This document shows positions 1 through 64,000 of a stretch of DNA of 64,000 bases, piece by piece. Position numbers and translations under genes: made by a program. Position 1 is the first letter of the stretch, and each line of letters starts with the position of its first letter. A model generated the notes under the pieces. The model did no database searches. It was not told the DNA's origin and worked only from the letters and a program-made list of their open reading frames with translations. The stretch is from NCBI GenBank assembly GCA_949358305.1, contig OX442315.1, forward strand, positions 12,924,427 through 12,988,426, read 5' to 3'. The DNA is from Strigamia acuminata (lineage: Eukaryota; Arthropoda; Chilopoda; Geophilomorpha; Linotaeniidae).

Positions 1-314
1 GTGATATGCCAGCAGTGATACCCAAACTGTTGCCAATATCGCAGAAAAGTGCAACGATTGAGTAATTTCGAACTTCAATTACATTTTCTACAACATTGTT
101 GTGCATAATAAAAAGTACCGGCATTGGAACACCAAATGCCGTATGGATTGCAAATGTTTGCACTGTGAACACCTTTTTTTGACATGGTTGAGTACACTGG
201 CAGGTTTTATCCAAATTTATTACAATTTCAATGTATTTTTGAAGGCTGCTCTTTATAATTTCCACTGAATTGCAGGCCACCATGTTGAATAAGATGTCTT
301 TCAGGAAAGGTAAC
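1..314 (-). CDS. Gene A exon 11 (partial): CxC...C region to the start of TM2 of repeat 2
   Basis: It begins after a TTTTAG acceptor and reads into the left window edge. The translation follows gene B exon 11 closely (CQCTQPC, a VIEVRNYSI block, DIGNS, then a Gly-Ile-Ser at the expected selectivity filter). About the last 30 residues lie outside the window. Confidence 0.85.
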
Positions 315-3300
315 CTAAAAATGTGTTTACAAGTAATTGATTTAACATGGAAATGAAGACCTGAAAGCATGTATACACTTAAAAAAATATATGGCTTGAA
401 ACGTCTTAAAATTGCTAAAAAGTTAATATTAATTTTTGAACTTTTAGCTTTTAAGGTGATCCGAGTTCAATAAATCCCACATAGTTAATCTTATAAAAAT
501 AAATCCCACGAATTTTCATGAAAATCTAACACATCTGTAGTGTAAGATATGCAGAGGATTCATAGCCTCAATTATAAAATTGAACAAATTCAACAGAAGG
601 CTACGATATAAGCTTGCACCGATGTCAAGGGGTTACTAATTCTAGAACCAAATTAAAATGTTAAACTATGGAATTTGTATCACCTTTTTGTTTCATCTGA
701 CTCCAACAAAGATATTTGTAATTTCTTACAATTCTTTCAAAATGTACAGTCGTGGACAAAAAAAACTTCCCTTCAGTTTAGCTGTTTGAAGTTTATCTAT
801 CGTTATTTGCCCGGTCTATCTTTTAATACTGTTGTTAGGGCAAGACGAGAGACCGAGTCAAGATTGATGTCATTGATATCATGGATTTTTATGCCACCTG
901 GTAGATAAAATTAAAACAGCTAAACTGAAGGGAAGTTTTTTTTGTCAACGACTGTACTAGGACCAGCTTCCTTAGAGACATTCATAACTGCCGCGCAATT
1001 CAAAACGCGTCCTAATTACACCTGGGAAAGTGCAGTTGTTGACACAATAACTTTACAAAAACTGTAAAGCTTACATTTACACATGAATCTTCGGAGCATT
1101 TACAACTCTTAAAGCCATATTTCTTTTCAGTGATATTACCGGCACAAGTTTTCTTTTTTAATTTGTGATTCCAAACAGTTCCGACGGCACTCATCAAAAT
1201 CAGTTTTGTCTACACATGGATTGGTTGATAAGTTTACTTTTAGGCTCTAAATTGTATAATTTCATCAAAACATCGGTCATAAATGAAGAGCAATACCTTC
1301 TTACCATTGATAATCGAATGTCATTTATTAAAGTAGTGTGTAGAGGAACATAAATTACACGTAGAGGATTAAATCGTTCAAAACCTGTAGATCCAGGCTC
1401 ACTTAGAAATACCTAAATAAAATGTGTTTTTATGGTAATTTTGATGGGCAAAAAGTCAGGTCTGAAGTTTTAATAACTATTTTTATTTAAATGTAATTTA
1501 AATTTTTCTTAAGCTAACGATTTTATTCGATTAAGAGGAGGGGGGTCTCTTCATTTCTTCACCGATCATTTTGACGCGAATCATTTCGATCGATGCCGTG
1601 TTTTTGAAAAAAATGCCAGTATTGAAATTTTTTTTTCCATTTTAAAATTTCGCAGTTAATCAGTAACCGATTTTTAAATTCCGCGGTTATTCAATTTATG
1701 ATGTCCGGAATTTAAATTTGTTATTTATTTCCGCGGTTATTATTCCCGCGGTTATTATTTCCACGGTTATAACGTAACTCCCATCAGTTTTGAAAAGAAA
1801 TGTTAGGAGATTACAAGTATTCTTGAAAAAATTCACGACTGAACCGCAAACACAAATTGTGAAATTTTACTAACAAACCTGAGAATAATTCGGACTTGAC
1901 CAAAAATCAAACGTCTAATCAAGTTTTAACATATCAAAATAGCTAAAGACAAATGAAAAACAAAAATAATAAAAAAAAAATTATTAAAACTTCAGACCCC
2001 TTTGTGACGTTTGGCCCACTTCTGTACATTTTGTACAGATAAATACATTCTGCTAAAAAGGACTGTACCTCAAAGTAACACTTTTTGCAGTTGAGTATTG
2101 GGGAACGTTTGTAGATTCCAACAATAATAGGATACAATGTGGCAAGTCCAATGTGATCAACATTCCCTATGTAAAAGAAAAGTGTTCATTTATTTTGTTT
2201 ACTCTAAAATGATGTGGAAATGAAACTGATTGCAGTACAATCTTTCAAGCTAGGGTGTAAACAAAAATTGTAGTGTTCTATTACTGTACTGTCTCGAATT
2301 AACGCTGGGTTCAAATTGAAGCTGGGGCCCATTTAAGGGCCGGGTTGGATCAGCGGCGATTTAGGGAATTAGTGCTGGTTCGATTAAGCGCCTGGGTCGT
2401 AAATATTTGCTATTTTTACAAAAACAATTACCAGTTTTTGAAAAAAATCGACGATTTTTCATACATCCACCCGGCTTGCTGGGCTTCAAATAGGCGCAGG
2501 GGAGGGGAGTCGGGAAAATTAATGAAGGCCCAGGCGTTTATTTGAGGCAATTATTTTTATAAAAGTTACAATACTTTACCAAATTCATAGTGATAACAGT
2601 TTCCTAAGTAGGTTGGAATTATTGATTCGTTTGGACTTAAACAGTGTATACCTAATTGACTCTAAAAATGTAATAATAAAATATCAGGTCATTTCTTTGA
2701 TTTTTTTATTCTTAAAATTTGATTTTATCTTAAATGATTTTGGCTATTGCATTTCAGTGCAACTACTTGTACAGTACACTCAATTTTGTTTTTACACTGT
2801 AGAAATTTTCAAGAAAAAACCGTGGAAAAAAGAAATTAGCTGCATTCAAAAAGTTGTGTTATAAGGGTTGTTTGTTTTGAGTCAGTAACGTGCGTGCATG
2901 TTAAGAAACAGCAAAAGACTGGTTTATTTCAATAAAACAAGATGGCGAACAATGGAGGTTTATGGGAGCCAATCGGTAAACCTCTTACAGTAATGGGATG
3001 ACCCCTTACGATAGGGAAGTGGACTGAAGGCAGGGGTCAAAGTCCAGTGCCCGAGAGTCACATTTGTGTTTTTAACCGTTGAAGGCTAAACGAATTTATG
3101 GACAAGCTCTTTCTTGAACAGGAAAATTTTTTTCTTATCCATTTTTTTGCTTAAAATTTGTGATTTTGTTTATATCATACTGAACCATAACTCAGGTGAA
3201 ATTTTAAGTCATTGGTCATTTATTTAATTAATTATGCTAAATGCAAATTTTCTGCCCCTTAAAACTCCAGCAAAACTATTATGCTGGCTTTGCTGCCTAA

Positions 3301-6300
3301 GAAAGAGCGCTTCAGTTAACAGCTTTTTGCATTTACCAGTAGTGTTTAAACCAACCACTAGTTGGTAAAAAAAATATATTTTCACTGTTTGTAACTAGCG
3401 CCCTCTATAAAATGTGGTGACCCAGTTGGATAAGTGTCCCCCCGAGGCGGATACTTTCCCTCTGAGTCACTATGATAAGAAGTTGTTCCCCTCACGCTGG
3501 CTCCACCTCCCCCTCAGCAGGTGTGTGCCCCGAGAGGAAGGAAGCGGCTAGTGGTCAGCCCCCATTGGCTGATCGCCGGCCCTTCATCCTACGGTATAAA
3601 AGGCGGAGTTTCCCGCCTAAAGGCAGAACTTATACAAACGACACCAAGAACACAGCAACTATCTCACCGTCAGGCCAACTTCAAGTACAAGTTAGGATTG
3701 ATCGAGGATCGCTGAGTAAAGTGCAACTGTAACTCTCACGATGTCACTTGAAAGCTATTCCGGCGAAAGCAAGCGAATAGCCGTTGTGAAATCACCCAGA
3801 ATAATCGTCCCCACGATTATTCCCCGAAGTAATTGTCCGAGCGCTTTGTTAGGAACCCCCAGTTCCCAAACGAAGCATCTGCGACGCTAAATCAACCCCT
3901 AGACAACAGGCACGGATAGAAGACTCGAAAGAGCATTCCACCGCGTCCGTAGACGACAAATCCGTGACGAATTAACGACAACTCGAGACGCCACCATTGT
4001 TCTGCCGACCACGCGGAACTGAGGACGCCATCTTGAGAAATCCTTTGTTCGACTCTGACCAAGTCGACTCTAGAATTATTACTGAGTGTATTTTAAGGCC
4101 TTCAAGCCTATTTAATAAATTACTTGTTCATTTACATACATTTGGTATTCATTTGGGTATTTGCATAATAAGATCACAGGTAAAGTATTACACGTTAGCT
4201 ATTTAAACCAAGTATTAAATCAAGTAGGACGCGACAAAAATTAGTTGCGTACTTTCAAAAATCTAAACGGCGCTTTAACTAATTGACCTGAAAATTGTCC
4301 ATAAATCCGTAATGCCTTATACCAGAACGGCACATTTTACCCTTATGACTCCGAGGATTAATTTCTGATTTGAACCGTCCCCATCCCAACCTAGGGTCAA
4401 TTTTGACCTCCAAAAGTGTTTTTATTTTTTTTCTCAAAAACTATCAGGATTTTCATTCTGAAATTTCATGTATTTTTATTTAACAACATGACAAACAATA
4501 AAAAAAATAGTACATTAAAAAAATTTTCACAAAATTTCTTTCTTTACTCACTACTTTTGAATACAATGTCAATTATTTTTGACAAATACCAAATTGCTTA
4601 AATTTCTTCATAAACTTGAAATTCTCAAAGATTAAAATCATTTTCACTCATTTTTGGAAAAATTTTTTCAGCTTAGGGTAAAAAATGACCCGGGTTTGGT
4701 CAGTAAGGGATTTTTTTAAGTCGATACCTGCTAGGGTTAATAAAGACACAAACTAGCAAGCAAACACGACACAAAACACAACTTTTGAATTCAGTTACTG
4801 TGTTAAAAAAAATCTTTACAAAAACTGTGTACGATCAAGATAAATCGTGTAAAAACATAGGAAAAATGTTCATGCATTTTTGTAACTAACAAAAACACGT
4901 GGACATTAAGAATGACTTTTATGGTAGTCAAGAATTGTATAATTTAAATACCTCTACAGCTTCTACAAACAATCGATGGATCGTTAATAGTGTCATCTTC
5001 CACAGACCATCCAAAGTGAATTTTGGTTTAAAATGCAATAAATCGCTTAACTGCACATCGCACCAACTCGTTAAATTGCTATTATTGCGAGCAATATTTT
5101 TGTAAAAATACTTTTTTTTCATGGCTAAGAATTGTACAGATGGAATACACGCAGTAAGTGATGGGAAATTTACTTTCTCCTCATAGTTCACCTCAACCAC
5201 ATTGCGTGTTGGATATGTGAAATAATAGAAAATGCGATTTTGAATCATGAAAAGGCAAGAAATCATACAAATCAGGATGATTGTATTTTTCAGATATTCT
5301 TTCTCCTTTGATTTCGTTAACTCTTTTTCGCGTTCAACTTGAGTGATGCATTGTTTGTATAACGTGTCGGCTACAGACATGCGCATGCTTTGGATCTTGT
5401 TTTGCTGACGCCTTGTTCTCATGAAATTGACAATTGCATTCAAAATTTCAACAATAGACAAGACGGATAAACCCAAGTACAGTCCCAAATTGCCACCAAT
5501 GTCCACGAATAAGCTGATTAAATCATATCGCAGACGTTCATTTAACACCATTTCGGTATTGTCGCCTTCAATTTCAAATATTGAGTCATGTAAATATTGA
5601 GTCAAGTTTTCTACAGTCATAGCGATTGCATATGTTTTTTGGGTACAAACGGTGGGACATTTGCAAACGCTGTATAAGTAATTCGAAGCAACTAAAGTGA
5701 CATTTAGTATTGCCTTGATATTCTTATCTGAATCCAACACATCGCTAGAGTTGCAAGGAGGATGATTGATACTTTGATGAAAAAATGGAAATCTGTTTAT
5801 TTCATTAAAAAAAAGGTTTAGCAGAATAAAATATGACAGCAAAGAAAGGCAGGGGTGAAAGTAAGCTGGAATGTAGTTGTGGCAAATGATTTGCTAACAG
5901 AACGCTGTTCCGGTGTAAAATCACCAGGCAGAGAAAAATAATAGGAAAAAGGTATACAGTAGAAACAATCATGGTCAAAGAAATTGTCAGACTATGGTAT
6001 GTTGCTGAAACATTATTTTCAATTTTTGCCACAAGAGTGAATGGATAAGTACAGGGGCGGATCTAGCTTTTTGGGGGCCCTGGGCTTGAGGTTTTTTCGG
6101 GGCCCCTTTGTCGAAATTTTTAATAGCTACCTTTCTTCTATTTTCTTTTTTTTAGCAACCTTTTTTTTTTTAGTACATTGCCCTGTGTTTTGGTGCCCCC
6201 TAAAATTTGGGGGCCCTGGGCTCAAGCCCCATTATCCCTATGCTAGATCCGCCCCTGGATAAGTCTTATTATGTCAGGTTGGTGATCGCTTTAGCTGAAA

Positions 6301-9300
6301 ATAAAATGAATGCAGTCTGATCAGTTGCAGCTAGTTACGTGTGATCCTTAACAAAAGGAAACTTGACCAATCCCTCTCTCTGGTGGTTGCAATTGCAACT
6401 ACTCACGCAATTTCAGCAGCAAGCTGGGCATGACTAGACAGCGACAATTTTCATGGCCAGGATTGTACATTCTGAAATGCCGTTTTAGGCGTTTCTTGTC
6501 CGTTCTATTTTGCCCTTGTTTTAGGCTTGTTTGGGAATGCCCAATATTTTTTGCCAACTTTTTTCCCAGATGGGAACCAGCAGCAGAGAATATGAAATTT
6601 CTGCTAAGGCATGGTTGAAGCTAACAAAGGATAATTTTTATCACCACAGCAGCTGTACATACCGTACTGTCTAAAAGTCACCACCGTATATCTTCCAATA
6701 GCGCCCCCTTGGGGGCCCCGCGCTATTAGAGGCTGCGGGTTATTACAAACTAATAAATTTAGATAGATTACAAATAAGTAACACAGCGTTTATTCTGACT
6801 TGTGAGTCTGAAGCATCGATTAAAATTTTATTTTTATCGTATTCATCATCACCTTCTCCCACGGATGTACTTCATTTTAGCGATTTTATTTTAGCGATTT
6901 CATTTTAGCGACACACCATTTTAGCGAACATGTCATTTTAGCAACACAAAAATCGCTAAAATGACATGTTCGCTAAAGTGATGGTTGCTAAAACGGCACT
7001 AATACTAACACTAATATTAACTTAACCATATAGTTTAGGTTTAATTCCTAAGAAGGGCTAACAAGGGGGGGCTGCGCCCCCCCTTAAACCCCCGCGAACC
7101 TAACCTTACTGGTTTTTTGATGAAAACCACTTTTTTTTTGCTGGCTTGTCGCGGTAAATCGTGTCCCGTCGCTAAAACGTAGCGATCGCTAAAATGTTGC
7201 CTCGCTAAAACGTGTTGATCACTACTGGAAAATTACCTTATTGTCGCTAAAACGTGATCGCTAAAATGGGATTTTTTTGTAAAAATCGCTAAAATGACTG
7301 TCGCTAAAATGACTATAACCGTCTCCCACACTACATTCTATTTGACCCTGCGAACGGTTTACACGAAAGTTCTGCAGTAATGTCCATGCATCTCTACATG
7401 GCTGGCCAGCTTTTATGCCGTGGATTAAGTTAGAGGCCTGCAGACAATTGGAAGATATACGGTAACTCGAACCCCCCCTTTCTTGCACCTATTTGCAGTC
7501 GGTGCTTATGCGGGCCCGGCGGTGATTTTTTAATCAAAATCACCGAATTTTTGAAAAAATTAGTGATTTTTGGGGACCCCCGTGCTTAAACGAATTTTTA
7601 AATGAAAATCCATTTTTTCGGGACAACTTGTTGCAGTGCATTGTGGTCGTGGCAAGTATGCGCCCCCTACATTCCGGCTAGACATTTTTTCAACTTTCAC
7701 CTCAACAACGGTACAGTACAATACTTCAGATGGCCACCCACAATACCTGCATTGTGTTAATTCTGTAATTCTTTTGAGAAAACAACTTCTGTAACATTTA
7801 TCAAATTTGTCGATGCTGTTGGTACATGGTTTTCCAGGCGAATCGATAAAGTTATACTGGAGAGAATAAGAAACCATTTTTGTTTTTTCTTTATCTTAAA
7901 TTTTTTTTTAAAAATCTTTTACTTTTCTCAATGAAAGTCGCACTTTCAAATAAAGTTGGTTTGGTGTTGGCATGAAGTAATAATAGTCAATTTTGTTTTC
8001 AAGAACAAACTACCGGTAATAGAAAAACAAATCATTGTGATGTTAATAGTACACAGGGTGAATCTGGCTACAGTGGAGCCTCACTATAATGAATCGCAAG
8101 AACAAGAGTGGAGAACAGCCAGGTGTTAACCAGAGCTCTTCCGAAGTAACTCCGGACTTTGAAACAGGATGTTGGCCATTTTAAAGCCCACTTTTGCACC
8201 ATGGGTACGAGAGTATCTTCTCCCACTGGGTCACTACTCCTCAACCGTCAACTCCACCTGGTTAGGTGGGATTGGACTGGGTCATGTGGGTTACTTGTTG
8301 CAGTTTTTAAATATTCATTATAACAAAAAATTTATTACATTGCGGTTCGTTATGACGAGGTTCAACTGAATTACGAACAGGTCAGGAGAGCAAAAAACAA
8401 AAGAATGATGCAATTAATGGAGCAAGCAACCAACAAGGTAGTTGAAAGCAGAAATTCGTTATAATGATATTGAGGAATTCGTTATAATGAAATTGAGGAA
8501 TTCGTTATAACTTTGTTTGTAATAGCAATGTTCAACCTGTATTTGGTTTCATGTGTAGGGCTTACCATTGGCAAAGAATATTTATGTTTTCGTATCACGA
8601 GTTTCAATGGTGTTCTGGATGTGTTGGTTTCTGAAATATAATTTCAGTTTGATGTGAACTACACGTGATAAAAGAAAAGAATTTTTGTTTACTAACTTGA
8701 TGGTTTAATATGTGTACATTGTCCCATCAAGGATGTTTCCAATTTTATCGTAGCATTCTTAATAAAATATTGAATTAGAAATGTACACAATAAACTCTCA
8801 ACTTGTGTATTCTCACATGCTTGTATACAAAATCCTTCAACGCACTCGGGGTGTTTGTGAAGTTCCAAATTAAATTGTAATCCGCATCGAGGTTGTATGG
8901 CACGATTTTCAAATAAGGCATTAATCTAGTGAACTGGTCTCCCTTACCTCGTTTTTCTAAAAGCTTAAGGTTGTAATCACTTTCAAATGTGCAAATCCGC
9001 ATGTCTGGCATTTCGAATAAAGATGTATAGTCAAAATAAATATCGACTGCTAAAGGATATGTGTAGTAAAAGGAAATTCGTTCCACTGTTTGGTATAAAC
9101 AAAGCGAAGAGCAGCAAATGAGCAGAGTGGCCAAGATGAGGCGTAAGTAAATCGAGTTGTTGGAGTCGAACAAAACATTAAACTCTGGTGGCAATTCGAA
9201 GGCACTTTTTTTTTCTCGGTTGGAAATGTGTCTTCGAATAGAATGACGAAGTGCTCTTCGAGTCGCATTTGACGTATGTATGCAGCTCATTTTGGGACAA

Positions 9301-9313
9301 TCAATTGGTAGAT
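1..9313 (-). CDS. Gene A: two-repeat DEG/ENaC-family cation channel, 3' end beyond the window
   Basis: Eleven exons can be assembled on the minus strand: 8817-9290, 8697-8757, 8566-8630, 7923-8009, 7747-7856, 4952-5792, 2580-2661, 2069-2166, 1305-1412, 1140-1246 and 1-314 (cut by the window). Phases agree at every junction, and exon sizes match gene B except in exons 6 and 8. Translation gives two DEG/ENaC units in a row. Each has a TM1 followed by an aromatic YxYP-type segment, a cysteine-bearing ectodomain, a CxC...C motif and a TM2 with a GxS selectivity-filter tripeptide. DEG/ENaC proteins are normally trimeric plasma-membrane Na+ channels gated by peptides, protons or force, and normally have one unit per chain. 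A conserved acceptor at 9314 sits 23 bases before the ATG, so a 5' exon (probably UTR) is likely. Family assignment is firm; the ligand is unknown. Confidence 0.85.
315..1139 (-). other. Gene A intron 10
   Basis: AT-rich intron. The only recognisable structure is a Tc1-type MITE at 747-954; nothing else coding is seen. Confidence 0.7.
747..954. mobile_element. Tc1/mariner-type MITE
   Basis: The two ends are inverted repeats of roughly 40 bases starting CAGTCGTGGACAAAA, as in Tc1-like transposons, flanked by TA dinucleotides at 745-746 and 955-956 (the Tc1/mariner target). The 208-bp element has no transposase ORF, so it is non-autonomous. Confidence 0.85.
1140..1246 (-). CDS. Gene A exon 10: repeat 2 cysteine-rich ectodomain
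   Basis: 107 bases, phase 0 to 2. It encodes NPCVDKTDFDECRRNC, the same cysteine pattern as exon 5 of repeat 1, followed by a GTAATA donor after an LCR codon set. It is the phase counterpart of exon 5. Confidence 0.8.
1305..1412 (-). CDS. Gene A exon 9: repeat 2 ectodomain
   Basis: 108 bases, phase 0 to 0, acceptor TTTAG and donor GTAAG. It is conserved with gene B exon 9 (SEPGS.GFERFNPLRV) and is the phase counterpart of exon 4. Confidence 0.78.
1413..2068 (-). other. Gene A intron 8
   Basis: Non-coding. Around 1675-1775 there are four or five copies of a CGCGGTTAT-like motif separated by AT-rich DNA; no other feature is recognised. Confidence 0.6.
2069..2166 (-). CDS. Gene A exon 8: repeat 2 ectodomain
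   Basis: 98 bases, phase 1 to 0, acceptor TACATAG and donor GTACAG. It aligns with gene B exon 8 (NVD, the T.YPI/T.FPI block, LNC.KCY) and is the phase counterpart of exon 3. Confidence 0.75.
2285..2555. repeat. Degenerate MITE of the 'TCGATTAAACGC' family
   Basis: The ends (CTGTCTCGAATTAACGC on the left, GGCGTTTATTTGAGGCA on the right) are imperfect inverted repeats. They match those of the better preserved copy at 10126-10264. It lies in intron 7 of gene A. Confidence 0.5.
2580..2661 (-). CDS. Gene A exon 7: repeat 2 ectodomain
   Basis: 82 bases, phase 0 to 1, acceptor TTTTTAG and donor GTAAAG. It shares a (N/S)ES.IPT.LGNC pattern with gene B exon 7, and its phase matches exon 2 of repeat 1. 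Confidence 0.72.
2662..4951 (-). other. Gene A intron 6
   Basis: Holds a solo LTR (about 3413-4172) and otherwise AT-rich sequence. It is the intron that in gene B contains E1 and E2. From 4400 to 4740 a low-complexity stretch ends in a CTAGGGTTAA motif; I could not resolve it into a named element. Confidence 0.6.
3413..4172 (+). mobile_element. Solo LTR related to the E1 family
   Basis: It starts TGTGGTGACC, identical to the first ten bases of the E1 LTR, and has a TATAAAAGG box near 3594 and an AATAAAT signal near 4111. Its mid-part parallels E1 (ACAGCAAC, CTCACC..TCAGGCC, GGATTGAT.GAGGA.CG). The right end (..ATCACA near 4172) is uncertain and no clean target duplication was found. It contains a 10-bp perfect hairpin with a CCCC loop at 3799-3822. 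Confidence 0.6.
4952..5792 (-). CDS. Gene A exon 6: TM2 of repeat 1 fused to TM1 of repeat 2
   Basis: This is one open exon of 841 bases, phase 2 in and 0 out (acceptor AAACAG, donor GTATTT). It starts with the post-cysteine ectodomain (CKCP..C), continues through the pre-TM2 segment (YDLISLFVDIGG) and a TM2 carrying LGLS and an acidic residue (VEI), then runs through about 50 basic, Lys/Arg/Gln-rich residues into a second TM1, the YYFTYP motif and a new ectodomain start. No stop lies between TM2 and the next TM1. Topology is consistent: TM2 leads into the cytosol, where the linker and next TM1 begin. A separate downstream gene with an internal ATG would require a stop codon here, and none exists in either paralogue. 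Confidence 0.88.
6052..6257. mobile_element. hAT-type MITE
   Basis: 206 bp with inverted ends CAGGGGCGGATCTAGC / GCTAGATCCGCCCCTG and an 8-bp flanking duplication with one mismatch (GATAAGTA / GATAAGTC). No ORF of note. Confidence 0.82.
6672..7466. repeat. Large inverted-repeat unit with a TCGCTAAAA motif array
   Basis: Outer inverted repeats ACCGTATATCTTCCAA (about 6676) and its complement (about 7450) enclose the unit. Inside, from about 6878 to 7315, the motif (T/C)GCTAAAA recurs more than ten times on both strands. At 7063-7085 there is a GC hairpin of nine pairs (AAGGGGGGG, loop CTGCG). It is probably one MITE nested in another. Confidence 0.5.
7747..7856 (-). CDS. Gene A exon 5: repeat 1 cysteine-rich ectodomain
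   Basis: 110 bases, phase 0 to 2, acceptor CTCCAG and donor GTATTG. It encodes a PC...FDKCYRSC pattern, the cysteine spacing characteristic of the DEG/ENaC thumb/palm region. Confidence 0.8.
7923..8009 (-). CDS. Gene A exon 4: repeat 1 ectodomain
   Basis: 87 bases (29 codons), phase 0 to 0, acceptor TAG and donor GTAAAA. Same length and conserved YYFMP and VRL-LRK blocks in gene B. Confidence 0.75.
8071..8368. mobile_element. pogo/Tigger-type MITE candidate
   Basis: The left end CAGTGGAGCCTCACTATAATGA and right end ACGAGGTTCAACTG resemble pogo-like terminal repeats (CAGT..AACCTCGTTATAACGA). It is preceded by TA; the right flank reads AA, so the duplication is imperfect. Located in intron 3 of gene A. 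Confidence 0.55.
8566..8630 (-). CDS. Gene A exon 3: repeat 1 ectodomain
   Basis: 65 bases, phase 1 to 0, after a TTTCAG acceptor and before a GTAAG donor. The protein is conserved with gene B exon 3 (shared SRT, LKLVIRK and KY blocks). The other frames contain stops in one or both paralogues. Confidence 0.72.
8697..8757 (-). CDS. Gene A exon 2: repeat 1 ectodomain
   Basis: 61 bases, phase 0 to 1, bounded by an AG acceptor and GTTAGT donor. It aligns codon for codon with gene B exon 2 and includes a conserved Asn-x-Thr glycosylation sequon at its start. Confidence 0.72.
8817..9290 (-). CDS. Gene A exon 1: N-terminus and TM1 of channel repeat 1
   Basis: 158 codons ending at a GTGAGA donor in phase 0; the gene B counterpart is the same length. 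It encodes a short basic cytosolic N-terminus, a hydrophobic TM1 near residues 50-68, then the aromatic post-TM1 segment (FYYTYP) typical of DEG/ENaC and the start of the ectodomain. The usual His-Gly gating motif before TM1 is not visible. The first ATG at 9290 is chosen; the frame also stays open from the acceptor at 9314. Confidence 0.85.
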
Positions 9314-9992
9314 CTGAAAGCCATGGTAAATTTATTTAAGATAGTGTTTTTTTGGGCGTTCAATATCCATTTCAAGTTTGTGGTAAATTGAACTTAATGT
9401 CTGGGTGTCACAGTTAGTAAATGTCCGTGATTGTTTTGATATTCAGATATCCGTTAACCATGACAATCTGTCAATCTAGCTAAAAGTTCTCATATCATAT
9501 TCCACTGACACTAGAAGTAATCAAATTTAATTTTTATGCTTAGCAACTGTTTTCATAGTACAACAACAGTAAAAACAGAGAGAGGGGTGAATAGGTGTAA
9601 AACACTTTTTTAAAACTGGTGTACAATAATTCTTAAAACGTGTATCTGGGAAGTGTTGTGCTGATCTCGATTGTTTATTGAATAAAATATTATCAGCACT
9701 TAAGAATATTTTGTAGTATTAATTACTTTGGTTTAGCATGCGACATACCAAGTCTTGTGACTAGGGGGAGTAAACTCTCCAGGCACGCTTTACTTCAAAT
9801 TGGCTAGGGCAGGGGTCGGCAACCTGCGGCTCGCGAGCCGCATGCGGCTCTTTCGATGCCAAGGTGCGGCTCTCCGAGATGCGGCGTCGCTAAAACGTGC
9901 GTCGCTAAAGTGAAGTACATTCATATAACTGGAAGAATGTACTTCACTTTAGCGACGCCCGTTTTAGCAACGCCGTTTTTTAATCTAATTAA

Positions 9993-10054
9993 ACCTAACC
10001 TAACCTAACCTAACCTAAACAAACTAACCTAACCTGACCTAAACTAACCTAACC
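9993..10054. repeat. Degenerate CCTAA (TTAGG) array
   Basis: Five perfect CCTAA units are followed by several diverged units. TTAGG is the common arthropod telomere unit, but here the array sits inside a transposon-like insert and is interstitial. Confidence 0.6.
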
Positions 10055-10125
10055 TTAGCTGAATCTAAGCAGCTGAAACACGGCGTCGCTAAAGTAATAT
10101 ATATATATATATAATATGAATATAT

Positions 10126-10264
10126 ATACCGAACTGCCTCGATTAAACGCCGGGGGCTAGGCGGTGTGTAGTGCACTAAATGCCGCCAAAAACCGACCCG
10201 CCCGGGAGGGGGTCGGGCCGGAAAAATTAATAAACGCCCCGGCGTTTAATCGAGGCAGTGCGGT
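10126..10264. mobile_element. Short MITE nested in the hAT element
   Basis: Inverted ends TACCGAACTGCCTCGATTAA / TTAATCGAGGCAGTGCGGTA with a GC-rich interior; same family as 2285-2555. Confidence 0.65.
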
Positions 10265-11463
10265 ATTTTTGTGTTAGTGGCTCTTTAAAAACTGGGAAAT
10301 TATGTAAATTTTAACTTTTGGCTCTTCTGTCTCAAAAGGTTGCCGACCCCTGGGCTAGGGTAAACTGTTAATTAACTGTTTTGGTGCAACAATTCCTTTG
10401 GGCCCGCTCTCAAACACTTACGCCGAACATTAAGTGATGGTCAGAGAAGTGAGCTTTTTGCATCTACGAGGCAAAATTTTGTGGCGGAAGAGCCAAATGG
10501 AGTCTCTTATAATTTCGTCGCTAATCATGCGTCTTAGAATGAAGAAATGTTGTATTTAAAAAAAAGAGGCTTACGGTACTTACAACGTGAAAGTTCTACG
10601 TGCTTCCTTTAGCAGAGTATGTTTGATGACTGATACAGTTTATCTTTGAAATTTGCATTTAAAACGATTTAGTTATAAGTATTCATTTTGTGAAGTAAGT
10701 ACGCCCACCAAAAGAAGAGAAAGTAATTTCAATGTTTTTAAATTTTCTCACCAGGTGCAATGAGATTTAGTTATATTGGCATTTGGGCACTTGTTAATTG
10801 ATACAGGGATGAAGGCTAGAGGTGTGTGGACCTCATTGGTAGGAGACCATACCAATGGTGAGATGGTTATGTCTCTACTTGCCGAACACATTAAAACATC
10901 AAATTTTGTCTGTGGATGTTCCAAATCGATATTTTGAATATAAAAATAAAATGTTTTGCATTTTGAATGCTTCCAAAAATCGTTTATTCATGAAATTCAT
11001 TGCAGGTGCTTTTGATAATCAATTTACTGACGTAGAGAATTTTGTGTTCGATGTTGGCACAGCAACATGCACATGCACTAAGAGGGATTGTAACAGACAG
11101 AAAGATAGACAGATTTCTGACAATTAATACAGAGAAAATTAATTAATAGTAATTTTTATTCTTTGTGTACAAATTAAAGTTAGATCGAGACAATCAGTTA
11201 ACCTTCCCACAGCCATAGGGAGATAAAGAAAATTACAGAAGTGTACATAAATAATTCTTTAATTAATTAAAGAGACCAACTTTTATTCCTCAAAATTTTT
11301 TTTTCTTATTTTATAATGCAAAGTACAAACAGTTTTACAATTATTATTAAGATAATTTAAAAATCATACTGTTTTGCCGTCTTCCCGCACGGTGGTCTAT
11401 TAAAATCAGTTTTAAAACATGCTCATGTGCTCAAAACATTTAGAATGAATAAATAAAAAATTA

Positions 11464-11857
11464 TTAAATTGCTCTCACGATGTTCTCAGGTCTTTGAACG
11501 TGCTTTTTGACAACTTTGACAACATGCTGTAAGAGAGTTATAACTGAAATGCCAGCAGTGACGCACAAACTGTTGCCAATATCGCAGAAAAGAGAAGCGA
11601 TCGAGTAATTTCGAACCTCAATAACATTTTCCACAACATTGTTGTGCATATAAAACATTAATACAATCGGAACAGCAAACGCTCTATGGAATGCAAAACT
11701 TTGCACTGCGAACAAATTTTGTTGACACGGTTGAGTGCAGCGGCAGGTTTTGTCCAAATTTATCGCCATTTCAATGTATTTTTGAAAACTCCTCTTTATT
11801 ATCTCCAGTGAATTGCAAGCCACCATATTGAATAAGATGTCTTTCAGGAACGGCAAC
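11464..11857 (-). CDS. Gene B exon 11: TM2 of repeat 2 and C-terminus
   Basis: 394 bases, phase 2 in, ending at TAA. It contains CRCTQPC, the DIGNS segment and TM2 with AGIS. Compared with repeat 1 TM2 (DIGGNLGLYLGLS...EI), the second Gly and the conserved Glu after the filter are replaced (Ser and Gln), so this TM2 is diverged. The tail is short, basic, and ends VRAI. Confidence 0.87.
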
Positions 11858-14800
11858 CTAAAAAGATATTTAATTGGTTTAACATGGAGGTATAAACAAA
11901 ACAGGACGTATATTACCGACACAAATTTGCTTCTTTAATTTTTGATTCCAAACAGTTCTTACGACACTCGTCGAATTCAGTTTTGTCTATACACGGATTG
12001 GTTATTACATTTGCTTTTAGACTCTAAATTGTATATTTTTATCAATGAATCGGCCGTAAATGAAGAGCAATAATTAAGCCTGCTATTTTTGCGGAAAATA
12101 AATTTTTCCTAAAATGTTTTTAAACTTGCGGATAGGCCAAATGCAGCATTTTGGCACTAAAATTTTTCAATTCTGACGCACTTTTTGGTCCGCAATTTCC
12201 GCAATTGGACCATTTTACCGCAATTTTGCGGAAAATTCGCAATTTGCCAATAATAGCCCATTATTGGCCAATAATGGTACAATATTGGCCAACAATGCGG
12301 GTGTGATAACTGATAAAGTGTGTATTGCGTGTATAAGCATAGGCTGCTGAGTTCCACGTCCCTTCATCCACGTCTTTAAACTTGTGTTTGGCGTCGTTTG
12401 GTGTCGTTCTTGAGAGATAGGTCTGCAATACGTCCGCAATACGTCTGCAATACGTCCGCAAAATGGCATTTTTTTGATTCGCTTTCCGCCCGCAATTTGA
12501 ATGTTTTTAGTCCGCAAAAATAGCAGGCTTAGCAATAATGCCTACTTACCGTTGAATATCGAATGTCATTTATTAAAATAGTGTGTGTAGGAGCAAGAAT
12601 TACTCTTAGGGGGTTAAATCGTTCAAAACCTGAGGATCCAGGCTCACTTATGAATACCTAAATAAGATGTGTTTTAAATTACAACGAGGGTTTCACGACG
12701 CAACCGCCAATGCAAAACCGCCAAATTAACACAGAAAATACAGAAACCGTCAAACCATTACGGCTGATTATTTTACAGCAAAACTGTTATCGCATGGCCA
12801 CCCTAGGTCACCTGCGTCACTCCACACAGTTCCTAGTGGCCCCAAGCCGTCCCCCTCACGGAGTGGACTGGCCTAGCAGGGGAGGAGGGAGCTGAGTGGT
12901 GTGGTGAGAGAGAGACGTTGCTGGGAGAGCAGAGGGTGAGGACGTGCAGGGTGAGCTGCCACGGTCCTAACTTCAACAGAGACAACTGCTGACTCTGCCC
13001 CTCTCACCATTCACCACCGTGATGCTCAGTAGCAGGAAGATGTGCTTGCTGCAGCCTTCATGAGCGACTACATGGGTCGTACAGGGTAAGTACGGCAGAA
13101 TGTTTGTCCGAAATAACCGACCACGTCACCCATGAGACTTAGGTTCTGTGTGTGTGACGGGATGGTTGCCGGTGTAGCGTGCCTAACAGCAATGCCACAC
13201 AGTGAGATAGGTGATCCCACCTCTAGACAACGGATTAAAGGCCAAAACCCTACAATCTGGAGTCCCTGTCTCGTTCTTATGTGAGTATGTAGTAAATCTC
13301 CATACTGCAGTGGGTAAGACCATATCCAGTCACAAAACCAATAATGCAAATCCAAGGGGTGCCAATGGAAAGTACCACAAATAACAGAAAACCAGAAGAG
13401 AAAATGATGTTTGCGGTGCTATTCCTTGCATTTGCGATATTGGGTTTTGCTGTAAAAAATTGGCAGCAATGGTTTGGCGATTTTTATATTTATTTTGTTA
13501 GTTTTGCAGTTTTGGTTTGGCGGTAAAAACGTTTGTGTGCGGTAGTGTGTTGAGGCCTGGACGCAGTAGCCGCGTGTCTAGGGCCTTCAATTTTTAGGGG
13601 CCTCAAAATATGATTATTGGTATTGTAAACTAAATTGTATGAGGGGCCGTTCGTAAATTACGTAGCGCACCAAGGTGGGGGAGGAGGTTTCAATTTTTGT
13701 TATGACTCATTACTAAGGTTGTGAGGGGTTCGGGAATTTGTTAGGACGATGTTACACAGGGGGGGGGGGGGGGGGTAGGGGTTTAAAAATCTCAATTAAC
13801 ATCACTTATTTGTTATTCATACAAGTAATATAACTTCGCAAAATTGAAACTTTTACCTCATAGTAACATTTTTCGCAGTTCAGTATTTCTTCAGGATCGC
13901 TTGTTCCAACAATTGAAATAGGAAACATTGTTGCAACTCCAGAATAATCCACGTTCCCTGTGGAAAAATGAGTTGGTTTATTTCGTCTATTTGAAACTTA
14001 TGCGGAGGTGTGATTGATTGTAGTGCTATAGTTCTGATTAACAAAATTTCTGTGGTGGTGTGCGTTTAAAGAAAAATGAAAGCTGTTATTGTAAGAAGTT
14101 GATTTAGTGTATGTGATACGTTGATGTAAAGTAGGTTTAAAGCGCAAACAATTTGATAATTGATAAACAATAAGGAGCAATGCGTTGTTGCTCGACTGTA
14201 CTTTGTTTATTTCACACTTTCAAGCTGCAGTGTAAAGAAAAATTGTAGTTTTTTCTGTGATGTGCATGCTTAACAAGAAATAGGATTTATGCATATACGG
14301 TATGTGTGAATTTTCATAAACATCATATACAGTACCAAACTGATAATGAAAACAGTTTCCTAAATGGGTTGGAATTTTTGACTCATTATGAATCAAAGTT
14401 TTCATACGTAATTGGTCCTAAAAATAGATTAACGAAAAATCAATTCATTTCTATTGAGTACATTTGATTTCACCTCATGGTTTCAGTATACGGTAACTAA
14501 TTTAAAAACAATGTTGGAGTGTATTGGAATCTAATATATTTTGGTGCAGTGGGAAACTTGTGGTGACCACGAGGTCATAAAAGTGTTTTTAGTATTTACA
14601 ATAATTAATCGTCAGATTATTGCGAGAAAACTAGCTATACTAGTTTTACCGTTTCTGCGGAATCAACATGATGACGTCAGCCATTTTGCATAATTCCCCG
14701 AATTTATGCAAATACGTCATTTCCGGTCATTAGGGGGTATTTAAACCCGTGTTTTGACCGGAAGCGCGACTTACAGATATATCACAGCAACAGTAGCATC

Positions 14801-17800
14801 ACACCTCACCTTTCAGGCCGAACACCACGGATTGATAGAGGACCGATGCCAGTTGCCCAAGTCATCTGTAACACCAAGCCAAAGATATTTGTCGTAGCAA
14901 AACTACGACCGAAATATCTCATCATCGCCGAAGCGTTTTGCGAACACGTGTTTCGCCAGGACGCCATTAACCCTAGACAACCAGAAGCCACGTGTAAGAC
15001 TGCCGTGCAGCAACAATCGTATCCGACCAACAAGGATCCGAGACCAACCTTAAGTATTATTACTATTGTATTACAAGTGTGAAATAAAAGGTTTATTAGT
15101 AAGATATTGTGTACGTTTATTTACCGGAAACCAAGGTTACGACACGTGGGGGCCTGTCCGGGATAGTTTTGAACATTCAAACTATTTTAAATAAACATAT
15201 CTTACGGTTTGAACTTTGCAAACCATCGAAATGACGAAAAGCAACAAAAAGACCAGAAACCCTTCGACCGCAAGCGCCCGAAGAAAAGCCATGGAATCAG
15301 CCAAGGCAAGGGCCGAAGCATTGGCTAGCCCAGCGTTAGATAAATTACCGCCGGAATCGACGAAAAGAAATACGATTGGAAAAACACCAATCGATAAAAA
15401 CAACGCCGATAAATTACCGCCGGAATCGACGAAAAGAAATACGATTGGAAAAACACCAATCGATAAAAACAACGCCAATAAATTACCGCCGGAATCGACG
15501 AAAGAAAATATAGTCGGAAAAACACCGATTGGAAAAACTCCGAACCACGCCGAAAAAACGTCTGTCGGACATACACCGATTGGAAAAACTCCGAACCACG
15601 CCGCAAAAACGTCTGTCGGACATACACCGATTGGAAAAACTTCGAACCACGCTGAAAAAACGTCTGTCGGACATACACCGATTGGAAAAACTCCGAGCCA
15701 CGCCGAAAAAACGTCTGTCGGACATACACCGATTGGAAAAACTCCGAACCACGCCGAAAAAACGTCTGTCGGACAAACACCGATTAATAAGACGTCGACG
15801 AAACCTCAACCTGACCCGCCGATTAATAATAAACAAATTAATTTCACGGACGAAGTAGAGGAAGATTCAGACAAAAGTCAAGACGGGTATAGCCTATTCG
15901 ACAAGTACGATAACAACCAAAGTAATCGAGTCACCATCACGCACGGCTACAACAGTTCGAAATCACAAATCAACAGATGCAGAGAAGCATACGAAATCGC
16001 CCGATTAATGGGAATCCCGTACGACGAAGAAGGGGATCCGCTGGCCCAATTGGACATGATACTCCGGCTGACAAGAGAACGGGCGGAAAAAAGAGCTATC
16101 CGACAAGGAAAGAAGGCCGTCAAGCGTCAAAAAACGAATAATCAGACGACCGACTCGTACGACTCGACCCGAACCAGTTCCGACGCGGACGACGAAAGCG
16201 AAGCTGATTCGCTCGATTCGAAAGGAATTAACGTCCAAGGATGGGCTAGTATCGTAGACGAGCCCGTCGAAGTGCAAAACGAATTCTTGGAAGCTTTTCA
16301 GCAAGACAGTCGCAATAATCGCGGGAGACAATCGTGGGCATTCGCACAATCTTTCGCCGCTAAAGCTGGCCATACCAGCCAAACGCCAAACGACCCGAAT
16401 TCTGAAATGATACGATTAATTAATCAGAAAAACCAGGTCAGAAATCAACAGGGACAAGATAGGTTGGCAATGCCAAGCCTCGAAGATATACGGACGGTTA
16501 AAGCCAACGTCGACGCAGCCAACGAAGCCGCGAAAACCAAAATCAAGACCGCTAACGACGCCGAAAGAGAAGCCGCGAGAATTAATTCGCAGTTACACGG
16601 AGAAAGGAAATCAACCATCCGGATAAAGCAAAACAACGGGGTCCTGAGCGGAACAGCCGTAAATGGAATCTTTCCCCCCGGAACTCAACTAGCCGCGACT
16701 TCTCCAAATTTAACCAATCAAAATTCCCCTCAACACCAGAATTCTTCGCAAAACCACCAATTCCTTCCTCAAAACGGAAATATTTCACCGAGTTATGGGA
16801 GTCAGAGCCAATCCGACCCCATATTGGAAGAGCGATTACGAATGATAGAAGAACACATACGTGCCGATTCACGGACCGGCCGAAACCAAGACTTGGATGA
16901 ACGAGACGAACAGAATGAAAACCTACTCCGAAAATATTCAGCCGACCGCTGGGCGTTAGATAACAAAGACCGAAACATCAAGTGGCCCCAGCTGCGCCTG
17001 ATGAAATTCGACGGTACGTGGAGGGCAGGAAATAAATTTCTAAATGAGGTGGCACTCACCATCTCGAGACTCGGAGCCGAACCAGACGAAATGGTAGTTA
17101 AGGGGCTGCCAGAAATGCTGGTAGGAGAGGCGAGAGAATGGTATGTGGAGGCGAACTTGAAGTATTGGGAGCAATTTGTGGTCGCCTTCAATACGCAATA
17201 TGGCGAGACACAAAAAGAGATTAGACAACGAGTCAGTCTCATGCAGCAGGCGACCGGAGAAGAGCTACGAGCCTATTTTCTGCGAGCTAAAAGTCTGTTC
17301 AATGAACTGTATACTCCGCTGGACGCTTACGCTCAACGACTAATTTTTGATAAAGGATTGAACGAGGCATCCAAAAAGGTGCTTCGCGACATGAACGCTC
17401 CAACAACCGACAGCTTCGAACAACTGTTGAAATTTGTCGATAAACGTCACGAAGAAGTAAATGACCGGTACACAGACGCTCTAACACCGGAAGAAAGAAA
17501 ATTAGTCCAACTTCGCATACAGCGAATCCACGCCAGAAATAACGACGCAGGGCGATTAATCCGGTCGCGAACGTTCCTAAACGGAGACATAGAGGCGGCC
17601 CCACCAAAGAAACCCAGCGACAAGTCGACTTCTAACCCGATACCGGCTCCAAAAGCTTACAGAGCCAGTACGAACTCCGACGCAACTAACCTCGAAGACG
17701 GGAGAGAAAGTGAAGAAGACGACTCCGAGCAGAACTCAGAGGGCGACGCGAATAAAACCGAGCATCACAACCCAAAGAGTGACAAGCATTACGAAAAAAG

Positions 17801-20800
17801 GGATTTCACAAAACGATCATTCACACGGACGGAAAACTCTACTACAAGACCTTGCAATTATTGTAACGAGGTGGGACATTGGAGGAGGGATTGCCCGAAA
17901 CGAAAAAAGAGGAAGGAAGAGAAGAAAGCCGCCGAGAACGAAGCATTGTTAGAAAAGCTAACAGCTAAATTTGAAGAATTGACAAAAAACTGGTTAAAGC
18001 AGACAGAGAAAAAATAAATCTGTCTGCACGCCCGGAAGACCGAACCCCGAATAGAACCACGAACGAAACAATTAACCAAGCAATCAACGAAATAATTACG
18101 GAAGAAATAGATAAATTAAAAATCGAATTAGATAATAAAGAAACCAGCGACTCAGATTCGGAAGATGAATTAAAAACCAAATGGAAAAACACCAATTGGT
18201 TAGAAAAACAAATTAAGGAATTACAGACGAAAATCGCTTATTTCACCACAGCCTACTTCACCACCGAAAAATTAAAATACCGTGGCTCAACCACTGGCAG
18301 AAGAAGAACCACCCCACCTCCTTCTATGAGTGCCCTCAAGGAGTCACTCGAGAGGAAGATGTAGTCAAAAAACATTTTTAAAGAGAAATTTCGCAATGTC
18401 ATTTATCTTTTTATTTTATAACGACATTGCTGAGGAGGGGACGTGTGGTGACCACGAGGTCATAAAAGTGTTTTTAGTATTTACAATAATTAATCGTCAG
18501 ATTATTGCGAGAAAACTAGCTATACTAGTTTTACCGTTTCTGCGGAATCAACATGATGACGTCAGCCATTTTGCATAATTCCCCGAATTTATGCAAATAC
18601 GTCATTTCCGGTCATTAGGGGGTATTTAAACCCGTGTTTTGACCGGAAGCGCGACTTACAGATATATCACAGCAACAGTAGCATCACACCTCACCTTTCA
18701 GGCCGAACACCACGGATTGATAGAGGACCGATGCCAGTTGCCCAAGTCATCTGTAACACCAAGCCAAAGATATTTGTCGTAGCAAAACTACGACCGAAAT
18801 ATCTCATCATCGCCGAAGCGTTTTGCGAACACGTGTTTCGCCAGGACGCCATTAACCCTAGACAACCAGAAGCCACGTGTAAGACTGCCGTGCAGCAACA
18901 ATCGTATCCGACCAACAAGGATCCGAGACCAACCTTAAGTATTATTACTATTGTATTACAAGTGTGAAATAAAAGGTTTATTAGTAAGATATTGTGTACG
19001 TTTATTTACCGGAAACCAAGGTTACGACAAACTGCTAGGTGTTGTCCTTAGCTGTTCCTGTACAACTCTGGGGTCCAAAGAGGATGTTGGGCCCTTTAAA
19101 CCCCTACTCTCGCACCATGTGACCGATGGTACCTTTCCTCTTGGTTTTTGGGATAACAATCGGATAAAGCCTGGTTCACACTTGTCGCGCTCAACTCTAA
19201 CCGTCGCTAACTCGTGGGTTGATTACTTAATTCGACTAACTCACTACCGCTTTGCTCAAGCGGTTTACCCAAAGAAATGATTACACAGATATAAAAGGTA
19301 AAATATAATATAGATTTATTCTGCGGGGCAATGTACAGATATATCTTATATATATATCTATAAAGGGTAAGTAAAATGTAAATCGGAATGGGTGATGGGA
19401 AATGGAAAGGCAAAGGTAAGATGAAAGCTGGCTGGAATCGGCGAGGTCGTCTGTTGTCTCGTGCGTGTCCAAGATGGCGTCCTCGTTGTAGCAACGTGAT
19501 GTCGTCTTGGGCCGGCGTGGCAATATGGCGTCCTCGGCTCGTCTCTGGCTGGTCCTTCGGGCTCACGCTGGTCGGGCGCGAGTGAATGCTTAGTTAAAAG
19601 GCTTACTTCGGTCTGTTGTCTAGGTTTTTGTGTGGTGTCCGGCGATCACACAGCGGCGGACTCTTCTGGCTCCCGGCGGTCACACAGCGGCGGGAACGCT
19701 CGTCGTGGTTTTACTGCAGTTTAGGCTTGTGCGACCGTTTGTCTGCACAACTCGCTAAACTGGAGTGGTTTTTACTATTTCTAGCTGGTGTGCTAAAATA
19801 GTGTGGTAATCTTATCTCGCAGGTTACTCTGCGGAGTTTGACACTGACCAAACGTACTCACGGTAAATTGTCCTTTGTCCTTGGTCAATCCCAGTATATT
19901 TACTTGGGCCTGATCTTGTAGGACGACGGGTTTTACGTGTGTTTCTCGTTTGATGGTTGTGTTGGTTCTGCCCGCTCAGTGCAAGGCACATTCCTTTGCA
20001 CAAAGCGGGGTTGACAGGTGACCGGAATCACCCAATGGTGGGGTGGACGAGCCATCCCCACTCCCTCAGGGCAGACGCCTGTCCATTGACTAGATGTCAA
20101 TGCACTGAGGGAAGGGAGACGCGCTTGCGGCTCCCCTTACACCCGAAACGAGGTCACGAGAGAAACTCTTCGTTGACCCCGGTCCAGTCGGGTCACAACA
20201 CTTCCCCCTCCGAGCTCAGACCGTGGGGCTGAGCGATCACTTCTTTCCTGGGGGACCCGACACTGAGTCCGTCACCTGGGCGTAACTCACTCCAGGGACA
20301 GGCGGTTGAGTGCCGGGTGGCGCGGGTAGATCGCCTACTAGCGCCGAGGACCGATCACGGGGGTCCTCATGCTCCGTAATGAAACATAATGCATGGCCGT
20401 CAACTGGCTCATGCGGGGCACGCGTCCTCTCGTGTAACCAAACGCTCGGGATGTAGGCGGAGAAGCCGGTGTTCGTATGCCGGATGGCATTGGCTTCCGC
20501 TGGCGTCACTGGCGCACGGTGGGCTCTCAGCAACCTCTGGTGGAAGATGAGGTCTTTAGTCTTCCGGATCTGGTTGTGAAGCCAGATGAAGACCGATTTG
20601 CCTTTGTCCCGCTGCGCGAGGATAAACCTCCTGGTCGCCGTCGTCATCGAAAGATGGGGAAACTCGTCGATGATTCGCCCATAATAGTCTGGTGGAGGTG
20701 GTGCCGGCTTCGGCTTCTGGGTGGCCGCGGGAATCACTGCTTGCGTTGATGTCGCCGCTCGGGCCGGTGAGGTCCCGGGCGGTGTCGGCTTCGTTTGCTC

Positions 20801-23800
20801 GACGGACCTGACGGGTGGCGTTCGGCACAGCAAGCGCTTTGGTTTACCCGCCACTTCGAACAGGGCGGGTCCTTGCGGGGATATCTCCGCAGGCATCGGT
20901 GGCGGAATCGGAACTCCGCTCGTCGGCGAGATCACCATTTCTACATCCTCTGCCGATTCTTCCGTCTGGATGGTCAAGGCGCGCAGTTGTTGGGTAGGCG
21001 CCGCTGTCCAGGTGGCGGAGGTATAACGAAACGCCGTGCTTCGCAACTTGTACCCCTCAAATTCGGGGTTTACCACATCCCTGGTTAGCTCGTACCGAGT
21101 CAACACAGGGTCGGGCAGAATGGAGCTCCACTCTGCGAGGAGTGCACGGGGAACCTGTACACCCTCTCTGTCCACGACAGACCATGCGGCCATCGCCTGA
21201 CGCCCTTCTCCGAAGAGTGCTGGGGTTAGCAGCTGCATCATGACCTTGGTCAATGATAGCTGTAGGCTGCGACGATTCACTGGATTCGATCGCTCCGAAT
21301 CCGCAGTGAAGGCACACGAGAGCTTACTCATCATCGCCGTTGCCCATTCGATGAAATATCGCTGGGCCTGATCCACACCTCGCAAGGCGGGCGCGGAGAC
21401 TCTTGGGTCTTCCATCACGAAGCGAAACGCTGAGAGCTCGGAGATAGTCGGATTGGCGGCTTCTCTCGCGAGTCGCGCTTCTTCGTCTCGCCTCTCGAAA
21501 AACAGGGCCGAGGAACCGGATCGGGGTTGGCTCGGCCTGTAAATGCCGGTCAAATTGGCTCGACATTCCTGCGCAATGCTCTGTCCAACGGGGAGAGGGA
21601 CTGAGCGGTCGGTGGGTAAATCCGGCGGATCGCTCGAATTCAACAACGACGGCGGCGGCAGGTTCGGAGGCGGCTGCGTCTTGGTCGGCAGCGTCGGCGT
21701 CGGCAGCGGTGGTGTTGGCTGCGTCGGCGGTGGTGGCGTCTCCGTCGTCTGCACTCCAGTCATTGCGACTTGGAGCGCCGGGAGATGTTGTCCGGAGCCT
21801 GAAGGCTGCACGATGGCGGTTGGCATGCCATCGGGTCGTGGTCGCGAATTAATGTAGTCTGCGAGCCACCTTGCCACCTCGTGTGGGGTCACCTTCCCGT
21901 CGGTGACAACACCCATCTTCCTGGCGTGTTTCATCGCGGGATCGAAACGTGTCAGTTTCGTCCGCTTCATCTGAGTCAGAATCTCGCGAAGGTCCCGCGT
22001 ATCTGCCGCTGGGACGTTTCGCTCACCTGACTGGCTACCACCTCGTCGACCCGCTCTCTTGGAGGCGTAGGCGGGTTCGGGGATGGGACGGCCCCGAGCT
22101 TCGCACCTCGCGAAGTATCGCTCTTTGCGATCTTTTTTCCGCTGCTCGCGATGAGTCAGCGGACGTCTAGAAGTGCTGGGACGAGAGACTCGCTCTTCGT
22201 CACCAGACATCCAAACCTCCTTGCACTCCTTACCGTCTTTAATCTGACGGTTTATGAAAATTCGCGGTCGGGAATACTGCGAAGGGTCACGCACCGTACT
22301 AGTGGATGGCCCAGCTTCGTTGCCTTCAGTCGTGTTTTGAGCGACACGCTGCTTCTTGGTTGTCGCTGGGGAACGCGACTGGCTGTCCCCGGCGCCTTTG
22401 GAGCGCTTGCGCTTCCGCGGGTAGCTGCTCTTGGGCCCCAAAATCCCCAGGTAGTGGAGCTGCCACATCTCGGCTTGGGACGTCAAAATTCCCATCCGAG
22501 GTCTCCACTGGGGCGTACTCTCTCCCAATCGCAGCCTCTCAAACCACAGATGAATATCATCCGCGGTCATCCCCTCGTTTTGGAGGATGCGCTCGGCCAC
22601 TGCCGTAGCGGTATCCACCAGCTGTTGTCTATAATGCTGGTAGATGGCCTCACGGGCCTCTTCTGTCTCGGCTGCTCGCCACGCATGCAGCACGTGTTCC
22701 TCCGCCGGGTTGCCAGTGTACTGACTTGACAATCCGGGGTGGAAAATCGGCGATTTCGGGTCATCGTCACGAGCTAACTCTGTGGCGATGCCTTCGCGCA
22801 TTCCCTCCGGGAACGTATCCAGGAGCGTGCAGTCTCGTACCCAACGTCGGGCGATGCATCGGGAATGTAGTATTCGCAGGCGCCAAGGGTCGGCGTCTTC
22901 GCCGAAACATCGTCGGTAAAAATCGGGCAGCGCGCCTCGAAATATCCCGCCACGAGTGATGCAAGCGGGGTCTAATGGTCCCCATGTTTTACGTAGTGCC
23001 ATCTGGAAGGATGGAGAAATAAACAATTAATAAAAAGTTAATATTTAAATACGTAGATAAATGGTTGGTTTCGAGGGACGTTGCCAGTACGTGCAGCCGT
23101 CCGTCGAGACCGATTCCTGTCTATCGGTGCAAACGTAGGACGAATTGTCCCTCGTCGGATAGAAAAAGAGAAGTCATCACGTGAAAAATCTGTCTCATGT
23201 CCAAAACGCACAGCGAGACGGAATCGAGCCTTTAATCTGGATTCTTATCATCAGATTTTACTTCAAATTAATTCTAACATTAATTAGAACATTACTAATA
23301 ATTAAATTAATAATTATCAGTCATTCGTAAAAAGAATTCGTCGGGTGTAAATTATTACTAAAATCGCACAATAAATGTGCTTGTCGAAATGTTATTAAAT
23401 AAATAAACCTAATAAAGAATTATTCCGAAGTCGGACTTTGTCTAATTTTTAAAAAAGTTAAAGTCAAATTAAATTTATCCAACACACCGAAAAATTCATC
23501 GTACGAATGTTAAGTTGCATCAATTTGATGCGTCAAATTACTTGTGGAGAAAAAATATTCTTTTACAGAATATTCTCCCCTTGTCATAAAATTATCTATG
23601 GCTCGAGCCCATTGTCTCGCTCGTGACTCAAGTCATGAGGAATTTTCGAGACGCGAGGCGACGTGAAGTCTGCGCTCGCACCTCGAAAACAAATTAACAA
23701 GGAAAAAAAATACGATCGTGTGAGCGATCGCGGTTAATAATTAATTATACGCTATTTCGAGTGCAAAGCACTCATGTCAGGTATTAGTCAACAAAATTTC

Positions 23801-26800
23801 TTCTTCAGCAGCACGGAACTAGTTCTCATGTGCCGATGCCGACTTCTACCTGATCGGGATGGACTTGGTTTACATCGCGGTCCCAGTTTTCCTCGTCCTC
23901 GTGCTCTATGGCCAGCACGTCGTTCTCTTCCTCGTCCATGGCGAGGAGCGCGCACAAAAAGCTCAATCACGATTGAAAAAAGGATGATAAAACTATCTCA
24001 AAAAACTCGATAAAAACGTTAAAAACGAGGATCACGCACGAATGCAGCGATCAGCTGTGAAAAGCGGAAGTTCGTGTGAACACGAGGTAATCGCGATGGA
24101 TTCTGGGTAATATACTCCAGAACCCGGGTGTTTGAGACTAGTGCGCACCTACCCGTGCGCATGTTACGCTACGGGTCTCCTTTGTTCTCACTCCCGTGCG
24201 CGATTGCTGCTACGGGGTCTTTTGCACGCGGTATCCGACCCGTGCCGATAATTTTGCTACGGGTCCCGCGTTTCCACGCCATCTCGTGACGCGAATTCGA
24301 CCGATATCCGCTTTGTTGGACTTAGCGAAATTTTCTGCGACGTGATGGCTTGCACTATCGGTCGATTACATTTATTTTTAGTGCCGCCATCGACTCGTAA
24401 TTTATTTTACTTCTTTCCTACGACCTTTCCGCCTTTTATGAACGGATTATCTCTTTTTGGTCGCAGGTTACGGATCGAGGCAGGTACGATATTTTTTGTT
24501 GTTTTTTGTGTCTGTACCTCCTCATTATTGTTTTCTTTTTTATCCGTGTTTTTTGTGTTTGTTTCAGGAGTTTCTCCTGTTTCCCCCCCGACCAAAATTG
24601 GATCCGGAACGGATTCAACGATCTCGTTGACCGGAGGTGAAGGGGCGTCGAAATACTCCTCGTTGTCACTTGGCGGTGCTTTTTCCGACTCGCCAGCGAA
24701 CATATCGACGATTTGGCCGTCAGTTTTAGACTTGACTTGGCCCTTGGCCCACATTTCTTGCGGGAATTCCGGAATGTACGGAGTTAACTCTCGTACTTGT
24801 ATCGACTTATGCTCGGTATTGTCCTCGAGCTTACGTAATTTATACGCGTTACCGCCATGCTTGCCGATGATCACATATGGACCATCTCTCTTGTCGGCCA
24901 AGCTGGCGGTGATTCCTCTCGCTGCATTTGAGAGGGTGTGTGCATCTTTCCACACCAAATCATTGATCTCGAAATTCACGAATTTTCCACCGCTTTTATC
25001 TTGTAAAATGCGGTCGCGCATGTTAAAAATGTGCGCCATCATATGCTTGTATGTGTTCGAAATTGTTTGCTCCAATTTATACACATACTCATGTGGTTTC
25101 TCTGGGTCCACCACATTTACCGACTCTGCCACTCGTGGGTCCCAAGGCACTCGTAGCTCTCGGGCGAAGTTGAGGTAGGCCGGAGAAAAATCTCTCGTCC
25201 TCGAGACTGTTGTTCGTATGCTGAACGCGATCTCCCTCAAGTATTCATCCCACCTATTGTGGATGTCAGTGAATATGCTTAGTGCATATTTAATGTCCCT
25301 GTTGAGTCGCTCAACGGGATTTGTTCTGGGATTGTAGGTCGAAGTATGTGACGCCACAATCCCGAATTTCTCACAAAACTTACCCCAAATTTTCGAGATA
25401 AATTGGGGTCCGTTATCGGATATTATTTTACGTGGAAATCCGTAACGTAACGCCACGTCGTAGATACATTCAACGATTTTCTCTGCTGAAGGTCTAGCGA
25501 CGGCGTACAACTCGGGCCAACGAGTTGCCACGTCCATTATAACGATAATGTACGCATTTTTATTTCCCGTAACGGGTTTTGGGCCCATCACATCGACACT
25601 TAAACAATCAAAAGGCGCGTAAGGCCCTAAGAAAATAGTTTCGAATGGTGATTTACTCCTCGGCTTGCACGCTTGACATCGCTGACATTGGTGGACAAAA
25701 AGAGCAATATCTTTTTTCATCCCTGTCCAGTGAAAAAGCTGTGTAGCACGATAGAGTGTTCTGCTTACTCCCGCATGGCTCGCAAGCGGGTGCCCGTGTA
25801 ACAACCACAGCACGCGACCGATTAAGGAAGCAGGTATTACTACCTTTACTGCGGTGTCCGATTCACTCAAGTCATCTTGGTGATTTGGGTGATGTTTCAC
25901 TAAAAGGCCGTCATCCAATAGGTAATCTATGGATTCGTGTGCATAACGACGCTTCTGCCTTCTGGTTAAGTTGGGCGGATATCTTCCTGTCAGTACGAAT
26001 CTAGCTCTGTCCTGACATTTTTTGTCTAATTTTTGTTGCACAATTATTTCCTCCCTTGTTGGGGGATTGCTTTTCATTTGCTTGCCGACACGAGCGTGGA
26101 AGGCGCTTAGAAGCGGGTCATTTATTCTCCGCTCTAGCTTAAATTCCTTCTTTGCGTTTGGGTAATTGTCAGCAGCTGGTTGGTATAACCGCGTCCAGAA
26201 TCCACAGAATTTTACGTCTGCCGGAGACGCGGTGGGAATTTCATTCATCTTCCTTAAATCCCAACGGTGACAACTCGTAGGGCAATAAATGATGCGGGAG
26301 TCATCCTCGCCATCATCGTCAGCGTCGATTGGATCTGACACTGGTGCCCGTGACAGAGCGTCAGCCACGACGTTATATTTGCCGGGCTTGTATTGAATGG
26401 TCAAGTCGCATGCCATCAGTTCTAACTGCCATCTGGCTAGTCGACCGGCTGGCTCTTTTAATTTCATCAGCCATTGTAACGCTTGATGATCTGTGTGGAC
26501 CACAAATTTGGTATATTCGAGATAATCTCTGAATTTCCTTATGGCCCACACAACGGCCAAACACTCCAACTCGGTGGCATTGTAATTCTTTTCAGCGCCT
26601 TGGAGTTTGCGACTTATAAACATGCACGGCAGGTCTTGTTCGACTCCGTCGCGCACGTGTGTTTGGAGCAACGCCGCTCCTAACCCAACTCTGCTGGCGT
26701 CCGTGTGTAATATGAACGGCCGGTTTAAGTCGGGTAGAGGCATTACGCCGACTTCCGTCAGCATCCTCTTTATTGCATTAAATGCGATGTTGCACTCATT

Positions 26801-29800
26801 TGACCATACAAATTCGTTTTCATTCTTCAGGAGGTCGGTAACTGGGGCTGCCACTTCAGCTAGACCCGGTAGCAACCTGCCGAAGAAGTTTATCATTCCC
26901 ATAAACCGTTGGACACCTTTAACGTCCTCGGGTGGTGGGAAACGATTAATCGCATCGATTTTTTCGGGGCCAATAGCTAAACCATTGACTCCAATGCGAT
27001 AACCCAGGAAGGCAAGCTCCTTTCGACAGAACTTGCTCTTGCCCGGATGCACGTGTAACCCAGCTTTTGCCAGCCGGGTGAGCACTTGGTCGATGTGCTC
27101 AATGTGCTCTTCGAATGTTTTAGAGGCAATAACTATGTCATCTAGGTATGCCCACACAAACTGATGCAGGATATCACCCAATACGCTTTCGATTAGTCTC
27201 TGAAAGGTACTGGGAGCATTCACTAAACCAAATGGCATGACGTTGAACATCAACCGTCCAATTGGCGAGTAAAATGCTGTTTTTAACTTATCCTCTGGCC
27301 TCATCTCAACTTGCCAGTATCCCTTCGACAGATCCATCGTCGTAACCCAAGAAAAGGGGCTAAGCTCTCTCAAAATGGATTCGATAGACGGCATCTGTAT
27401 GGGATCTATTTCTGTCACCGCGTTTAATGGGCGGTAATCAATGCATAGGCGTGGGTCCGAGCCCGGGCGCATCACGAGCACAACTCGCGTCGCGTATTCT
27501 CCCTGGGCCTCGGAGACAATGCCACTGTCTAGCATTTCTTGGCACATTTTTTGCACTATTTCACGTTTTTGCGGGTTCATTCCCTTATACGCAACTCGTA
27601 TAGGTTTATTATCCGTCAATTTAATTTCGTGAATAGCCCTATTCGTTCGGCCCGGTTTTTTCGACAGGATCCCCTCATATTTAAGTAGGACCCTTCGTAG
27701 GGCTGCCGCTTCGTTTAATTCTAAAGCGGCGTCGGCGACAAGCGTTTCCACTACATTGTCCCGTTGCAATTCTGTTACGAATGCTTTAAAATCGTAATCT
27801 TGAACGAATTTCTTTAGGCCTTTCTCCCACTGTGTCTTGTCGGCCGCTTCTTTTACAAGAGCTGGTGGCACGACAATTGCGGGTCTTTCCTTATCATTTC
27901 TGATATAATTCCAAGATTTCGTTATTGGATTGGGTTGTATTTCCATTGACGCCATGAGGTCTAAGCCCAACAGAAAAATTCTGTCGCATGTGGGCAGGAC
28001 CAGGAAAGGGTGCTGTTCTACTCCTCCGAGCCACTCCATGGTCAATAATATAACTCCTTTTGGACGCGCCATTCCGTTGGCGGTTTTTAGACGTATATTT
28101 TTATTAACGCCTTTTATCTTATCGGTGAGACCCAATGATGCTACTATGTCTTCGGAAACGAACGAGCGATCTGCTCCCGAGTCTAGTAGTCCCATAATTT
28201 TTTCACGTTCTATTGTCATGGGCAACATGCATAGGCGGTTGGTGTATTCGACCGCCACGTTGCACATGAAAACACGAAATTCTTCTGTGTCTTCGACTAC
28301 TTGAGGTAATTCTTCAAGCAGTAGGTTCGGTTCTTCCGCCTCAGCCTCAGCGTTTGCGGTAATTACCTGCAAAGCGTTGTTGGCCCTGTCTTGAATTTGG
28401 GCGTTAGCTATGTCACTACCCATTTCTTTGACTGGTGGCGGCTTATCGAACCCTTTGTTAAACCCCTTCTTCTTCATGAATGGCGCAGACGGTCGAGAAA
28501 TTATTTCTTCGCCGCCTGCGCTGACTCGTTTTTTGACTCGTTTTTTGCCATGGCGAGTTTAATCTCTGCCATCTGCTTCATTATCGCGTCAAACTTAGCG
28601 TCTTCTTTCGCTGTTCTTGGGCACTCATTGGAGTAGTGGCCCGGTTGGTTACACTTGAAACAGCGAATATTTGATTTGTCTCTTGGGGCTTCAGTCGATT
28701 TTTTCTTTTCAGGGTCTGCTTTCGACGGTGGCGTGTAATTTTTCCGAAAATACTTCGGAATTCGACCGGCATTTGGTTTTAACCTGGCGCGAAATTCTTC
28801 TACCGCTCTATCTCGATGGATGAGATGTACTAGCGGTCCTTCCTCATCGCAACCCGTTGATAAGGTATCGCGATAGCTTCGTATTTCTTCGTCCGTCGAA
28901 TAATCGTCTTTTTCTTCTTTTTCGTCTGATTTTCCGACATTTTGTTCGGCTTCCTCCCCCTCCTTGACCTCCTCCAGTGTCGCTTGCATGGCTGACGCTG
29001 TCGGTGCCTTTTTAGGGGCGGCCAAAGGGTTGGAAGGCAGCGGGGATGTCAGTTTATTTTTTATTTGCAAACCAACGCTAGCTTCTGCCAGCTCCATTAT
29101 ACCGCTAAGATATTCAGTAGGGCGCATAATCTTATCTGTCGCCCCATATCTTTCCGCACTCAACTTGAGACGTTTTGCGGTCGCTGCTTTCTCCGCTTCT
29201 GGTAAAGCGGAATAATATCTCTTCTCGATATCTATCGTGTTCTCGAACAGGAAGGCGCTCATCTCCTCGTAGCTACCTCCTGTCGGTGCCCTTTCTTCAA
29301 GTAGCACCCTTTGCGAGTATTCCGACAAACCGCCGAGAAAGAAAAGGTTGAATCCCGTGGCGTGAAATTCCATCGGGGCCTTTTCGAACAACAATCTGGC
29401 GCGAATGTCGTAATCCATTATGGTTTCACCAGGCATCTGGCGAAGACCTCGCATCTTTCGGCTCACCTCTTCGGGTGTCTCGCCGTAGCGCAGGTCGAAT
29501 CTCATTAAAAAGTCGTCCCAATTGACGCCTTTCAATCCTTGGTACCACTCACGTGCCGAGCCTGTCATTAGCTCGACAATACCGTGGGTGAGCATGTCTC
29601 CTACGGTGGCTTTAGTGGCAGTCTTAATTCGAATTACTTCGTCAAGGAAGCGATCTCCCGCTTTCCATGACCCGTCGAAACGGTTCTGAATATAAAATTG
29701 CCACCTAATATTCCCGGTAACACTCATGGTGTCACGTCGGGAGACAGCGTATTTTTTCTTTACGCGGTCGCCAGTGCTACGATTACGATCGTTTCGTTTG

Positions 29801-32800
29801 CTCAGATCGATTCCCTCGGCCTTCAACGAGCCGAGTAGGGCTCTTCCAAGCTCTCCCATCGTATACTGCCGACCCGTCGAATCGGTAAACGCGCTTTGTC
29901 GGGGAAGGTCCTGAAACTCCTCCCGTCGGTGGTCGCTATTTTCCGATCGACGTCGTTTCTCTCTATCGCGCGGAGAGTTGGATCTCTTCCGGCGATTACT
30001 TGATTTCTCCTTTCGTCTGTCGTCGTTGGATGAGGGGTCGGAGCTGGGGTCGGGAGACGGTGAGCGGCGTGGCGGGTTGCGCCGTGAAGAGTTTGACTCT
30101 TTCCGGCCCCTACGACGGTCGTCACGTTCCCTTTCCCTGCGTTCATCGCGTTCTCTTTCCCTTCGTCTTTCTCCGGAACCTCTCTCCGAATCGTGATGAC
30201 TGGGTGCATTTGACTCCAGTCCATCTGACGACGAATCACTATTTCCGTAGTGATAATATTTCGGTCTTTCATCGCGTTTGCCTTCTTCTCGCGAAGAGGT
30301 GCGATCATGCGATTGTCTCCTTGACGACTCGTCGTCTTTAAGGATGGGCACTGGTTGTTGCCACTCAGTCCCTTGCGGATTATCTTGCTGTTGGCTTGTG
30401 AGAGCTTGCTCTTCATTTCGCCTAGCATTATTAGCGTTGATTAACCGCGTTATCGCATTATTTGTGGCTGAATCGAGAGCTTGCATGCGGGGCCGAGTTT
30501 GTTGTTCTCTGGCCGACGCATCTCTCTTGCGCGGAGTAGCTGGTGTTGCCCTCTCCGGCTGGGGTTTGGGTTTGGCCTTCGGCGTGCGCTTTGGGTCTCC
30601 CTCTAGGCTCTCGTCGGACAGCTCGGATGAACTGACCTCTGGTTTGCGAACGGATTTCGGGTCATCTCGTCGCAATCTGGCCATAAATGCTCGCTCTGCT
30701 TCTTGTTGCGAGTGGAAAGCATATCGATGTGCTCTCAGGGCTCGGTCAACTATTTCTACCTCCTCGGGAGTAGTCGGATTGGGCTGGGTTCTGCCGTACT
30801 CGAGAGCTTGCGCTTCTCTTTCCGCCAGCTTCCTCCGTCTCTCGCGAATGGCTTGTCGAGCCTCATTCTCTGCATCCGCTTCAAATTGAGCGGAATCAAC
30901 CAATTGTTGAGCGTGTGCACCTTCAACAATGGTGATTTGTGGGGATACACTGTGCGCTTTTAAAGCTGCACGTACGATTTGTAACGTTTCGTACACGGTA
31001 ATCTTCCCCGTCGGAAGGGTGTATCTCACTCCCTCCGCTTGTGCCAACTGCATCGCATCAATCAAGGTGCCCGAGACGCTGTAAGGCTGGCTTGAAACAC
31101 GCTTGACAGAGGACGAGTTGGACTTGTGCCCTTCAGACACTACCGAGGCTGGTCGACTGTGCGTAACTGGCGTGTTTAGTGCCGAATTAGCGGTCGTATT
31201 TGAGGCCGTCTTTTGTATCGGAGACGCTGCTTTCGGACTGCCCACCTCGGTGTCGTGCGTTAGACGAGGCGATTGGTTACGGGATAAAACCTCGTTTCCG
31301 CTCGTCTCGCCGTCACGGTTAGAACGCGGCAGTTTGGAGTGAGATTGCTCTTCACCCCGCTCTGTCTCGTCCAATCGCTGCCTCGTCTCGGTGCGAGACG
31401 GGTGCGATGCCTCGGATGCGCTTCTACGATCGGGTTTAGGCTTACGCCGTTTTTGCCTCGCTTCGTGCGCTGAGGCTTTGGGTAAGGGACCTCCAGATCG
31501 CAAGTGATAGTCGGCGCCTTTACGACTGCCGGCTCTCTTGTTTGCGTCGGAGTCGGAATCTGTTACTCGGGTATTATCTGCCATTTCTTGCTTTGGGTAT
31601 GATGTAATCACAGGTTAGAATCAGTTATTCGACTTGATCCCGGACAGGCCCCCACGTGTCGCGCTCAACTCTAACCGTCGCTAACTCGTGGGTTGATTAC
31701 TTAATTCGACTAACTCACTACCGCTTTGCTCAAGCGGTTTACCCAAAGAAATGATTACACAGATATAAAAGGTAAAATATAATATAGATTTATTCTGCGG
31801 GGCAATGTACAGATATATCTTATATATATATCTATAAAGGGTAAGTAAAATGTAAATCGGAATGGGTGATGGGAAATGGAAAGGCAAAGGTAAGATGAAA
31901 GCTGGCTGGAATCGGCGAGGTCGTCTGTTGTCTCGTGCGTGTCCAAGATGGCGTCCTCGTTGTAGCAACGTGATGTCGTCTTGGGCCGGCGTGGCAATAT
32001 GGCGTCCTCGGCTCGTCTCTGGCTGGTCCTTCGGGCTCACGCTGGTCGGGCGCGAGTGAATGCTTAGTTAAAAGGCTTACTTCGGTCTGTTGTCTAGGTT
32101 TTTGTGTGGTGTCCGGCGATCACACAGCGGCGGACTCTTCTGGCTCCCGGCGGTCACACAGCGGCGGGAACGCTCGTCGTGGTTTTACTGCAGTTTAGGC
32201 TTGTGCGACCGTTTGTCTGCACAACTCGCTAAACTGGAGTGGTTTTTACTATTTCTAGCTGGTGTGCTAAAATAGTGTGGTAATCTTATCTCGCAGGTTA
32301 CTCTGCGGAGTTTGACACTGACCAAACGTACTCACGGTAAATTGTCCTTTGTCCTTGGTCAATCCCAGTATATTTACTTGGGCCTGATCTTGTAGGACGA
32401 CGGGTTTTACGTGTGTTTCTCGTTTGATGGTTGTGTTGGTTCTGCCCGCTCAGTGCAAGGCACATTCCTTTGCACAAAGCGGGGTTGACAGGTGACCGGA
32501 ATCACCCAATGGTGGGGTGGACGAGCCATCCCCACTCCCTCAGGGCAGACGCCTGTCCATTGACTAGATGTCAATGCACTGAGGGAAGGGAGACGCGCTT
32601 GCGGCTCCCCTTACACCCGAAACGAGGTCACGAGAGAAACTCTTCGTTGACCCCGGTCCAGTCGGGTCACAACACACTGCGCGGATTTGAGCGTGCGGAC
32701 TGCGTATCCGCAAAGTAGATGAGAGCGGGTTCACACTACCATCGCAAATCTCTAGCCGTTTTTAGTCCAAACAATCCCACAATTCCTAAACCAAAGATGG

Positions 32801-35691
32801 CGTCGAATTTAGAATTTTTGCGCCTTGTAACTGTTCAAATAATGGCAATTGTGCACAAAATGAGAAGGAAAAAAGCAACTAGACACAAATACTGGGTTCG
32901 ACCCATTTGAAATCACCAATGTTAAAACGGGGCGCCATGTTTGAAACATAACGTCATCAGATGCCTCTTAATTGGCTGCGGAAAAATAGAAATAAATCCT
33001 ACTTATAAAATCCGCCGCGAATTCGCATTTTCAGCAGAAAGTGATGTCACAAACGTCATTTTTAGGCCCGTATCCGCAAGTGTGACGACATTGCGGCCAT
33101 AATCCAATCCCTTTACCATCAACTATCAACTCCACCTGGCGTGGTGGGGTTGGACTAGGCCATATGGGTTTTGTGTTGTTTGAATATGCAAACGCGTGTG
33201 ATTTTTTTTACCGCTTTCAAAATATTGTAAGTTAAAACGCACTTTTATAAATCACCATTTAACTGCACGCCCACATTTGTTGTTTTAGTACATACCGAAA
33301 ACCGAGCTTTTAAATACAGCAAATACTTGTACCTCTACAGTTTTTAGATATATTCCAACGATATCTAATTGCGCTATGCTCCACAGATATTCCAAAGTGA
33401 ATTTTGGTTTAAAAAGCCATAAATCGACCAATTGCACCTCGCACCAACTCGTGAAATTGGTCTTTTTCTCAGCAGTTTTTTTCTTAAAATACTTCATCTT
33501 CATGAAAGTAATTTGTGGAGACGGAGCACACGCAGTAAGTGATGGAAAAGCTATTTTCTCCATGTAGTTCACCGTGACCACATTGCGCGTTGGATACGTG
33601 AAATAATAGAAAATGCGGTTTTGAATCATGAAAAGACACAAACTCATACAAATGAGCAAAATTGCATTCTTCAGATATTTCTGCCCGCTCGATTTCAATA
33701 TTTTGCTTTCAACTTGACTGGTGCATTCTTTGTAGTTCTTCTCTATTATTGACAGTTGTTTAGTTTTCATCGTCTTTTGTTGAAGCTGTTTTCTGATAGT
33801 CTTTACAATTGCAATCCAAATTTCAGCAATAGATAACACGGATAGACCCAAGTAAAGTCCCAAATTGCCACCAATGTCCACGAATAAGCTGATTAAATCG
33901 TATTGTAGACGTTCATTTAACACCATTTCGGTACTATCGCCTTCAATTACAAATATCGAGTCATTTAAGCTCCCGTGGTGTTGCGGAACCATGGCTATAG
34001 AATATGTGTTTTGGGTACACACAGTGGGGCATTTGCAGAGCCTGCTTGAGTACACTTTAGGTATGACAGTCACATTAAGAGCTGCAGCTAAATTGTTTGC
34101 TGAATCTTGCCAATCACTAGAATTGCAAGGAGGATGATTGATGCTCCAATGGAAAAATGGAAATCTGTTTATTTTGTTTGAAAAAATAAATAAATTAGCT
34201 GAATGGTCTGCTGCAGCAAAGAGTTCCACAATATTACCTGCAAGTTGTCAGTTTTTTAATTCTATTGACCACGCATGTTCTGTAACATTTTTCAAATTCC
34301 TCGTTGTTATTGGTACATGGTGTTCCAGGTCTATCGATGAAATTGTACTAAAAATATATATATAAATATAATTTATTTTAATTGTAAATGATTATTTTTG
34401 TAAATCAATCACTTTTCTCAATGCGAGTCGCACTGCAATATTAATATTGCTCGGTACTGGCATAAAGTAATAAAAATCGACGTTGTTTTTAATAGTAAGC
34501 TGAAAAAATATGTTGTGGCGTTGTTGTAGTGAATTTGGTTTTATTTGAGGGCTTACCGTTGGCATGCAATACTTGTATTTTCGGATAACGAGTTTCAGCG
34601 CTGTTCTGGATACGTCGGTTTCTGAAATACGATTTCAGTTTGATACAACGCACATGACAGAAGTTCACATATTTGCTTACTTGATGGTTCAAAATTTGAA
34701 CAATATCCCAGTATCGTTGTTTCCGATTTTATTGTGACATTCTTAAGTATAAAAGTATTCAGTTATATTATTTGCACATTAAAAAATGCATTTGACTAAT
34801 AATAATATTGGGAATGCATTTCATAATTAGTTTTATAAAACGTATTTTTATTTGCAATCCAAAGGCATCCAAAAATGGATTACAAAATGCAGTCTTGAAA
34901 CCCAATGCAAGGATAACATGGACTCATATCCGTGTGTTCATTTTTCTACCGCACTGTATTCTGGGATGAAAAATGTAACAAACATGCTTAGTTGGCAAGC
35001 AATTAATGACACGTGATTGCTGTCATCCAATCGGCGCACGGAACAACGAAGCAATAGGAAATAACACACGGATGCGGGTCCAAATTATCCTTCGTTCATG
35101 GATGAAGTGATTTTGCAACTAACTCATGTATTAGATTGCAGTTTTCAAGCCTAAATAATCATAGTGCATATTGAGGCCACAATTTTGTACTCACGTGCTT
35201 AAATTCAAAATCCTTCAAGGCACTCCGGGTGTTTGTAAAGTTCCAAATTGAATTGTAATCCACATCGCTGTTGTATTGTATGATTTTGAAATAGGGCATT
35301 ATTCTACTGAACTGGTCTCCCATACCTCGTTTTTCTAAAAGGTTAAAGTTGTAATCATTTTCAAATATGCAAACCTGCATGTCTGGCATTTGAAATAAAG
35401 ATGTGTAGTCAAAATGAATATCGACTGCTAAAGGATATGTGTAGTAAAAGGAAATTCTTTCCACCGTTTGGTATAGACAAAGCGACGAGCAGCAAATGAG
35501 CAAAATGGCCAAAATAAAACGCGTGTAAATCGAGTTGTTGGAATCGAACAAATCATTAAACTCTTGTGGCAATTCGACAACATTTTCTCTGTCATAATTG
35601 GAAATATGTCTTCGAATACTATGACGAAGCGCTTTTTGTGCCACATTTGATGTATGGTTGCAGTTCATTTTGTGACATCCAATTGGTAGAT
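11464..35691 (-). CDS. Gene B: two-repeat DEG/ENaC-family cation channel, complete model
   Basis: Eleven exons: 35195-35668 (acceptor at 35692), 34681-34741, 34557-34621, 34413-34499, 34238-34347, 33333-34164, 14336-14417, 13857-13957, 12550-12657, 11917-12023 and 11464-11857. Their lengths sum to 2421 bases, 807 codons with the TAA stop, with no phase conflict. Predicted layout: TM1a about residues 51-68, TM2a about 357-384, a basic linker of about 50 residues, TM1b about 432-448, TM2b about 764-788. It would sit in the plasma membrane with both ends and the linker inside. Intron 6 (18.9 kb) contains the retrotransposons E1 and E2. Gene A is the nearest paralogue. Whether the long intron is still spliced properly is unknown. 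Confidence 0.85.
11917..12023 (-). CDS. Gene B exon 10: repeat 2 cysteine-rich ectodomain
   Basis: 107 bases, phase 0 to 2. It encodes NPCIDKTEFDECRKNC and ends at a GTAATA donor; same size and cysteine spacing as gene A exon 10. Confidence 0.8.
12075..12531. mobile_element. MITE with 8-bp target duplication
   Basis: Terminal inverted repeats TAAGCCTGCTATTTTTGCGG at both ends and an exact 8-bp duplication GCAATAAT (12067-12074, 12532-12539), as in hAT-like elements. The interior has ATTGGCC/GGCCAAT inverted motifs and a repeated CGTCCGCAATA-type motif. Intron 9 of gene B; absent from gene A, so it inserted after the duplication. Confidence 0.85.
12550..12657 (-). CDS. Gene B exon 9: repeat 2 ectodomain
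   Basis: 108 bases, phase 0 to 0, acceptor TTTAG and donor GTAAGT; conserved with gene A exon 9. Confidence 0.78.
12785..13334 (+). mobile_element. Solo LTR, family S (copy 1)
   Basis: Starts TGTTATCG and ends CCAGTCACA, with an exact 4-bp duplication AAAC on both sides (12781-12784, 13335-13338). Shares its 3' half with 37694-38279 (CTAGACAACG, AAAGGCCAA, GGAGTC, TGAGTATG, AAGACCATA-like blocks). Located in intron 8 of gene B. Confidence 0.7.
13355..13856 (-). other. Rest of gene B intron 8
   Basis: No gene seen. A run of 17 G lies near 13759-13775. Confidence 0.6.
13857..13957 (-). CDS. Gene B exon 8: repeat 2 ectodomain
   Basis: 101 bases, phase 1 to 0, acceptor CCACAG and donor GTAAAA. 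Three bases longer than gene A exon 8, so in-frame. Contains LNCEKCYYE. Confidence 0.75.
13958..14335 (-). other. Gene B intron 7
   Basis: AT-rich intron without recognisable structure. Confidence 0.6.
14336..14417 (-). CDS. Gene B exon 7: repeat 2 ectodomain
   Basis: 82 bases, phase 0 to 1, acceptor TTTTTAG and donor GTACTG. The only stretch here with a conserved frame relative to gene A exon 7 (NES.IPT.LGNC). It lies just left of the retroelement-filled intron 6. Confidence 0.7.
14559..15144 (+). repeat. E1 5' LTR
   Basis: 586 bp. Promoter-like TATTTAA near 14739, AATAAAA poly(A) signal near 15084. Contains perfect hairpins at 14627-14647 (8-bp stem) and 14891-14909 (7-bp stem, nested within an 8-bp outer stem). 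Confidence 0.92.
15147..15164 (+). promoter_or_regulatory. E1 primer-binding site, tRNA-Pro-like
   Basis: TGGGGGCCTGTCCGGGAT lies two bases inside the 5' LTR. It differs at two positions from the tRNA-Pro primer-binding site known from murine leukaemia-type retroviruses and is identical to the E2 site. Confidence 0.75.
15231..18017 (+). CDS. gag: E1 Gag polyprotein
   Basis: 928 codons from the first ATG (15231). The N-terminal third is basic and disordered, with two sets of tandem repeats (two to three copies of a 23-residue unit, then about five of a 17-residue unit). The centre is acidic and Gln/Asn-rich. A Ty3-type capsid-like region spans roughly residues 585-750, with FDGTWRAGNKFL and GEAREWY blocks. 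A single CCHC zinc knuckle (CNYCNEVGHWRRDC) sits near residue 885. It would form the particle shell and bind RNA. The core is clearly related to E2 Gag (FDGSWKAGDRFL, AREWY). The N-terminal repeats are absent from E2. Confidence 0.92.
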   Translation: MTKSNKKTRNPSTASARRKAMESAKARAEALASPALDKLPPESTKRNTIGKTPIDKNNADKLPPESTKRNTIGKTPIDKNNANKLPPESTKENIVGKTPIGKTPNHAEKTSVGHTPIGKTPNHAAKTSVGHTPIGKTSNHAEKTSVGHTPIGKTPSHAEKTSVGHTPIGKTPNHAEKTSVGQTPINKTSTKPQPDPPINNKQINFTDEVEEDSDKSQDGYSLFDKYDNNQSNRVTITHGYNSSKSQINRCREAYEIARLMGIPYDEEGDPLAQLDMILRLTRERAEKRAIRQGKKAVKRQKTNNQTTDSYDSTRTSSDADDESEADSLDSKGINVQGWASIVDEPVEVQNEFLEAFQQDSRNNRGRQSWAFAQSFAAKAGHTSQTPNDPNSEMIRLINQKNQVRNQQGQDRLAMPSLEDIRTVKANVDAANEAAKTKIKTANDAEREAARINSQLHGERKSTIRIKQNNGVLSGTAVNGIFPPGTQLAATSPNLTNQNSPQHQNSSQNHQFLPQNGNISPSYGSQSQSDPILEERLRMIEEHIRADSRTGRNQDLDERDEQNENLLRKYSADRWALDNKDRNIKWPQLRLMKFDGTWRAGNKFLNEVALTISRLGAEPDEMVVKGLPEMLVGEAREWYVEANLKYWEQFVVAFNTQYGETQKEIRQRVSLMQQATGEELRAYFLRAKSLFNELYTPLDAYAQRLIFDKGLNEASKKVLRDMNAPTTDSFEQLLKFVDKRHEEVNDRYTDALTPEERKLVQLRIQRIHARNNDAGRLIRSRTFLNGDIEAAPPKKPSDKSTSNPIPAPKAYRASTNSDATNLEDGRESEEDDSEQNSEGDANKTEHHNPKSDKHYEKRDFTKRSFTRTENSTTRPCNYCNEVGHWRRDCPKRKKRKEEKKAAENEALLEKLTAKFEELTKNWLKQTEKK
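15339..15785 (+). repeat. Two tandem repeat arrays in the E1 gag 5' region
   Basis: A 69-bp unit is repeated about 2.5 times (15339-15530) and a 51-bp unit about five times (15531-15785). Both keep the reading frame. The shared element is GATTGGAAAAAC encoding IGKT. Near-identical copies indicate recent expansion. Confidence 0.9.
18014..18364 (+). CDS. E1 candidate -1 frame extension of Gag
   Basis: In the -1 frame relative to gag, the sequence stays open from the GAGAAAAAATAA at the gag stop to a TAG at 18362-18364 (about 115 codons). The predicted peptide is highly charged and ends with a Ser/Pro/Arg-rich stretch. Its position matches that of pol in E2 and E3, which also lie in -1 after gag. 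It could be a C-terminal extension made by frameshifting or a decayed remnant; no domain is recognised. Confidence 0.4.
   Translation: MNLSARPEDRTPNRTTNETINQAINEIITEEIDKLKIELDNKETSDSDSEDELKTKWKNTNWLEKQIKELQTKIAYFTTAYFTTEKLKYRGSTTGRRRTTPPPSMSALKESLERKM
18444..19029 (+). repeat. E1 3' LTR
   Basis: 586 bp, apparently identical to the 5' LTR, followed by the AACT target duplication. Confidence 0.93.
19183..20200 (-). repeat. E2 3' LTR
   Basis: 1018 bp; the internal neighbour at 20201-20212 reads GGAGGGGGAAG on the minus strand, a typical polypurine tract. Contains ACCGCTT/AAGCGGT and CATTGAC/GTCAATG hairpins. Confidence 0.94.
20237..23002 (-). CDS. E2 third ORF: long accessory protein of unknown function
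   Basis: About 921 codons starting at the ATG at 23002, which directly abuts a strong splice acceptor (pyrimidine-rich, CCTTCCAG, then ATG). This suggests expression from a spliced subgenomic mRNA, as envelope genes of Ty3-type retroviruses are. The protein shows no signal peptide or membrane segment, so it does not look like an envelope. Residues 1-200 may be folded; a basic PRKRKRSK signal near residue 200 suggests nuclear entry; the middle is Pro/Thr-rich; the C-terminal part has a Pro-rich linker before a basic segment. I do not recognise a family. Confidence 0.85.
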   Translation of the reverse strand: MALRKTWGPLDPACITRGGIFRGALPDFYRRCFGEDADPWRLRILHSRCIARRWVRDCTLLDTFPEGMREGIATELARDDDPKSPIFHPGLSSQYTGNPAEEHVLHAWRAAETEEAREAIYQHYRQQLVDTATAVAERILQNEGMTADDIHLWFERLRLGESTPQWRPRMGILTSQAEMWQLHYLGILGPKSSYPRKRKRSKGAGDSQSRSPATTKKQRVAQNTTEGNEAGPSTSTVRDPSQYSRPRIFINRQIKDGKECKEVWMSGDEERVSRPSTSRRPLTHREQRKKDRKERYFARCEARGRPIPEPAYASKRAGRRGGSQSGERNVPAADTRDLREILTQMKRTKLTRFDPAMKHARKMGVVTDGKVTPHEVARWLADYINSRPRPDGMPTAIVQPSGSGQHLPALQVAMTGVQTTETPPPPTQPTPPLPTPTLPTKTQPPPNLPPPSLLNSSDPPDLPTDRSVPLPVGQSIAQECRANLTGIYRPSQPRSGSSALFFERRDEEARLAREAANPTISELSAFRFVMEDPRVSAPALRGVDQAQRYFIEWATAMMSKLSCAFTADSERSNPVNRRSLQLSLTKVMMQLLTPALFGEGRQAMAAWSVVDREGVQVPRALLAEWSSILPDPVLTRYELTRDVVNPEFEGYKLRSTAFRYTSATWTAAPTQQLRALTIQTEESAEDVEMVISPTSGVPIPPPMPAEISPQGPALFEVAGKPKRLLCRTPPVRSVEQTKPTPPGTSPARAATSTQAVIPAATQKPKPAPPPPDYYGRIIDEFPHLSMTTATRRFILAQRDKGKSVFIWLHNQIRKTKDLIFHQRLLRAHRAPVTPAEANAIRHTNTGFSAYIPSVWLHERTRAPHEPVDGHALCFITEHEDPRDRSSALVGDLPAPPGTQPPVPGVSYAQVTDSVSGPPGKK
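23027..24406 (-). other. E2 spacer between pol and the third ORF
   Basis: Non-coding. It is rich in short inverted repeats, for example AATATTCT/AGAATATT near 23554-23574, GAGTGC/GCACTC near 23760 and TCAATC/GATTGA near 23960. It ends with the splice acceptor for the third ORF at about 23003. Confidence 0.6.
24407..28477 (-). CDS. pol: E2 Pol polyprotein (protease, RT, RNase H, integrase)
   Basis: 1356 codons from the ATG at 28477, but the frame is open back to the slippery sites at 28528-28546, so translation is most likely as a Gag-Pol fusion. Order: aspartic protease (LDSGADRS, about residue 100), reverse transcriptase with a CIDYRPLN block and YLDD active site, RNase H (HTDAS...), integrase with an HHCC finger (H..H..CQRC), catalytic Asp in SVDVMGP, Asp in SDNGPQF and Glu in NPVERLN, then a GPY/F-type module (KRDGPY). 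Uninterrupted. The C-terminal tail is acidic then basic; no chromodomain is recognised. Confidence 0.96.
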   Translation of the reverse strand: MKKKGFNKGFDKPPPVKEMGSDIANAQIQDRANNALQVITANAEAEAEEPNLLLEELPQVVEDTEEFRVFMCNVAVEYTNRLCMLPMTIEREKIMGLLDSGADRSFVSEDIVASLGLTDKIKGVNKNIRLKTANGMARPKGVILLTMEWLGGVEQHPFLVLPTCDRIFLLGLDLMASMEIQPNPITKSWNYIRNDKERPAIVVPPALVKEAADKTQWEKGLKKFVQDYDFKAFVTELQRDNVVETLVADAALELNEAAALRRVLLKYEGILSKKPGRTNRAIHEIKLTDNKPIRVAYKGMNPQKREIVQKMCQEMLDSGIVSEAQGEYATRVVLVMRPGSDPRLCIDYRPLNAVTEIDPIQMPSIESILRELSPFSWVTTMDLSKGYWQVEMRPEDKLKTAFYSPIGRLMFNVMPFGLVNAPSTFQRLIESVLGDILHQFVWAYLDDIVIASKTFEEHIEHIDQVLTRLAKAGLHVHPGKSKFCRKELAFLGYRIGVNGLAIGPEKIDAINRFPPPEDVKGVQRFMGMINFFGRLLPGLAEVAAPVTDLLKNENEFVWSNECNIAFNAIKRMLTEVGVMPLPDLNRPFILHTDASRVGLGAALLQTHVRDGVEQDLPCMFISRKLQGAEKNYNATELECLAVVWAIRKFRDYLEYTKFVVHTDHQALQWLMKLKEPAGRLARWQLELMACDLTIQYKPGKYNVVADALSRAPVSDPIDADDDGEDDSRIIYCPTSCHRWDLRKMNEIPTASPADVKFCGFWTRLYQPAADNYPNAKKEFKLERRINDPLLSAFHARVGKQMKSNPPTREEIIVQQKLDKKCQDRARFVLTGRYPPNLTRRQKRRYAHESIDYLLDDGLLVKHHPNHQDDLSESDTAVKVVIPASLIGRVLWLLHGHPLASHAGVSRTLYRATQLFHWTGMKKDIALFVHQCQRCQACKPRSKSPFETIFLGPYAPFDCLSVDVMGPKPVTGNKNAYIIVIMDVATRWPELYAVARPSAEKIVECIYDVALRYGFPRKIISDNGPQFISKIWGKFCEKFGIVASHTSTYNPRTNPVERLNRDIKYALSIFTDIHNRWDEYLREIAFSIRTTVSRTRDFSPAYLNFARELRVPWDPRVAESVNVVDPEKPHEYVYKLEQTISNTYKHMMAHIFNMRDRILQDKSGGKFVNFEINDLVWKDAHTLSNAARGITASLADKRDGPYVIIGKHGGNAYKLRKLEDNTEHKSIQVRELTPYIPEFPQEMWAKGQVKSKTDGQIVDMFAGESEKAPPSDNEEYFDAPSPPVNEIVESVPDPILVGGETGETPETNTKNTDKKENNNEEVQTQKTTKNIVPASIRNLRPKRDNPFIKGGKVVGKK
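28501..31584 (-). CDS. gag: E2 Gag polyprotein
   Basis: 1027 codons from the ATG at 31584. A long charged, RS/RE-rich disordered N-terminal half (arginine-serine tracts around residues 450-560) precedes a capsid-like core (FDGSWKAGDRFL, AREWYQ, RYGETPEE) and a CCHC knuckle (CFKCNQPGHYSNEC) close to the C-terminus. Shares the core with E1 Gag. The stop TAA at 28501-28503 follows two slippery heptamers. Confidence 0.94.
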   Translation of the reverse strand: MADNTRVTDSDSDANKRAGSRKGADYHLRSGGPLPKASAHEARQKRRKPKPDRRSASEASHPSRTETRQRLDETERGEEQSHSKLPRSNRDGETSGNEVLSRNQSPRLTHDTEVGSPKAASPIQKTASNTTANSALNTPVTHSRPASVVSEGHKSNSSSVKRVSSQPYSVSGTLIDAMQLAQAEGVRYTLPTGKITVYETLQIVRAALKAHSVSPQITIVEGAHAQQLVDSAQFEADAENEARQAIRERRRKLAEREAQALEYGRTQPNPTTPEEVEIVDRALRAHRYAFHSQQEAERAFMARLRRDDPKSVRKPEVSSSELSDESLEGDPKRTPKAKPKPQPERATPATPRKRDASAREQQTRPRMQALDSATNNAITRLINANNARRNEEQALTSQQQDNPQGTEWQQPVPILKDDESSRRQSHDRTSSREEGKRDERPKYYHYGNSDSSSDGLESNAPSHHDSERGSGERRRERERDERRERERDDRRRGRKESNSSRRNPPRRSPSPDPSSDPSSNDDRRKEKSSNRRKRSNSPRDREKRRRSENSDHRREEFQDLPRQSAFTDSTGRQYTMGELGRALLGSLKAEGIDLSKRNDRNRSTGDRVKKKYAVSRRDTMSVTGNIRWQFYIQNRFDGSWKAGDRFLDEVIRIKTATKATVGDMLTHGIVELMTGSAREWYQGLKGVNWDDFLMRFDLRYGETPEEVSRKMRGLRQMPGETIMDYDIRARLLFEKAPMEFHATGFNLFFLGGLSEYSQRVLLEERAPTGGSYEEMSAFLFENTIDIEKRYYSALPEAEKAATAKRLKLSAERYGATDKIMRPTEYLSGIMELAEASVGLQIKNKLTSPLPSNPLAAPKKAPTASAMQATLEEVKEGEEAEQNVGKSDEKEEKDDYSTDEEIRSYRDTLSTGCDEEGPLVHLIHRDRAVEEFRARLKPNAGRIPKYFRKNYTPPSKADPEKKKSTEAPRDKSNIRCFKCNQPGHYSNECPRTAKEDAKFDAIMKQMAEIKLAMAKNESKNESAQAAKK
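28528..28546 (-). promoter_or_regulatory. E2 gag-pol -1 frameshift sites, duplicated
   Basis: Two copies of A_AAA_AAC (minus-strand, 28528-28534 and 28540-28546), both in the gag frame, 12 bases apart. This is a classic -1 slippery heptamer. From either site the -1 frame runs open into pol. Confidence 0.85.
31637..31654 (-). promoter_or_regulatory. E2 primer-binding site, tRNA-Pro-like
   Basis: The minus strand reads TGGGGGCCTGTCCGGGAT two bases inside the 5' LTR, identical to the E1 site. Confidence 0.75.
31657..32674 (-). repeat. E2 5' LTR
   Basis: 1018 bp, apparently identical to 19183-20200; followed on the right by the target duplication CACT. Confidence 0.94.
32679..33332 (-). other. 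Right-hand part of gene B intron 6
   Basis: No gene. A segment near 33110-33180 matches 8235-8300 (CAACTCCACCTGG...GGGTTGGACT...GGTT), so it is a dispersed repeat. GTATCCGCAA occurs at both 32703 and 33069. Confidence 0.5.
33333..34164 (-). CDS. Gene B exon 6: TM2 of repeat 1 fused to TM1 of repeat 2
   Basis: One open exon of 832 bases, phase 2 in and 0 out (acceptor AAACAG, donor GTACAA). In order: CKCPTVC; YDLISLFVDIGGNLG and TM2 with LGLS and AEI; a cytosolic linker of about 50 residues; a second TM1; FYYFTYP; and a new ectodomain start with a conserved WC.VQL block. It is nine bases shorter than gene A exon 6, all in-frame. Two paralogues keeping this fusion open through substantial protein divergence argues that it is translated. 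Confidence 0.9.
34238..34347 (-). CDS. Gene B exon 5: repeat 1 cysteine-rich ectodomain
   Basis: 110 bases, phase 0 to 2, acceptor TTTTAG and donor GTAATA; encodes PC...FEKCYRTC, matching gene A exon 5 in length and cysteine spacing. Confidence 0.8.
34413..34499 (-). CDS. Gene B exon 4: repeat 1 ectodomain
   Basis: 87 bases, phase 0 to 0, acceptor TTTTTCAG and donor GTGATT; conserved YYFMP and VRL-LRK blocks with gene A. Confidence 0.75.
34557..34621 (-). CDS. Gene B exon 3: repeat 1 ectodomain
   Basis: 65 bases, phase 1 to 0, acceptor ATTTCAG and donor GTAAGC. A longer ORF in another frame overlaps it but contains a stop in gene A, so this frame is preferred. Confidence 0.72.
34681..34741 (-). 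CDS. Gene B exon 2: repeat 1 ectodomain
   Basis: 61 bases, phase 0 to 1, donor GTAAGC; conserved with gene A exon 2, including the N-x-T sequon. Confidence 0.72.
34742..35194 (-). other. Gene B intron 1
   Basis: AT-rich, no recognisable element. Longer than the 59-base intron 1 of gene A. Confidence 0.6.
35195..35668 (-). CDS. Gene B exon 1: N-terminus and TM1 of channel repeat 1
   Basis: 158 codons, donor GTGAGT. TM1 at about residues 51-68, then FYYTYP. Both paralogues conserve an acceptor (TTTTTCAG here, CTTTCAG in A) 23 bases upstream of the ATG and an open, similar frame across those bases. The true start may therefore lie in a further 5' exon not identified here. Confidence 0.85.
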
Positions 35692-36142
35692 CTGAAAAAT
35701 TTAGATATTTTTAACTTAGATAGTGCTTTTTTCGATTCTGGGTCACTTCTTCGAATTTCACTTCTCAGACAGTCATTTCGAAGACCATGTTTCTCGAATA
35801 GATCGTTTCGCAGAGAAATAGTTTTCGAAGAAACGTCCCATTCGAGAAGTGATCGTCTGAGAAGTAACCCGCAATTTTCAATTTTTGAAATGTTAAAGTA
35901 GTAATGAAATTTAATCAAACTTAGCAAAGTTTGGGCAATGCCACGAATGAAGGCTAATGAAGACACTGTGCGCCTTTCAGTCATTAAATGGCGTATTCTT
36001 GCCTCCCTTAGCAGGTCCTTACGTTTCTTCGGAGGGTTAGGCTTCAGTGTCTCCCTGTTCTCGACGCAGCGCCACAAGCATCCTGCAAATCCCAACATGA
36101 TTAGCACCCACAAAGGTGTTAAATCGGCCAGCTGCATTTGGG
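35619..36142 (-). CDS. Ionotropic-receptor-like C-terminal exon (last transmembrane segment), 3' end uncertain
   Basis: Follows an acceptor CTGTTCAG at 36143. Encodes MQLADLTPLWVLIMLG, a hydrophobic helix, then a basic tail. The pattern (Leu-x-Asp-Leu, aromatic, hydrophobic helix, Glu) resembles segment M4 of ionotropic receptors, the iGluR-related chemosensory channels of protostomes. It joins in phase with 36505-36589. The open frame runs into an inverted repeat and overlaps gene B exon 1, so the real end is probably earlier. The assignment is tentative; another membrane protein is possible. Confidence 0.35.
35745..35880. repeat. Imperfect inverted repeat
   Basis: GGTCACTTCT...CACTTCTCAGAC on the left pairs imperfectly with GAGAAGTGATCGTCTGAGAAGT on the right; possibly a small MITE just upstream of gene B. 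Confidence 0.45.
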
Positions 36143-36504
36143 CTGAACAGTGGCTTCAACTGTCGGTACGCCGACTGTATTTTTTTTGTAGGCAAAAATG
36201 CGAGAGCAGAGAGCTGGCATACTAGCATTCGAACATCATTTTCTGCGTTCTGTATCTATTTCAAGTTATAAATTGATCTTACTGTCTAGCTTACTAGATT
36301 TGGCTGTTACCACGTGCGTGACTTGTTTGGATGTGTGAAAACACCATTAACCATTAGGCATTTGCGTTGTTTTTAGTTGGCGAGGTGTTGCGTTATTCAC
36401 AAAACAACGCAACGCATGCGTTATTTGAGAACAATGCAATAACGCCAAAATAACGCCACAACGCCAAAAAAACTAACGCTATGACACAAAAATGATTTAC
36501 TAAC

Positions 36505-36589
36505 CATTATCTATGGCTCCTACAATTAAATTCAATGAAGCCAAAATACGAATCCACACGCTGATCACCGGAGTGAGATTCCGACGTTT
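36505..36589 (-). CDS. Penultimate exon of the ionotropic-receptor-like gene
   Basis: 85 bases, phase 0 to 1, acceptor CCACCCAG and donor GTTAGT. The peptide (RRNLTPVISVWIRILASLNL) fits the pre-M4 segment of ionotropic receptors (Pro..Ile...Ile..Leu). Joins in phase to the exon ending at 36142. No further upstream exon was identified. Confidence 0.35.
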
Positions 36590-37693
36590 CTGGGTGGGAA
36601 ATGCTAATCTTAATCTTGAATTGATGTCTATTTTCTTTCGTTAAAAAACATGTCCAGGACCTTATTTGCAGATACATGTATACTTTGTTTGAATAAAATT
36701 ATTCACTGTTCCAATGTAAACTATTGCGTACGTGTGCCGTTTCTTGCAATCAGTTTCAATCCTGTGACATCCGAACTCCAAGGTGACTTTTACTTATTCC
36801 AAATACAGTGGTTGCTGTGAGGAAAGCAGTTTTCAATTATAATGGCTAATTGCAAAAAGCAAATTTATATTGAAAATCTCGTTCTATATTAAATTTATTT
36901 ATTTATTTATTTATTCTGAACGTTTCTGCTTGTTTACTTTTTGGAATTTCAATCAACTTAGCTCGGACCTTGATCAACAATGAAAAACTCAATTATACCC
37001 AATTTGACTCCAATCAATTTCAATTTTGTAAGAAAAAAAATTTAAAGTAATATTTCTTTCCCACTGTATCAACAAACGCCCAAATTCGATTTGAACTTTT
37101 TTTTTGTAAAGTAAATAGACAGCACTCGGCAAACAACAACTACAAAAAAGTCTGTGATTAAATTAACAAGCAACTTTAAATTAAATGAATTTTTCCATTT
37201 TTAATGATTATAAATTTGAGCAGACTTTTTTTATGTAATCTAAGATGCACAATGTATAATTTTGTTCACATAAAATGTTCAAGTTAGTCATAGTCAATGT
37301 ACAGTACCGTGAACATTAGTCACATAAAATGTTCACGCTAGTCATAGCCAATGTATGTATGTATTAGCCAGAACATCTTATTTGAGCCGGATTGTACATT
37401 CAAATGGTTGCTGTGATCCGGGTTATTTCACAGTTAGAATGCTAATTTAATAGACTTAAATCTGAAAGAAAAGCATTAATGGTGGTTGTTGTGGTGATCC
37501 TGATATTATTTCATATAAAATCATTAACACCACTAAAAATATATTTAATTAATTGCTCTGAACCTATGGTAATAAATTTTGCTACAAAAATACACATTAC
37601 ATGAAACTAGCCATGTGAATATGACATCATGGTCTTAGTATCACTTGATCTAATGGTGAGGTCATCTCATAATGAATCTGTAGGCATGTCACT
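36590..37693. other. Non-coding AT-rich region
   Basis: No gene recognised; a short TTTA microsatellite near 36893-36918. Confidence 0.5.
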
Positions 37694-38279
37694 TGTGACC
37701 GTCAGGCCACCTGGGGTGACCCACGTCACTGCCACACCATCATACGGCCCCAAGATCACCCCCTGATTGGGCAAGGTGATCTAGCCCGGGGGAAGGAGGG
37801 AGCTGAGTAGTGTGGGGAAGAGTAGCAGAGAGAGAGAGAGAGTGCAGACACCGACCAGGACGGTCGTGTGTTAGGAGAGTCTGAGGTGTTGAAGTACCAA
37901 GGGGACAAAATGTGTCCCGGCTAGGTGGACTCTTCACTCCTTCCCATTCACCACAGAGACGCTCAGTGTCATGGCGTCGGCCGTGATGCAGCCTCCATGA
38001 GTGGCTACTGCGGGTCGTAGGTGAGTACGACATGAATGTAATGTTGAACCGACCACGTCACCCATTGGGCTCCCGCCCAGTGTGTGACGGGTTGGTTGCC
38101 GGTGCGGCGTGCCTTCGTGGCACCCCCGCAACGGGTAACGGAATTCCCCATACCCCTAGACAACGTAATAAAGGCCAACCAACCAATATTAGGGAGTCTC
38201 CGTTATTTTACGTGAGTATGCGTCCCACATCAGAGTAATAAGTCCCCTTATTGCCCTGGCGAAGACCATAGCAGTCACA
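37694..38279 (+). mobile_element. Solo LTR, family S (copy 2)
   Basis: Starts TGTGAC and ends GTCACA, with an exact 4-bp duplication CACT (37690-37693, 38280-38283). Contains a GA-repeat near 37831 and an AATAAAG near 38168. Related to 12785-13334 and, on the minus strand, to 42384-42908. Confidence 0.78.
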
Positions 38280-38284
38280 CACTC

Positions 38285-38714
38285 AAGCCTAGTTCACATG
38301 GATGCGTTGCTGCATCAGCTTCAACGCGCAAGCATGAAGCAGAACGCGCAAGCATGTGCTATCGCGCATTGTCAACGCAGCAACAAACAACGCATGCCAG
38401 TTCACATGTTCACATTGTTTTGGCAAAACAAAAAGGAATATGGGGTTGTTTGTAGCTGTAGCCATTTTTGTTGACAATGTATGGTGATAAGTAGAAGCGC
38501 CGTATCACCTAGCGGGATATTGTGGCAACGCAAGCTCATTATTGCGTTGAAGTTGAAAATTTTCAACTCGTGCGTTGTGCGTTACGACGCACGGAATCAC
38601 AACGCGCTTCAGTCAACGCGCGTTGGCGCTGCATACCCGTTCACATGCAACGCATGTGACGAAGCAGCTTTGGTGCGATAACGCATGCGTTAACGCATTC
38701 ATGTGAACTAGCCT
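38285..38714. mobile_element. MITE candidate with GCCTAGTTCACATG ends
   Basis: Left AAGCCTAGTTCACATG.ATGCG and right CGCATTCATGTGAACTAGCCTT are inverted repeats. The interior has many AACGC/GCGTT motifs, as does the segment near 36370-36480. Target duplication unclear. Confidence 0.6.
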
Positions 38715-38725
38715 TAAGTATTAAT

Positions 38726-38823
38726 GATTTTCATTATATCAAACTTTTTGGACACGATTTTCATTATTCCAAACTTTTTGGATGTGATTTTCATTATTCC
38801 AAACTTTTTGGACATGATTTTCA
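38726..38823. repeat. 30-bp tandem repeat, about 3.3 copies
   Basis: Unit begins GATTTTCATTATTCCAAAC and differs at only a few positions between copies. Confidence 0.9.
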
Positions 38824-40354
38824 GTTGTCTTCAGCTGCCTTCAGTTGATTTTGTTCATTTTTTGTGTTGAGGCTATTTTTATAGGTATGGATTTAGGATT
38901 TATGAATCCTCTGCATATCTTTAGGATTTGATGAATTTTTTGCGGCAAAACAAGTTAGACATCCAACTAGATAAACACAGAATGTACAGCATGAATAATG
39001 ACAATTTTTAAGTTTCCTTTATCTGATGTGGTTTTAAGCTTTGAAAATGCATCAAGAAATGTTATGCGCCTTTGCCCGATGACATCCAGCTCCGAACGAA
39101 TTCCGTTTTATCGGTCTTATTGTATTAAAATCTCGTCTTAATATAATGTGATCAGGCAACTCAATCAAGTGTTCTTTCCAAAGTTGTTAAAATGGTTTTA
39201 AACTGCAAAGAAGTTGAAGTGGAGAAAGCAGACAGGATGCTCACAGACTGACAGAGTGAAGACTACTAACTTTTATTACTTAACTTCTACAAGGGGTGAC
39301 ACACCACATGGGTGGCATCACAGATAACATAAACAAACCAGTTCAAGGTTAGGGGTGCAGAACATCCCATCAACAAACTAGCCCTAAGGCGATAACAAAT
39401 AAATTCAAACTATTACCAAACACACAATCAAATCAAACCCAACCCAAATTTACTAAATCAACCAATAAATGAATCATATCATTAAAATACACTAAATTCA
39501 AATAACCCAACAAATACAAGAAGTGGCCAAAACCACAAGAAAGTCTAAGCACCAGATGTGCCTTGGGCACAAGCTTGAGAGTCATAAACCAACACCAAAA
39601 AAAGACAAAATCACACAAATTGTTATAAAATTTGCAAAACACTGATATAAAACTTGCAAAACACTGATTTCAAACTTGCAAAACACTGATTTCAAACTTG
39701 CAAAACACTGATATAAAACTTGCAAAACACTGATTTCAAACTTGCAAAACACTGATTTCAAACTTCCAAAACACTGATATAAAACTGATAATCAATTATC
39801 AAAAATATAAAATAAAACAAATGAACAACATGTCAATTTGATAAGCTTCCCCTTTGGGGTTCGCTTCACAACAACACAATTTTCATCTTAAAAACTGAAA
39901 GTGAAAAAACTCACTTGTGACCCGTATTGATTATCTTAATCCTTTTGCCTTTATATACTCAAACAAATGTAAACCTGACTACACGTTTTTCTGAGTCCAC
40001 CAACACTTCGAACAAAATCCAGCTTCATCCACAGTTTTAACTTAGTTTTTGAAGAGATCATCTATTCAAGTTGCTCGTGCAGCGTCTCAAAAGTTAAAGA
40101 CAAGATTTATTGTAACATCATTTGGGATTTACATTTGTGAAAACAGGAATAAAAGTCAAAGTGGACAATTTATGACACAAAACCGGACTTCCGCACAACA
40201 GTACGCCATAATTCCCAACCTACAGTTCAATGCTTGATTCTGAGGATACGTAAGATTGAGCATCGAACGAGCGCACAGCTGGAAACCGTTATTGCATTTA
40301 GCCTAAATGTATTGAATTAAAATAAAGTATTATTAATTGTAAAACCTAGCCAAA
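38824..40354. other. Non-coding region
   Basis: No gene recognised apart from the 22-bp tandem array at 39632-39785. Confidence 0.5.
39632..39785. repeat. 22-bp tandem repeat, seven copies
   Basis: Unit TTGCAAAACACTGAT plus ATAAAAC or TTCAAAC; the two variants alternate in the pattern a-b-b-a-b-b-a, so a three-unit (66-bp) higher-order repeat is present. Confidence 0.9.
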
Positions 40355-41160
40355 TGTTGTCGTATTGCATTCACCAAACGTTTGAGCGTTTAAAACTACA
40401 CAGCTCCCAACTTTGGAATGTAGCTGAGGCAATTAAGACATTAGTGTTTTACTGATGTATGTGTGATTGATTGTGTATGTACTTTTACTTTGCGTGTTTA
40501 CGGTTTAGCGCCTGTCCAACTGCATTTAATGTTAACTGGTACAGTGTTGTATTTTGCCGGTCCTATGTCTATATGTACTCTAATGTCGGTGTGTACAATA
40601 TGTCAGTTTATTATCTGTCCTCGTTATTCGATGTATCTGAGTTGTTTGTAATAACAAAATTGTATTGCAGCATGCAATTAATTGTAAAGCTTTCTTTGCT
40701 GGCCCAGATGTACCACCTTATTTATAGTTAAGCGATTCATTCTTTAGTTATTGTATAAAGGTATAATAGGAATCACATGTGATTCCGTAATGAGATTTGT
40801 CCTGTGTCTTAACTTCTGAGTTCACTTAAGTTAATAAACTTGGCGGCCATGTTTGAGCCGGTTTGGCCACAGTTGAAAACCATGAAGTTTGCCAATTATT
40901 TCACTCACCATGCAATCAAGATCCAACAGTGTTTGCTCCAATCTTAGCAGCAGTTGTACATAAGTATTGTTTTATAAGACAATAAAACTCAACCCCAGTG
41001 AACATACAATTTTCATGGTAGACACTTGTGTTATTTTCTTCAACTCAACATTTCAACTTTCATACAAAACAAGAAACTTTTGAAACTTTGATCACATATC
41101 TAGAATCAACATGTTGGTGCCGAAACCCAGGAATACCCCTGAAAACAGCCATTACAAGTA
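40355..41160 (+). mobile_element. BEL/Pao-like 5' end: LTR, primer-binding site and start of gag
   Basis: A candidate LTR (40355-41111, TGTTG...CAACA) has a TATAAAG near 40754 and AATAAA signals near 40833 and 40980. It is followed by TGGTGCCGAAACCCAGGA (41115-41132), one mismatch from the complement of the tRNA-Phe 3' end. About 30 bases on, an ATG opens a short frame with a basic N-terminus that stops after some 27 codons. No second LTR or pol was found, so this is a truncated relic. BEL/Pao assignment is weak. Confidence 0.45.
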
Positions 41161-42383
41161 AATATGCCTCCAAAATTCGAATTGAAGAGAAGGGCCTTGA
41201 CCACAGCCATCCAAGATTGGTCGGGAGAACGATTGCTGTTTTGTTAGGCCTAATCTCATTCGTGGTTATTTATAGACATAGCTAGTGGTAAATTCTCATA
41301 AAATTTAGTAATACTTTACCTTGATAGTAATTAATTTTTATGTTCATTTAATATCCTTGTAATAACGATAAAAACACAAAAGCGACTCCAAAGTCGCGCT
41401 CGAAAAAAAAATGCTCTGAGCATTTTTGCAGTTATTGCAACGGATAATAACTACCTAAGTAAATAAAAATAAATGAGAAATAAACTTTGAAAACAAAAAC
41501 ATTAATTTTAATACTGTATGTACAGTGCCGGTGCAACAGATATTTCCACCTGAGGCGAGCAAGGCATACGCCGCCCTTTTGAACAGTAAAAAAAAATTTT
41601 TTTCTTGTTAGAAAACAATCGGATTGTGCGCCCAAAGACGCCGCCCCTAGAAATATGCCACCTGAGGTAACCGCCTCACCCCTCGTGCCGGCCCTGAATT
41701 GTACAATCTAATGTGATGGTGAATTGGGTATTTTGCTACTTCACAAAATGAAATTTCACATTTGTGATATCTACAGTAAGTCACAAACCACTCATTACAT
41801 TCTCAGAAATCTCATGAATTTTTTAAAATAGTAATTACTTGTCAACTTTCACAAAACATCAATACAGCTGCAATGCGGTGTTTTTCAGTGGATCGAGTGC
41901 CACGTTTTCACCTGAGTGGACTTTAAAACCGTATGTATTTTTTCGTGTCTATATTCAATTCATTGTGTTATTATGGGAGAGACATTCAATCATATTCGAG
42001 TTTTGCAAAATAACATTCAAATTTATGTGAATGCCACTCTCTCTACAGAGTATACTATCAATAGTCAGTATTTCAACAACGAATGTAATTATCACATGGT
42101 TTTGAATTCTGTTTTTTTTTCTTAATGAAAGACGTCAGTTGTATTATTTTCGGATTGCTGTGACAACCGAAGTTACAACATTTGCCCGAAAGCCCAGGAA
42201 CGTGTTTGGAAAGGTTCCTGAATAAACCTATCAGAACCGGCGGTGTAGCATGGGTTGCCAGCAAGCAGAAAAAAACTGGTATTGTGGTCCCCTACCCAGG
42301 TAGTATTCCCTTCTACTTTGGCACAAGAGGTGCCCTCTTAGGACTCTGAATTTCATGGGCCCCTAATTCCAAAAATAAAATAT
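41161..42383. other. Non-coding region
   Basis: Contains a candidate hAT-type MITE at 41523-41695 and otherwise no recognised gene. Confidence 0.5.
41523..41695. mobile_element. hAT-type MITE candidate
   Basis: Ends CAGTGCCGGTGC and GTGCCGGCCCTG are imperfect inverted repeats of the common CAGGGCCGGCAC hAT type; no clear flanking duplication. Confidence 0.5.
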
Positions 42384-42908
42384 TGTGATGGTACCGGTAT
42401 GGTCTTACCCTTGATAACCTAGGGTGAGACGCATTCTCACGTAAAATAAGACAAGGACTCCAGATAATTGGATTGTTGTCTTTTAATCGTTGTCTAGGGA
42501 TTGGAGTCTCCAGTCTACCCACGTGTTGGCAAAGGCACATCATACCAGCAACTGACCTATCACACACAGGGAGGGATCCCCATGAATGACGCGGCCGGTT
42601 GGACATAATCATTCTGCCGTACTCACCTGTACAGCCCATGCAACCGCTTATCTTACCACTGAGCGTCGCAGTGGTGAATAGGGAGGAGAGCAAAGTCAGC
42701 ACAGAGCACGACTGCTCTTGCTGGCTTCAGGACTTCACTTTCCACGTCTGTCTAAGTTAAGACCCAGCGCTCTTTTCTCTACCTGCACCACTCGGCTTCC
42801 TCCTTCTCCGTACTGGGTAATCCAACTCTGCGAAGAGGGGTAACCTTGGGGCTATTGGGCAGAGTGTGGTAGTGCCGCAGGTCACACTCGGGTGGCCAAG
42901 CGGTCACA
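42384..42908 (-). mobile_element. Solo LTR, family S (copy 3)
   Basis: Reverse orientation: starts TGTGATGG, ends GGTCACA. Shares TATGGTCTTACC, CTCACGTAAAATAAGAC, TTGTCTAGGG and CGTACTCACCTG blocks (as complements) with copies 1 and 2. Flanks ATAT/AGAT do not form a perfect duplication. Confidence 0.65.
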
Positions 42909-43338
42909 AGATTCCGCAATTGCAAAGGGGCACAGTCTATATCGTGCTGAAACTTAGAACTACGGGTTCATCCAGAGTGAGATAAAGGAATGTTTGATTG
43001 TTTATTTAGATGTGATAGTTTGAGTTGAGAGTAAGGTTTTGTTGTTGTTTGTATTTGCTGTGAGTATTGGTTTGTGATCCCAGAATTATCAGATACTCTA
43101 TGTTGATTCCAACTGCCAAAAAGTTTACTGAAATATGGATATACAAGTACTGCTGTTTCTTGTGTGTTGCTGTTGCAGTTTTTATAACTTAATATTAATA
43201 TTTTATGTGTTTACACTTTCAAACTAAAATTATAAATTCGATTTGGAAGAAACCTGTCAGGAGAAAGAAAATAATAACACTGAAAATGAGGCATCATTTT
43301 GACAAGCTAGAATTAAAAAATACAAAGTGTTTGAGTGG
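42909..43338. other. Non-coding region left of E3
   Basis: No feature recognised; a 71-codon ORF at 43205-43420 runs into the LTR and is not supported. Confidence 0.5.
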
Positions 43339-45085
43339 TGTGATGATTACAAATCAGTATTTATCAATGTTCACAACAGATGGCGCTGTTTATCAAACGC
43401 GCGTAATTCAAACTCGATGAAACTAGAAACGTAATAAATTATTACTTGGACACGGTGAATAAAATATAACTATTTTATTCGATATAAACTAAGTATTATT
43501 TACTTGACAAAGTTGGTTCTATTGAATCAATATCCACATTACTTACCTGTCGAAGGGAACCAATCGGACCCTTCCGGACCCCAACTGGGCCCATCTGGAC
43601 ATAGTCATATATTAGGTCCGGACTAGTGACCCACGAATCCGCCGATTCGTACGCTGATTGGCTGTCGCCAATCTAGTAGTTCTACAGAACTATATAAGCT
43701 CCAGTTTCTCACCCACTAACCCCCTGGCTTGATAACTGAACTTGTATATTGTCTGTAGTTGAATTGTTATCGTTTGATTTCATTATTCTCTATCGACACA
43801 TCAGGCCACCTCAGCTCTCCACAGTTAGTATTCATTACTATTTTGTTATTGCTGTTGTAGGGCTATTTCGGGAAGGCTAACTCCGGTAATAGACATGCAT
43901 TCGCATGAAATGGCCCCGTAACGTTAGCCAGCTGTTCTACGGGACAGTAGGACTTCGTACGGTGGCTTAATATAACGGTCGTATACAGTACGACCTTGCT
44001 AAATGAAAGTAGGTCCCTCAGCTAACTGGCCACAGTCCGCCGCAGGATGGTTGTTGTAAACAACCCACGCAGGTTCCCGTCTTTCTACGATTGGTCCTTC
44101 CGCTCGTTAAAAGTCGGTAAAGGCCTAATGTACAGGTAACACGCCGGGTTGGTAGCCCGTGAGTAATATCTAAAGATGTTGCGATAAAATAACTACCTGG
44201 ATAATGGTAATCCAACGGCAGTGGCCAAATAATATTTTACCCGGTGCTCGATCTGCTGATCCCGTCATCGTAAGGCATGCTGGCGGATGGAGGAGTCAAA
44301 TCCTCCCGCGATGGTTCTCTCGACCGTCGTGACGGTCCCCGCCCCATCGTACCCTCCGGGTTAGTAACCCGTGAACAGGAGTTGAACAACACTGTGCTAA
44401 ACAAATTACTCGGGCATTGGTAATCCTGTATTGGCAATATCTTTCAAACCCGGTAAGTCCATAGAAATGTTTACCTGGTGGTTGGTACCACCGATAGCGA
44501 GTTAAAGCACACAATTAAATACTCGGCGCCTGATCACGAGATCTTGTCGTCGTAAGGCATGCTGGCGGATGGAGTCTCAACAACTCCCGCGACGTTCTCT
44601 CAATTGTCGTGACGGTCCCCGCCCAATTAATATTTATACAATAATTCATTTGTTGTATTCCACTAATCACTTTGTATTTATTTGACCTGGAATATTCTAC
44701 AGAATATTCCTTTCCATACGAAGGACTCTTCGTATTATTAGATATTCGAGCTGCGGATCAAATACGTCTCCGTAGCGATATTTGTGACGATGCCGCAAGT
44801 CAGCCGTATCCCTCTGGCTTCGCCCGGATCCTCAACCAGTTGATGCCGCCTGTTTACACGCGTCAGAACCCATCTTTGTTATCATTAATATTTAGTAATA
44901 AATATGTTATGTCACACTAAGGAAACTGTAAGTTATTTCTGCTCAGTCATGAGTTCTTATTTTTACACAGACTTCTGTAAGCTTATCTCGGTTAGGTTGT
45001 TGCTACTCCTAGCAACGTCTTGTTTAAACCGATTATTTATCTATCTTAAATGGCTATTAAGTCAGCCAAAAGTAGAATCGTCACA
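43339..45085 (+). repeat. E3 5' LTR
   Basis: 1747 bp, TGTGA...TCACA. TATATAAG near 43691 follows a GATTGGCTGTCGCCAATC hairpin. Remarkably rich in perfect hairpins: 43633-43650, 43656-43673, 43677-43692, 43977-43995, 44289-44306, 44322-44337, 44477-44492, 44689-44710 (9 bp) and 44716-44735 (8 bp). Confidence 0.9.
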
Positions 45086-45087
45086 AG

Positions 45088-45105
45088 TGGAGGTTCTACC
45101 GAGAT
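45088..45105 (+). promoter_or_regulatory. E3 primer-binding site, tRNA-Gln-like
   Basis: TGGAGGTTCTACCGAGAT, two bases after the LTR, matches the complement of the animal tRNA-Gln 3' end with one difference. Confidence 0.75.
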
Positions 45106-46265
45106 AGGCTGCAAAATTCAAATGAATTTTGGATTGTGTATTGTGTTTATGAGAATTCGGAAATGTGCTTACAGTGATAAAATTTCAAATGAAATTTTGG
45201 TGTGATAGAATCCTTGTTTGTTTTAGATGTTTTGTGTGTAAAAAATAAATTTCGTTTGAAATTTATAAGTGTCTAATATATATTTTATTGTTTTGTCTTA
45301 AAGCTGTTACAAAGATATTAAGTGTAATTCACTTTATTCCGATTTTCCGTCGGAGAAATTATGTGTTTTAACAAAACTAATAATTTCTACCGCGTGGTCA
45401 GGCCTAAAGGCCTAACCCAGAGAATGGAAGAATCTTGCTCGAACTTGTTGAAGTTGGTTCCGCCCGGGTAACGTCATTTTGTCGTCGACAATCTGGCAAA
45501 ACCACGCGGCCGGGCCTAATTTTGAAAAGTTGACTTTTGACGAAATTCTTAAAGAATTCTATCAATTTAACGGTTGTTTTAATTTTAGAATATTCTTTTA
45601 TATGTATTTTGCTTGAGACTTCAAGTTAAACCTAAATTTATTTGCCTAAATAAATAAGAAAGAAAAATTAACATTTTTCGAAGGAATTAAAATTTATATT
45701 TTATTTCAAAATGGGTTTACCTTATTTTACAGACTTGATCTACATTAAAATGTTGGTTAAAAATCGTGATCTCAAGCCATTGAAATCGAATTTGACGAAT
45801 GGAATACCATTCGAACTTTAGCGAAGAAGAATTCTCGCTGTTGTGTTGCCTAGCAACCCGTGTTGTGCAGAAAAGCCGTCGATTCAAACGAATCGGCGCG
45901 TCTTTCAAAATTACGAGTTTTAAAACTTTAAAAAATTCCATAAAGGTGATCATTCATTTATTAATAAATGCGGTGATATTTTAAAATACTTTGAAAAGTA
46001 TCCATTTTGTTTGGTGACTACGTCATAACACTGGAATCTGTCAAGATTACGGTTCCACGAACTTGATGATTTCCACCAATCTCGGACGAGATTGGACTCT
46101 CGCGAGACTAGCGTTGACACTCGACCAATCAGAGAGGTGTATCGAAGTACCCTTACTTCCTTTCGAACTAGTGTGACCACTGCTTCGTTTGCGATCCTCC
46201 TGAACGTTTGCAACTTCATCGTTATCTCTCAGGCTTAGGAAATTTTTTTAGTTTCAAGTTTAGTT
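45106..46265 (+). other. E3 5' leader
   Basis: 1.16 kb untranslated, with many short palindromes (for example CGAATGG-AATA-CCATTCG at 45796-45813). A segment at 45845-45905 (CCTAGCAACCCG...AAGCCG and a hairpin) resembles 62504-62556 near the 3' end. Confidence 0.6.
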
Positions 46266-48482
46266 ATGACTAATAACCAGCATCACATGAACACCCGTGG
46301 TAAGGAAAGAACTTGTTTGACCGGTGGAATGAATCTATCCGGGTTTGTACCTGTTCCTAATGGAACTGAAGAAGTGGAAAACCACGCGGTCCATAATGGC
46401 GTTTCAAATGAAACAGCCGGACCATCTGGAGAGAATAGGGCTCCACGTGAACCTACTCCGCCTGGAGAAGAGGAATGCATTCCTGAAGGTTCTCATTTAG
46501 GCCGAGGCGGTCTATTATTTTGTCAGGATCACGGTTTGAACCCAAACCAATTTAGATCTTTGACCGAAGTGTTAGATTTTGTGCACGCACCTCGTGCTAC
46601 GTCGGAGCAAACCCATTCCCCAGCCAGCCAAAGATTAAATAATTTTAGTCCCACTCCTTCGACGCCTATTTCTAGATATAGAAATAAAAATGCACAACCT
46701 CCTCGTCAAGATCAGTCGAATTTGACACCAGGAGATTTTAATCGTGCTTTCCAACAACGATTACGAGCGAATAACTTCGCTCGCAACCAACAAAGAGGAT
46801 TTACAAATCCAGAGAACTTTGAAAATACGTTCAACAGAGCGAATTTGGGTCCGCCTAATATGGCCAACCCTAATCCAAGTTTTCCAAACGGATCAAATAG
46901 TTGTCCGAATCTCGCTGGAAATTTGAACCCAAATTCAGGTGCGACAAGAGGTCCAAACCGTCGTTTTGACCCAAACTCTAGATCTGCAAACAATTCTAGT
47001 CCAGCACCTAACATGCAAAGGGGTCACCCAGTTCCTCCGAACTCGAATAACCCAAATAATCCTTCTACTGGAACTCCAGGAAATTCAAATAACTATTTGA
47101 ATCGAGGTACACCAGGTAATTCGAACTATCGTCCGAATTTTGGTAATCAAGAAAGTTCGAACAACCGTCCGAATTTTGACAATCAGGGTAATTCTAATAA
47201 TCATTCGAATTATGGGAACCAAGGCAATTCGAATAACCATTCGAACTTTGGTAACCACAGCAGGTCAAATCAAGGAGGGTCGAATAATTTCAACCCCAAT
47301 AGTGGTGGCTCAAGTCAAAATAACTCGAGTCAACCAAATAATGGCGGATCGTCAAATGACAATTCACGCCCCCCCAGTAGCTTTGGAATGACGGCTGATG
47401 ACCTCGCGTCAATTGCCACGACCATGCACAAGTTGATGCAGGCAGGAAAAAGTTCCGCCGCTGTCCCTCAAACTAACTGTTTGAAACCACCAGATATCCC
47501 GGTATTCTCCGGAAAAGCAGAAGAAAGCGAACGCTTTCTCAATATTGTAAAAAATGTCGCTTTCCTGCGAAACATGTCACTCGATGACATGCTGGTTAAA
47601 GGCGTGGCCGGTTATTTAACCGAGCAAGCGCATGGTTGGTTTCACGAAAGGAGAGAAGATTTCATATCTTGGGAAGTATTTGAACAGGCGTTCAAAGAAC
47701 GGTTTGTAGCCACTCGACAAGAGCGGACGAACCAACTAACTAAGTTGAAACAACTGGAAACAGAAAGTCTTTACGACTTTATGCACAAATATTACCAGTT
47801 ATGGATATTACAAGACAGTCTTGATGCAAAAGGGGCTGGTTGTCTTTTTATCGGGAGTGTAACTCCTGCTAATGATTTGCTTTTGCATACGCAAGGCATA
47901 GCGGATTTACCTCTGACAGAGATTTATACCGTCATAACAAAAAATAAAGGCTTGTACAGTCGTACAGCGAATGGAGCAAGGGAAAATATTTCCAAACCAG
48001 TCGTTTTCCCACCTCGGAAAACTGACACACGTCCTCAGTTGAAGACAAATGTTAAATCTTTAACTTTGGATTCACAAGAACAACTTAATATTTGTGAAGA
48101 AGAGTTACCTGAGGAATGCGAGGCCGTTTATTTAATAAATGGAGTAGTGGATCAGACCAGACGTGGTCAATTAGTTTGTTACCACTGTAAGAAACCAGGA
48201 CACATGCGTCGAGAATGTCCCGATTTAAAACCACGTGCAAATTTCAACTCTGAAGAGTTGCAAAAACGAAGTACGCCGGATTCCCCGACTGTGGATCCTA
48301 CTTCTAAACGTCCTAATAACAGATGGATAACTCAAGAAGTGTTGGATGCAACACTAGATGCTAAATTTAATACTTTTGAAAATAAGTTACAAACTTCGCT
48401 GACTAACTCGTTGGCAGAAATGGTCAAGACTTTGACCAAACCCGAATCTGCTGATTCAAATGCGACTAGTCCAAAAAACTAG
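46266..48482 (+). CDS. gag: E3 Gag polyprotein
   Basis: 738 codons from the ATG at 46266. The N-terminal half is low-complexity, rich in Asn, Gly, Pro and Ser with degenerate repeats (GNSN, PNFGN). A capsid-like core follows (about residues 410-560; FSGKAEESERFL, AHGWFHERR, FVATRQERT). A CCHC knuckle (CYHCKKPGHMRREC) lies near residue 645. The gag stop TAG at 48480-48482 directly follows A_AAA_AAC. Confidence 0.93.
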   Translation: MTNNQHHMNTRGKERTCLTGGMNLSGFVPVPNGTEEVENHAVHNGVSNETAGPSGENRAPREPTPPGEEECIPEGSHLGRGGLLFCQDHGLNPNQFRSLTEVLDFVHAPRATSEQTHSPASQRLNNFSPTPSTPISRYRNKNAQPPRQDQSNLTPGDFNRAFQQRLRANNFARNQQRGFTNPENFENTFNRANLGPPNMANPNPSFPNGSNSCPNLAGNLNPNSGATRGPNRRFDPNSRSANNSSPAPNMQRGHPVPPNSNNPNNPSTGTPGNSNNYLNRGTPGNSNYRPNFGNQESSNNRPNFDNQGNSNNHSNYGNQGNSNNHSNFGNHSRSNQGGSNNFNPNSGGSSQNNSSQPNNGGSSNDNSRPPSSFGMTADDLASIATTMHKLMQAGKSSAAVPQTNCLKPPDIPVFSGKAEESERFLNIVKNVAFLRNMSLDDMLVKGVAGYLTEQAHGWFHERREDFISWEVFEQAFKERFVATRQERTNQLTKLKQLETESLYDFMHKYYQLWILQDSLDAKGAGCLFIGSVTPANDLLLHTQGIADLPLTEIYTVITKNKGLYSRTANGARENISKPVVFPPRKTDTRPQLKTNVKSLTLDSQEQLNICEEELPEECEAVYLINGVVDQTRRGQLVCYHCKKPGHMRRECPDLKPRANFNSEELQKRSTPDSPTVDPTSKRPNNRWITQEVLDATLDAKFNTFENKLQTSLTNSLAEMVKTLTKPESADSNATSPKN
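48473..48479 (+). promoter_or_regulatory. E3 gag -1 frameshift site
   Basis: A_AAA_AAC in the gag frame immediately before the gag stop. The -1 frame is open from here to 48682 (TAG at 48680-48682). Confidence 0.8.
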
Positions 48483-48623
48483 ATCCGGGGGACGAAGGTT
48501 TATTCCATCCCCCAGAAGTAGCTAATGCTACATCGGAGACTTTATTTATGGATGTAGACACTGTTTGTCTAGACATAGCCACTAGTCATAGTGGCGGAGT
48601 AGAGGAAAATCTGCAAGAAATGA

Positions 48624-51600
48624 CAACAATTAAAAAATCTGACATTGTTTCCACACAAGTGCTACACGAAGAAATTCTGTAGACTCCGCCGACTCAATCG
48701 AGTCATAGGTGGTAATAATTTGCACAATATTACTTTAGGTAATAATAAAGATGATCCTCGAATGAAGATCACAATTGGTGGGCTCACCTACAACGCGCTC
48801 ATGGATACAGGAGCATCTCAATGTTACATTGGGGAACAACTCTTGTCTGAAACTCAGGCTTTGCCAGAATTTTTGCAAGAGGCCCCCAGAAATATGATGG
48901 TTAATGCTGTAGGCGTAGCACACAAGCCTGTCGGACAAATAACTTTGTGCGTACAATGGGCTGATGAATTTACACCAATGAATTTCATCGTTTTAGCAAA
49001 ACGAGTTTGTGGCTTGATACTTGGTCACAATTTCATGCGCAGACAGAAAATTAGTCCGCATCCACATTTACAAGAGTTCTCTTGTGCAGATAAACCTAAT
49101 TGGTCCGCTCCTTATGAATCGGAGGAAGCCAATTTGGCTCTCGCCCCGTTAAATCGAATTACTTTCGATTATTTAGGACTGTCGTCCACTCTCAACTCGA
49201 TTGAGTTAACAGACACCCCTGTATTAACTTGGGATGAAAAATTAGTTGAGGAGAGCGACTGCACTCCAGAACAAAGACTAGCACTTCGCGAAGTGGTTAA
49301 CTCGATACCGAATGTATTTTGTGATCAAGTTGGGTGCACTAACGTGACCCAACATCGTATTAAGTTCAAAGAAGGGCATTCATTGCCCAAAATGCAGTAT
49401 AGAATGTATAACCCGGCCAAGAGAGCCATTATGACCAAACTAGCTGCAGAATTGGAACAGGATGGACTCATTGAAAAGGCCAAAGGGCCCTTCATAAGTC
49501 ATCCCGTCATTGTTGCGAAGCCTGACGGCTCGTATAGGATGTGCATTGACTACCGGTGGCTAAATGCCATCACTGAAGTCGAAGTAATACAAATGCCAAG
49601 TATTGACCTTTTGTTGCATAATACTGGTCCGGCAAAGTATTTTACGTCTATTGACCTTGTTAAAGGTTACTACCAAGTCGAAATGTGTAAGGAAGATCGT
49701 CCAAAAACGGCGTTTTATACGCCAAACGGCCCTTATCAATTTGTGCGAATGCCGTTCGGCCTTTGCAATGCGCCTTGTACTTTCCAGCGTCTGATGGAAG
49801 GCATTTTAGGCTCAGCTTTACAAGACTACGCGTTAGTTTATTTGGATGACGTAATTGTATATTCAGATAATTGGGATGATCATCTCAAACATGTTCGAGA
49901 TGTTTTGGAAAGGCTTAACCAAGCCAACATGACAATAAATAAAGCAAAATCTCGTTTTGGGCGTACAGAATTAAAATTCTTGGGCCACTGGATTAAACCC
50001 GAAGGTCTCTTCGGTGATCCCGATAAAATATCGGCGATCATGAAATTTCCCACCCCCACGTGTGCTAAAGACATTCAGCGCTTTCACGGCATGACTAACT
50101 TCTTCAGGAAGTTTGTTCCAAATCACGGAACTATTGCCGCACCATACACACGTATGATGAATGAGAAAACTCCATTTGAATGGGGAGATGAGCAGACAGA
50201 AGCGTTTAATAAAATTAAAGAGCTACTTTGTGGCGACAATTGTCTACACAAACCAGATATGACTTTGCCATTTGTTGTCATGACTGACGCTTCACATGAA
50301 GGCTTAGGAGCTGTCCTTTGCCAAGACGTCGATATATTCGATGAAAAGAAGCAGAAAAACATTTCTGTACCCAGACCTGTAGCTTATGCAAGCAGAGTTT
50401 TACGTGGAGCGGAGAAGCGTTATACAACGCCGGAACTCGAATGTCTCGCAGTCGTGTGGGCTATTGATCGATTTAAACCATATCTCGAATATGGTACATT
50501 CACTTTAGAGTCAGATGCAGAAGCACTGAAATGGTTGATGCGAACGCCTGAACCATCTGGGAAATTTGGCCGATGGGCCTTAAGAATCCAATGTGGAAAT
50601 TTTAAAATTGTTTTTCGAAAAGGTGCTGCTAACCAAGTTGCAGATGCACTTTCTAGAGCCCCACTAACAGAGGAAGACATTCCTCTTCGTGATCATGTGG
50701 AACCTGTTGAAATTAAACAATACTGGCCTGAGTGGGACGGAAATCCTTCTGTTTCATTAAATCGTGCCCCGGAGAAACGAGAATATTTGGCTAGTGTGCG
50801 TTCCTATTTTTCAGAAAATTCTAAAGAATGTTCTGAAGAAAAGGAGGGGGAGGAAGTACAAGAAACCTTGTACAGTGCGTTGACTGAAGTACTTAAAGAA
50901 GTCCCTCCTACAAGGAGAGAAATAATAGATGCTCAGTTACTAGATATTGAATGCAAACGCATTCGAGAATATTTATTGAATGACAAGGTTGTTGGGATAC
51001 CACAATCTGAAATAAAAGAATGGAAAAACAAAGTCAAAAACTATTGTTTGGACAAAAAAGAAGTTGATGGTGATCAAATGATCATCTATTTTAACCCGTC
51101 GTTCGAAGAGGAATTAAACGATTCGGGAAATGGCTTTAAAGCCGTTGTACCCAGTTCACTCGTAAAACGAGTACTCTTCGCTTGTCACGGCCACCCCCTA
51201 AGCGGTCACGCTGGGATGAGTAAGACGCTGGAGAAAACACGTTTAATATATTTCTGGCCTGGTATGAGTAGAAGTGTCAGGAACTACGTCAAAAGCTGCG
51301 CGCACTGTGCTCAGTACAAGCCTATTCAACAGAAAAGGCACGCGGCTCCTTACACACCACACAACATGACCAATCCTTGGGAATGTATTAACATGGACTT
51401 GATGGGCCCAAAACCCGCGGGAAGGTCCCAAAACCAGTATATTTTTGTCATTATTGACAATTGTACCAAGTTCGTTGAAATTACGGCTTTGACCAAAGCC
51501 ACGAGCGCTAACTGCGTTCAAGAATTAAGATCTGTTACAAACAGATGGGGACACCCCAAAAAGATTGTGAGCGATAACGGAAAACAATTTGTTTCCGATA

Positions 51601-52676
51601 TTTACAATGAGTATTGCGAAATGTACAACATTCGCCCGTCTCATACGAGCACGTATCATGCCCAGGCGAACCCGACAGAGCGAGCCAATAGAGATATAAA
51701 GACGATGCTGGCCCTGTACACAGATGTGCACACGCAATGGCCACGATATTTAGACGAATTCGCGTTCGCGATGAGAAATAATGTCTCAGCGGCAACGGGC
51801 TCAAGCCCGATGTTACTGAACACGGGACGAATCGTAACATTACCTTTCGATCCAAGGATTATCAAACATGCCAATCCATTTGACAAAGAAAACCCAGAAA
51901 AATATGTCAGAGTACTATTGGATGTATTGCGCAGATCGCATCAAGAGATGCATCGTAGAATTCAACTGAATTTTGAGCGGCATAGAAAAATACACGAACA
52001 AAAGTTCGTAATTACGGAGTTCGAAGTTGGAGATTTAGTTTGGAAACAAACTCACATTCTCTCGTGCGCAGATAAAAATATTTCTGCTGGTTTCGTGGAG
52101 AAAAGAGATGGCCCGTGGGAGATTACTAAAGTACTTCCAGGCGGAGCGTATAAATTACGCAAATTATCTGATGGTTCGATCGAAAAATCAGTGAACATTA
52201 AAGCGTTGTACCCCTATACGCCTTCGTACCCGATTGAGACTTGGAAAGTAGGACAAAAGTCCGCCTCTTACTCGCCTCAAGAAAATCCTAAATGGATGGA
52301 CGAAAGTAATCAACTTCCGGATGCTGAGGAAATGGAATTAATTCCTGAAACTTCCTCAGAAATTCCAATGGAATTATCCGACTCAACTTCAGTGCAGATT
52401 GACAAGTCTGCGCCCTCAAAGTCTAAACATAGACATAGACAACGCTTAACTGCTATGGAAAGGAAAGCGGCGTTGAAAAGAGGTGAAACTCCAAAGAAAC
52501 CACCTCGAAAACCCCGCAAACCCCAACCGGTAGTTCCGCGAACTAGCCTTCGTCCTCGACGAGAGCGAAGGCCAAATCCTAAATATGCAGATGAAAATTT
52601 CGTACGAAACATCACTGCAGTATTTAAAAAACCATATCAACAACGAGGAAAAGCCTCAAAGTTCTGTTGGAATTGA
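48624..52676 (+). CDS. pol: E3 Pol polyprotein (protease, RT, RNase H, integrase)
   Basis: About 1350 codons; the frame is open from 48624 and has no ATG near its start, as expected for a Gag-Pol fusion. Protease (MDTGASQCY), RT (CIDYRWLN; YLDD), RNase H (TDASHEGLGA), integrase HHCC finger (H..H..CAHC), catalytic Asp in NMDLMGP, Asp in SDNGKQF, Glu in NPTERAN, then a KRDGPW GPY/F-type module and a basic, Lys/Pro/Arg-rich tail. The pol frame equals the gag frame, not -1, so a further +1 change is needed between 48624 and 48680. An A6 run at 48632-48637 is a likely site of an indel. Confidence 0.95.
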   Translation, partial: QQLKNLTLFPHKCYTKKFCRLRRLNRVIGGNNLHNITLGNNKDDPRMKITIGGLTYNALMDTGASQCYIGEQLLSETQALPEFLQEAPRNMMVNAVGVAHKPVGQITLCVQWADEFTPMNFIVLAKRVCGLILGHNFMRRQKISPHPHLQEFSCADKPNWSAPYESEEANLALAPLNRITFDYLGLSSTLNSIELTDTPVLTWDEKLVEESDCTPEQRLALREVVNSIPNVFCDQVGCTNVTQHRIKFKEGHSLPKMQYRMYNPAKRAIMTKLAAELEQDGLIEKAKGPFISHPVIVAKPDGSYRMCIDYRWLNAITEVEVIQMPSIDLLLHNTGPAKYFTSIDLVKGYYQVEMCKEDRPKTAFYTPNGPYQFVRMPFGLCNAPCTFQRLMEGILGSALQDYALVYLDDVIVYSDNWDDHLKHVRDVLERLNQANMTINKAKSRFGRTELKFLGHWIKPEGLFGDPDKISAIMKFPTPTCAKDIQRFHGMTNFFRKFVPNHGTIAAPYTRMMNEKTPFEWGDEQTEAFNKIKELLCGDNCLHKPDMTLPFVVMTDASHEGLGAVLCQDVDIFDEKKQKNISVPRPVAYASRVLRGAEKRYTTPELECLAVVWAIDRFKPYLEYGTFTLESDAEALKWLMRTPEPSGKFGRWALRIQCGNFKIVFRKGAANQVADALSRAPLTEEDIPLRDHVEPVEIKQYWPEWDGNPSVSLNRAPEKREYLASVRSYFSENSKECSEEKEGEEVQETLYSALTEVLKEVPPTRREIIDAQLLDIECKRIREYLLNDKVVGIPQSEIKEWKNKVKNYCLDKKEVDGDQMIIYFNPSFEEELNDSGNGFKAVVPSSLVKRVLFACHGHPLSGHAGMSKTLEKTRLIYFWPGMSRSVRNYVKSCAHCAQYKPIQQKRHAAPYTPHNMTNPWECINMDLMGPKPAGRSQNQYIFVIIDNCTKFVEITALTKATSANCVQELRSVTNRWGHPKKIVSDNGKQFVSDIYNEYCEMYNIRPSHTSTYHAQANPTERANRDIKTMLALYTDVHTQWPRYLDEFAFAMRNNVSAATGSSPMLLNTGRIVTLPFDPRIIKHANPFDKENPEKYVRVLLDVLRRSHQEMHRRIQLNFERHRKIHEQKFVITEFEVGDLVWKQTHILSCADKNISAGFVEKRDGPWEITKVLPGGAYKLRKLSDGSIEKSVNIKALYPYTPSYPIETWKVGQKSASYSPQENPKWMDESNQLPDAEEMELIPETSSEIPMELSDSTSVQIDKSAPSKSKHRHRQRLTAMERKAALKRGETPKKPPRKPRKPQPVVPRTSLRPRRERRPNPKYADENFVRNITAVFKKPYQQRGKASKFCWN

Positions 52677-53115
52677 TAAGTTTTATTCAAAACTTGAAGA
52701 CTGTAATTATTTACATGTCTGACAGGTGTAGTGATTTATAATCTCAACACCGGGGGACAAGATATTACGATATTTATTGAAATTTATATTAAAATATGAA
52801 TTTGTTGCGATGAATTAAATATTCGATAGAATATTTTAATTTTTGGTCGTATTTACATGTATTTTAACCAAAATACAGAGAATTACTTTGAAAAGTGATA
52901 ATCTCGCGTAATTACGAAGGTACGAGACTTACGAGGTGTGATTAAACCTCGAACCCGACAATTAATAGGGAATAAAATTCCCAGGGTTCATTGCACACAA
53001 ACACTTCGTAATACACACGGATACTAGTGACTTCGTCCCTTCGACCCGTCTTCACTTTTCGACTCGAGAATTTTCGACGCTAATTCATTTAGCCGACTTC
53101 AAACCAGGAAAACTA
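52677..53115 (+). other. E3 spacer after pol, up to E4
   Basis: Non-coding, AT-rich, with palindromes such as AATATTC...GAATATT near 52829. Confidence 0.6.
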
Positions 53116-53120
53116 GCTCC

Positions 53121-53585
53121 TGATGAGATTGTAGGCGCCGGACATCAGGAAAATAGAGCTGAGACATGATTTAATGGGTGCGGGAACTCGCATTGCGCGA
53201 CCGCCATCTTTAATCGTCACGAACCACAGTAAAAACGACTGCTTTGAGGCTAGCCGCCCTCAAAGTATGAATACAAGCTTACAATAGAACAAATCATTGT
53301 TAGCAAGCAATGATTTGTCCTTTACATGATAAACAATAAGGGAGGAGCAAATAAGCGATAAACAACTCAAAAGCAATGGAAAAACTAAACGAATATTGCT
53401 CATTTGAGCGGACGACGAGAAGGCACATCTTTACAAGTAAATAAACTAGTTGCGGCACATAACAAGCAGGGTAAAAATCAGGATCAACTAGTTTAACTAA
53501 GTCACAGCAAAGTAAAGACATGCACGTTGCATTTAGCCATAAATATGCAACTAATAAATCTCAAACAGTTGGGCATATCCCAACA
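53121..53585 (-). repeat. E4 3' LTR
   Basis: 465 bp, TG...CA on the minus strand. Carries a CTTTGAGG.../CCTCAAAG hairpin near 53243-53266 and TCATTG/CAATGA near 53293-53312. Confidence 0.93.
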
Positions 53586-53602
53586 AATCCCCCTTTGCGC
53601 AA

Positions 53603-56600
53603 CTATTTGACTGCAACAAAAATATGCTCACAGAGCTGACATAATCTGGGGCGCGGCAACCATTTTGTCATCAAATCCGCGATGTTCAATTCGCCAGGCA
53701 CATGTTTAATACTAAACACGCCTTTTTCATACCAATCACGAAGAAAGTGCAATTTAACATCTATATGTTTATTTGCACGGTTCTCGATCTTGTTTTTCGC
53801 ATAATTGATTGCCGGCATGCTATCGGCGTAGACGCAAGGGACATTTCGGTTGAAACACAAGATGATATCGGCTTCGTACAGGCGTTCAAGCCATATCACT
53901 TCTCTCACGCCATCGACAACTGCGAGAAATTCGCTTTCCATTATACTCAATGAAGTCATGGATTGTTTTCGACAATTCCATGAAATCGGAACCCCTCCTA
54001 AATAAACTATGTGGCCACCAAAGCTTCTCCTACTGTCTTGATCCAAGGCAAAGGACGCGTCGGTGTAAACCGTTAAATTATTGTTCTTACAATTTGCCAG
54101 GTTGATAACATAGTTGGGGGTATTCGCCAGATATCTCAACACTTGTATTAGCATTTTAACATGCCTGTTAGAATGGGTCTCATTGTATTGAGATAATACA
54201 ATAACGCTGAAGAGAATATCTGGACGCGTTCTATTCGCGATAAAGAGTAAACTCCCTACTAGGGACCTGTATGGGAACGTCGAGTTTATTTGTTCACCCG
54301 GTTGTACCTTCTGTATCATGGTACCGACTGTGACTGGGATTTTAATTTTATGGCACGGATCAATGTCGTATTTCTCGACTAATTTCGCAATATAACTCTT
54401 TTGATGTACTAAAATGTCCCCATTTTTCCTTTCAAAATGAATCCCTAATAAAAGAGTCACCGGTCCAAGGTTGACAATTTCAAAGCTCTCTTGAATCCAC
54501 TCGATGATACATTGTTCAACGAAAGCATCACGACTAAACAAAACAATGTCGTCCACGTAAAACAAAAGTACGGCATCTGAGCCGTAATTATATACGCAAT
54601 TCAGTCCTAAGACTGGAGTAAATCCTATTTCCAGTAATCGTTCGTGGAGCTTGAAATACCACATCCTTCCGGACTGGTGAAGTCCGTATAAGGATTTGAC
54701 TAGACGCCAACACTTGTGTTGGTTCTCCTTGGTCCGGAAGCCCTTGGGGATATTAATGTATTGTGGCACATCAAGGTCTCCGTACAAGTACGCAGACTTG
54801 ATGTCGAGATGTGTATCTCGCCAGCCTTGCAGAACCACAAGAGAACAAAAGAATATAAGCACGAGAACAAAGTTGACCACTGGTGAAAATATCTCAGTGA
54901 AGTCAACTCCCTCCTTCTGCCCAAAACCTTGCGCAACTAAACGTGCTCTCCAACGCTTAATTGCCCCAATGTAGTCACGCTTGATTTTGTAAATCCATTT
55001 TGTTCCCAGTAAATTCATCCCCTCGGTTTTATCAACTTCCTCGTAAACTTTCCTGTCATTAAAGATATTAATCTCATCATCCATGGCATCCTGCCAGTCG
55101 GATTTATTGGGGTTGGACATAGCTTCTTCGAAAGTATCCGGCTCGACGGATGCATGACCGGCGAACCCAACGGTCTCATCTGTTGCCTTAAAGTCGAAAC
55201 AACCCCCATCGTACTGATAGTTTTCCTCTTTGCACCATCGTACAACATCAATCCGACTGCGGATTCTATCGCCAAGTGGTGTTATGTAGATTACATCTAC
55301 CTGGCCAGCAGTTTCACCACTCTGCCTAACGGTTTCTCTCCGCTGCCATTGTGTCATATCTAAAATTTTTAACTTCTCGGGAGCAGCTGCACGCTGTTTC
55401 ACTGTGTCCCCCTTTAACTTAACACCCCGTGGTGGGTTCCTCCTAACTGGTGGGGGGGTGAGAGTCGGATTTGGAAGCCGAACTTCCACTTGTTGCTCCT
55501 CCTCTTCTTCGATCCCACCAACAGCTTGAGCGATTTCTTCCACAGCTTCAGGCTCGACCGCCTGTTGGACTAATTGGGGATTCGGAATCGCATGTTTCGG
55601 GGCCTGAAACAACTGCTGTATGACAGGGGGCACCTGTTGCTGTTGTACAGCAGGTAGGATCTCATCATCTGAATCTTCATCCCATGATGCCGCTACAAAA
55701 TCTGGCTCACGTGGGATGGAATTTGATTGCACCGATTCATGCCAAAAAACATTTTCATTAATCTTTACATGCTTTGAAGCAATCACTTGGTTGGACTTGG
55801 GGTCCCAAACTCGATACCCACGCGTCTTAATTGCGTAACCGACTAGGGCCCCAGGCCATGCCCTTTCTTCCAACTTGCTTCTCCTTGTTTGCGAAGGAAT
55901 GTGCACGAAAACTTTAGAACCGATACATCTTAGATGTCTCAACGACATTTTCTTGTTATGAAACAAGTTGTAAGGGGTTTTCCCACTCAAGCTTGCATGT
56001 GGGAATCTATTTTTAAGATAGACAACTGTCACGGCTAATTCTGCCCACAAACCCTTTGGAAAATTGTTTTCGAAAAGCATGGCTCTAATTCCCCCAACAA
56101 TTGTTCTGTTTGCTCTTTCGGCCACGGAATTCATTTCTGGGGAGTAGGGGTTTGTTTGGATGCACTTAAGCCCAATAGAAGCCGCATAGTCATCCCACTT
56201 TTTCGACACAAACTCCCCGCCGTTGTCTGTCTTGATGCATTTGACCTTTTTCCCGGTGCTGCGCTCAACTTGTGTTTGCCATCGTTTGAAGCGCTCAAAT
56301 GTATCCCCCTTATTCTTGATAATTTCCACCCACATGAAACGCGAATAATCATCTACAATTATTAGGTAATAGCTGGCCCCTCCCAAAGATTTAAAAGGCT
56401 GGGGGCCCCACAGATCCATGTGGATTACTTCCAAAATTCCCTTTGTAGAAATTTCCGGGATTGGGGAAAAGGTTGCCCTAGTGCTCTTTGCCTTCGAACA
56501 CGCGTCACAGGGTGAAAGTTCTTTGTCGGAGAGTTTAACTCCGAAAATATCCGGTGAAATTTCCATTTTTGCAATCCCACTTGCGTTAAAATGGCCCATT

Positions 56601-58276
56601 CTGGAGTGCCAAATGTCCATTGGCTGTGGTTTCACTTTGATCTTTTCGATTTTTCCCCCATTCGAATTATTTTGCCCGTTAGTATCATTTAAATCGCTTT
56701 TCTTAAGATTTGACGCATTTACTAGCGCATTTACGCTCACTTGCTGCTTCGCTGCAGTCTGCACTGCGCCACTCAATGTGTTTAGTAATGCTGCCTTAAA
56801 ATCTACTGTTTTTAGTAAAGGATTAATGACACTTTCACTTTTTACAACATTTTTGACCGAATTTCCACCCACCGCTGCACTCTGTTGCGCAGAAGGTGCA
56901 GTTGTGTTCACAATATTGGCCTCTATTTTGCAGTTAACTTTGTACATCCGATCATTAGTTTTATCTGCAACAAGGAAAGGCTCACCAATTCGGTCTCTAA
57001 ACATGGTCAACTTTCCATTTTTGATAAAAGTTGTGAAACCAGCTTCATCTGTCCGGCCCAGCGATAAGAGATTTTTCTTAAAATTTGGCGCAAAATACAC
57101 ATTTTGCAGTGTGATTTCCCTACATCTGCCTGCATAACAAGATGTAATCAACACGTTTCCAATGCCCTCGATTTTAGACTTCCCTTCCCCCTGCTGGACA
57201 CTATAGCCGGACAGTGGCTTGAAGGTCACGAACCAACTTCTATTAAATGAAAAGTGATCTGTCGCACCGGTATCTATGTACCAGTGCGGATCAAAGTCGC
57301 AATGTGACATCAAAGACAATGGTGGTGACAAGGTGACTTCCTCTTCAGTTTGGTGAACTGCCGCTGAAAACATTGTCAAGGGCTCATCAAAAATGTCAAC
57401 TTGTCCCAAATTGGCCTTTTTGGTCTTTCCACCACGGCCACGTCCTCGTGCAGTGCCTTTTGCTAGCTGTGCAGAGGTGCCACCTCGTTGGCTTTGCATA
57501 TTCGCTTGTTGTTTGGGCGGTGACGGGCATTCTCTCGCGAAGTGACCAGTGCCGCCACAGGAAAAACAAGTCCGAGGTGTAAATGGCTGATTTCCGCCTT
57601 TTCCGCGTTGGAATCGCCCTTTTCCAAAGAATGCGCCTGCATTATCAGTGGAATCCTGTGTACGCATACCATAGGAGTCTGAAGCTTCAAATAAACGATT
57701 ATACTCTCCTAATAATCGGTCTTTCACTTTTGCAGGGGTGAAGTCCAAATCCTCCCAGTGATACATTATTTGTTTTATAGTCTCATAAGTTGTAGGGAGG
57801 AAATCCATGTATTGGAATGCAATTTCCTCATCCGTCGGTATTACTTTGACATTCGCGAGTTCCGCGACTTTTCTGTCGACACGGGCCAGAAAACACATCA
57901 TCTCCTCATTGTCCATTAGATGCATTTGCAGGAACTCGCGCCTCAATCTGCCTTTCCGGGCGCGTGTGGTGGGCTGGTAAGCATCTCGGATTGCTTCCCA
58001 CGCTCCTTTAGAAGTATCTTTGGCAACGGCCACGAGCTGTTGCGCTTCTTCGCAACTCAAGCATATCGTGGACCATGCTCGCTTCTCACGCACTCTAAAA
58101 TCCCGTTTCTCTTTGGCTGTGGCGTTGGGACCCGGCGCGGTCTCGTCGCCCGTCATGTGGTCCCACACGCCTTGCTGGGATAACAACAACTTCGCACCAA
58201 TCGCCCATTGTGCATAATTTGTCCCATTTAGTTTTTTGATTGACTTATAATCGTCGCATTTCTCCTCCGACGCCAT
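53603..58276 (-). CDS. gag-pol: E4 Gag-Pol polyprotein (Ty1/copia)
   Basis: 1557 codons from the ATG at 58276, uninterrupted. Gag with the copia-type N-terminus (LNGTNYAQWA) and a CCHC knuckle (CFSCGGTGHFAREC, about residue 237); protease (WYIDTGATDH, about 332); integrase with H..H..CDAC finger, Asp in HMDLWGP, Asp in KTDNGGEF, Glu in VAERANRT (about 580-760); reverse transcriptase (GTKWIYKIK...RLVAQGF, FYVDDIVLFS); RNase H (YTDASFALD, MESEFLAV). Integrase before RT defines Ty1/copia. All catalytic residues seen, so it may be active. Confidence 0.97.
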   Translation of the reverse strand: MASEEKCDDYKSIKKLNGTNYAQWAIGAKLLLSQQGVWDHMTGDETAPGPNATAKEKRDFRVREKRAWSTICLSCEEAQQLVAVAKDTSKGAWEAIRDAYQPTTRARKGRLRREFLQMHLMDNEEMMCFLARVDRKVAELANVKVIPTDEEIAFQYMDFLPTTYETIKQIMYHWEDLDFTPAKVKDRLLGEYNRLFEASDSYGMRTQDSTDNAGAFFGKGRFQRGKGGNQPFTPRTCFSCGGTGHFARECPSPPKQQANMQSQRGGTSAQLAKGTARGRGRGGKTKKANLGQVDIFDEPLTMFSAAVHQTEEEVTLSPPLSLMSHCDFDPHWYIDTGATDHFSFNRSWFVTFKPLSGYSVQQGEGKSKIEGIGNVLITSCYAGRCREITLQNVYFAPNFKKNLLSLGRTDEAGFTTFIKNGKLTMFRDRIGEPFLVADKTNDRMYKVNCKIEANIVNTTAPSAQQSAAVGGNSVKNVVKSESVINPLLKTVDFKAALLNTLSGAVQTAAKQQVSVNALVNASNLKKSDLNDTNGQNNSNGGKIEKIKVKPQPMDIWHSRMGHFNASGIAKMEISPDIFGVKLSDKELSPCDACSKAKSTRATFSPIPEISTKGILEVIHMDLWGPQPFKSLGGASYYLIIVDDYSRFMWVEIIKNKGDTFERFKRWQTQVERSTGKKVKCIKTDNGGEFVSKKWDDYAASIGLKCIQTNPYSPEMNSVAERANRTIVGGIRAMLFENNFPKGLWAELAVTVVYLKNRFPHASLSGKTPYNLFHNKKMSLRHLRCIGSKVFVHIPSQTRRSKLEERAWPGALVGYAIKTRGYRVWDPKSNQVIASKHVKINENVFWHESVQSNSIPREPDFVAASWDEDSDDEILPAVQQQQVPPVIQQLFQAPKHAIPNPQLVQQAVEPEAVEEIAQAVGGIEEEEEQQVEVRLPNPTLTPPPVRRNPPRGVKLKGDTVKQRAAAPEKLKILDMTQWQRRETVRQSGETAGQVDVIYITPLGDRIRSRIDVVRWCKEENYQYDGGCFDFKATDETVGFAGHASVEPDTFEEAMSNPNKSDWQDAMDDEINIFNDRKVYEEVDKTEGMNLLGTKWIYKIKRDYIGAIKRWRARLVAQGFGQKEGVDFTEIFSPVVNFVLVLIFFCSLVVLQGWRDTHLDIKSAYLYGDLDVPQYINIPKGFRTKENQHKCWRLVKSLYGLHQSGRMWYFKLHERLLEIGFTPVLGLNCVYNYGSDAVLLFYVDDIVLFSRDAFVEQCIIEWIQESFEIVNLGPVTLLLGIHFERKNGDILVHQKSYIAKLVEKYDIDPCHKIKIPVTVGTMIQKVQPGEQINSTFPYRSLVGSLLFIANRTRPDILFSVIVLSQYNETHSNRHVKMLIQVLRYLANTPNYVINLANCKNNNLTVYTDASFALDQDSRRSFGGHIVYLGGVPISWNCRKQSMTSLSIMESEFLAVVDGVREVIWLERLYEADIILCFNRNVPCVYADSMPAINYAKNKIENRANKHIDVKLHFLRDWYEKGVFSIKHVPGELNIADLMTKWLPRPRLCQLCEHIFVAVK

Positions 58277-59364
58277 ATCTAGTCGATTCGTCGCGAAGAT
58301 TACACTTTATCACTAAATAAATCGTCGCACACACCAAATGAAGCACAAAACACACTCTTTACGCTTTTATAAATGGCGTAAACCCCCAAAAGGTTTAGGC
58401 GAAAAATTATACAGTCTCCCTTGGACAAATCTCACTAAGTGAGATGCAAAACTTTACGTAGTATCTCCCGAGTTCCGACCGGACTCCTAGGACCGCGGGA
58501 CACTCGGTGGCCAGAGAAAGCCTACGCAAAAATACAATTCCACTACGCGACTGCGTAAAGGGTGGAAAGGATACTACAAGACCCCCAAACAAAACCTTAA
58601 ACTTATTAACAATGAATTTCGACAACTTAAAACTAAATAATAGTTGGCAAGGTGAAAATCCGTTGTTTTGCGGGTTGGTTTGCGTCGCAAAAATTCCCTC
58701 GTTGATCCCACGTCGTGAAATCGATGCACGTCGACTCAACGTGCTCGTCCGCACCTTCGTAGGATGTGCTCCGTGCACAAAACCTCGGGAAAATGCCAGC
58801 GCGTACGTTTAACCCGCTAACTGGTCTTCTAGGTGCTCAAATAGCTGATGCCTGTGTGCAAATTTATGCCCACACAGGTCCTTACGTTGAAAATTATTCT
58901 CACACGTCGTTTTTCGTCTGCTTTGACGAAAAATCCGGCCGCCGTCGAAAAATCGATTCGCACGATGACTTCCGTGTTGATTTTCAACGAAAAACGGTCC
59001 AAAAATTACGTCGTTTCGACGTATTCTTTGTTGAATCGTGATGAGAGCGTGTGTCGATCCGTACACACGATTCTCTGCTGGCTTCACGGCCGTACGCGAT
59101 GAAGTCAAAAAAAAAAATGGCGCCGCAGAAGAAAAATCTTCTTTATATCGGCAAATGTGCTTATTTCGCACGAAAAAACGACAATTCTCACACTGTTTTG
59201 TTCCAAATTCGTTGGCGAATTGCCCGCACACGTTGTCAAAGCTCGTCCGCTTTGCTAAAATCCCGAAAACGGCGATACGTCTCTGCGACGATACCGACGA
59301 AGTCGCGATGTCCGTTCCTTCACAAAAATCGCCGCCAATTCATCACAAACGGTTGGCCGCGTCG
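58277..59364 (-). other. E4 5' leader
   Basis: About 1.1 kb between the primer-binding site and the Gag ATG. No coding evidence; a TCTCACTAAGTGAGA palindrome near 58428-58442. Confidence 0.6.
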
Positions 59365-59384
59365 TCAACCATCCTCTGCTACCA
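59365..59384 (-). promoter_or_regulatory. E4 primer-binding site, initiator tRNA-Met
   Basis: The minus strand reads TGGTAGCAGAGGATGGTTG, the complement of the 3' end of eukaryotic initiator tRNA-Met, the usual copia primer. Confidence 0.85.
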
Positions 59385-59386
59385 AA

Positions 59387-59851
59387 AGATGAGATTGTAG
59401 GCGCCGGACATCAGGAAAATAGAGCTGAGACATGATTTAATGGGTGCGGGAACTCGCATTGCGCGACCGCCATCTTTAATCGTCACGAACCACAGTAAAA
59501 ACGACTGCTTTGAGGCTAGCCGCCCTCAAAGTATGAATACAAGCTTACAATAGAACAAATCATTGTTAGCAAGCAATGATTTGTCCTTTACATGATAAAC
59601 AATAAGGGAGGAGCAAATAAGCGATAAACAACTCAAAAGCAATGGAAAAACTAAACGAATATTGCTCATTTGAGCGGACGACGAGAAGGCACATCTTTAC
59701 AAGTAAATAAACTAGTTGCGGCACATAACAAGCAGGGTAAAAATCAGGATCAACTAGTTTAACTAAGTCACAGCAAAGTAAAGACATGCACGTTGCATTT
59801 AGCCATAAATATGCAACTAATAAATCTCAAACAGTTGGGCATATCCCAACA
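59387..59851 (-). repeat. E4 5' LTR
   Basis: 465 bp; differs from the other copy at the innermost base (59387). Bounded on the right by GCTCC. Confidence 0.93.
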
Positions 59852-59856
59852 GCTCC

Positions 59857-60464
59857 TAATTGTAAGTAGTTTTCGTTAATATTCTTTGACTAAAGAATTA
59901 GAAAATTGTTCGCAACAATTGAAAATATCGGCGTCCCGATAAAAGTTAGAAATTCACGTGTTGTTATAAGCGTGAATCGGCATTAAATCACTTTGGAAGT
60001 TTAACTATTCAGTCGAATAGTTGGGTTAAATTTTAATAATGAATTATTAAATTTAAGTACGTAGGCACTAATTATTTAAATCAAGTCGCGGTCGAGGCTT
60101 GCATAAATTATTTGGCGATGAATTTTCGATGTAAGATATTTATTAGACTAAGTGTTAATTAATTAATACGAAAAGTTATCTTTGATACTCGGAAGTTGGG
60201 TTAAATAGTTTACAAAACTAAGGGGATTTTTTCTTTTGAAAAATCAACAAGTTGCGATTTTCGATGAAAATCTTTGCCGGCGAGTCCATTCTCGTGTCAT
60301 AAACACAAGGGGAATGTGACTCATTAGTGTCACGTGTTAAGGGTTATAAATAACTCGAGTTGTGTATTTTTCGTTGCGAACAATACGTTTTAATTCTTTG
60401 GACTCAAGGAATGGCTATTTAGAGTGGAATTATTTTTAATAAAATAATTTATTTGCGTCTGCAG
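59857..60464 (+). other. E3 spacer upstream of the third ORF
   Basis: Resumes E3 after E4. Full of hairpins, for example AACTATTC-AGTC-GAATAGTT at 60003-60022 and GATTTTC/GAAAATC near 60255. Ends in a splice acceptor, TTTGCGTCTGCAG, at 60452-60464. Confidence 0.65.
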
Positions 60465-61954
60465 ATGGGAAGCGACGACACCGTCATGAAAGCTCCAGCT
60501 CGTCCACCTCGTCTAGTGACGAGCAACGCCGTTCAGCGGAACGTGCTTACATGAGGGCCCAACCGATACCGACGGCGCCCGCCTCGATGTACGCCCTGAC
60601 GCCGCTGCAACTCGCAACGCTTAATTGGCTCAGTGTCCATCCGGACGGATTTCCGCTCGACTTAAACGCGATGATGCAGGCCCCGTCCACTTCTGCGCAG
60701 CCAACTGTTTATGAGTCGGCGCAATTGGCCCCGTTGGCCCAGGTAGCATTTCCGCCTGCGAACGTTATCAACGTCCCGTTGGCCCCGCATTCGCCAGAAT
60801 TTCGGCCGCCAACTGCAAGCGTGGCACCCACCGTCGCCAACACGTCGAATGCGGCTGCACCGACTGTGACGGGACAATCAGCGTCTGTTACGCATCTTCC
60901 TGCTGGTGCTGAGTCTTCTGCATCAGAATACGGATGGAATGAGCCGCCGCCGGGCGCTTTGCGTTTTTCGGAGCCTGTTTCTCGCAACCGCGAGTACCGA
61001 GCGGCCAATAAGGCACGAAAGAAGGACGAGAAGGCCCGCCTGCGCAAGGAGCAGTGCGAACGAGACATGGCAGCCGGAATACCTCACGATAACATCGTGA
61101 CGGACCAGGCAACAGAGACGATCTGCCCATTTTGCGTCGGCTGTGGGTGGTGCTGCGGTGCATCCGCAGGTTCTTCTTTAATGCGTTGTCCAAACTGCCG
61201 TGGAAGGAAAACGCGACCGCGTTCGGAGCCGTGGCGCAAGGAGGTTCAACCCCACGTGGTGAAAGGCATTAAGCCGAACGAGAAGCGATGTTGGGCTCAC
61301 TGCCCCAAGTGCCGATTGTTTCTAAACAGCCGCGGCGAGGCTGTGTACATCGACCCGCGTTTCCTCACCTGGACCCGTGCTGAAGCCAACGCCGGCGTAA
61401 GAGTCGAACTCCTTCGACAATCGCCACCACTGTCCGAGGACTCCGAAGTTTCTACTGAAACTGTCCAGGCCACTGAAAGCGTTGGAAGCGAGGTGCAAGA
61501 AGAATTCGTTCGACCAAGAACGATGTCGCGTGGTCGAGGCTGCCTCACGCTCGACCGAGCCAAGGAAATTGCCAAGGTTCAGCGAACCAATATCTTGGCA
61601 CGAGGGCGAGCTCGTAAGCTTCAACAGGCTGTAGAAGCGTCGTCTAAACCCGTGGAGGATCCTCCAGCGGTCGTAATCGACGTGTCGAGCGCTCCTATCG
61701 CACCTAAGTCTGAAACTTCGGACGAGGCACAGTTCGAGGACGCTGAAGAACTACCTTCAGTCGTCGATTTCGTGGCCGAGCTTTTCGACGACATGCCGTT
61801 TCCGCCGCCGAGCCCGGACGAAATGGAAGCTTCCGTAGAAGCTGTGTTTTCTGCCGCTTCGACTGAAGCGACTGAAGAGTCCGATCTCCTGACTTCCACT
61901 GAAGTCGAGAAGAAGGAAGAGAAAGATTCGACTGATGTCGAAAAGAAGGAATAG
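60465..61954 (+). CDS. E3 third ORF: cysteine-rich accessory protein of unknown function
   Basis: The frame is open from the splice acceptor at 60464, with an ATG at 60551 (467 codons). If spliced, about 29 further residues, basic and Ser-rich (KRRHRHE then Ser runs), precede that Met. The middle has a basic helix (NKARKKDEKARLRKEQ) followed by CPFCVGCGWCC, CPNC and CWAHCPKC pairs, suggesting one or two zinc-binding modules near residues 190-260. The C-terminus is acidic with Glu/Lys-Glu repeats. No signal peptide or membrane segment, so not an envelope. No family recognised, and no obvious similarity to the E2 third ORF beyond a basic segment. Confidence 0.82.
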
Positions 61955-62700
61955 AAGGGACAAATTAACATTCGTTATTTTCCGAGTGGATATTTTTTGA
62001 CTAAAAAATACTCCAAGTGTTTGTTGTGTTATTTGAAATTACTTAAGAAATATTCTCATGAGTGTTGTGTTTGTTTGGTTTCAAGATCTTGAACTAATTA
62101 TTTTAAATATTCATAAGAATATGGTTTGATTTAAAATTGGATTCAATTTAATTTGTTTTGTTTTTCGAATTCAATTTGAATGTTTATTTGAACTAATCAT
62201 ATTAATATATGTTTGTTTGATTTATTTACGAATTTCATAATTATTTGTGGAAATTGTGTTTATTTTGCTTTGATCGAAGTATTGAAGAATTTCAAGTTGA
62301 AATTCAATAATTTTTATGACAACCGTAATAAAAATTAGTAGTTTAGATTTTCGATAAATAAAGTTTTGCATAAATTTATTTTTATTGATTATCTTGTTGA
62401 TTAATAAGCTATGAATAAGTTTATTTGACGGAGAAATAAAATTTCTATAGAAATTTGTATTTTCTCGAACATGTATCCATGTTCGGACGAGTTCATTTCC
62501 GTCGCTTAGCAACCGGGAGTTGCGCTGTACAGAGAAGCCGATTAGTCTAATCGGGTGACGAAGTTTCTGAAAGAAATAACGTGATTAAGTTAATAAAATA
62601 CTTACCAAGTGGATTAATTCGATAGAATTAGGTGAACATTCTTATCCATTAAGAATGACAATCGAGAGTTAGTAAACTCTATGCTTGTCACCGGGGGATG
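61955..62700 (+). other. E3 3' untranslated region
   Basis: AT-rich, with hairpins at 61991-62010, 62466-62485, 62538-62554, 62638-62656 and 62665-62680. The purine tract CCGGGGGATG ends at 62700. Confidence 0.65.
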
Positions 62701-64000
62701 TGTGATGATTACAAATCAGTATTTATCAATGTTCACAACAGATGGCGCTGTTTACCAAACGCGCGTAATTCAAACTCGATGAAACTAGAAACTTAATAAA
62801 TTATTACTTGGACACGGTGAATAAAATATAACTATTTTATTCGATATAAACTAAGTATTATTTACTTGACAAAGTTGGTTCTATTGAATCAATATCCACA
62901 TTACTTACCTGTCGAAGGGAACCAATCGGACCCTTCCGGACCCCAACTGGGCCCATCTGGACATAGTCATATATTAGGTCCGGACTAGTGACCCACGAAT
63001 CCGCCGATTCGTACGCTGATTGGCTGTCGCCAATCTAGTAGTTCTACAGAACTATATAAGCTCCAGTTTCTCACCCACTAACCCCCTGGCTTGATAACTG
63101 AACTTGTATATTGTCTGTAGTTGAATTGTTATCGTTTGATTTCATTATTCTCTATCGACACATCAGGCCACCTCAGCTCTCCACAGTTAGTATTCATTAC
63201 TATTTTGTTATTGCTGTTGTAGGGCTATTTCGGGAAGGCTAACTCCGGTAATAGACATGCATTCGCATGAAATGGCCCCGTAACGTTAGCCAGCTGTTCT
63301 ACGGGACAGTAGGACTTCGTACGGTGGCTTAATATAACGGTCGTATACAGTACGACCTTGCTAAATGAAAGTAGGTCCCTCAGCTAACTGGCCACAGTCC
63401 GCCGCAGGATGGTTGTTGTAAACAACCCACGCAGGTTCCCGTCTTTCTACGATTGGTCCTTCCGCTCGTTAAAAGTCGGTAAAGGCCTAATGTACAGGTA
63501 ACACGCCGGGTTGGTAGCCCGTGAGTAATATCTAAAGATGTTGCGATAAAATAACTACCTGGATAATGGTAATCCAACGGCAGTGGCCAAATAATATTTT
63601 ACCCGGTGCTCGATCTGCTGATCCCGTCATCGTAAGGCATGCTGGCGGATGGAGGAGTCAAATCCTCCCGCGATGGTTCTCTCGACCGTCGTGACGGTCC
63701 CCGCCCCATCGTACCCTCCGGGTTAGTAACCCGTGAACAGGAGTTGAACAACACTGTGCTAAACAAATTACTCGGGCATTGGTAATCCTGTATTGGCAAT
63801 ATCTTTCAAACCCGGTAAGTCCATAGAAATGTTTACCTGGTGGTTGGTACCACCGATAGCGAGTTAAAGCACATAATTAAATACTCGGCGCCTGATCACG
63901 AGATCTTGTCGTCGTAAGGCATGCTGGCGGATGGAGTCTCAACAACTCCCGCGACGTTCTCTCAATTGTCGTGACGGTCCCCGCCCAATTAATATTTATA
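62701..64000 (+). repeat. E3 3' LTR (partial)
   Basis: Starts TGTGATGATT and matches 43339-44638 with about three substitutions. The remaining 447 bases lie beyond the window. Confidence 0.93.

Follow-up and report, generated by a model that had tools for sequence, protein, structure and literature searches.

Each of two neighbouring minus-strand genes in the window, the 64,000-nucleotide stretch of Strigamia acuminata DNA analyzed here, appears to specify a single protein in which two DEG/ENaC-type sodium-channel subunits are linked end to end. In gene B (35668-11464), 11 exons were traced into a single open frame which, as read from genomic DNA, would yield one 806-aa chain. The frame holds two ASC units (Pfam PF00858), both above the cut-off of 23.6 bits. 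The original prediction that flanking exons supply the two missing halves in phase was borne out, and the completed units 1 and 2 matched ASC at 57.8 and 43.3 bits, respectively. The gene architecture, a pair of DEG/ENaC units sharing an open frame through exon 6 (E6), is well supported, and beyond the original prediction, because a paralogue keeps the same layout under purifying selection.

Junction exon and gene B architecture

E6 has exactly the boundaries first proposed, with splice ends aaacag/ATTTCC (acceptor) and GTAGAG/gtacaa (donor). As also anticipated, this single exon runs without a stop from unit 1 TM2 through a linker into unit 2 TM1 (0 stops in the frame used, versus 14 and 23 in the other two), with hydropathy peaks at residues 368-386 and 433-451. 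The stop-to-stop frame containing E6 matched ASC at 48.5 bits, in two stretches. Within E6, unit 1 TM2 carries the motif DIGG...GLS, and FPSLTAC is found at the start of the unit 2 ectodomain. The pore differs between the units (DIGG vs DIGN), the motif in unit 2 TM2 being DIGNSLCVTAGIS (exon 11, 11583-11545). The linker, predicted to be basic and about 50 residues long, comprises 42 residues; the 44-residue span 384-427, slightly longer than the linker itself, contains 10 K/R and 3 D/E.

The intron after exon 5 interrupts the Arg codon of a CR(F/L)PF motif, and exon 11, with its stop TAA, is followed by an AATAAA 176 bases downstream. The ATG of exon 1 is provisionally taken as the start codon; at 23 bases upstream of this ATG there is a CAG acceptor-like site that gene A also has. 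Intron 6 spans ∼18.9 kb in gene B versus ∼2.3 kb in gene A.

Features of genes A and B in the window (gene B exons 2-5 and 7-10 have AG/GT ends)
Feature	Position	Strand	Details
Gene B exon 1	35195..35668	-	Unit 1 N-terminal tail, TM1, first ectodomain part; donor gtgagt; ASC match; 75.9% protein identity with gene A exon 1
Gene B exon 2	34681..34741	-	Unit 1; phase 0 to 1; gene A conserves this block
Gene B exon 3	34557..34621	-	Unit 1; phase 1 to 0; gene A conserves this block
Gene B exon 4	34413..34499	-	Unit 1; phase 0 to 0
Gene B exon 5	34238..34347	-	Unit 1; several cysteines; phase 0 to 2
Gene B exon 6 (E6)	33333..34164	-	Unit 1 ectodomain end and TM2, linker, unit 2 TM1 and ectodomain start
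Unit 1 pore motif	33840..33878	-	DIGGNLGLYLGLS, residues 362-374; aligned with PDPNaC1 D372-S384
Linker	33678..33803	-	Residues 387-428
Unit 2 TM1	33609..33665	-	Hydropathy peak
Gene B intron 6	14418..33332	-	Contains two LTR retrotransposons
Gene B exon 7	14336..14417	-	Unit 2; phase 0 to 1; gene A conserves this block
Gene B exon 8	13857..13957	-	Unit 2; phase 1 to 0
Gene B exon 9	12550..12657	-	Unit 2; phase 0 to 0; exon region 85.6% identical to gene A in DNA
Gene B exon 10	11917..12023	-	Unit 2; several cysteines; phase 0 to 2; exon region 84.0% identical to gene A in DNA
Gene B exon 11	11464..11857	-	Unit 2 ectodomain end, TM2, short tail, stop TAA
Gene A exon 1	8817..9290	-	
Gene A exons 2-5	7747..8757	-	8757-8697, 8630-8566, 8009-7923, 7856-7747
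Gene A exon 6	4952..5792	-	TM2-linker-TM1 junction exon as in gene B
Gene A linker	5297..5428	-	44 aa
Gene A exons 7-11	1..2661	-	2661-2580, 2166-2069, 1412-1305, 1246-1140, 314-1

Paralogue and origin of the two-unit gene

Gene A, which extends from 9290 to the left edge of the window (cutting exon 11 inside unit 2 TM2), shares the layout and junction of gene B; the proteins are 68% identical, and the junction exons 63%. Between the genes, pN/pS was 0.46 and 0.51 for the two units, indicating purifying selection on both; therefore, the fused gene was duplicated and then retained. The linker value (residues 384-428) was 0.82 (0.51-1.51), indistinguishable from neutral. When the 492 substitutions separating the genes were placed randomly on the gene B frame, none of 3000 runs remained open (mean, 16.2 stops). 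Given this result and the shared layout of the paralogous exon, the two-unit junction exceeds chance expectation.

The five introns of unit 1 are repeated in unit 2 in identical phases (0,1,0,0,2), and thus the two units go back to duplication of a channel gene with six exons; the final exon of copy 1 is now continuous with the initial exon of copy 2. Identity between the two units is 28%.

Assembly and comparison with known channels

The original prediction held that a two-unit chain cannot tile one trimer evenly. The arithmetic stands, but it is no obstacle, since engineered head-to-tail two-unit ASIC1a yields typical ASIC1 currents, with the reservation that smaller bands appeared alongside the fusion protein (PMC4529235). 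Most likely, one chain would occupy two places of the trimer, the third unit being supplied from elsewhere.

Limited literature and protein searches revealed no natural precedent for two joined DEG/ENaC subunits, a layout otherwise encountered there solely as laboratory-made fusions; the neighbouring genes A and B therefore offer a naturally occurring test of the ways in which two-part pieces can make up a three-part channel. The nearest solved relatives are centipede BRTNaC1 and PDPNaC1.

Gene models and the junction exon

In the window, which is eukaryotic in content and has many LTR retrotransposons, the minus strand bears two DEG/ENaC-like genes: gene B, with 11 exons, and its paralogue gene A, which continues beyond the left window edge. 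A blastn comparison of the left 11.4 kb with the remainder of the window yielded colinear conserved blocks, and these served as the basis for the exon models listed below. The junction exon of gene B (E6) encodes the second transmembrane helix (TM2) of one channel unit, a linker and the first helix (TM1) of a second unit. The exon that the original prediction had placed at 33333..34164 corresponds to E6 to the base.

Exon models of genes B and A in the window
Feature	Coordinates	Strand	Basis	Remark
Gene B E1	35668-35195	-	exon model	
Gene B E2	34741-34681	-	exon model	
Gene B E3	34621-34557	-	exon model	
Gene B E4	34499-34413	-	exon model	
Gene B E5	34347-34238	-	exon model	
Gene B E6	34164-33333	-	exon model	junction exon
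Gene B E7	14417-14336	-	exon model	
Gene B E8	13957-13857	-	exon model	
Gene B E9	12657-12550	-	exon model	
Gene B E10	12023-11917	-	exon model	
Gene B E11	11857-11464	-	exon model	including stop
Gene A	E1 9290-8817 ... E11 314-1	-	exon model	window edge falls inside unit 2 TM2

The gene B frame comprises 806 codons plus a stop, with no internal stops, and the full-length product has a predicted mass of about 93 kDa before glycosylation. Within the window, the gene A frame comprises 782 codons, likewise without stops. All introns have GT-AG ends (10 of 10 in gene B and 10 of 10 in gene A within the window), an agreement that is partly by construction, because the splice sites were chosen by eye with the paralogue as guide and GT-AG was in part a selection criterion. 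The gene models draw their weight from intron phases that are shared, a frame that stays open and the pattern of substitutions. The two-unit architecture, in which a single open frame of each gene encodes two DEG/ENaC (ASC) units, is considered firmly established.

Several further features of the two genes were recorded. The stop codon in E11 of gene B is TAA, and an AATAAA occurs 176 bases downstream. The first ATG of each gene is preceded, at a distance of 23 bases, by an acceptor-like CAG (35669-35691 in B; 9291-9313 in A), so a 5' exon is probably absent from the models, and the true N-terminus is uncertain and perhaps longer. Two cysteines of gene B are replaced in gene A, namely Cys197 of unit 1 (34566-34568, E3) by Ser, and Cys774 in TM2 of unit 2 (11563-11565, E11) by Gly.

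Two divergent channel units under purifying selection

A profile search for two ASC domains in one protein had been named as a check of the original prediction, and both units of gene B scored above the Pfam gathering cut-off for ASC (PF00858, 23.6 bits), with 57.8 bits for unit 1 (residues 1-392 as tested) and 43.3 bits for unit 2 (residues 398-806 as tested). As lone exon frames, E11 of gene B (21.2 bits), E1 of gene A (22.5 bits) and the E11 part of gene A (18.5 bits) fell below it. Four TM hydropathy peaks were detected in gene B (residues 51-69, 368-386, 433-451 and 774-792), and together with the cysteine positions they outline, in each unit, a large ectodomain with cysteines that is flanked by a TM helix on either side. 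An additional weak peak in the ectodomain of unit 2 (724-742; 1.55) is taken to be a buried strand. Profiles of unit 1 and unit 2, each pooled from genes A and B, aligned over 313 columns with a probability of 98.1% and 28% identity. DEG/ENaC chains usually carry one unit each, which is not part of the Pfam definition; this rule is broken in both genes, where two units occupy a single open frame.

Among the solved chains, both units are closest to the centipede channel BRTNaC1, with PDPNaC1 next. For unit 1, the scores were 57.1 bits against BRTNaC1, 55.9 against PDPNaC1 and 22.9 against the best ASIC or FaNaC; the corresponding values for unit 2 were 58.1, 37.7 and 28.1 bits. To our knowledge, solved arthropod DEG/ENaC chains are few. 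The His-Gly motif before TM1 is absent from the modelled N-terminal tail and from the linker in both genes; since PDPNaC1 is reported to be without this motif as well (PMC12714832), it does not define this branch.

In the same article, Asp372 and Gly375 of PDPNaC1 are given as the upper and lower constrictions, the latter corresponding to Gly436 of cASIC1a, while Gly378 is the selectivity residue and Ser376 a likely proton site (PMC12714832). By alignment with PDPNaC1, the pore of unit 1 reads D-I-G-G-N-L-G...GLS, and that of unit 2 reads D-I-G-N-S-L-C...GIS in gene B and D-I-G-N-S-L-G...GIS in gene A. In both genes, the G-x-S of TM2 thus takes the form GLS in the first unit and GIS in the second. 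The second Gly of D-I-G-G, present in unit 1, is Asn in unit 2 of both genes, which is a difference in the pore with the family profile retained. The lower constriction of unit 2 accordingly has Asn, and the Ser376 site has Ser; the Gly378 site is occupied by Cys in B and by Gly in A, and the TM2 Glu of PDPNaC1 and BRTNaC1 is Gln in gene B. Because the units are unlike in this region, their covalent link would force an asymmetric, heteromeric pore, and this asymmetry would be fixed by the fusion if both units share one pore.

Genes A and B were compared over 779 aligned codons, in which 492 substitutions were counted; their proteins are 68% identical, and the overall pN/pS was 0.52 (0.43-0.62). 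The ratio was 0.46 (0.35-0.60) for unit 1 from TM1 to TM2 and 0.51 (0.39-0.69) for unit 2. For the pore segment of unit 2 it was 0.32 (0.11-0.86; 39 codons), which indicates no weaker conservation than elsewhere. Synonymous divergence was similar in the two units (dS 0.48 in unit 1 and 0.43 in unit 2). This pattern fits purifying selection on both units since the whole-gene duplication. When 492 random substitutions were placed on the gene B frame, a crude model in that all changes fall on one sequence, a mean of 16.2 stops resulted and none of 3000 runs was stop-free. For the linker between the units (42 residues in B and 44 in A), the pN/pS of 0.82 (0.51-1.51; 45 codons, 33% identity) is indistinguishable from 1, and under neutrality with 49 substitutions the linker stayed open in 17% of 20,000 runs, so that the linker alone is weak evidence. 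Its single indel between A and B measures six bases. An allelic or haplotype duplication as the source of A and B was considered and rejected at a dS of 0.45.

Origin of the tandem and the surrounding retrotransposons

The intron phases of unit 1 (0,1,0,0,2) recur in the same order in unit 2, and four of the five intron positions agree between the units to 0 or 1 residue in their distance from common landmarks, which we picked in both units. In each unit, one intron lies 16 residues past a Trp (142 to 158; 527 to 543), another lies 6 residues (one unit) or 5 residues (the other) past the Cys of Gly-x-Cys, a further one lies 11 residues ahead of the Cys of Pro-Cys, and one interrupts the Arg codon immediately after the Cys of CR(F/L)PF. 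For the third of the five introns, order and phase agree, and the distance to the next landmark is off by 7 residues. From this repetition of phases and positions we infer that a six-exon single-unit gene was duplicated in tandem, and that the last exon of copy 1 became fused with the first exon of copy 2 to give E6; the DNA between these two exons would have been deleted. The fused gene was probably later copied whole, giving rise to genes A and B; the similar dS of the two units is what such a single event would be expected to leave.

In gene B, intron 6 owes its length of 18.9 kb to the LTR retrotransposons inside it. One of these is a Ty3/gypsy-like element (19179-32675) with gag and pol frames and terminal repeats that are 99.9% identical over 1023 bases; its extra 929-aa frame (20240-23026, minus strand) had no Pfam match at E <= 0.001. 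The second element (14556-19029) has terminal repeats 99.8% identical over 589 bases and, on the plus strand, a 934-aa frame that is gag-like and begins with a stretch encoding short repeats. In this frame a zinc knuckle scored above the Pfam cut-off, which a gag domain narrowly missed; the ORF list shows no long pol-like frame for the element. The view that the retrotransposons created the fusion was rejected, as E6 is coding throughout, also in gene A, whose intron 6 measures only 2.3 kb.

At the other end of the window, positions 43338-64000 appear to represent a larger gypsy-like element. It is bounded by direct repeats with 99.8% identity, one at 43338-44638 and the other at 62700-64000, where it touches the window edge. 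Its extra 503-aa frame (60443-61951) had no Pfam match at E <= 0.001. Nested inside is a Copia-type LTR element (53606-58306, minus strand) that has a single open frame of 1567 aa. Its two terminal repeats, at 53122-53585 and at 59388-59851, show 100% identity over 464 bases. At residues 987-1041, after the integrase region and before that of the reverse transcriptase or the reverse, the Copia polyprotein contains a methyl-CpG-binding module (Pfam MBD; 41.5 bits against a cut-off of 21) flanked by these two regions, and one might speculate that this module steers integration to methylated DNA.

Chain, assembly and known systems

Each gene would be translated as one four-TM chain, with its two termini and its linker on the cytosolic side and with each unit folding as a DEG/ENaC subunit. 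Such a chain would form a covalent pair that occupies two of the three places in a predicted trimeric cation channel, the third being filled by a unit from another such chain or by an independent single-unit subunit; no gene for a single-unit partner was found within the window by tblastn. The covalent link would give the pore a fixed composition. Known structures of ASIC and ENaC are trimers, and DEG/ENaC channels are generally held to be trimeric. PDPNaC1 is reported to be a homotrimer (PMC12714832). Head-to-tail ASIC1a fusions of 2, 3 or 4 subunits, with a linker of one Asn and seven Gln in the two-unit form, are reported to produce typical ASIC1 currents (PMC4529235), and three-unit ASIC concatemers with 19-residue linkers are described as functional trimers (PMC10329638). 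Since such concatemers work, and since the natural linker of 42-44 residues exceeds both engineered lengths, it is plausible that a chain of two units forms a channel. The currents of the two-unit ASIC1a are not clean proof of trimer filling, because smaller bands accompanied the fusion proteins, which the authors read as cleavage or incomplete synthesis, and because the same authors use cross-linking data to argue for a homotetrameric state of ASIC1a at the surface (PMC4529235).

Filling of two trimer places by one chain, with a third unit from elsewhere, is the most likely assembly on this analysis, at a little under even odds. The explanation as a whole, comprising origin by duplication and fusion, a single chain and a trimer of two places plus one, is given a probability of about 0.5. 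The broader proposition is somewhat better than even, namely that a natural two-unit subunit has been selected, having either an asymmetric pore (DIGG/GLS and DIGN/GIS) with a recruited third unit or a double-barrelled six-unit channel. If true, either mode of assembly would be unrecorded for this trimeric family as far as our limited searches reach.

That the product is a single chain is the simplest reading of the genomic frame and very probable. E6 lacks an in-frame stop in both genes, and no AATAAA or ATTAAA occurs within E6 of either gene, which argues against separate expression of the two units from an internal start or through alternative transcript ends, with E6 merely a shared exon. 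Separate products would find some favour in the poor conservation of the linker (33% identity) and in the presence of at least one AUG in each gene's linker (residue 398 in B; residues 390, 402 and 404 in A), but these AUGs are never at the same place, and the first Met common to A and B is residue 439, inside TM1 of unit 2. Searches of E6 for a GTRAG donor or for an acceptor of six pyrimidines and NYAG found neither; this says little, since these patterns miss most of the genes' own sites (donors recognised in 4 of 10 cases in B and 3 of 10 in A, acceptors in 1 of 10 per gene), and the low power leaves room for alternative splicing. On balance, separate products are quite unlikely. An assembly artefact, a pseudogene or a chance joining of frames is hardly credible and largely refuted by the paralogue: LTR retrotransposons of recent date do crowd the region and have lengthened gene B's intron 6 to 18.9 kb, yet the same junction recurs in a second gene at a dS of 0.45, which should be far above allelic difference, and both frames have 0 internal stops, against 16.2 expected neutrally, with pN/pS below 1.

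Of the other arrangements of a single chain, three chains could form one six-unit complex with two side-by-side trimeric pores, one of unit 1 and one of unit 2. The sum is even, as three chains supply exactly three units of each kind; the divergence of the pores is as expected if each unit packs with its own kind, and the linker of 42-44 residues looks long enough for either arrangement. We know of no solved DEG/ENaC structure with paired pores, which counts against this assembly, as does the finding that the two-unit ASIC1a gives typical currents without need of such a complex (PMC4529235); we regard this assembly as unlikely. To the same degree unlikely is a channel in which only one unit lines the pore, probably the more typical unit 1, with unit 2 as a tethered regulatory or decoy subunit. 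The replacement of the second Gly of DIGG by Asn in A and B, the Cys (B) or Gly (A) at the site reported as the selectivity residue Gly378 of PDPNaC1 (PMC12714832), the Gln of gene B in place of the TM2 Glu of PDPNaC1 and BRTNaC1, and the lower Pfam score (43.3 versus 57.8 bits) would all be in keeping with it. However, between A and B the pore segment of unit 2 is conserved no less than the rest (pN/pS 0.32; 0.11-0.86), and its Asp and GxS are retained. Two chains could also join in a tetrameric channel, four places being tiled evenly by two-unit chains, but known ASIC and ENaC structures are trimers. The cross-linking argument for an ASIC1a homotetramer (PMC4529235) speaks for this arrangement, and against it stands the homotrimer reported for PDPNaC1 (PMC12714832), which together with BRTNaC1 is nearest among the solved relatives; a tetramer is very improbable.

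Searches for a precedent covered sequence and literature. The E6 frame gave three weak protein matches among 720 candidates (E 2.2, 6.3 and 8.8), all to proteins of 336-513 aa with an ASC domain, including a pickpocket 19-like protein of Musca vetustissima. The full 806-aa chain had no protein match at E <= 1 among the 8000 candidates sharing most words, and a 607-aa query, the part of gene B aligned with gene A, which by its length admits both single-unit and two-unit proteins, had none at E <= 10 among the corresponding 7998; these searches require shared 5-residue words and cannot show absence. In viral contigs, two heptapeptide patterns produced 94 pattern matches and no relatives. No natural two-unit DEG/ENaC was evident among the literature matches listed, which were mostly titles and the starts of abstracts. 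Predicted proteins that have a pair of ASC domains exist in public databases, where many are suspected to result from gene models merged in error, and therefore we make no claim to a first description. What is already known is the DEG/ENaC family and its laboratory concatemers; the natural, paralogue-conserved two-unit form is without precedent in these limited searches. The paralogues A and B supply conserved and variable positions for free.

The best solved matches of both units, BRTNaC1 (PDB 8ymr and others) and PDPNaC1 (PDB 9jf7), differ from the genes described here in that the solved chains consist of one unit of 421-431 aa, in contrast to two units per frame, and in that unit 2 reads DIGN rather than DIGG; the Asp and the GxS of TM2 are shared with PDPNaC1. 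Engineered ASIC concatemers likewise join subunits head-to-tail in one chain through a cytosolic linker (2ASICFP, PMC4529235; ASIC2a-3, PMC10329638). Those constructs are man-made, with linkers of Asn plus seven Gln or of 19 residues, whereas the present form is natural, has a linker of 42-44 residues and, unlike the concatemers, combines units that are only 28% identical. A channel subunit was also duplicated and fused within one gene in the K2P and two-pore channels. Both of these belong to tetrameric classes, in which two units per chain divide evenly, whereas DEG/ENaC channels are held to be trimeric; as trimers are odd-numbered, a natural two-unit subunit provides a test case for subunit number, order and stoichiometry in the DEG/ENaC family.
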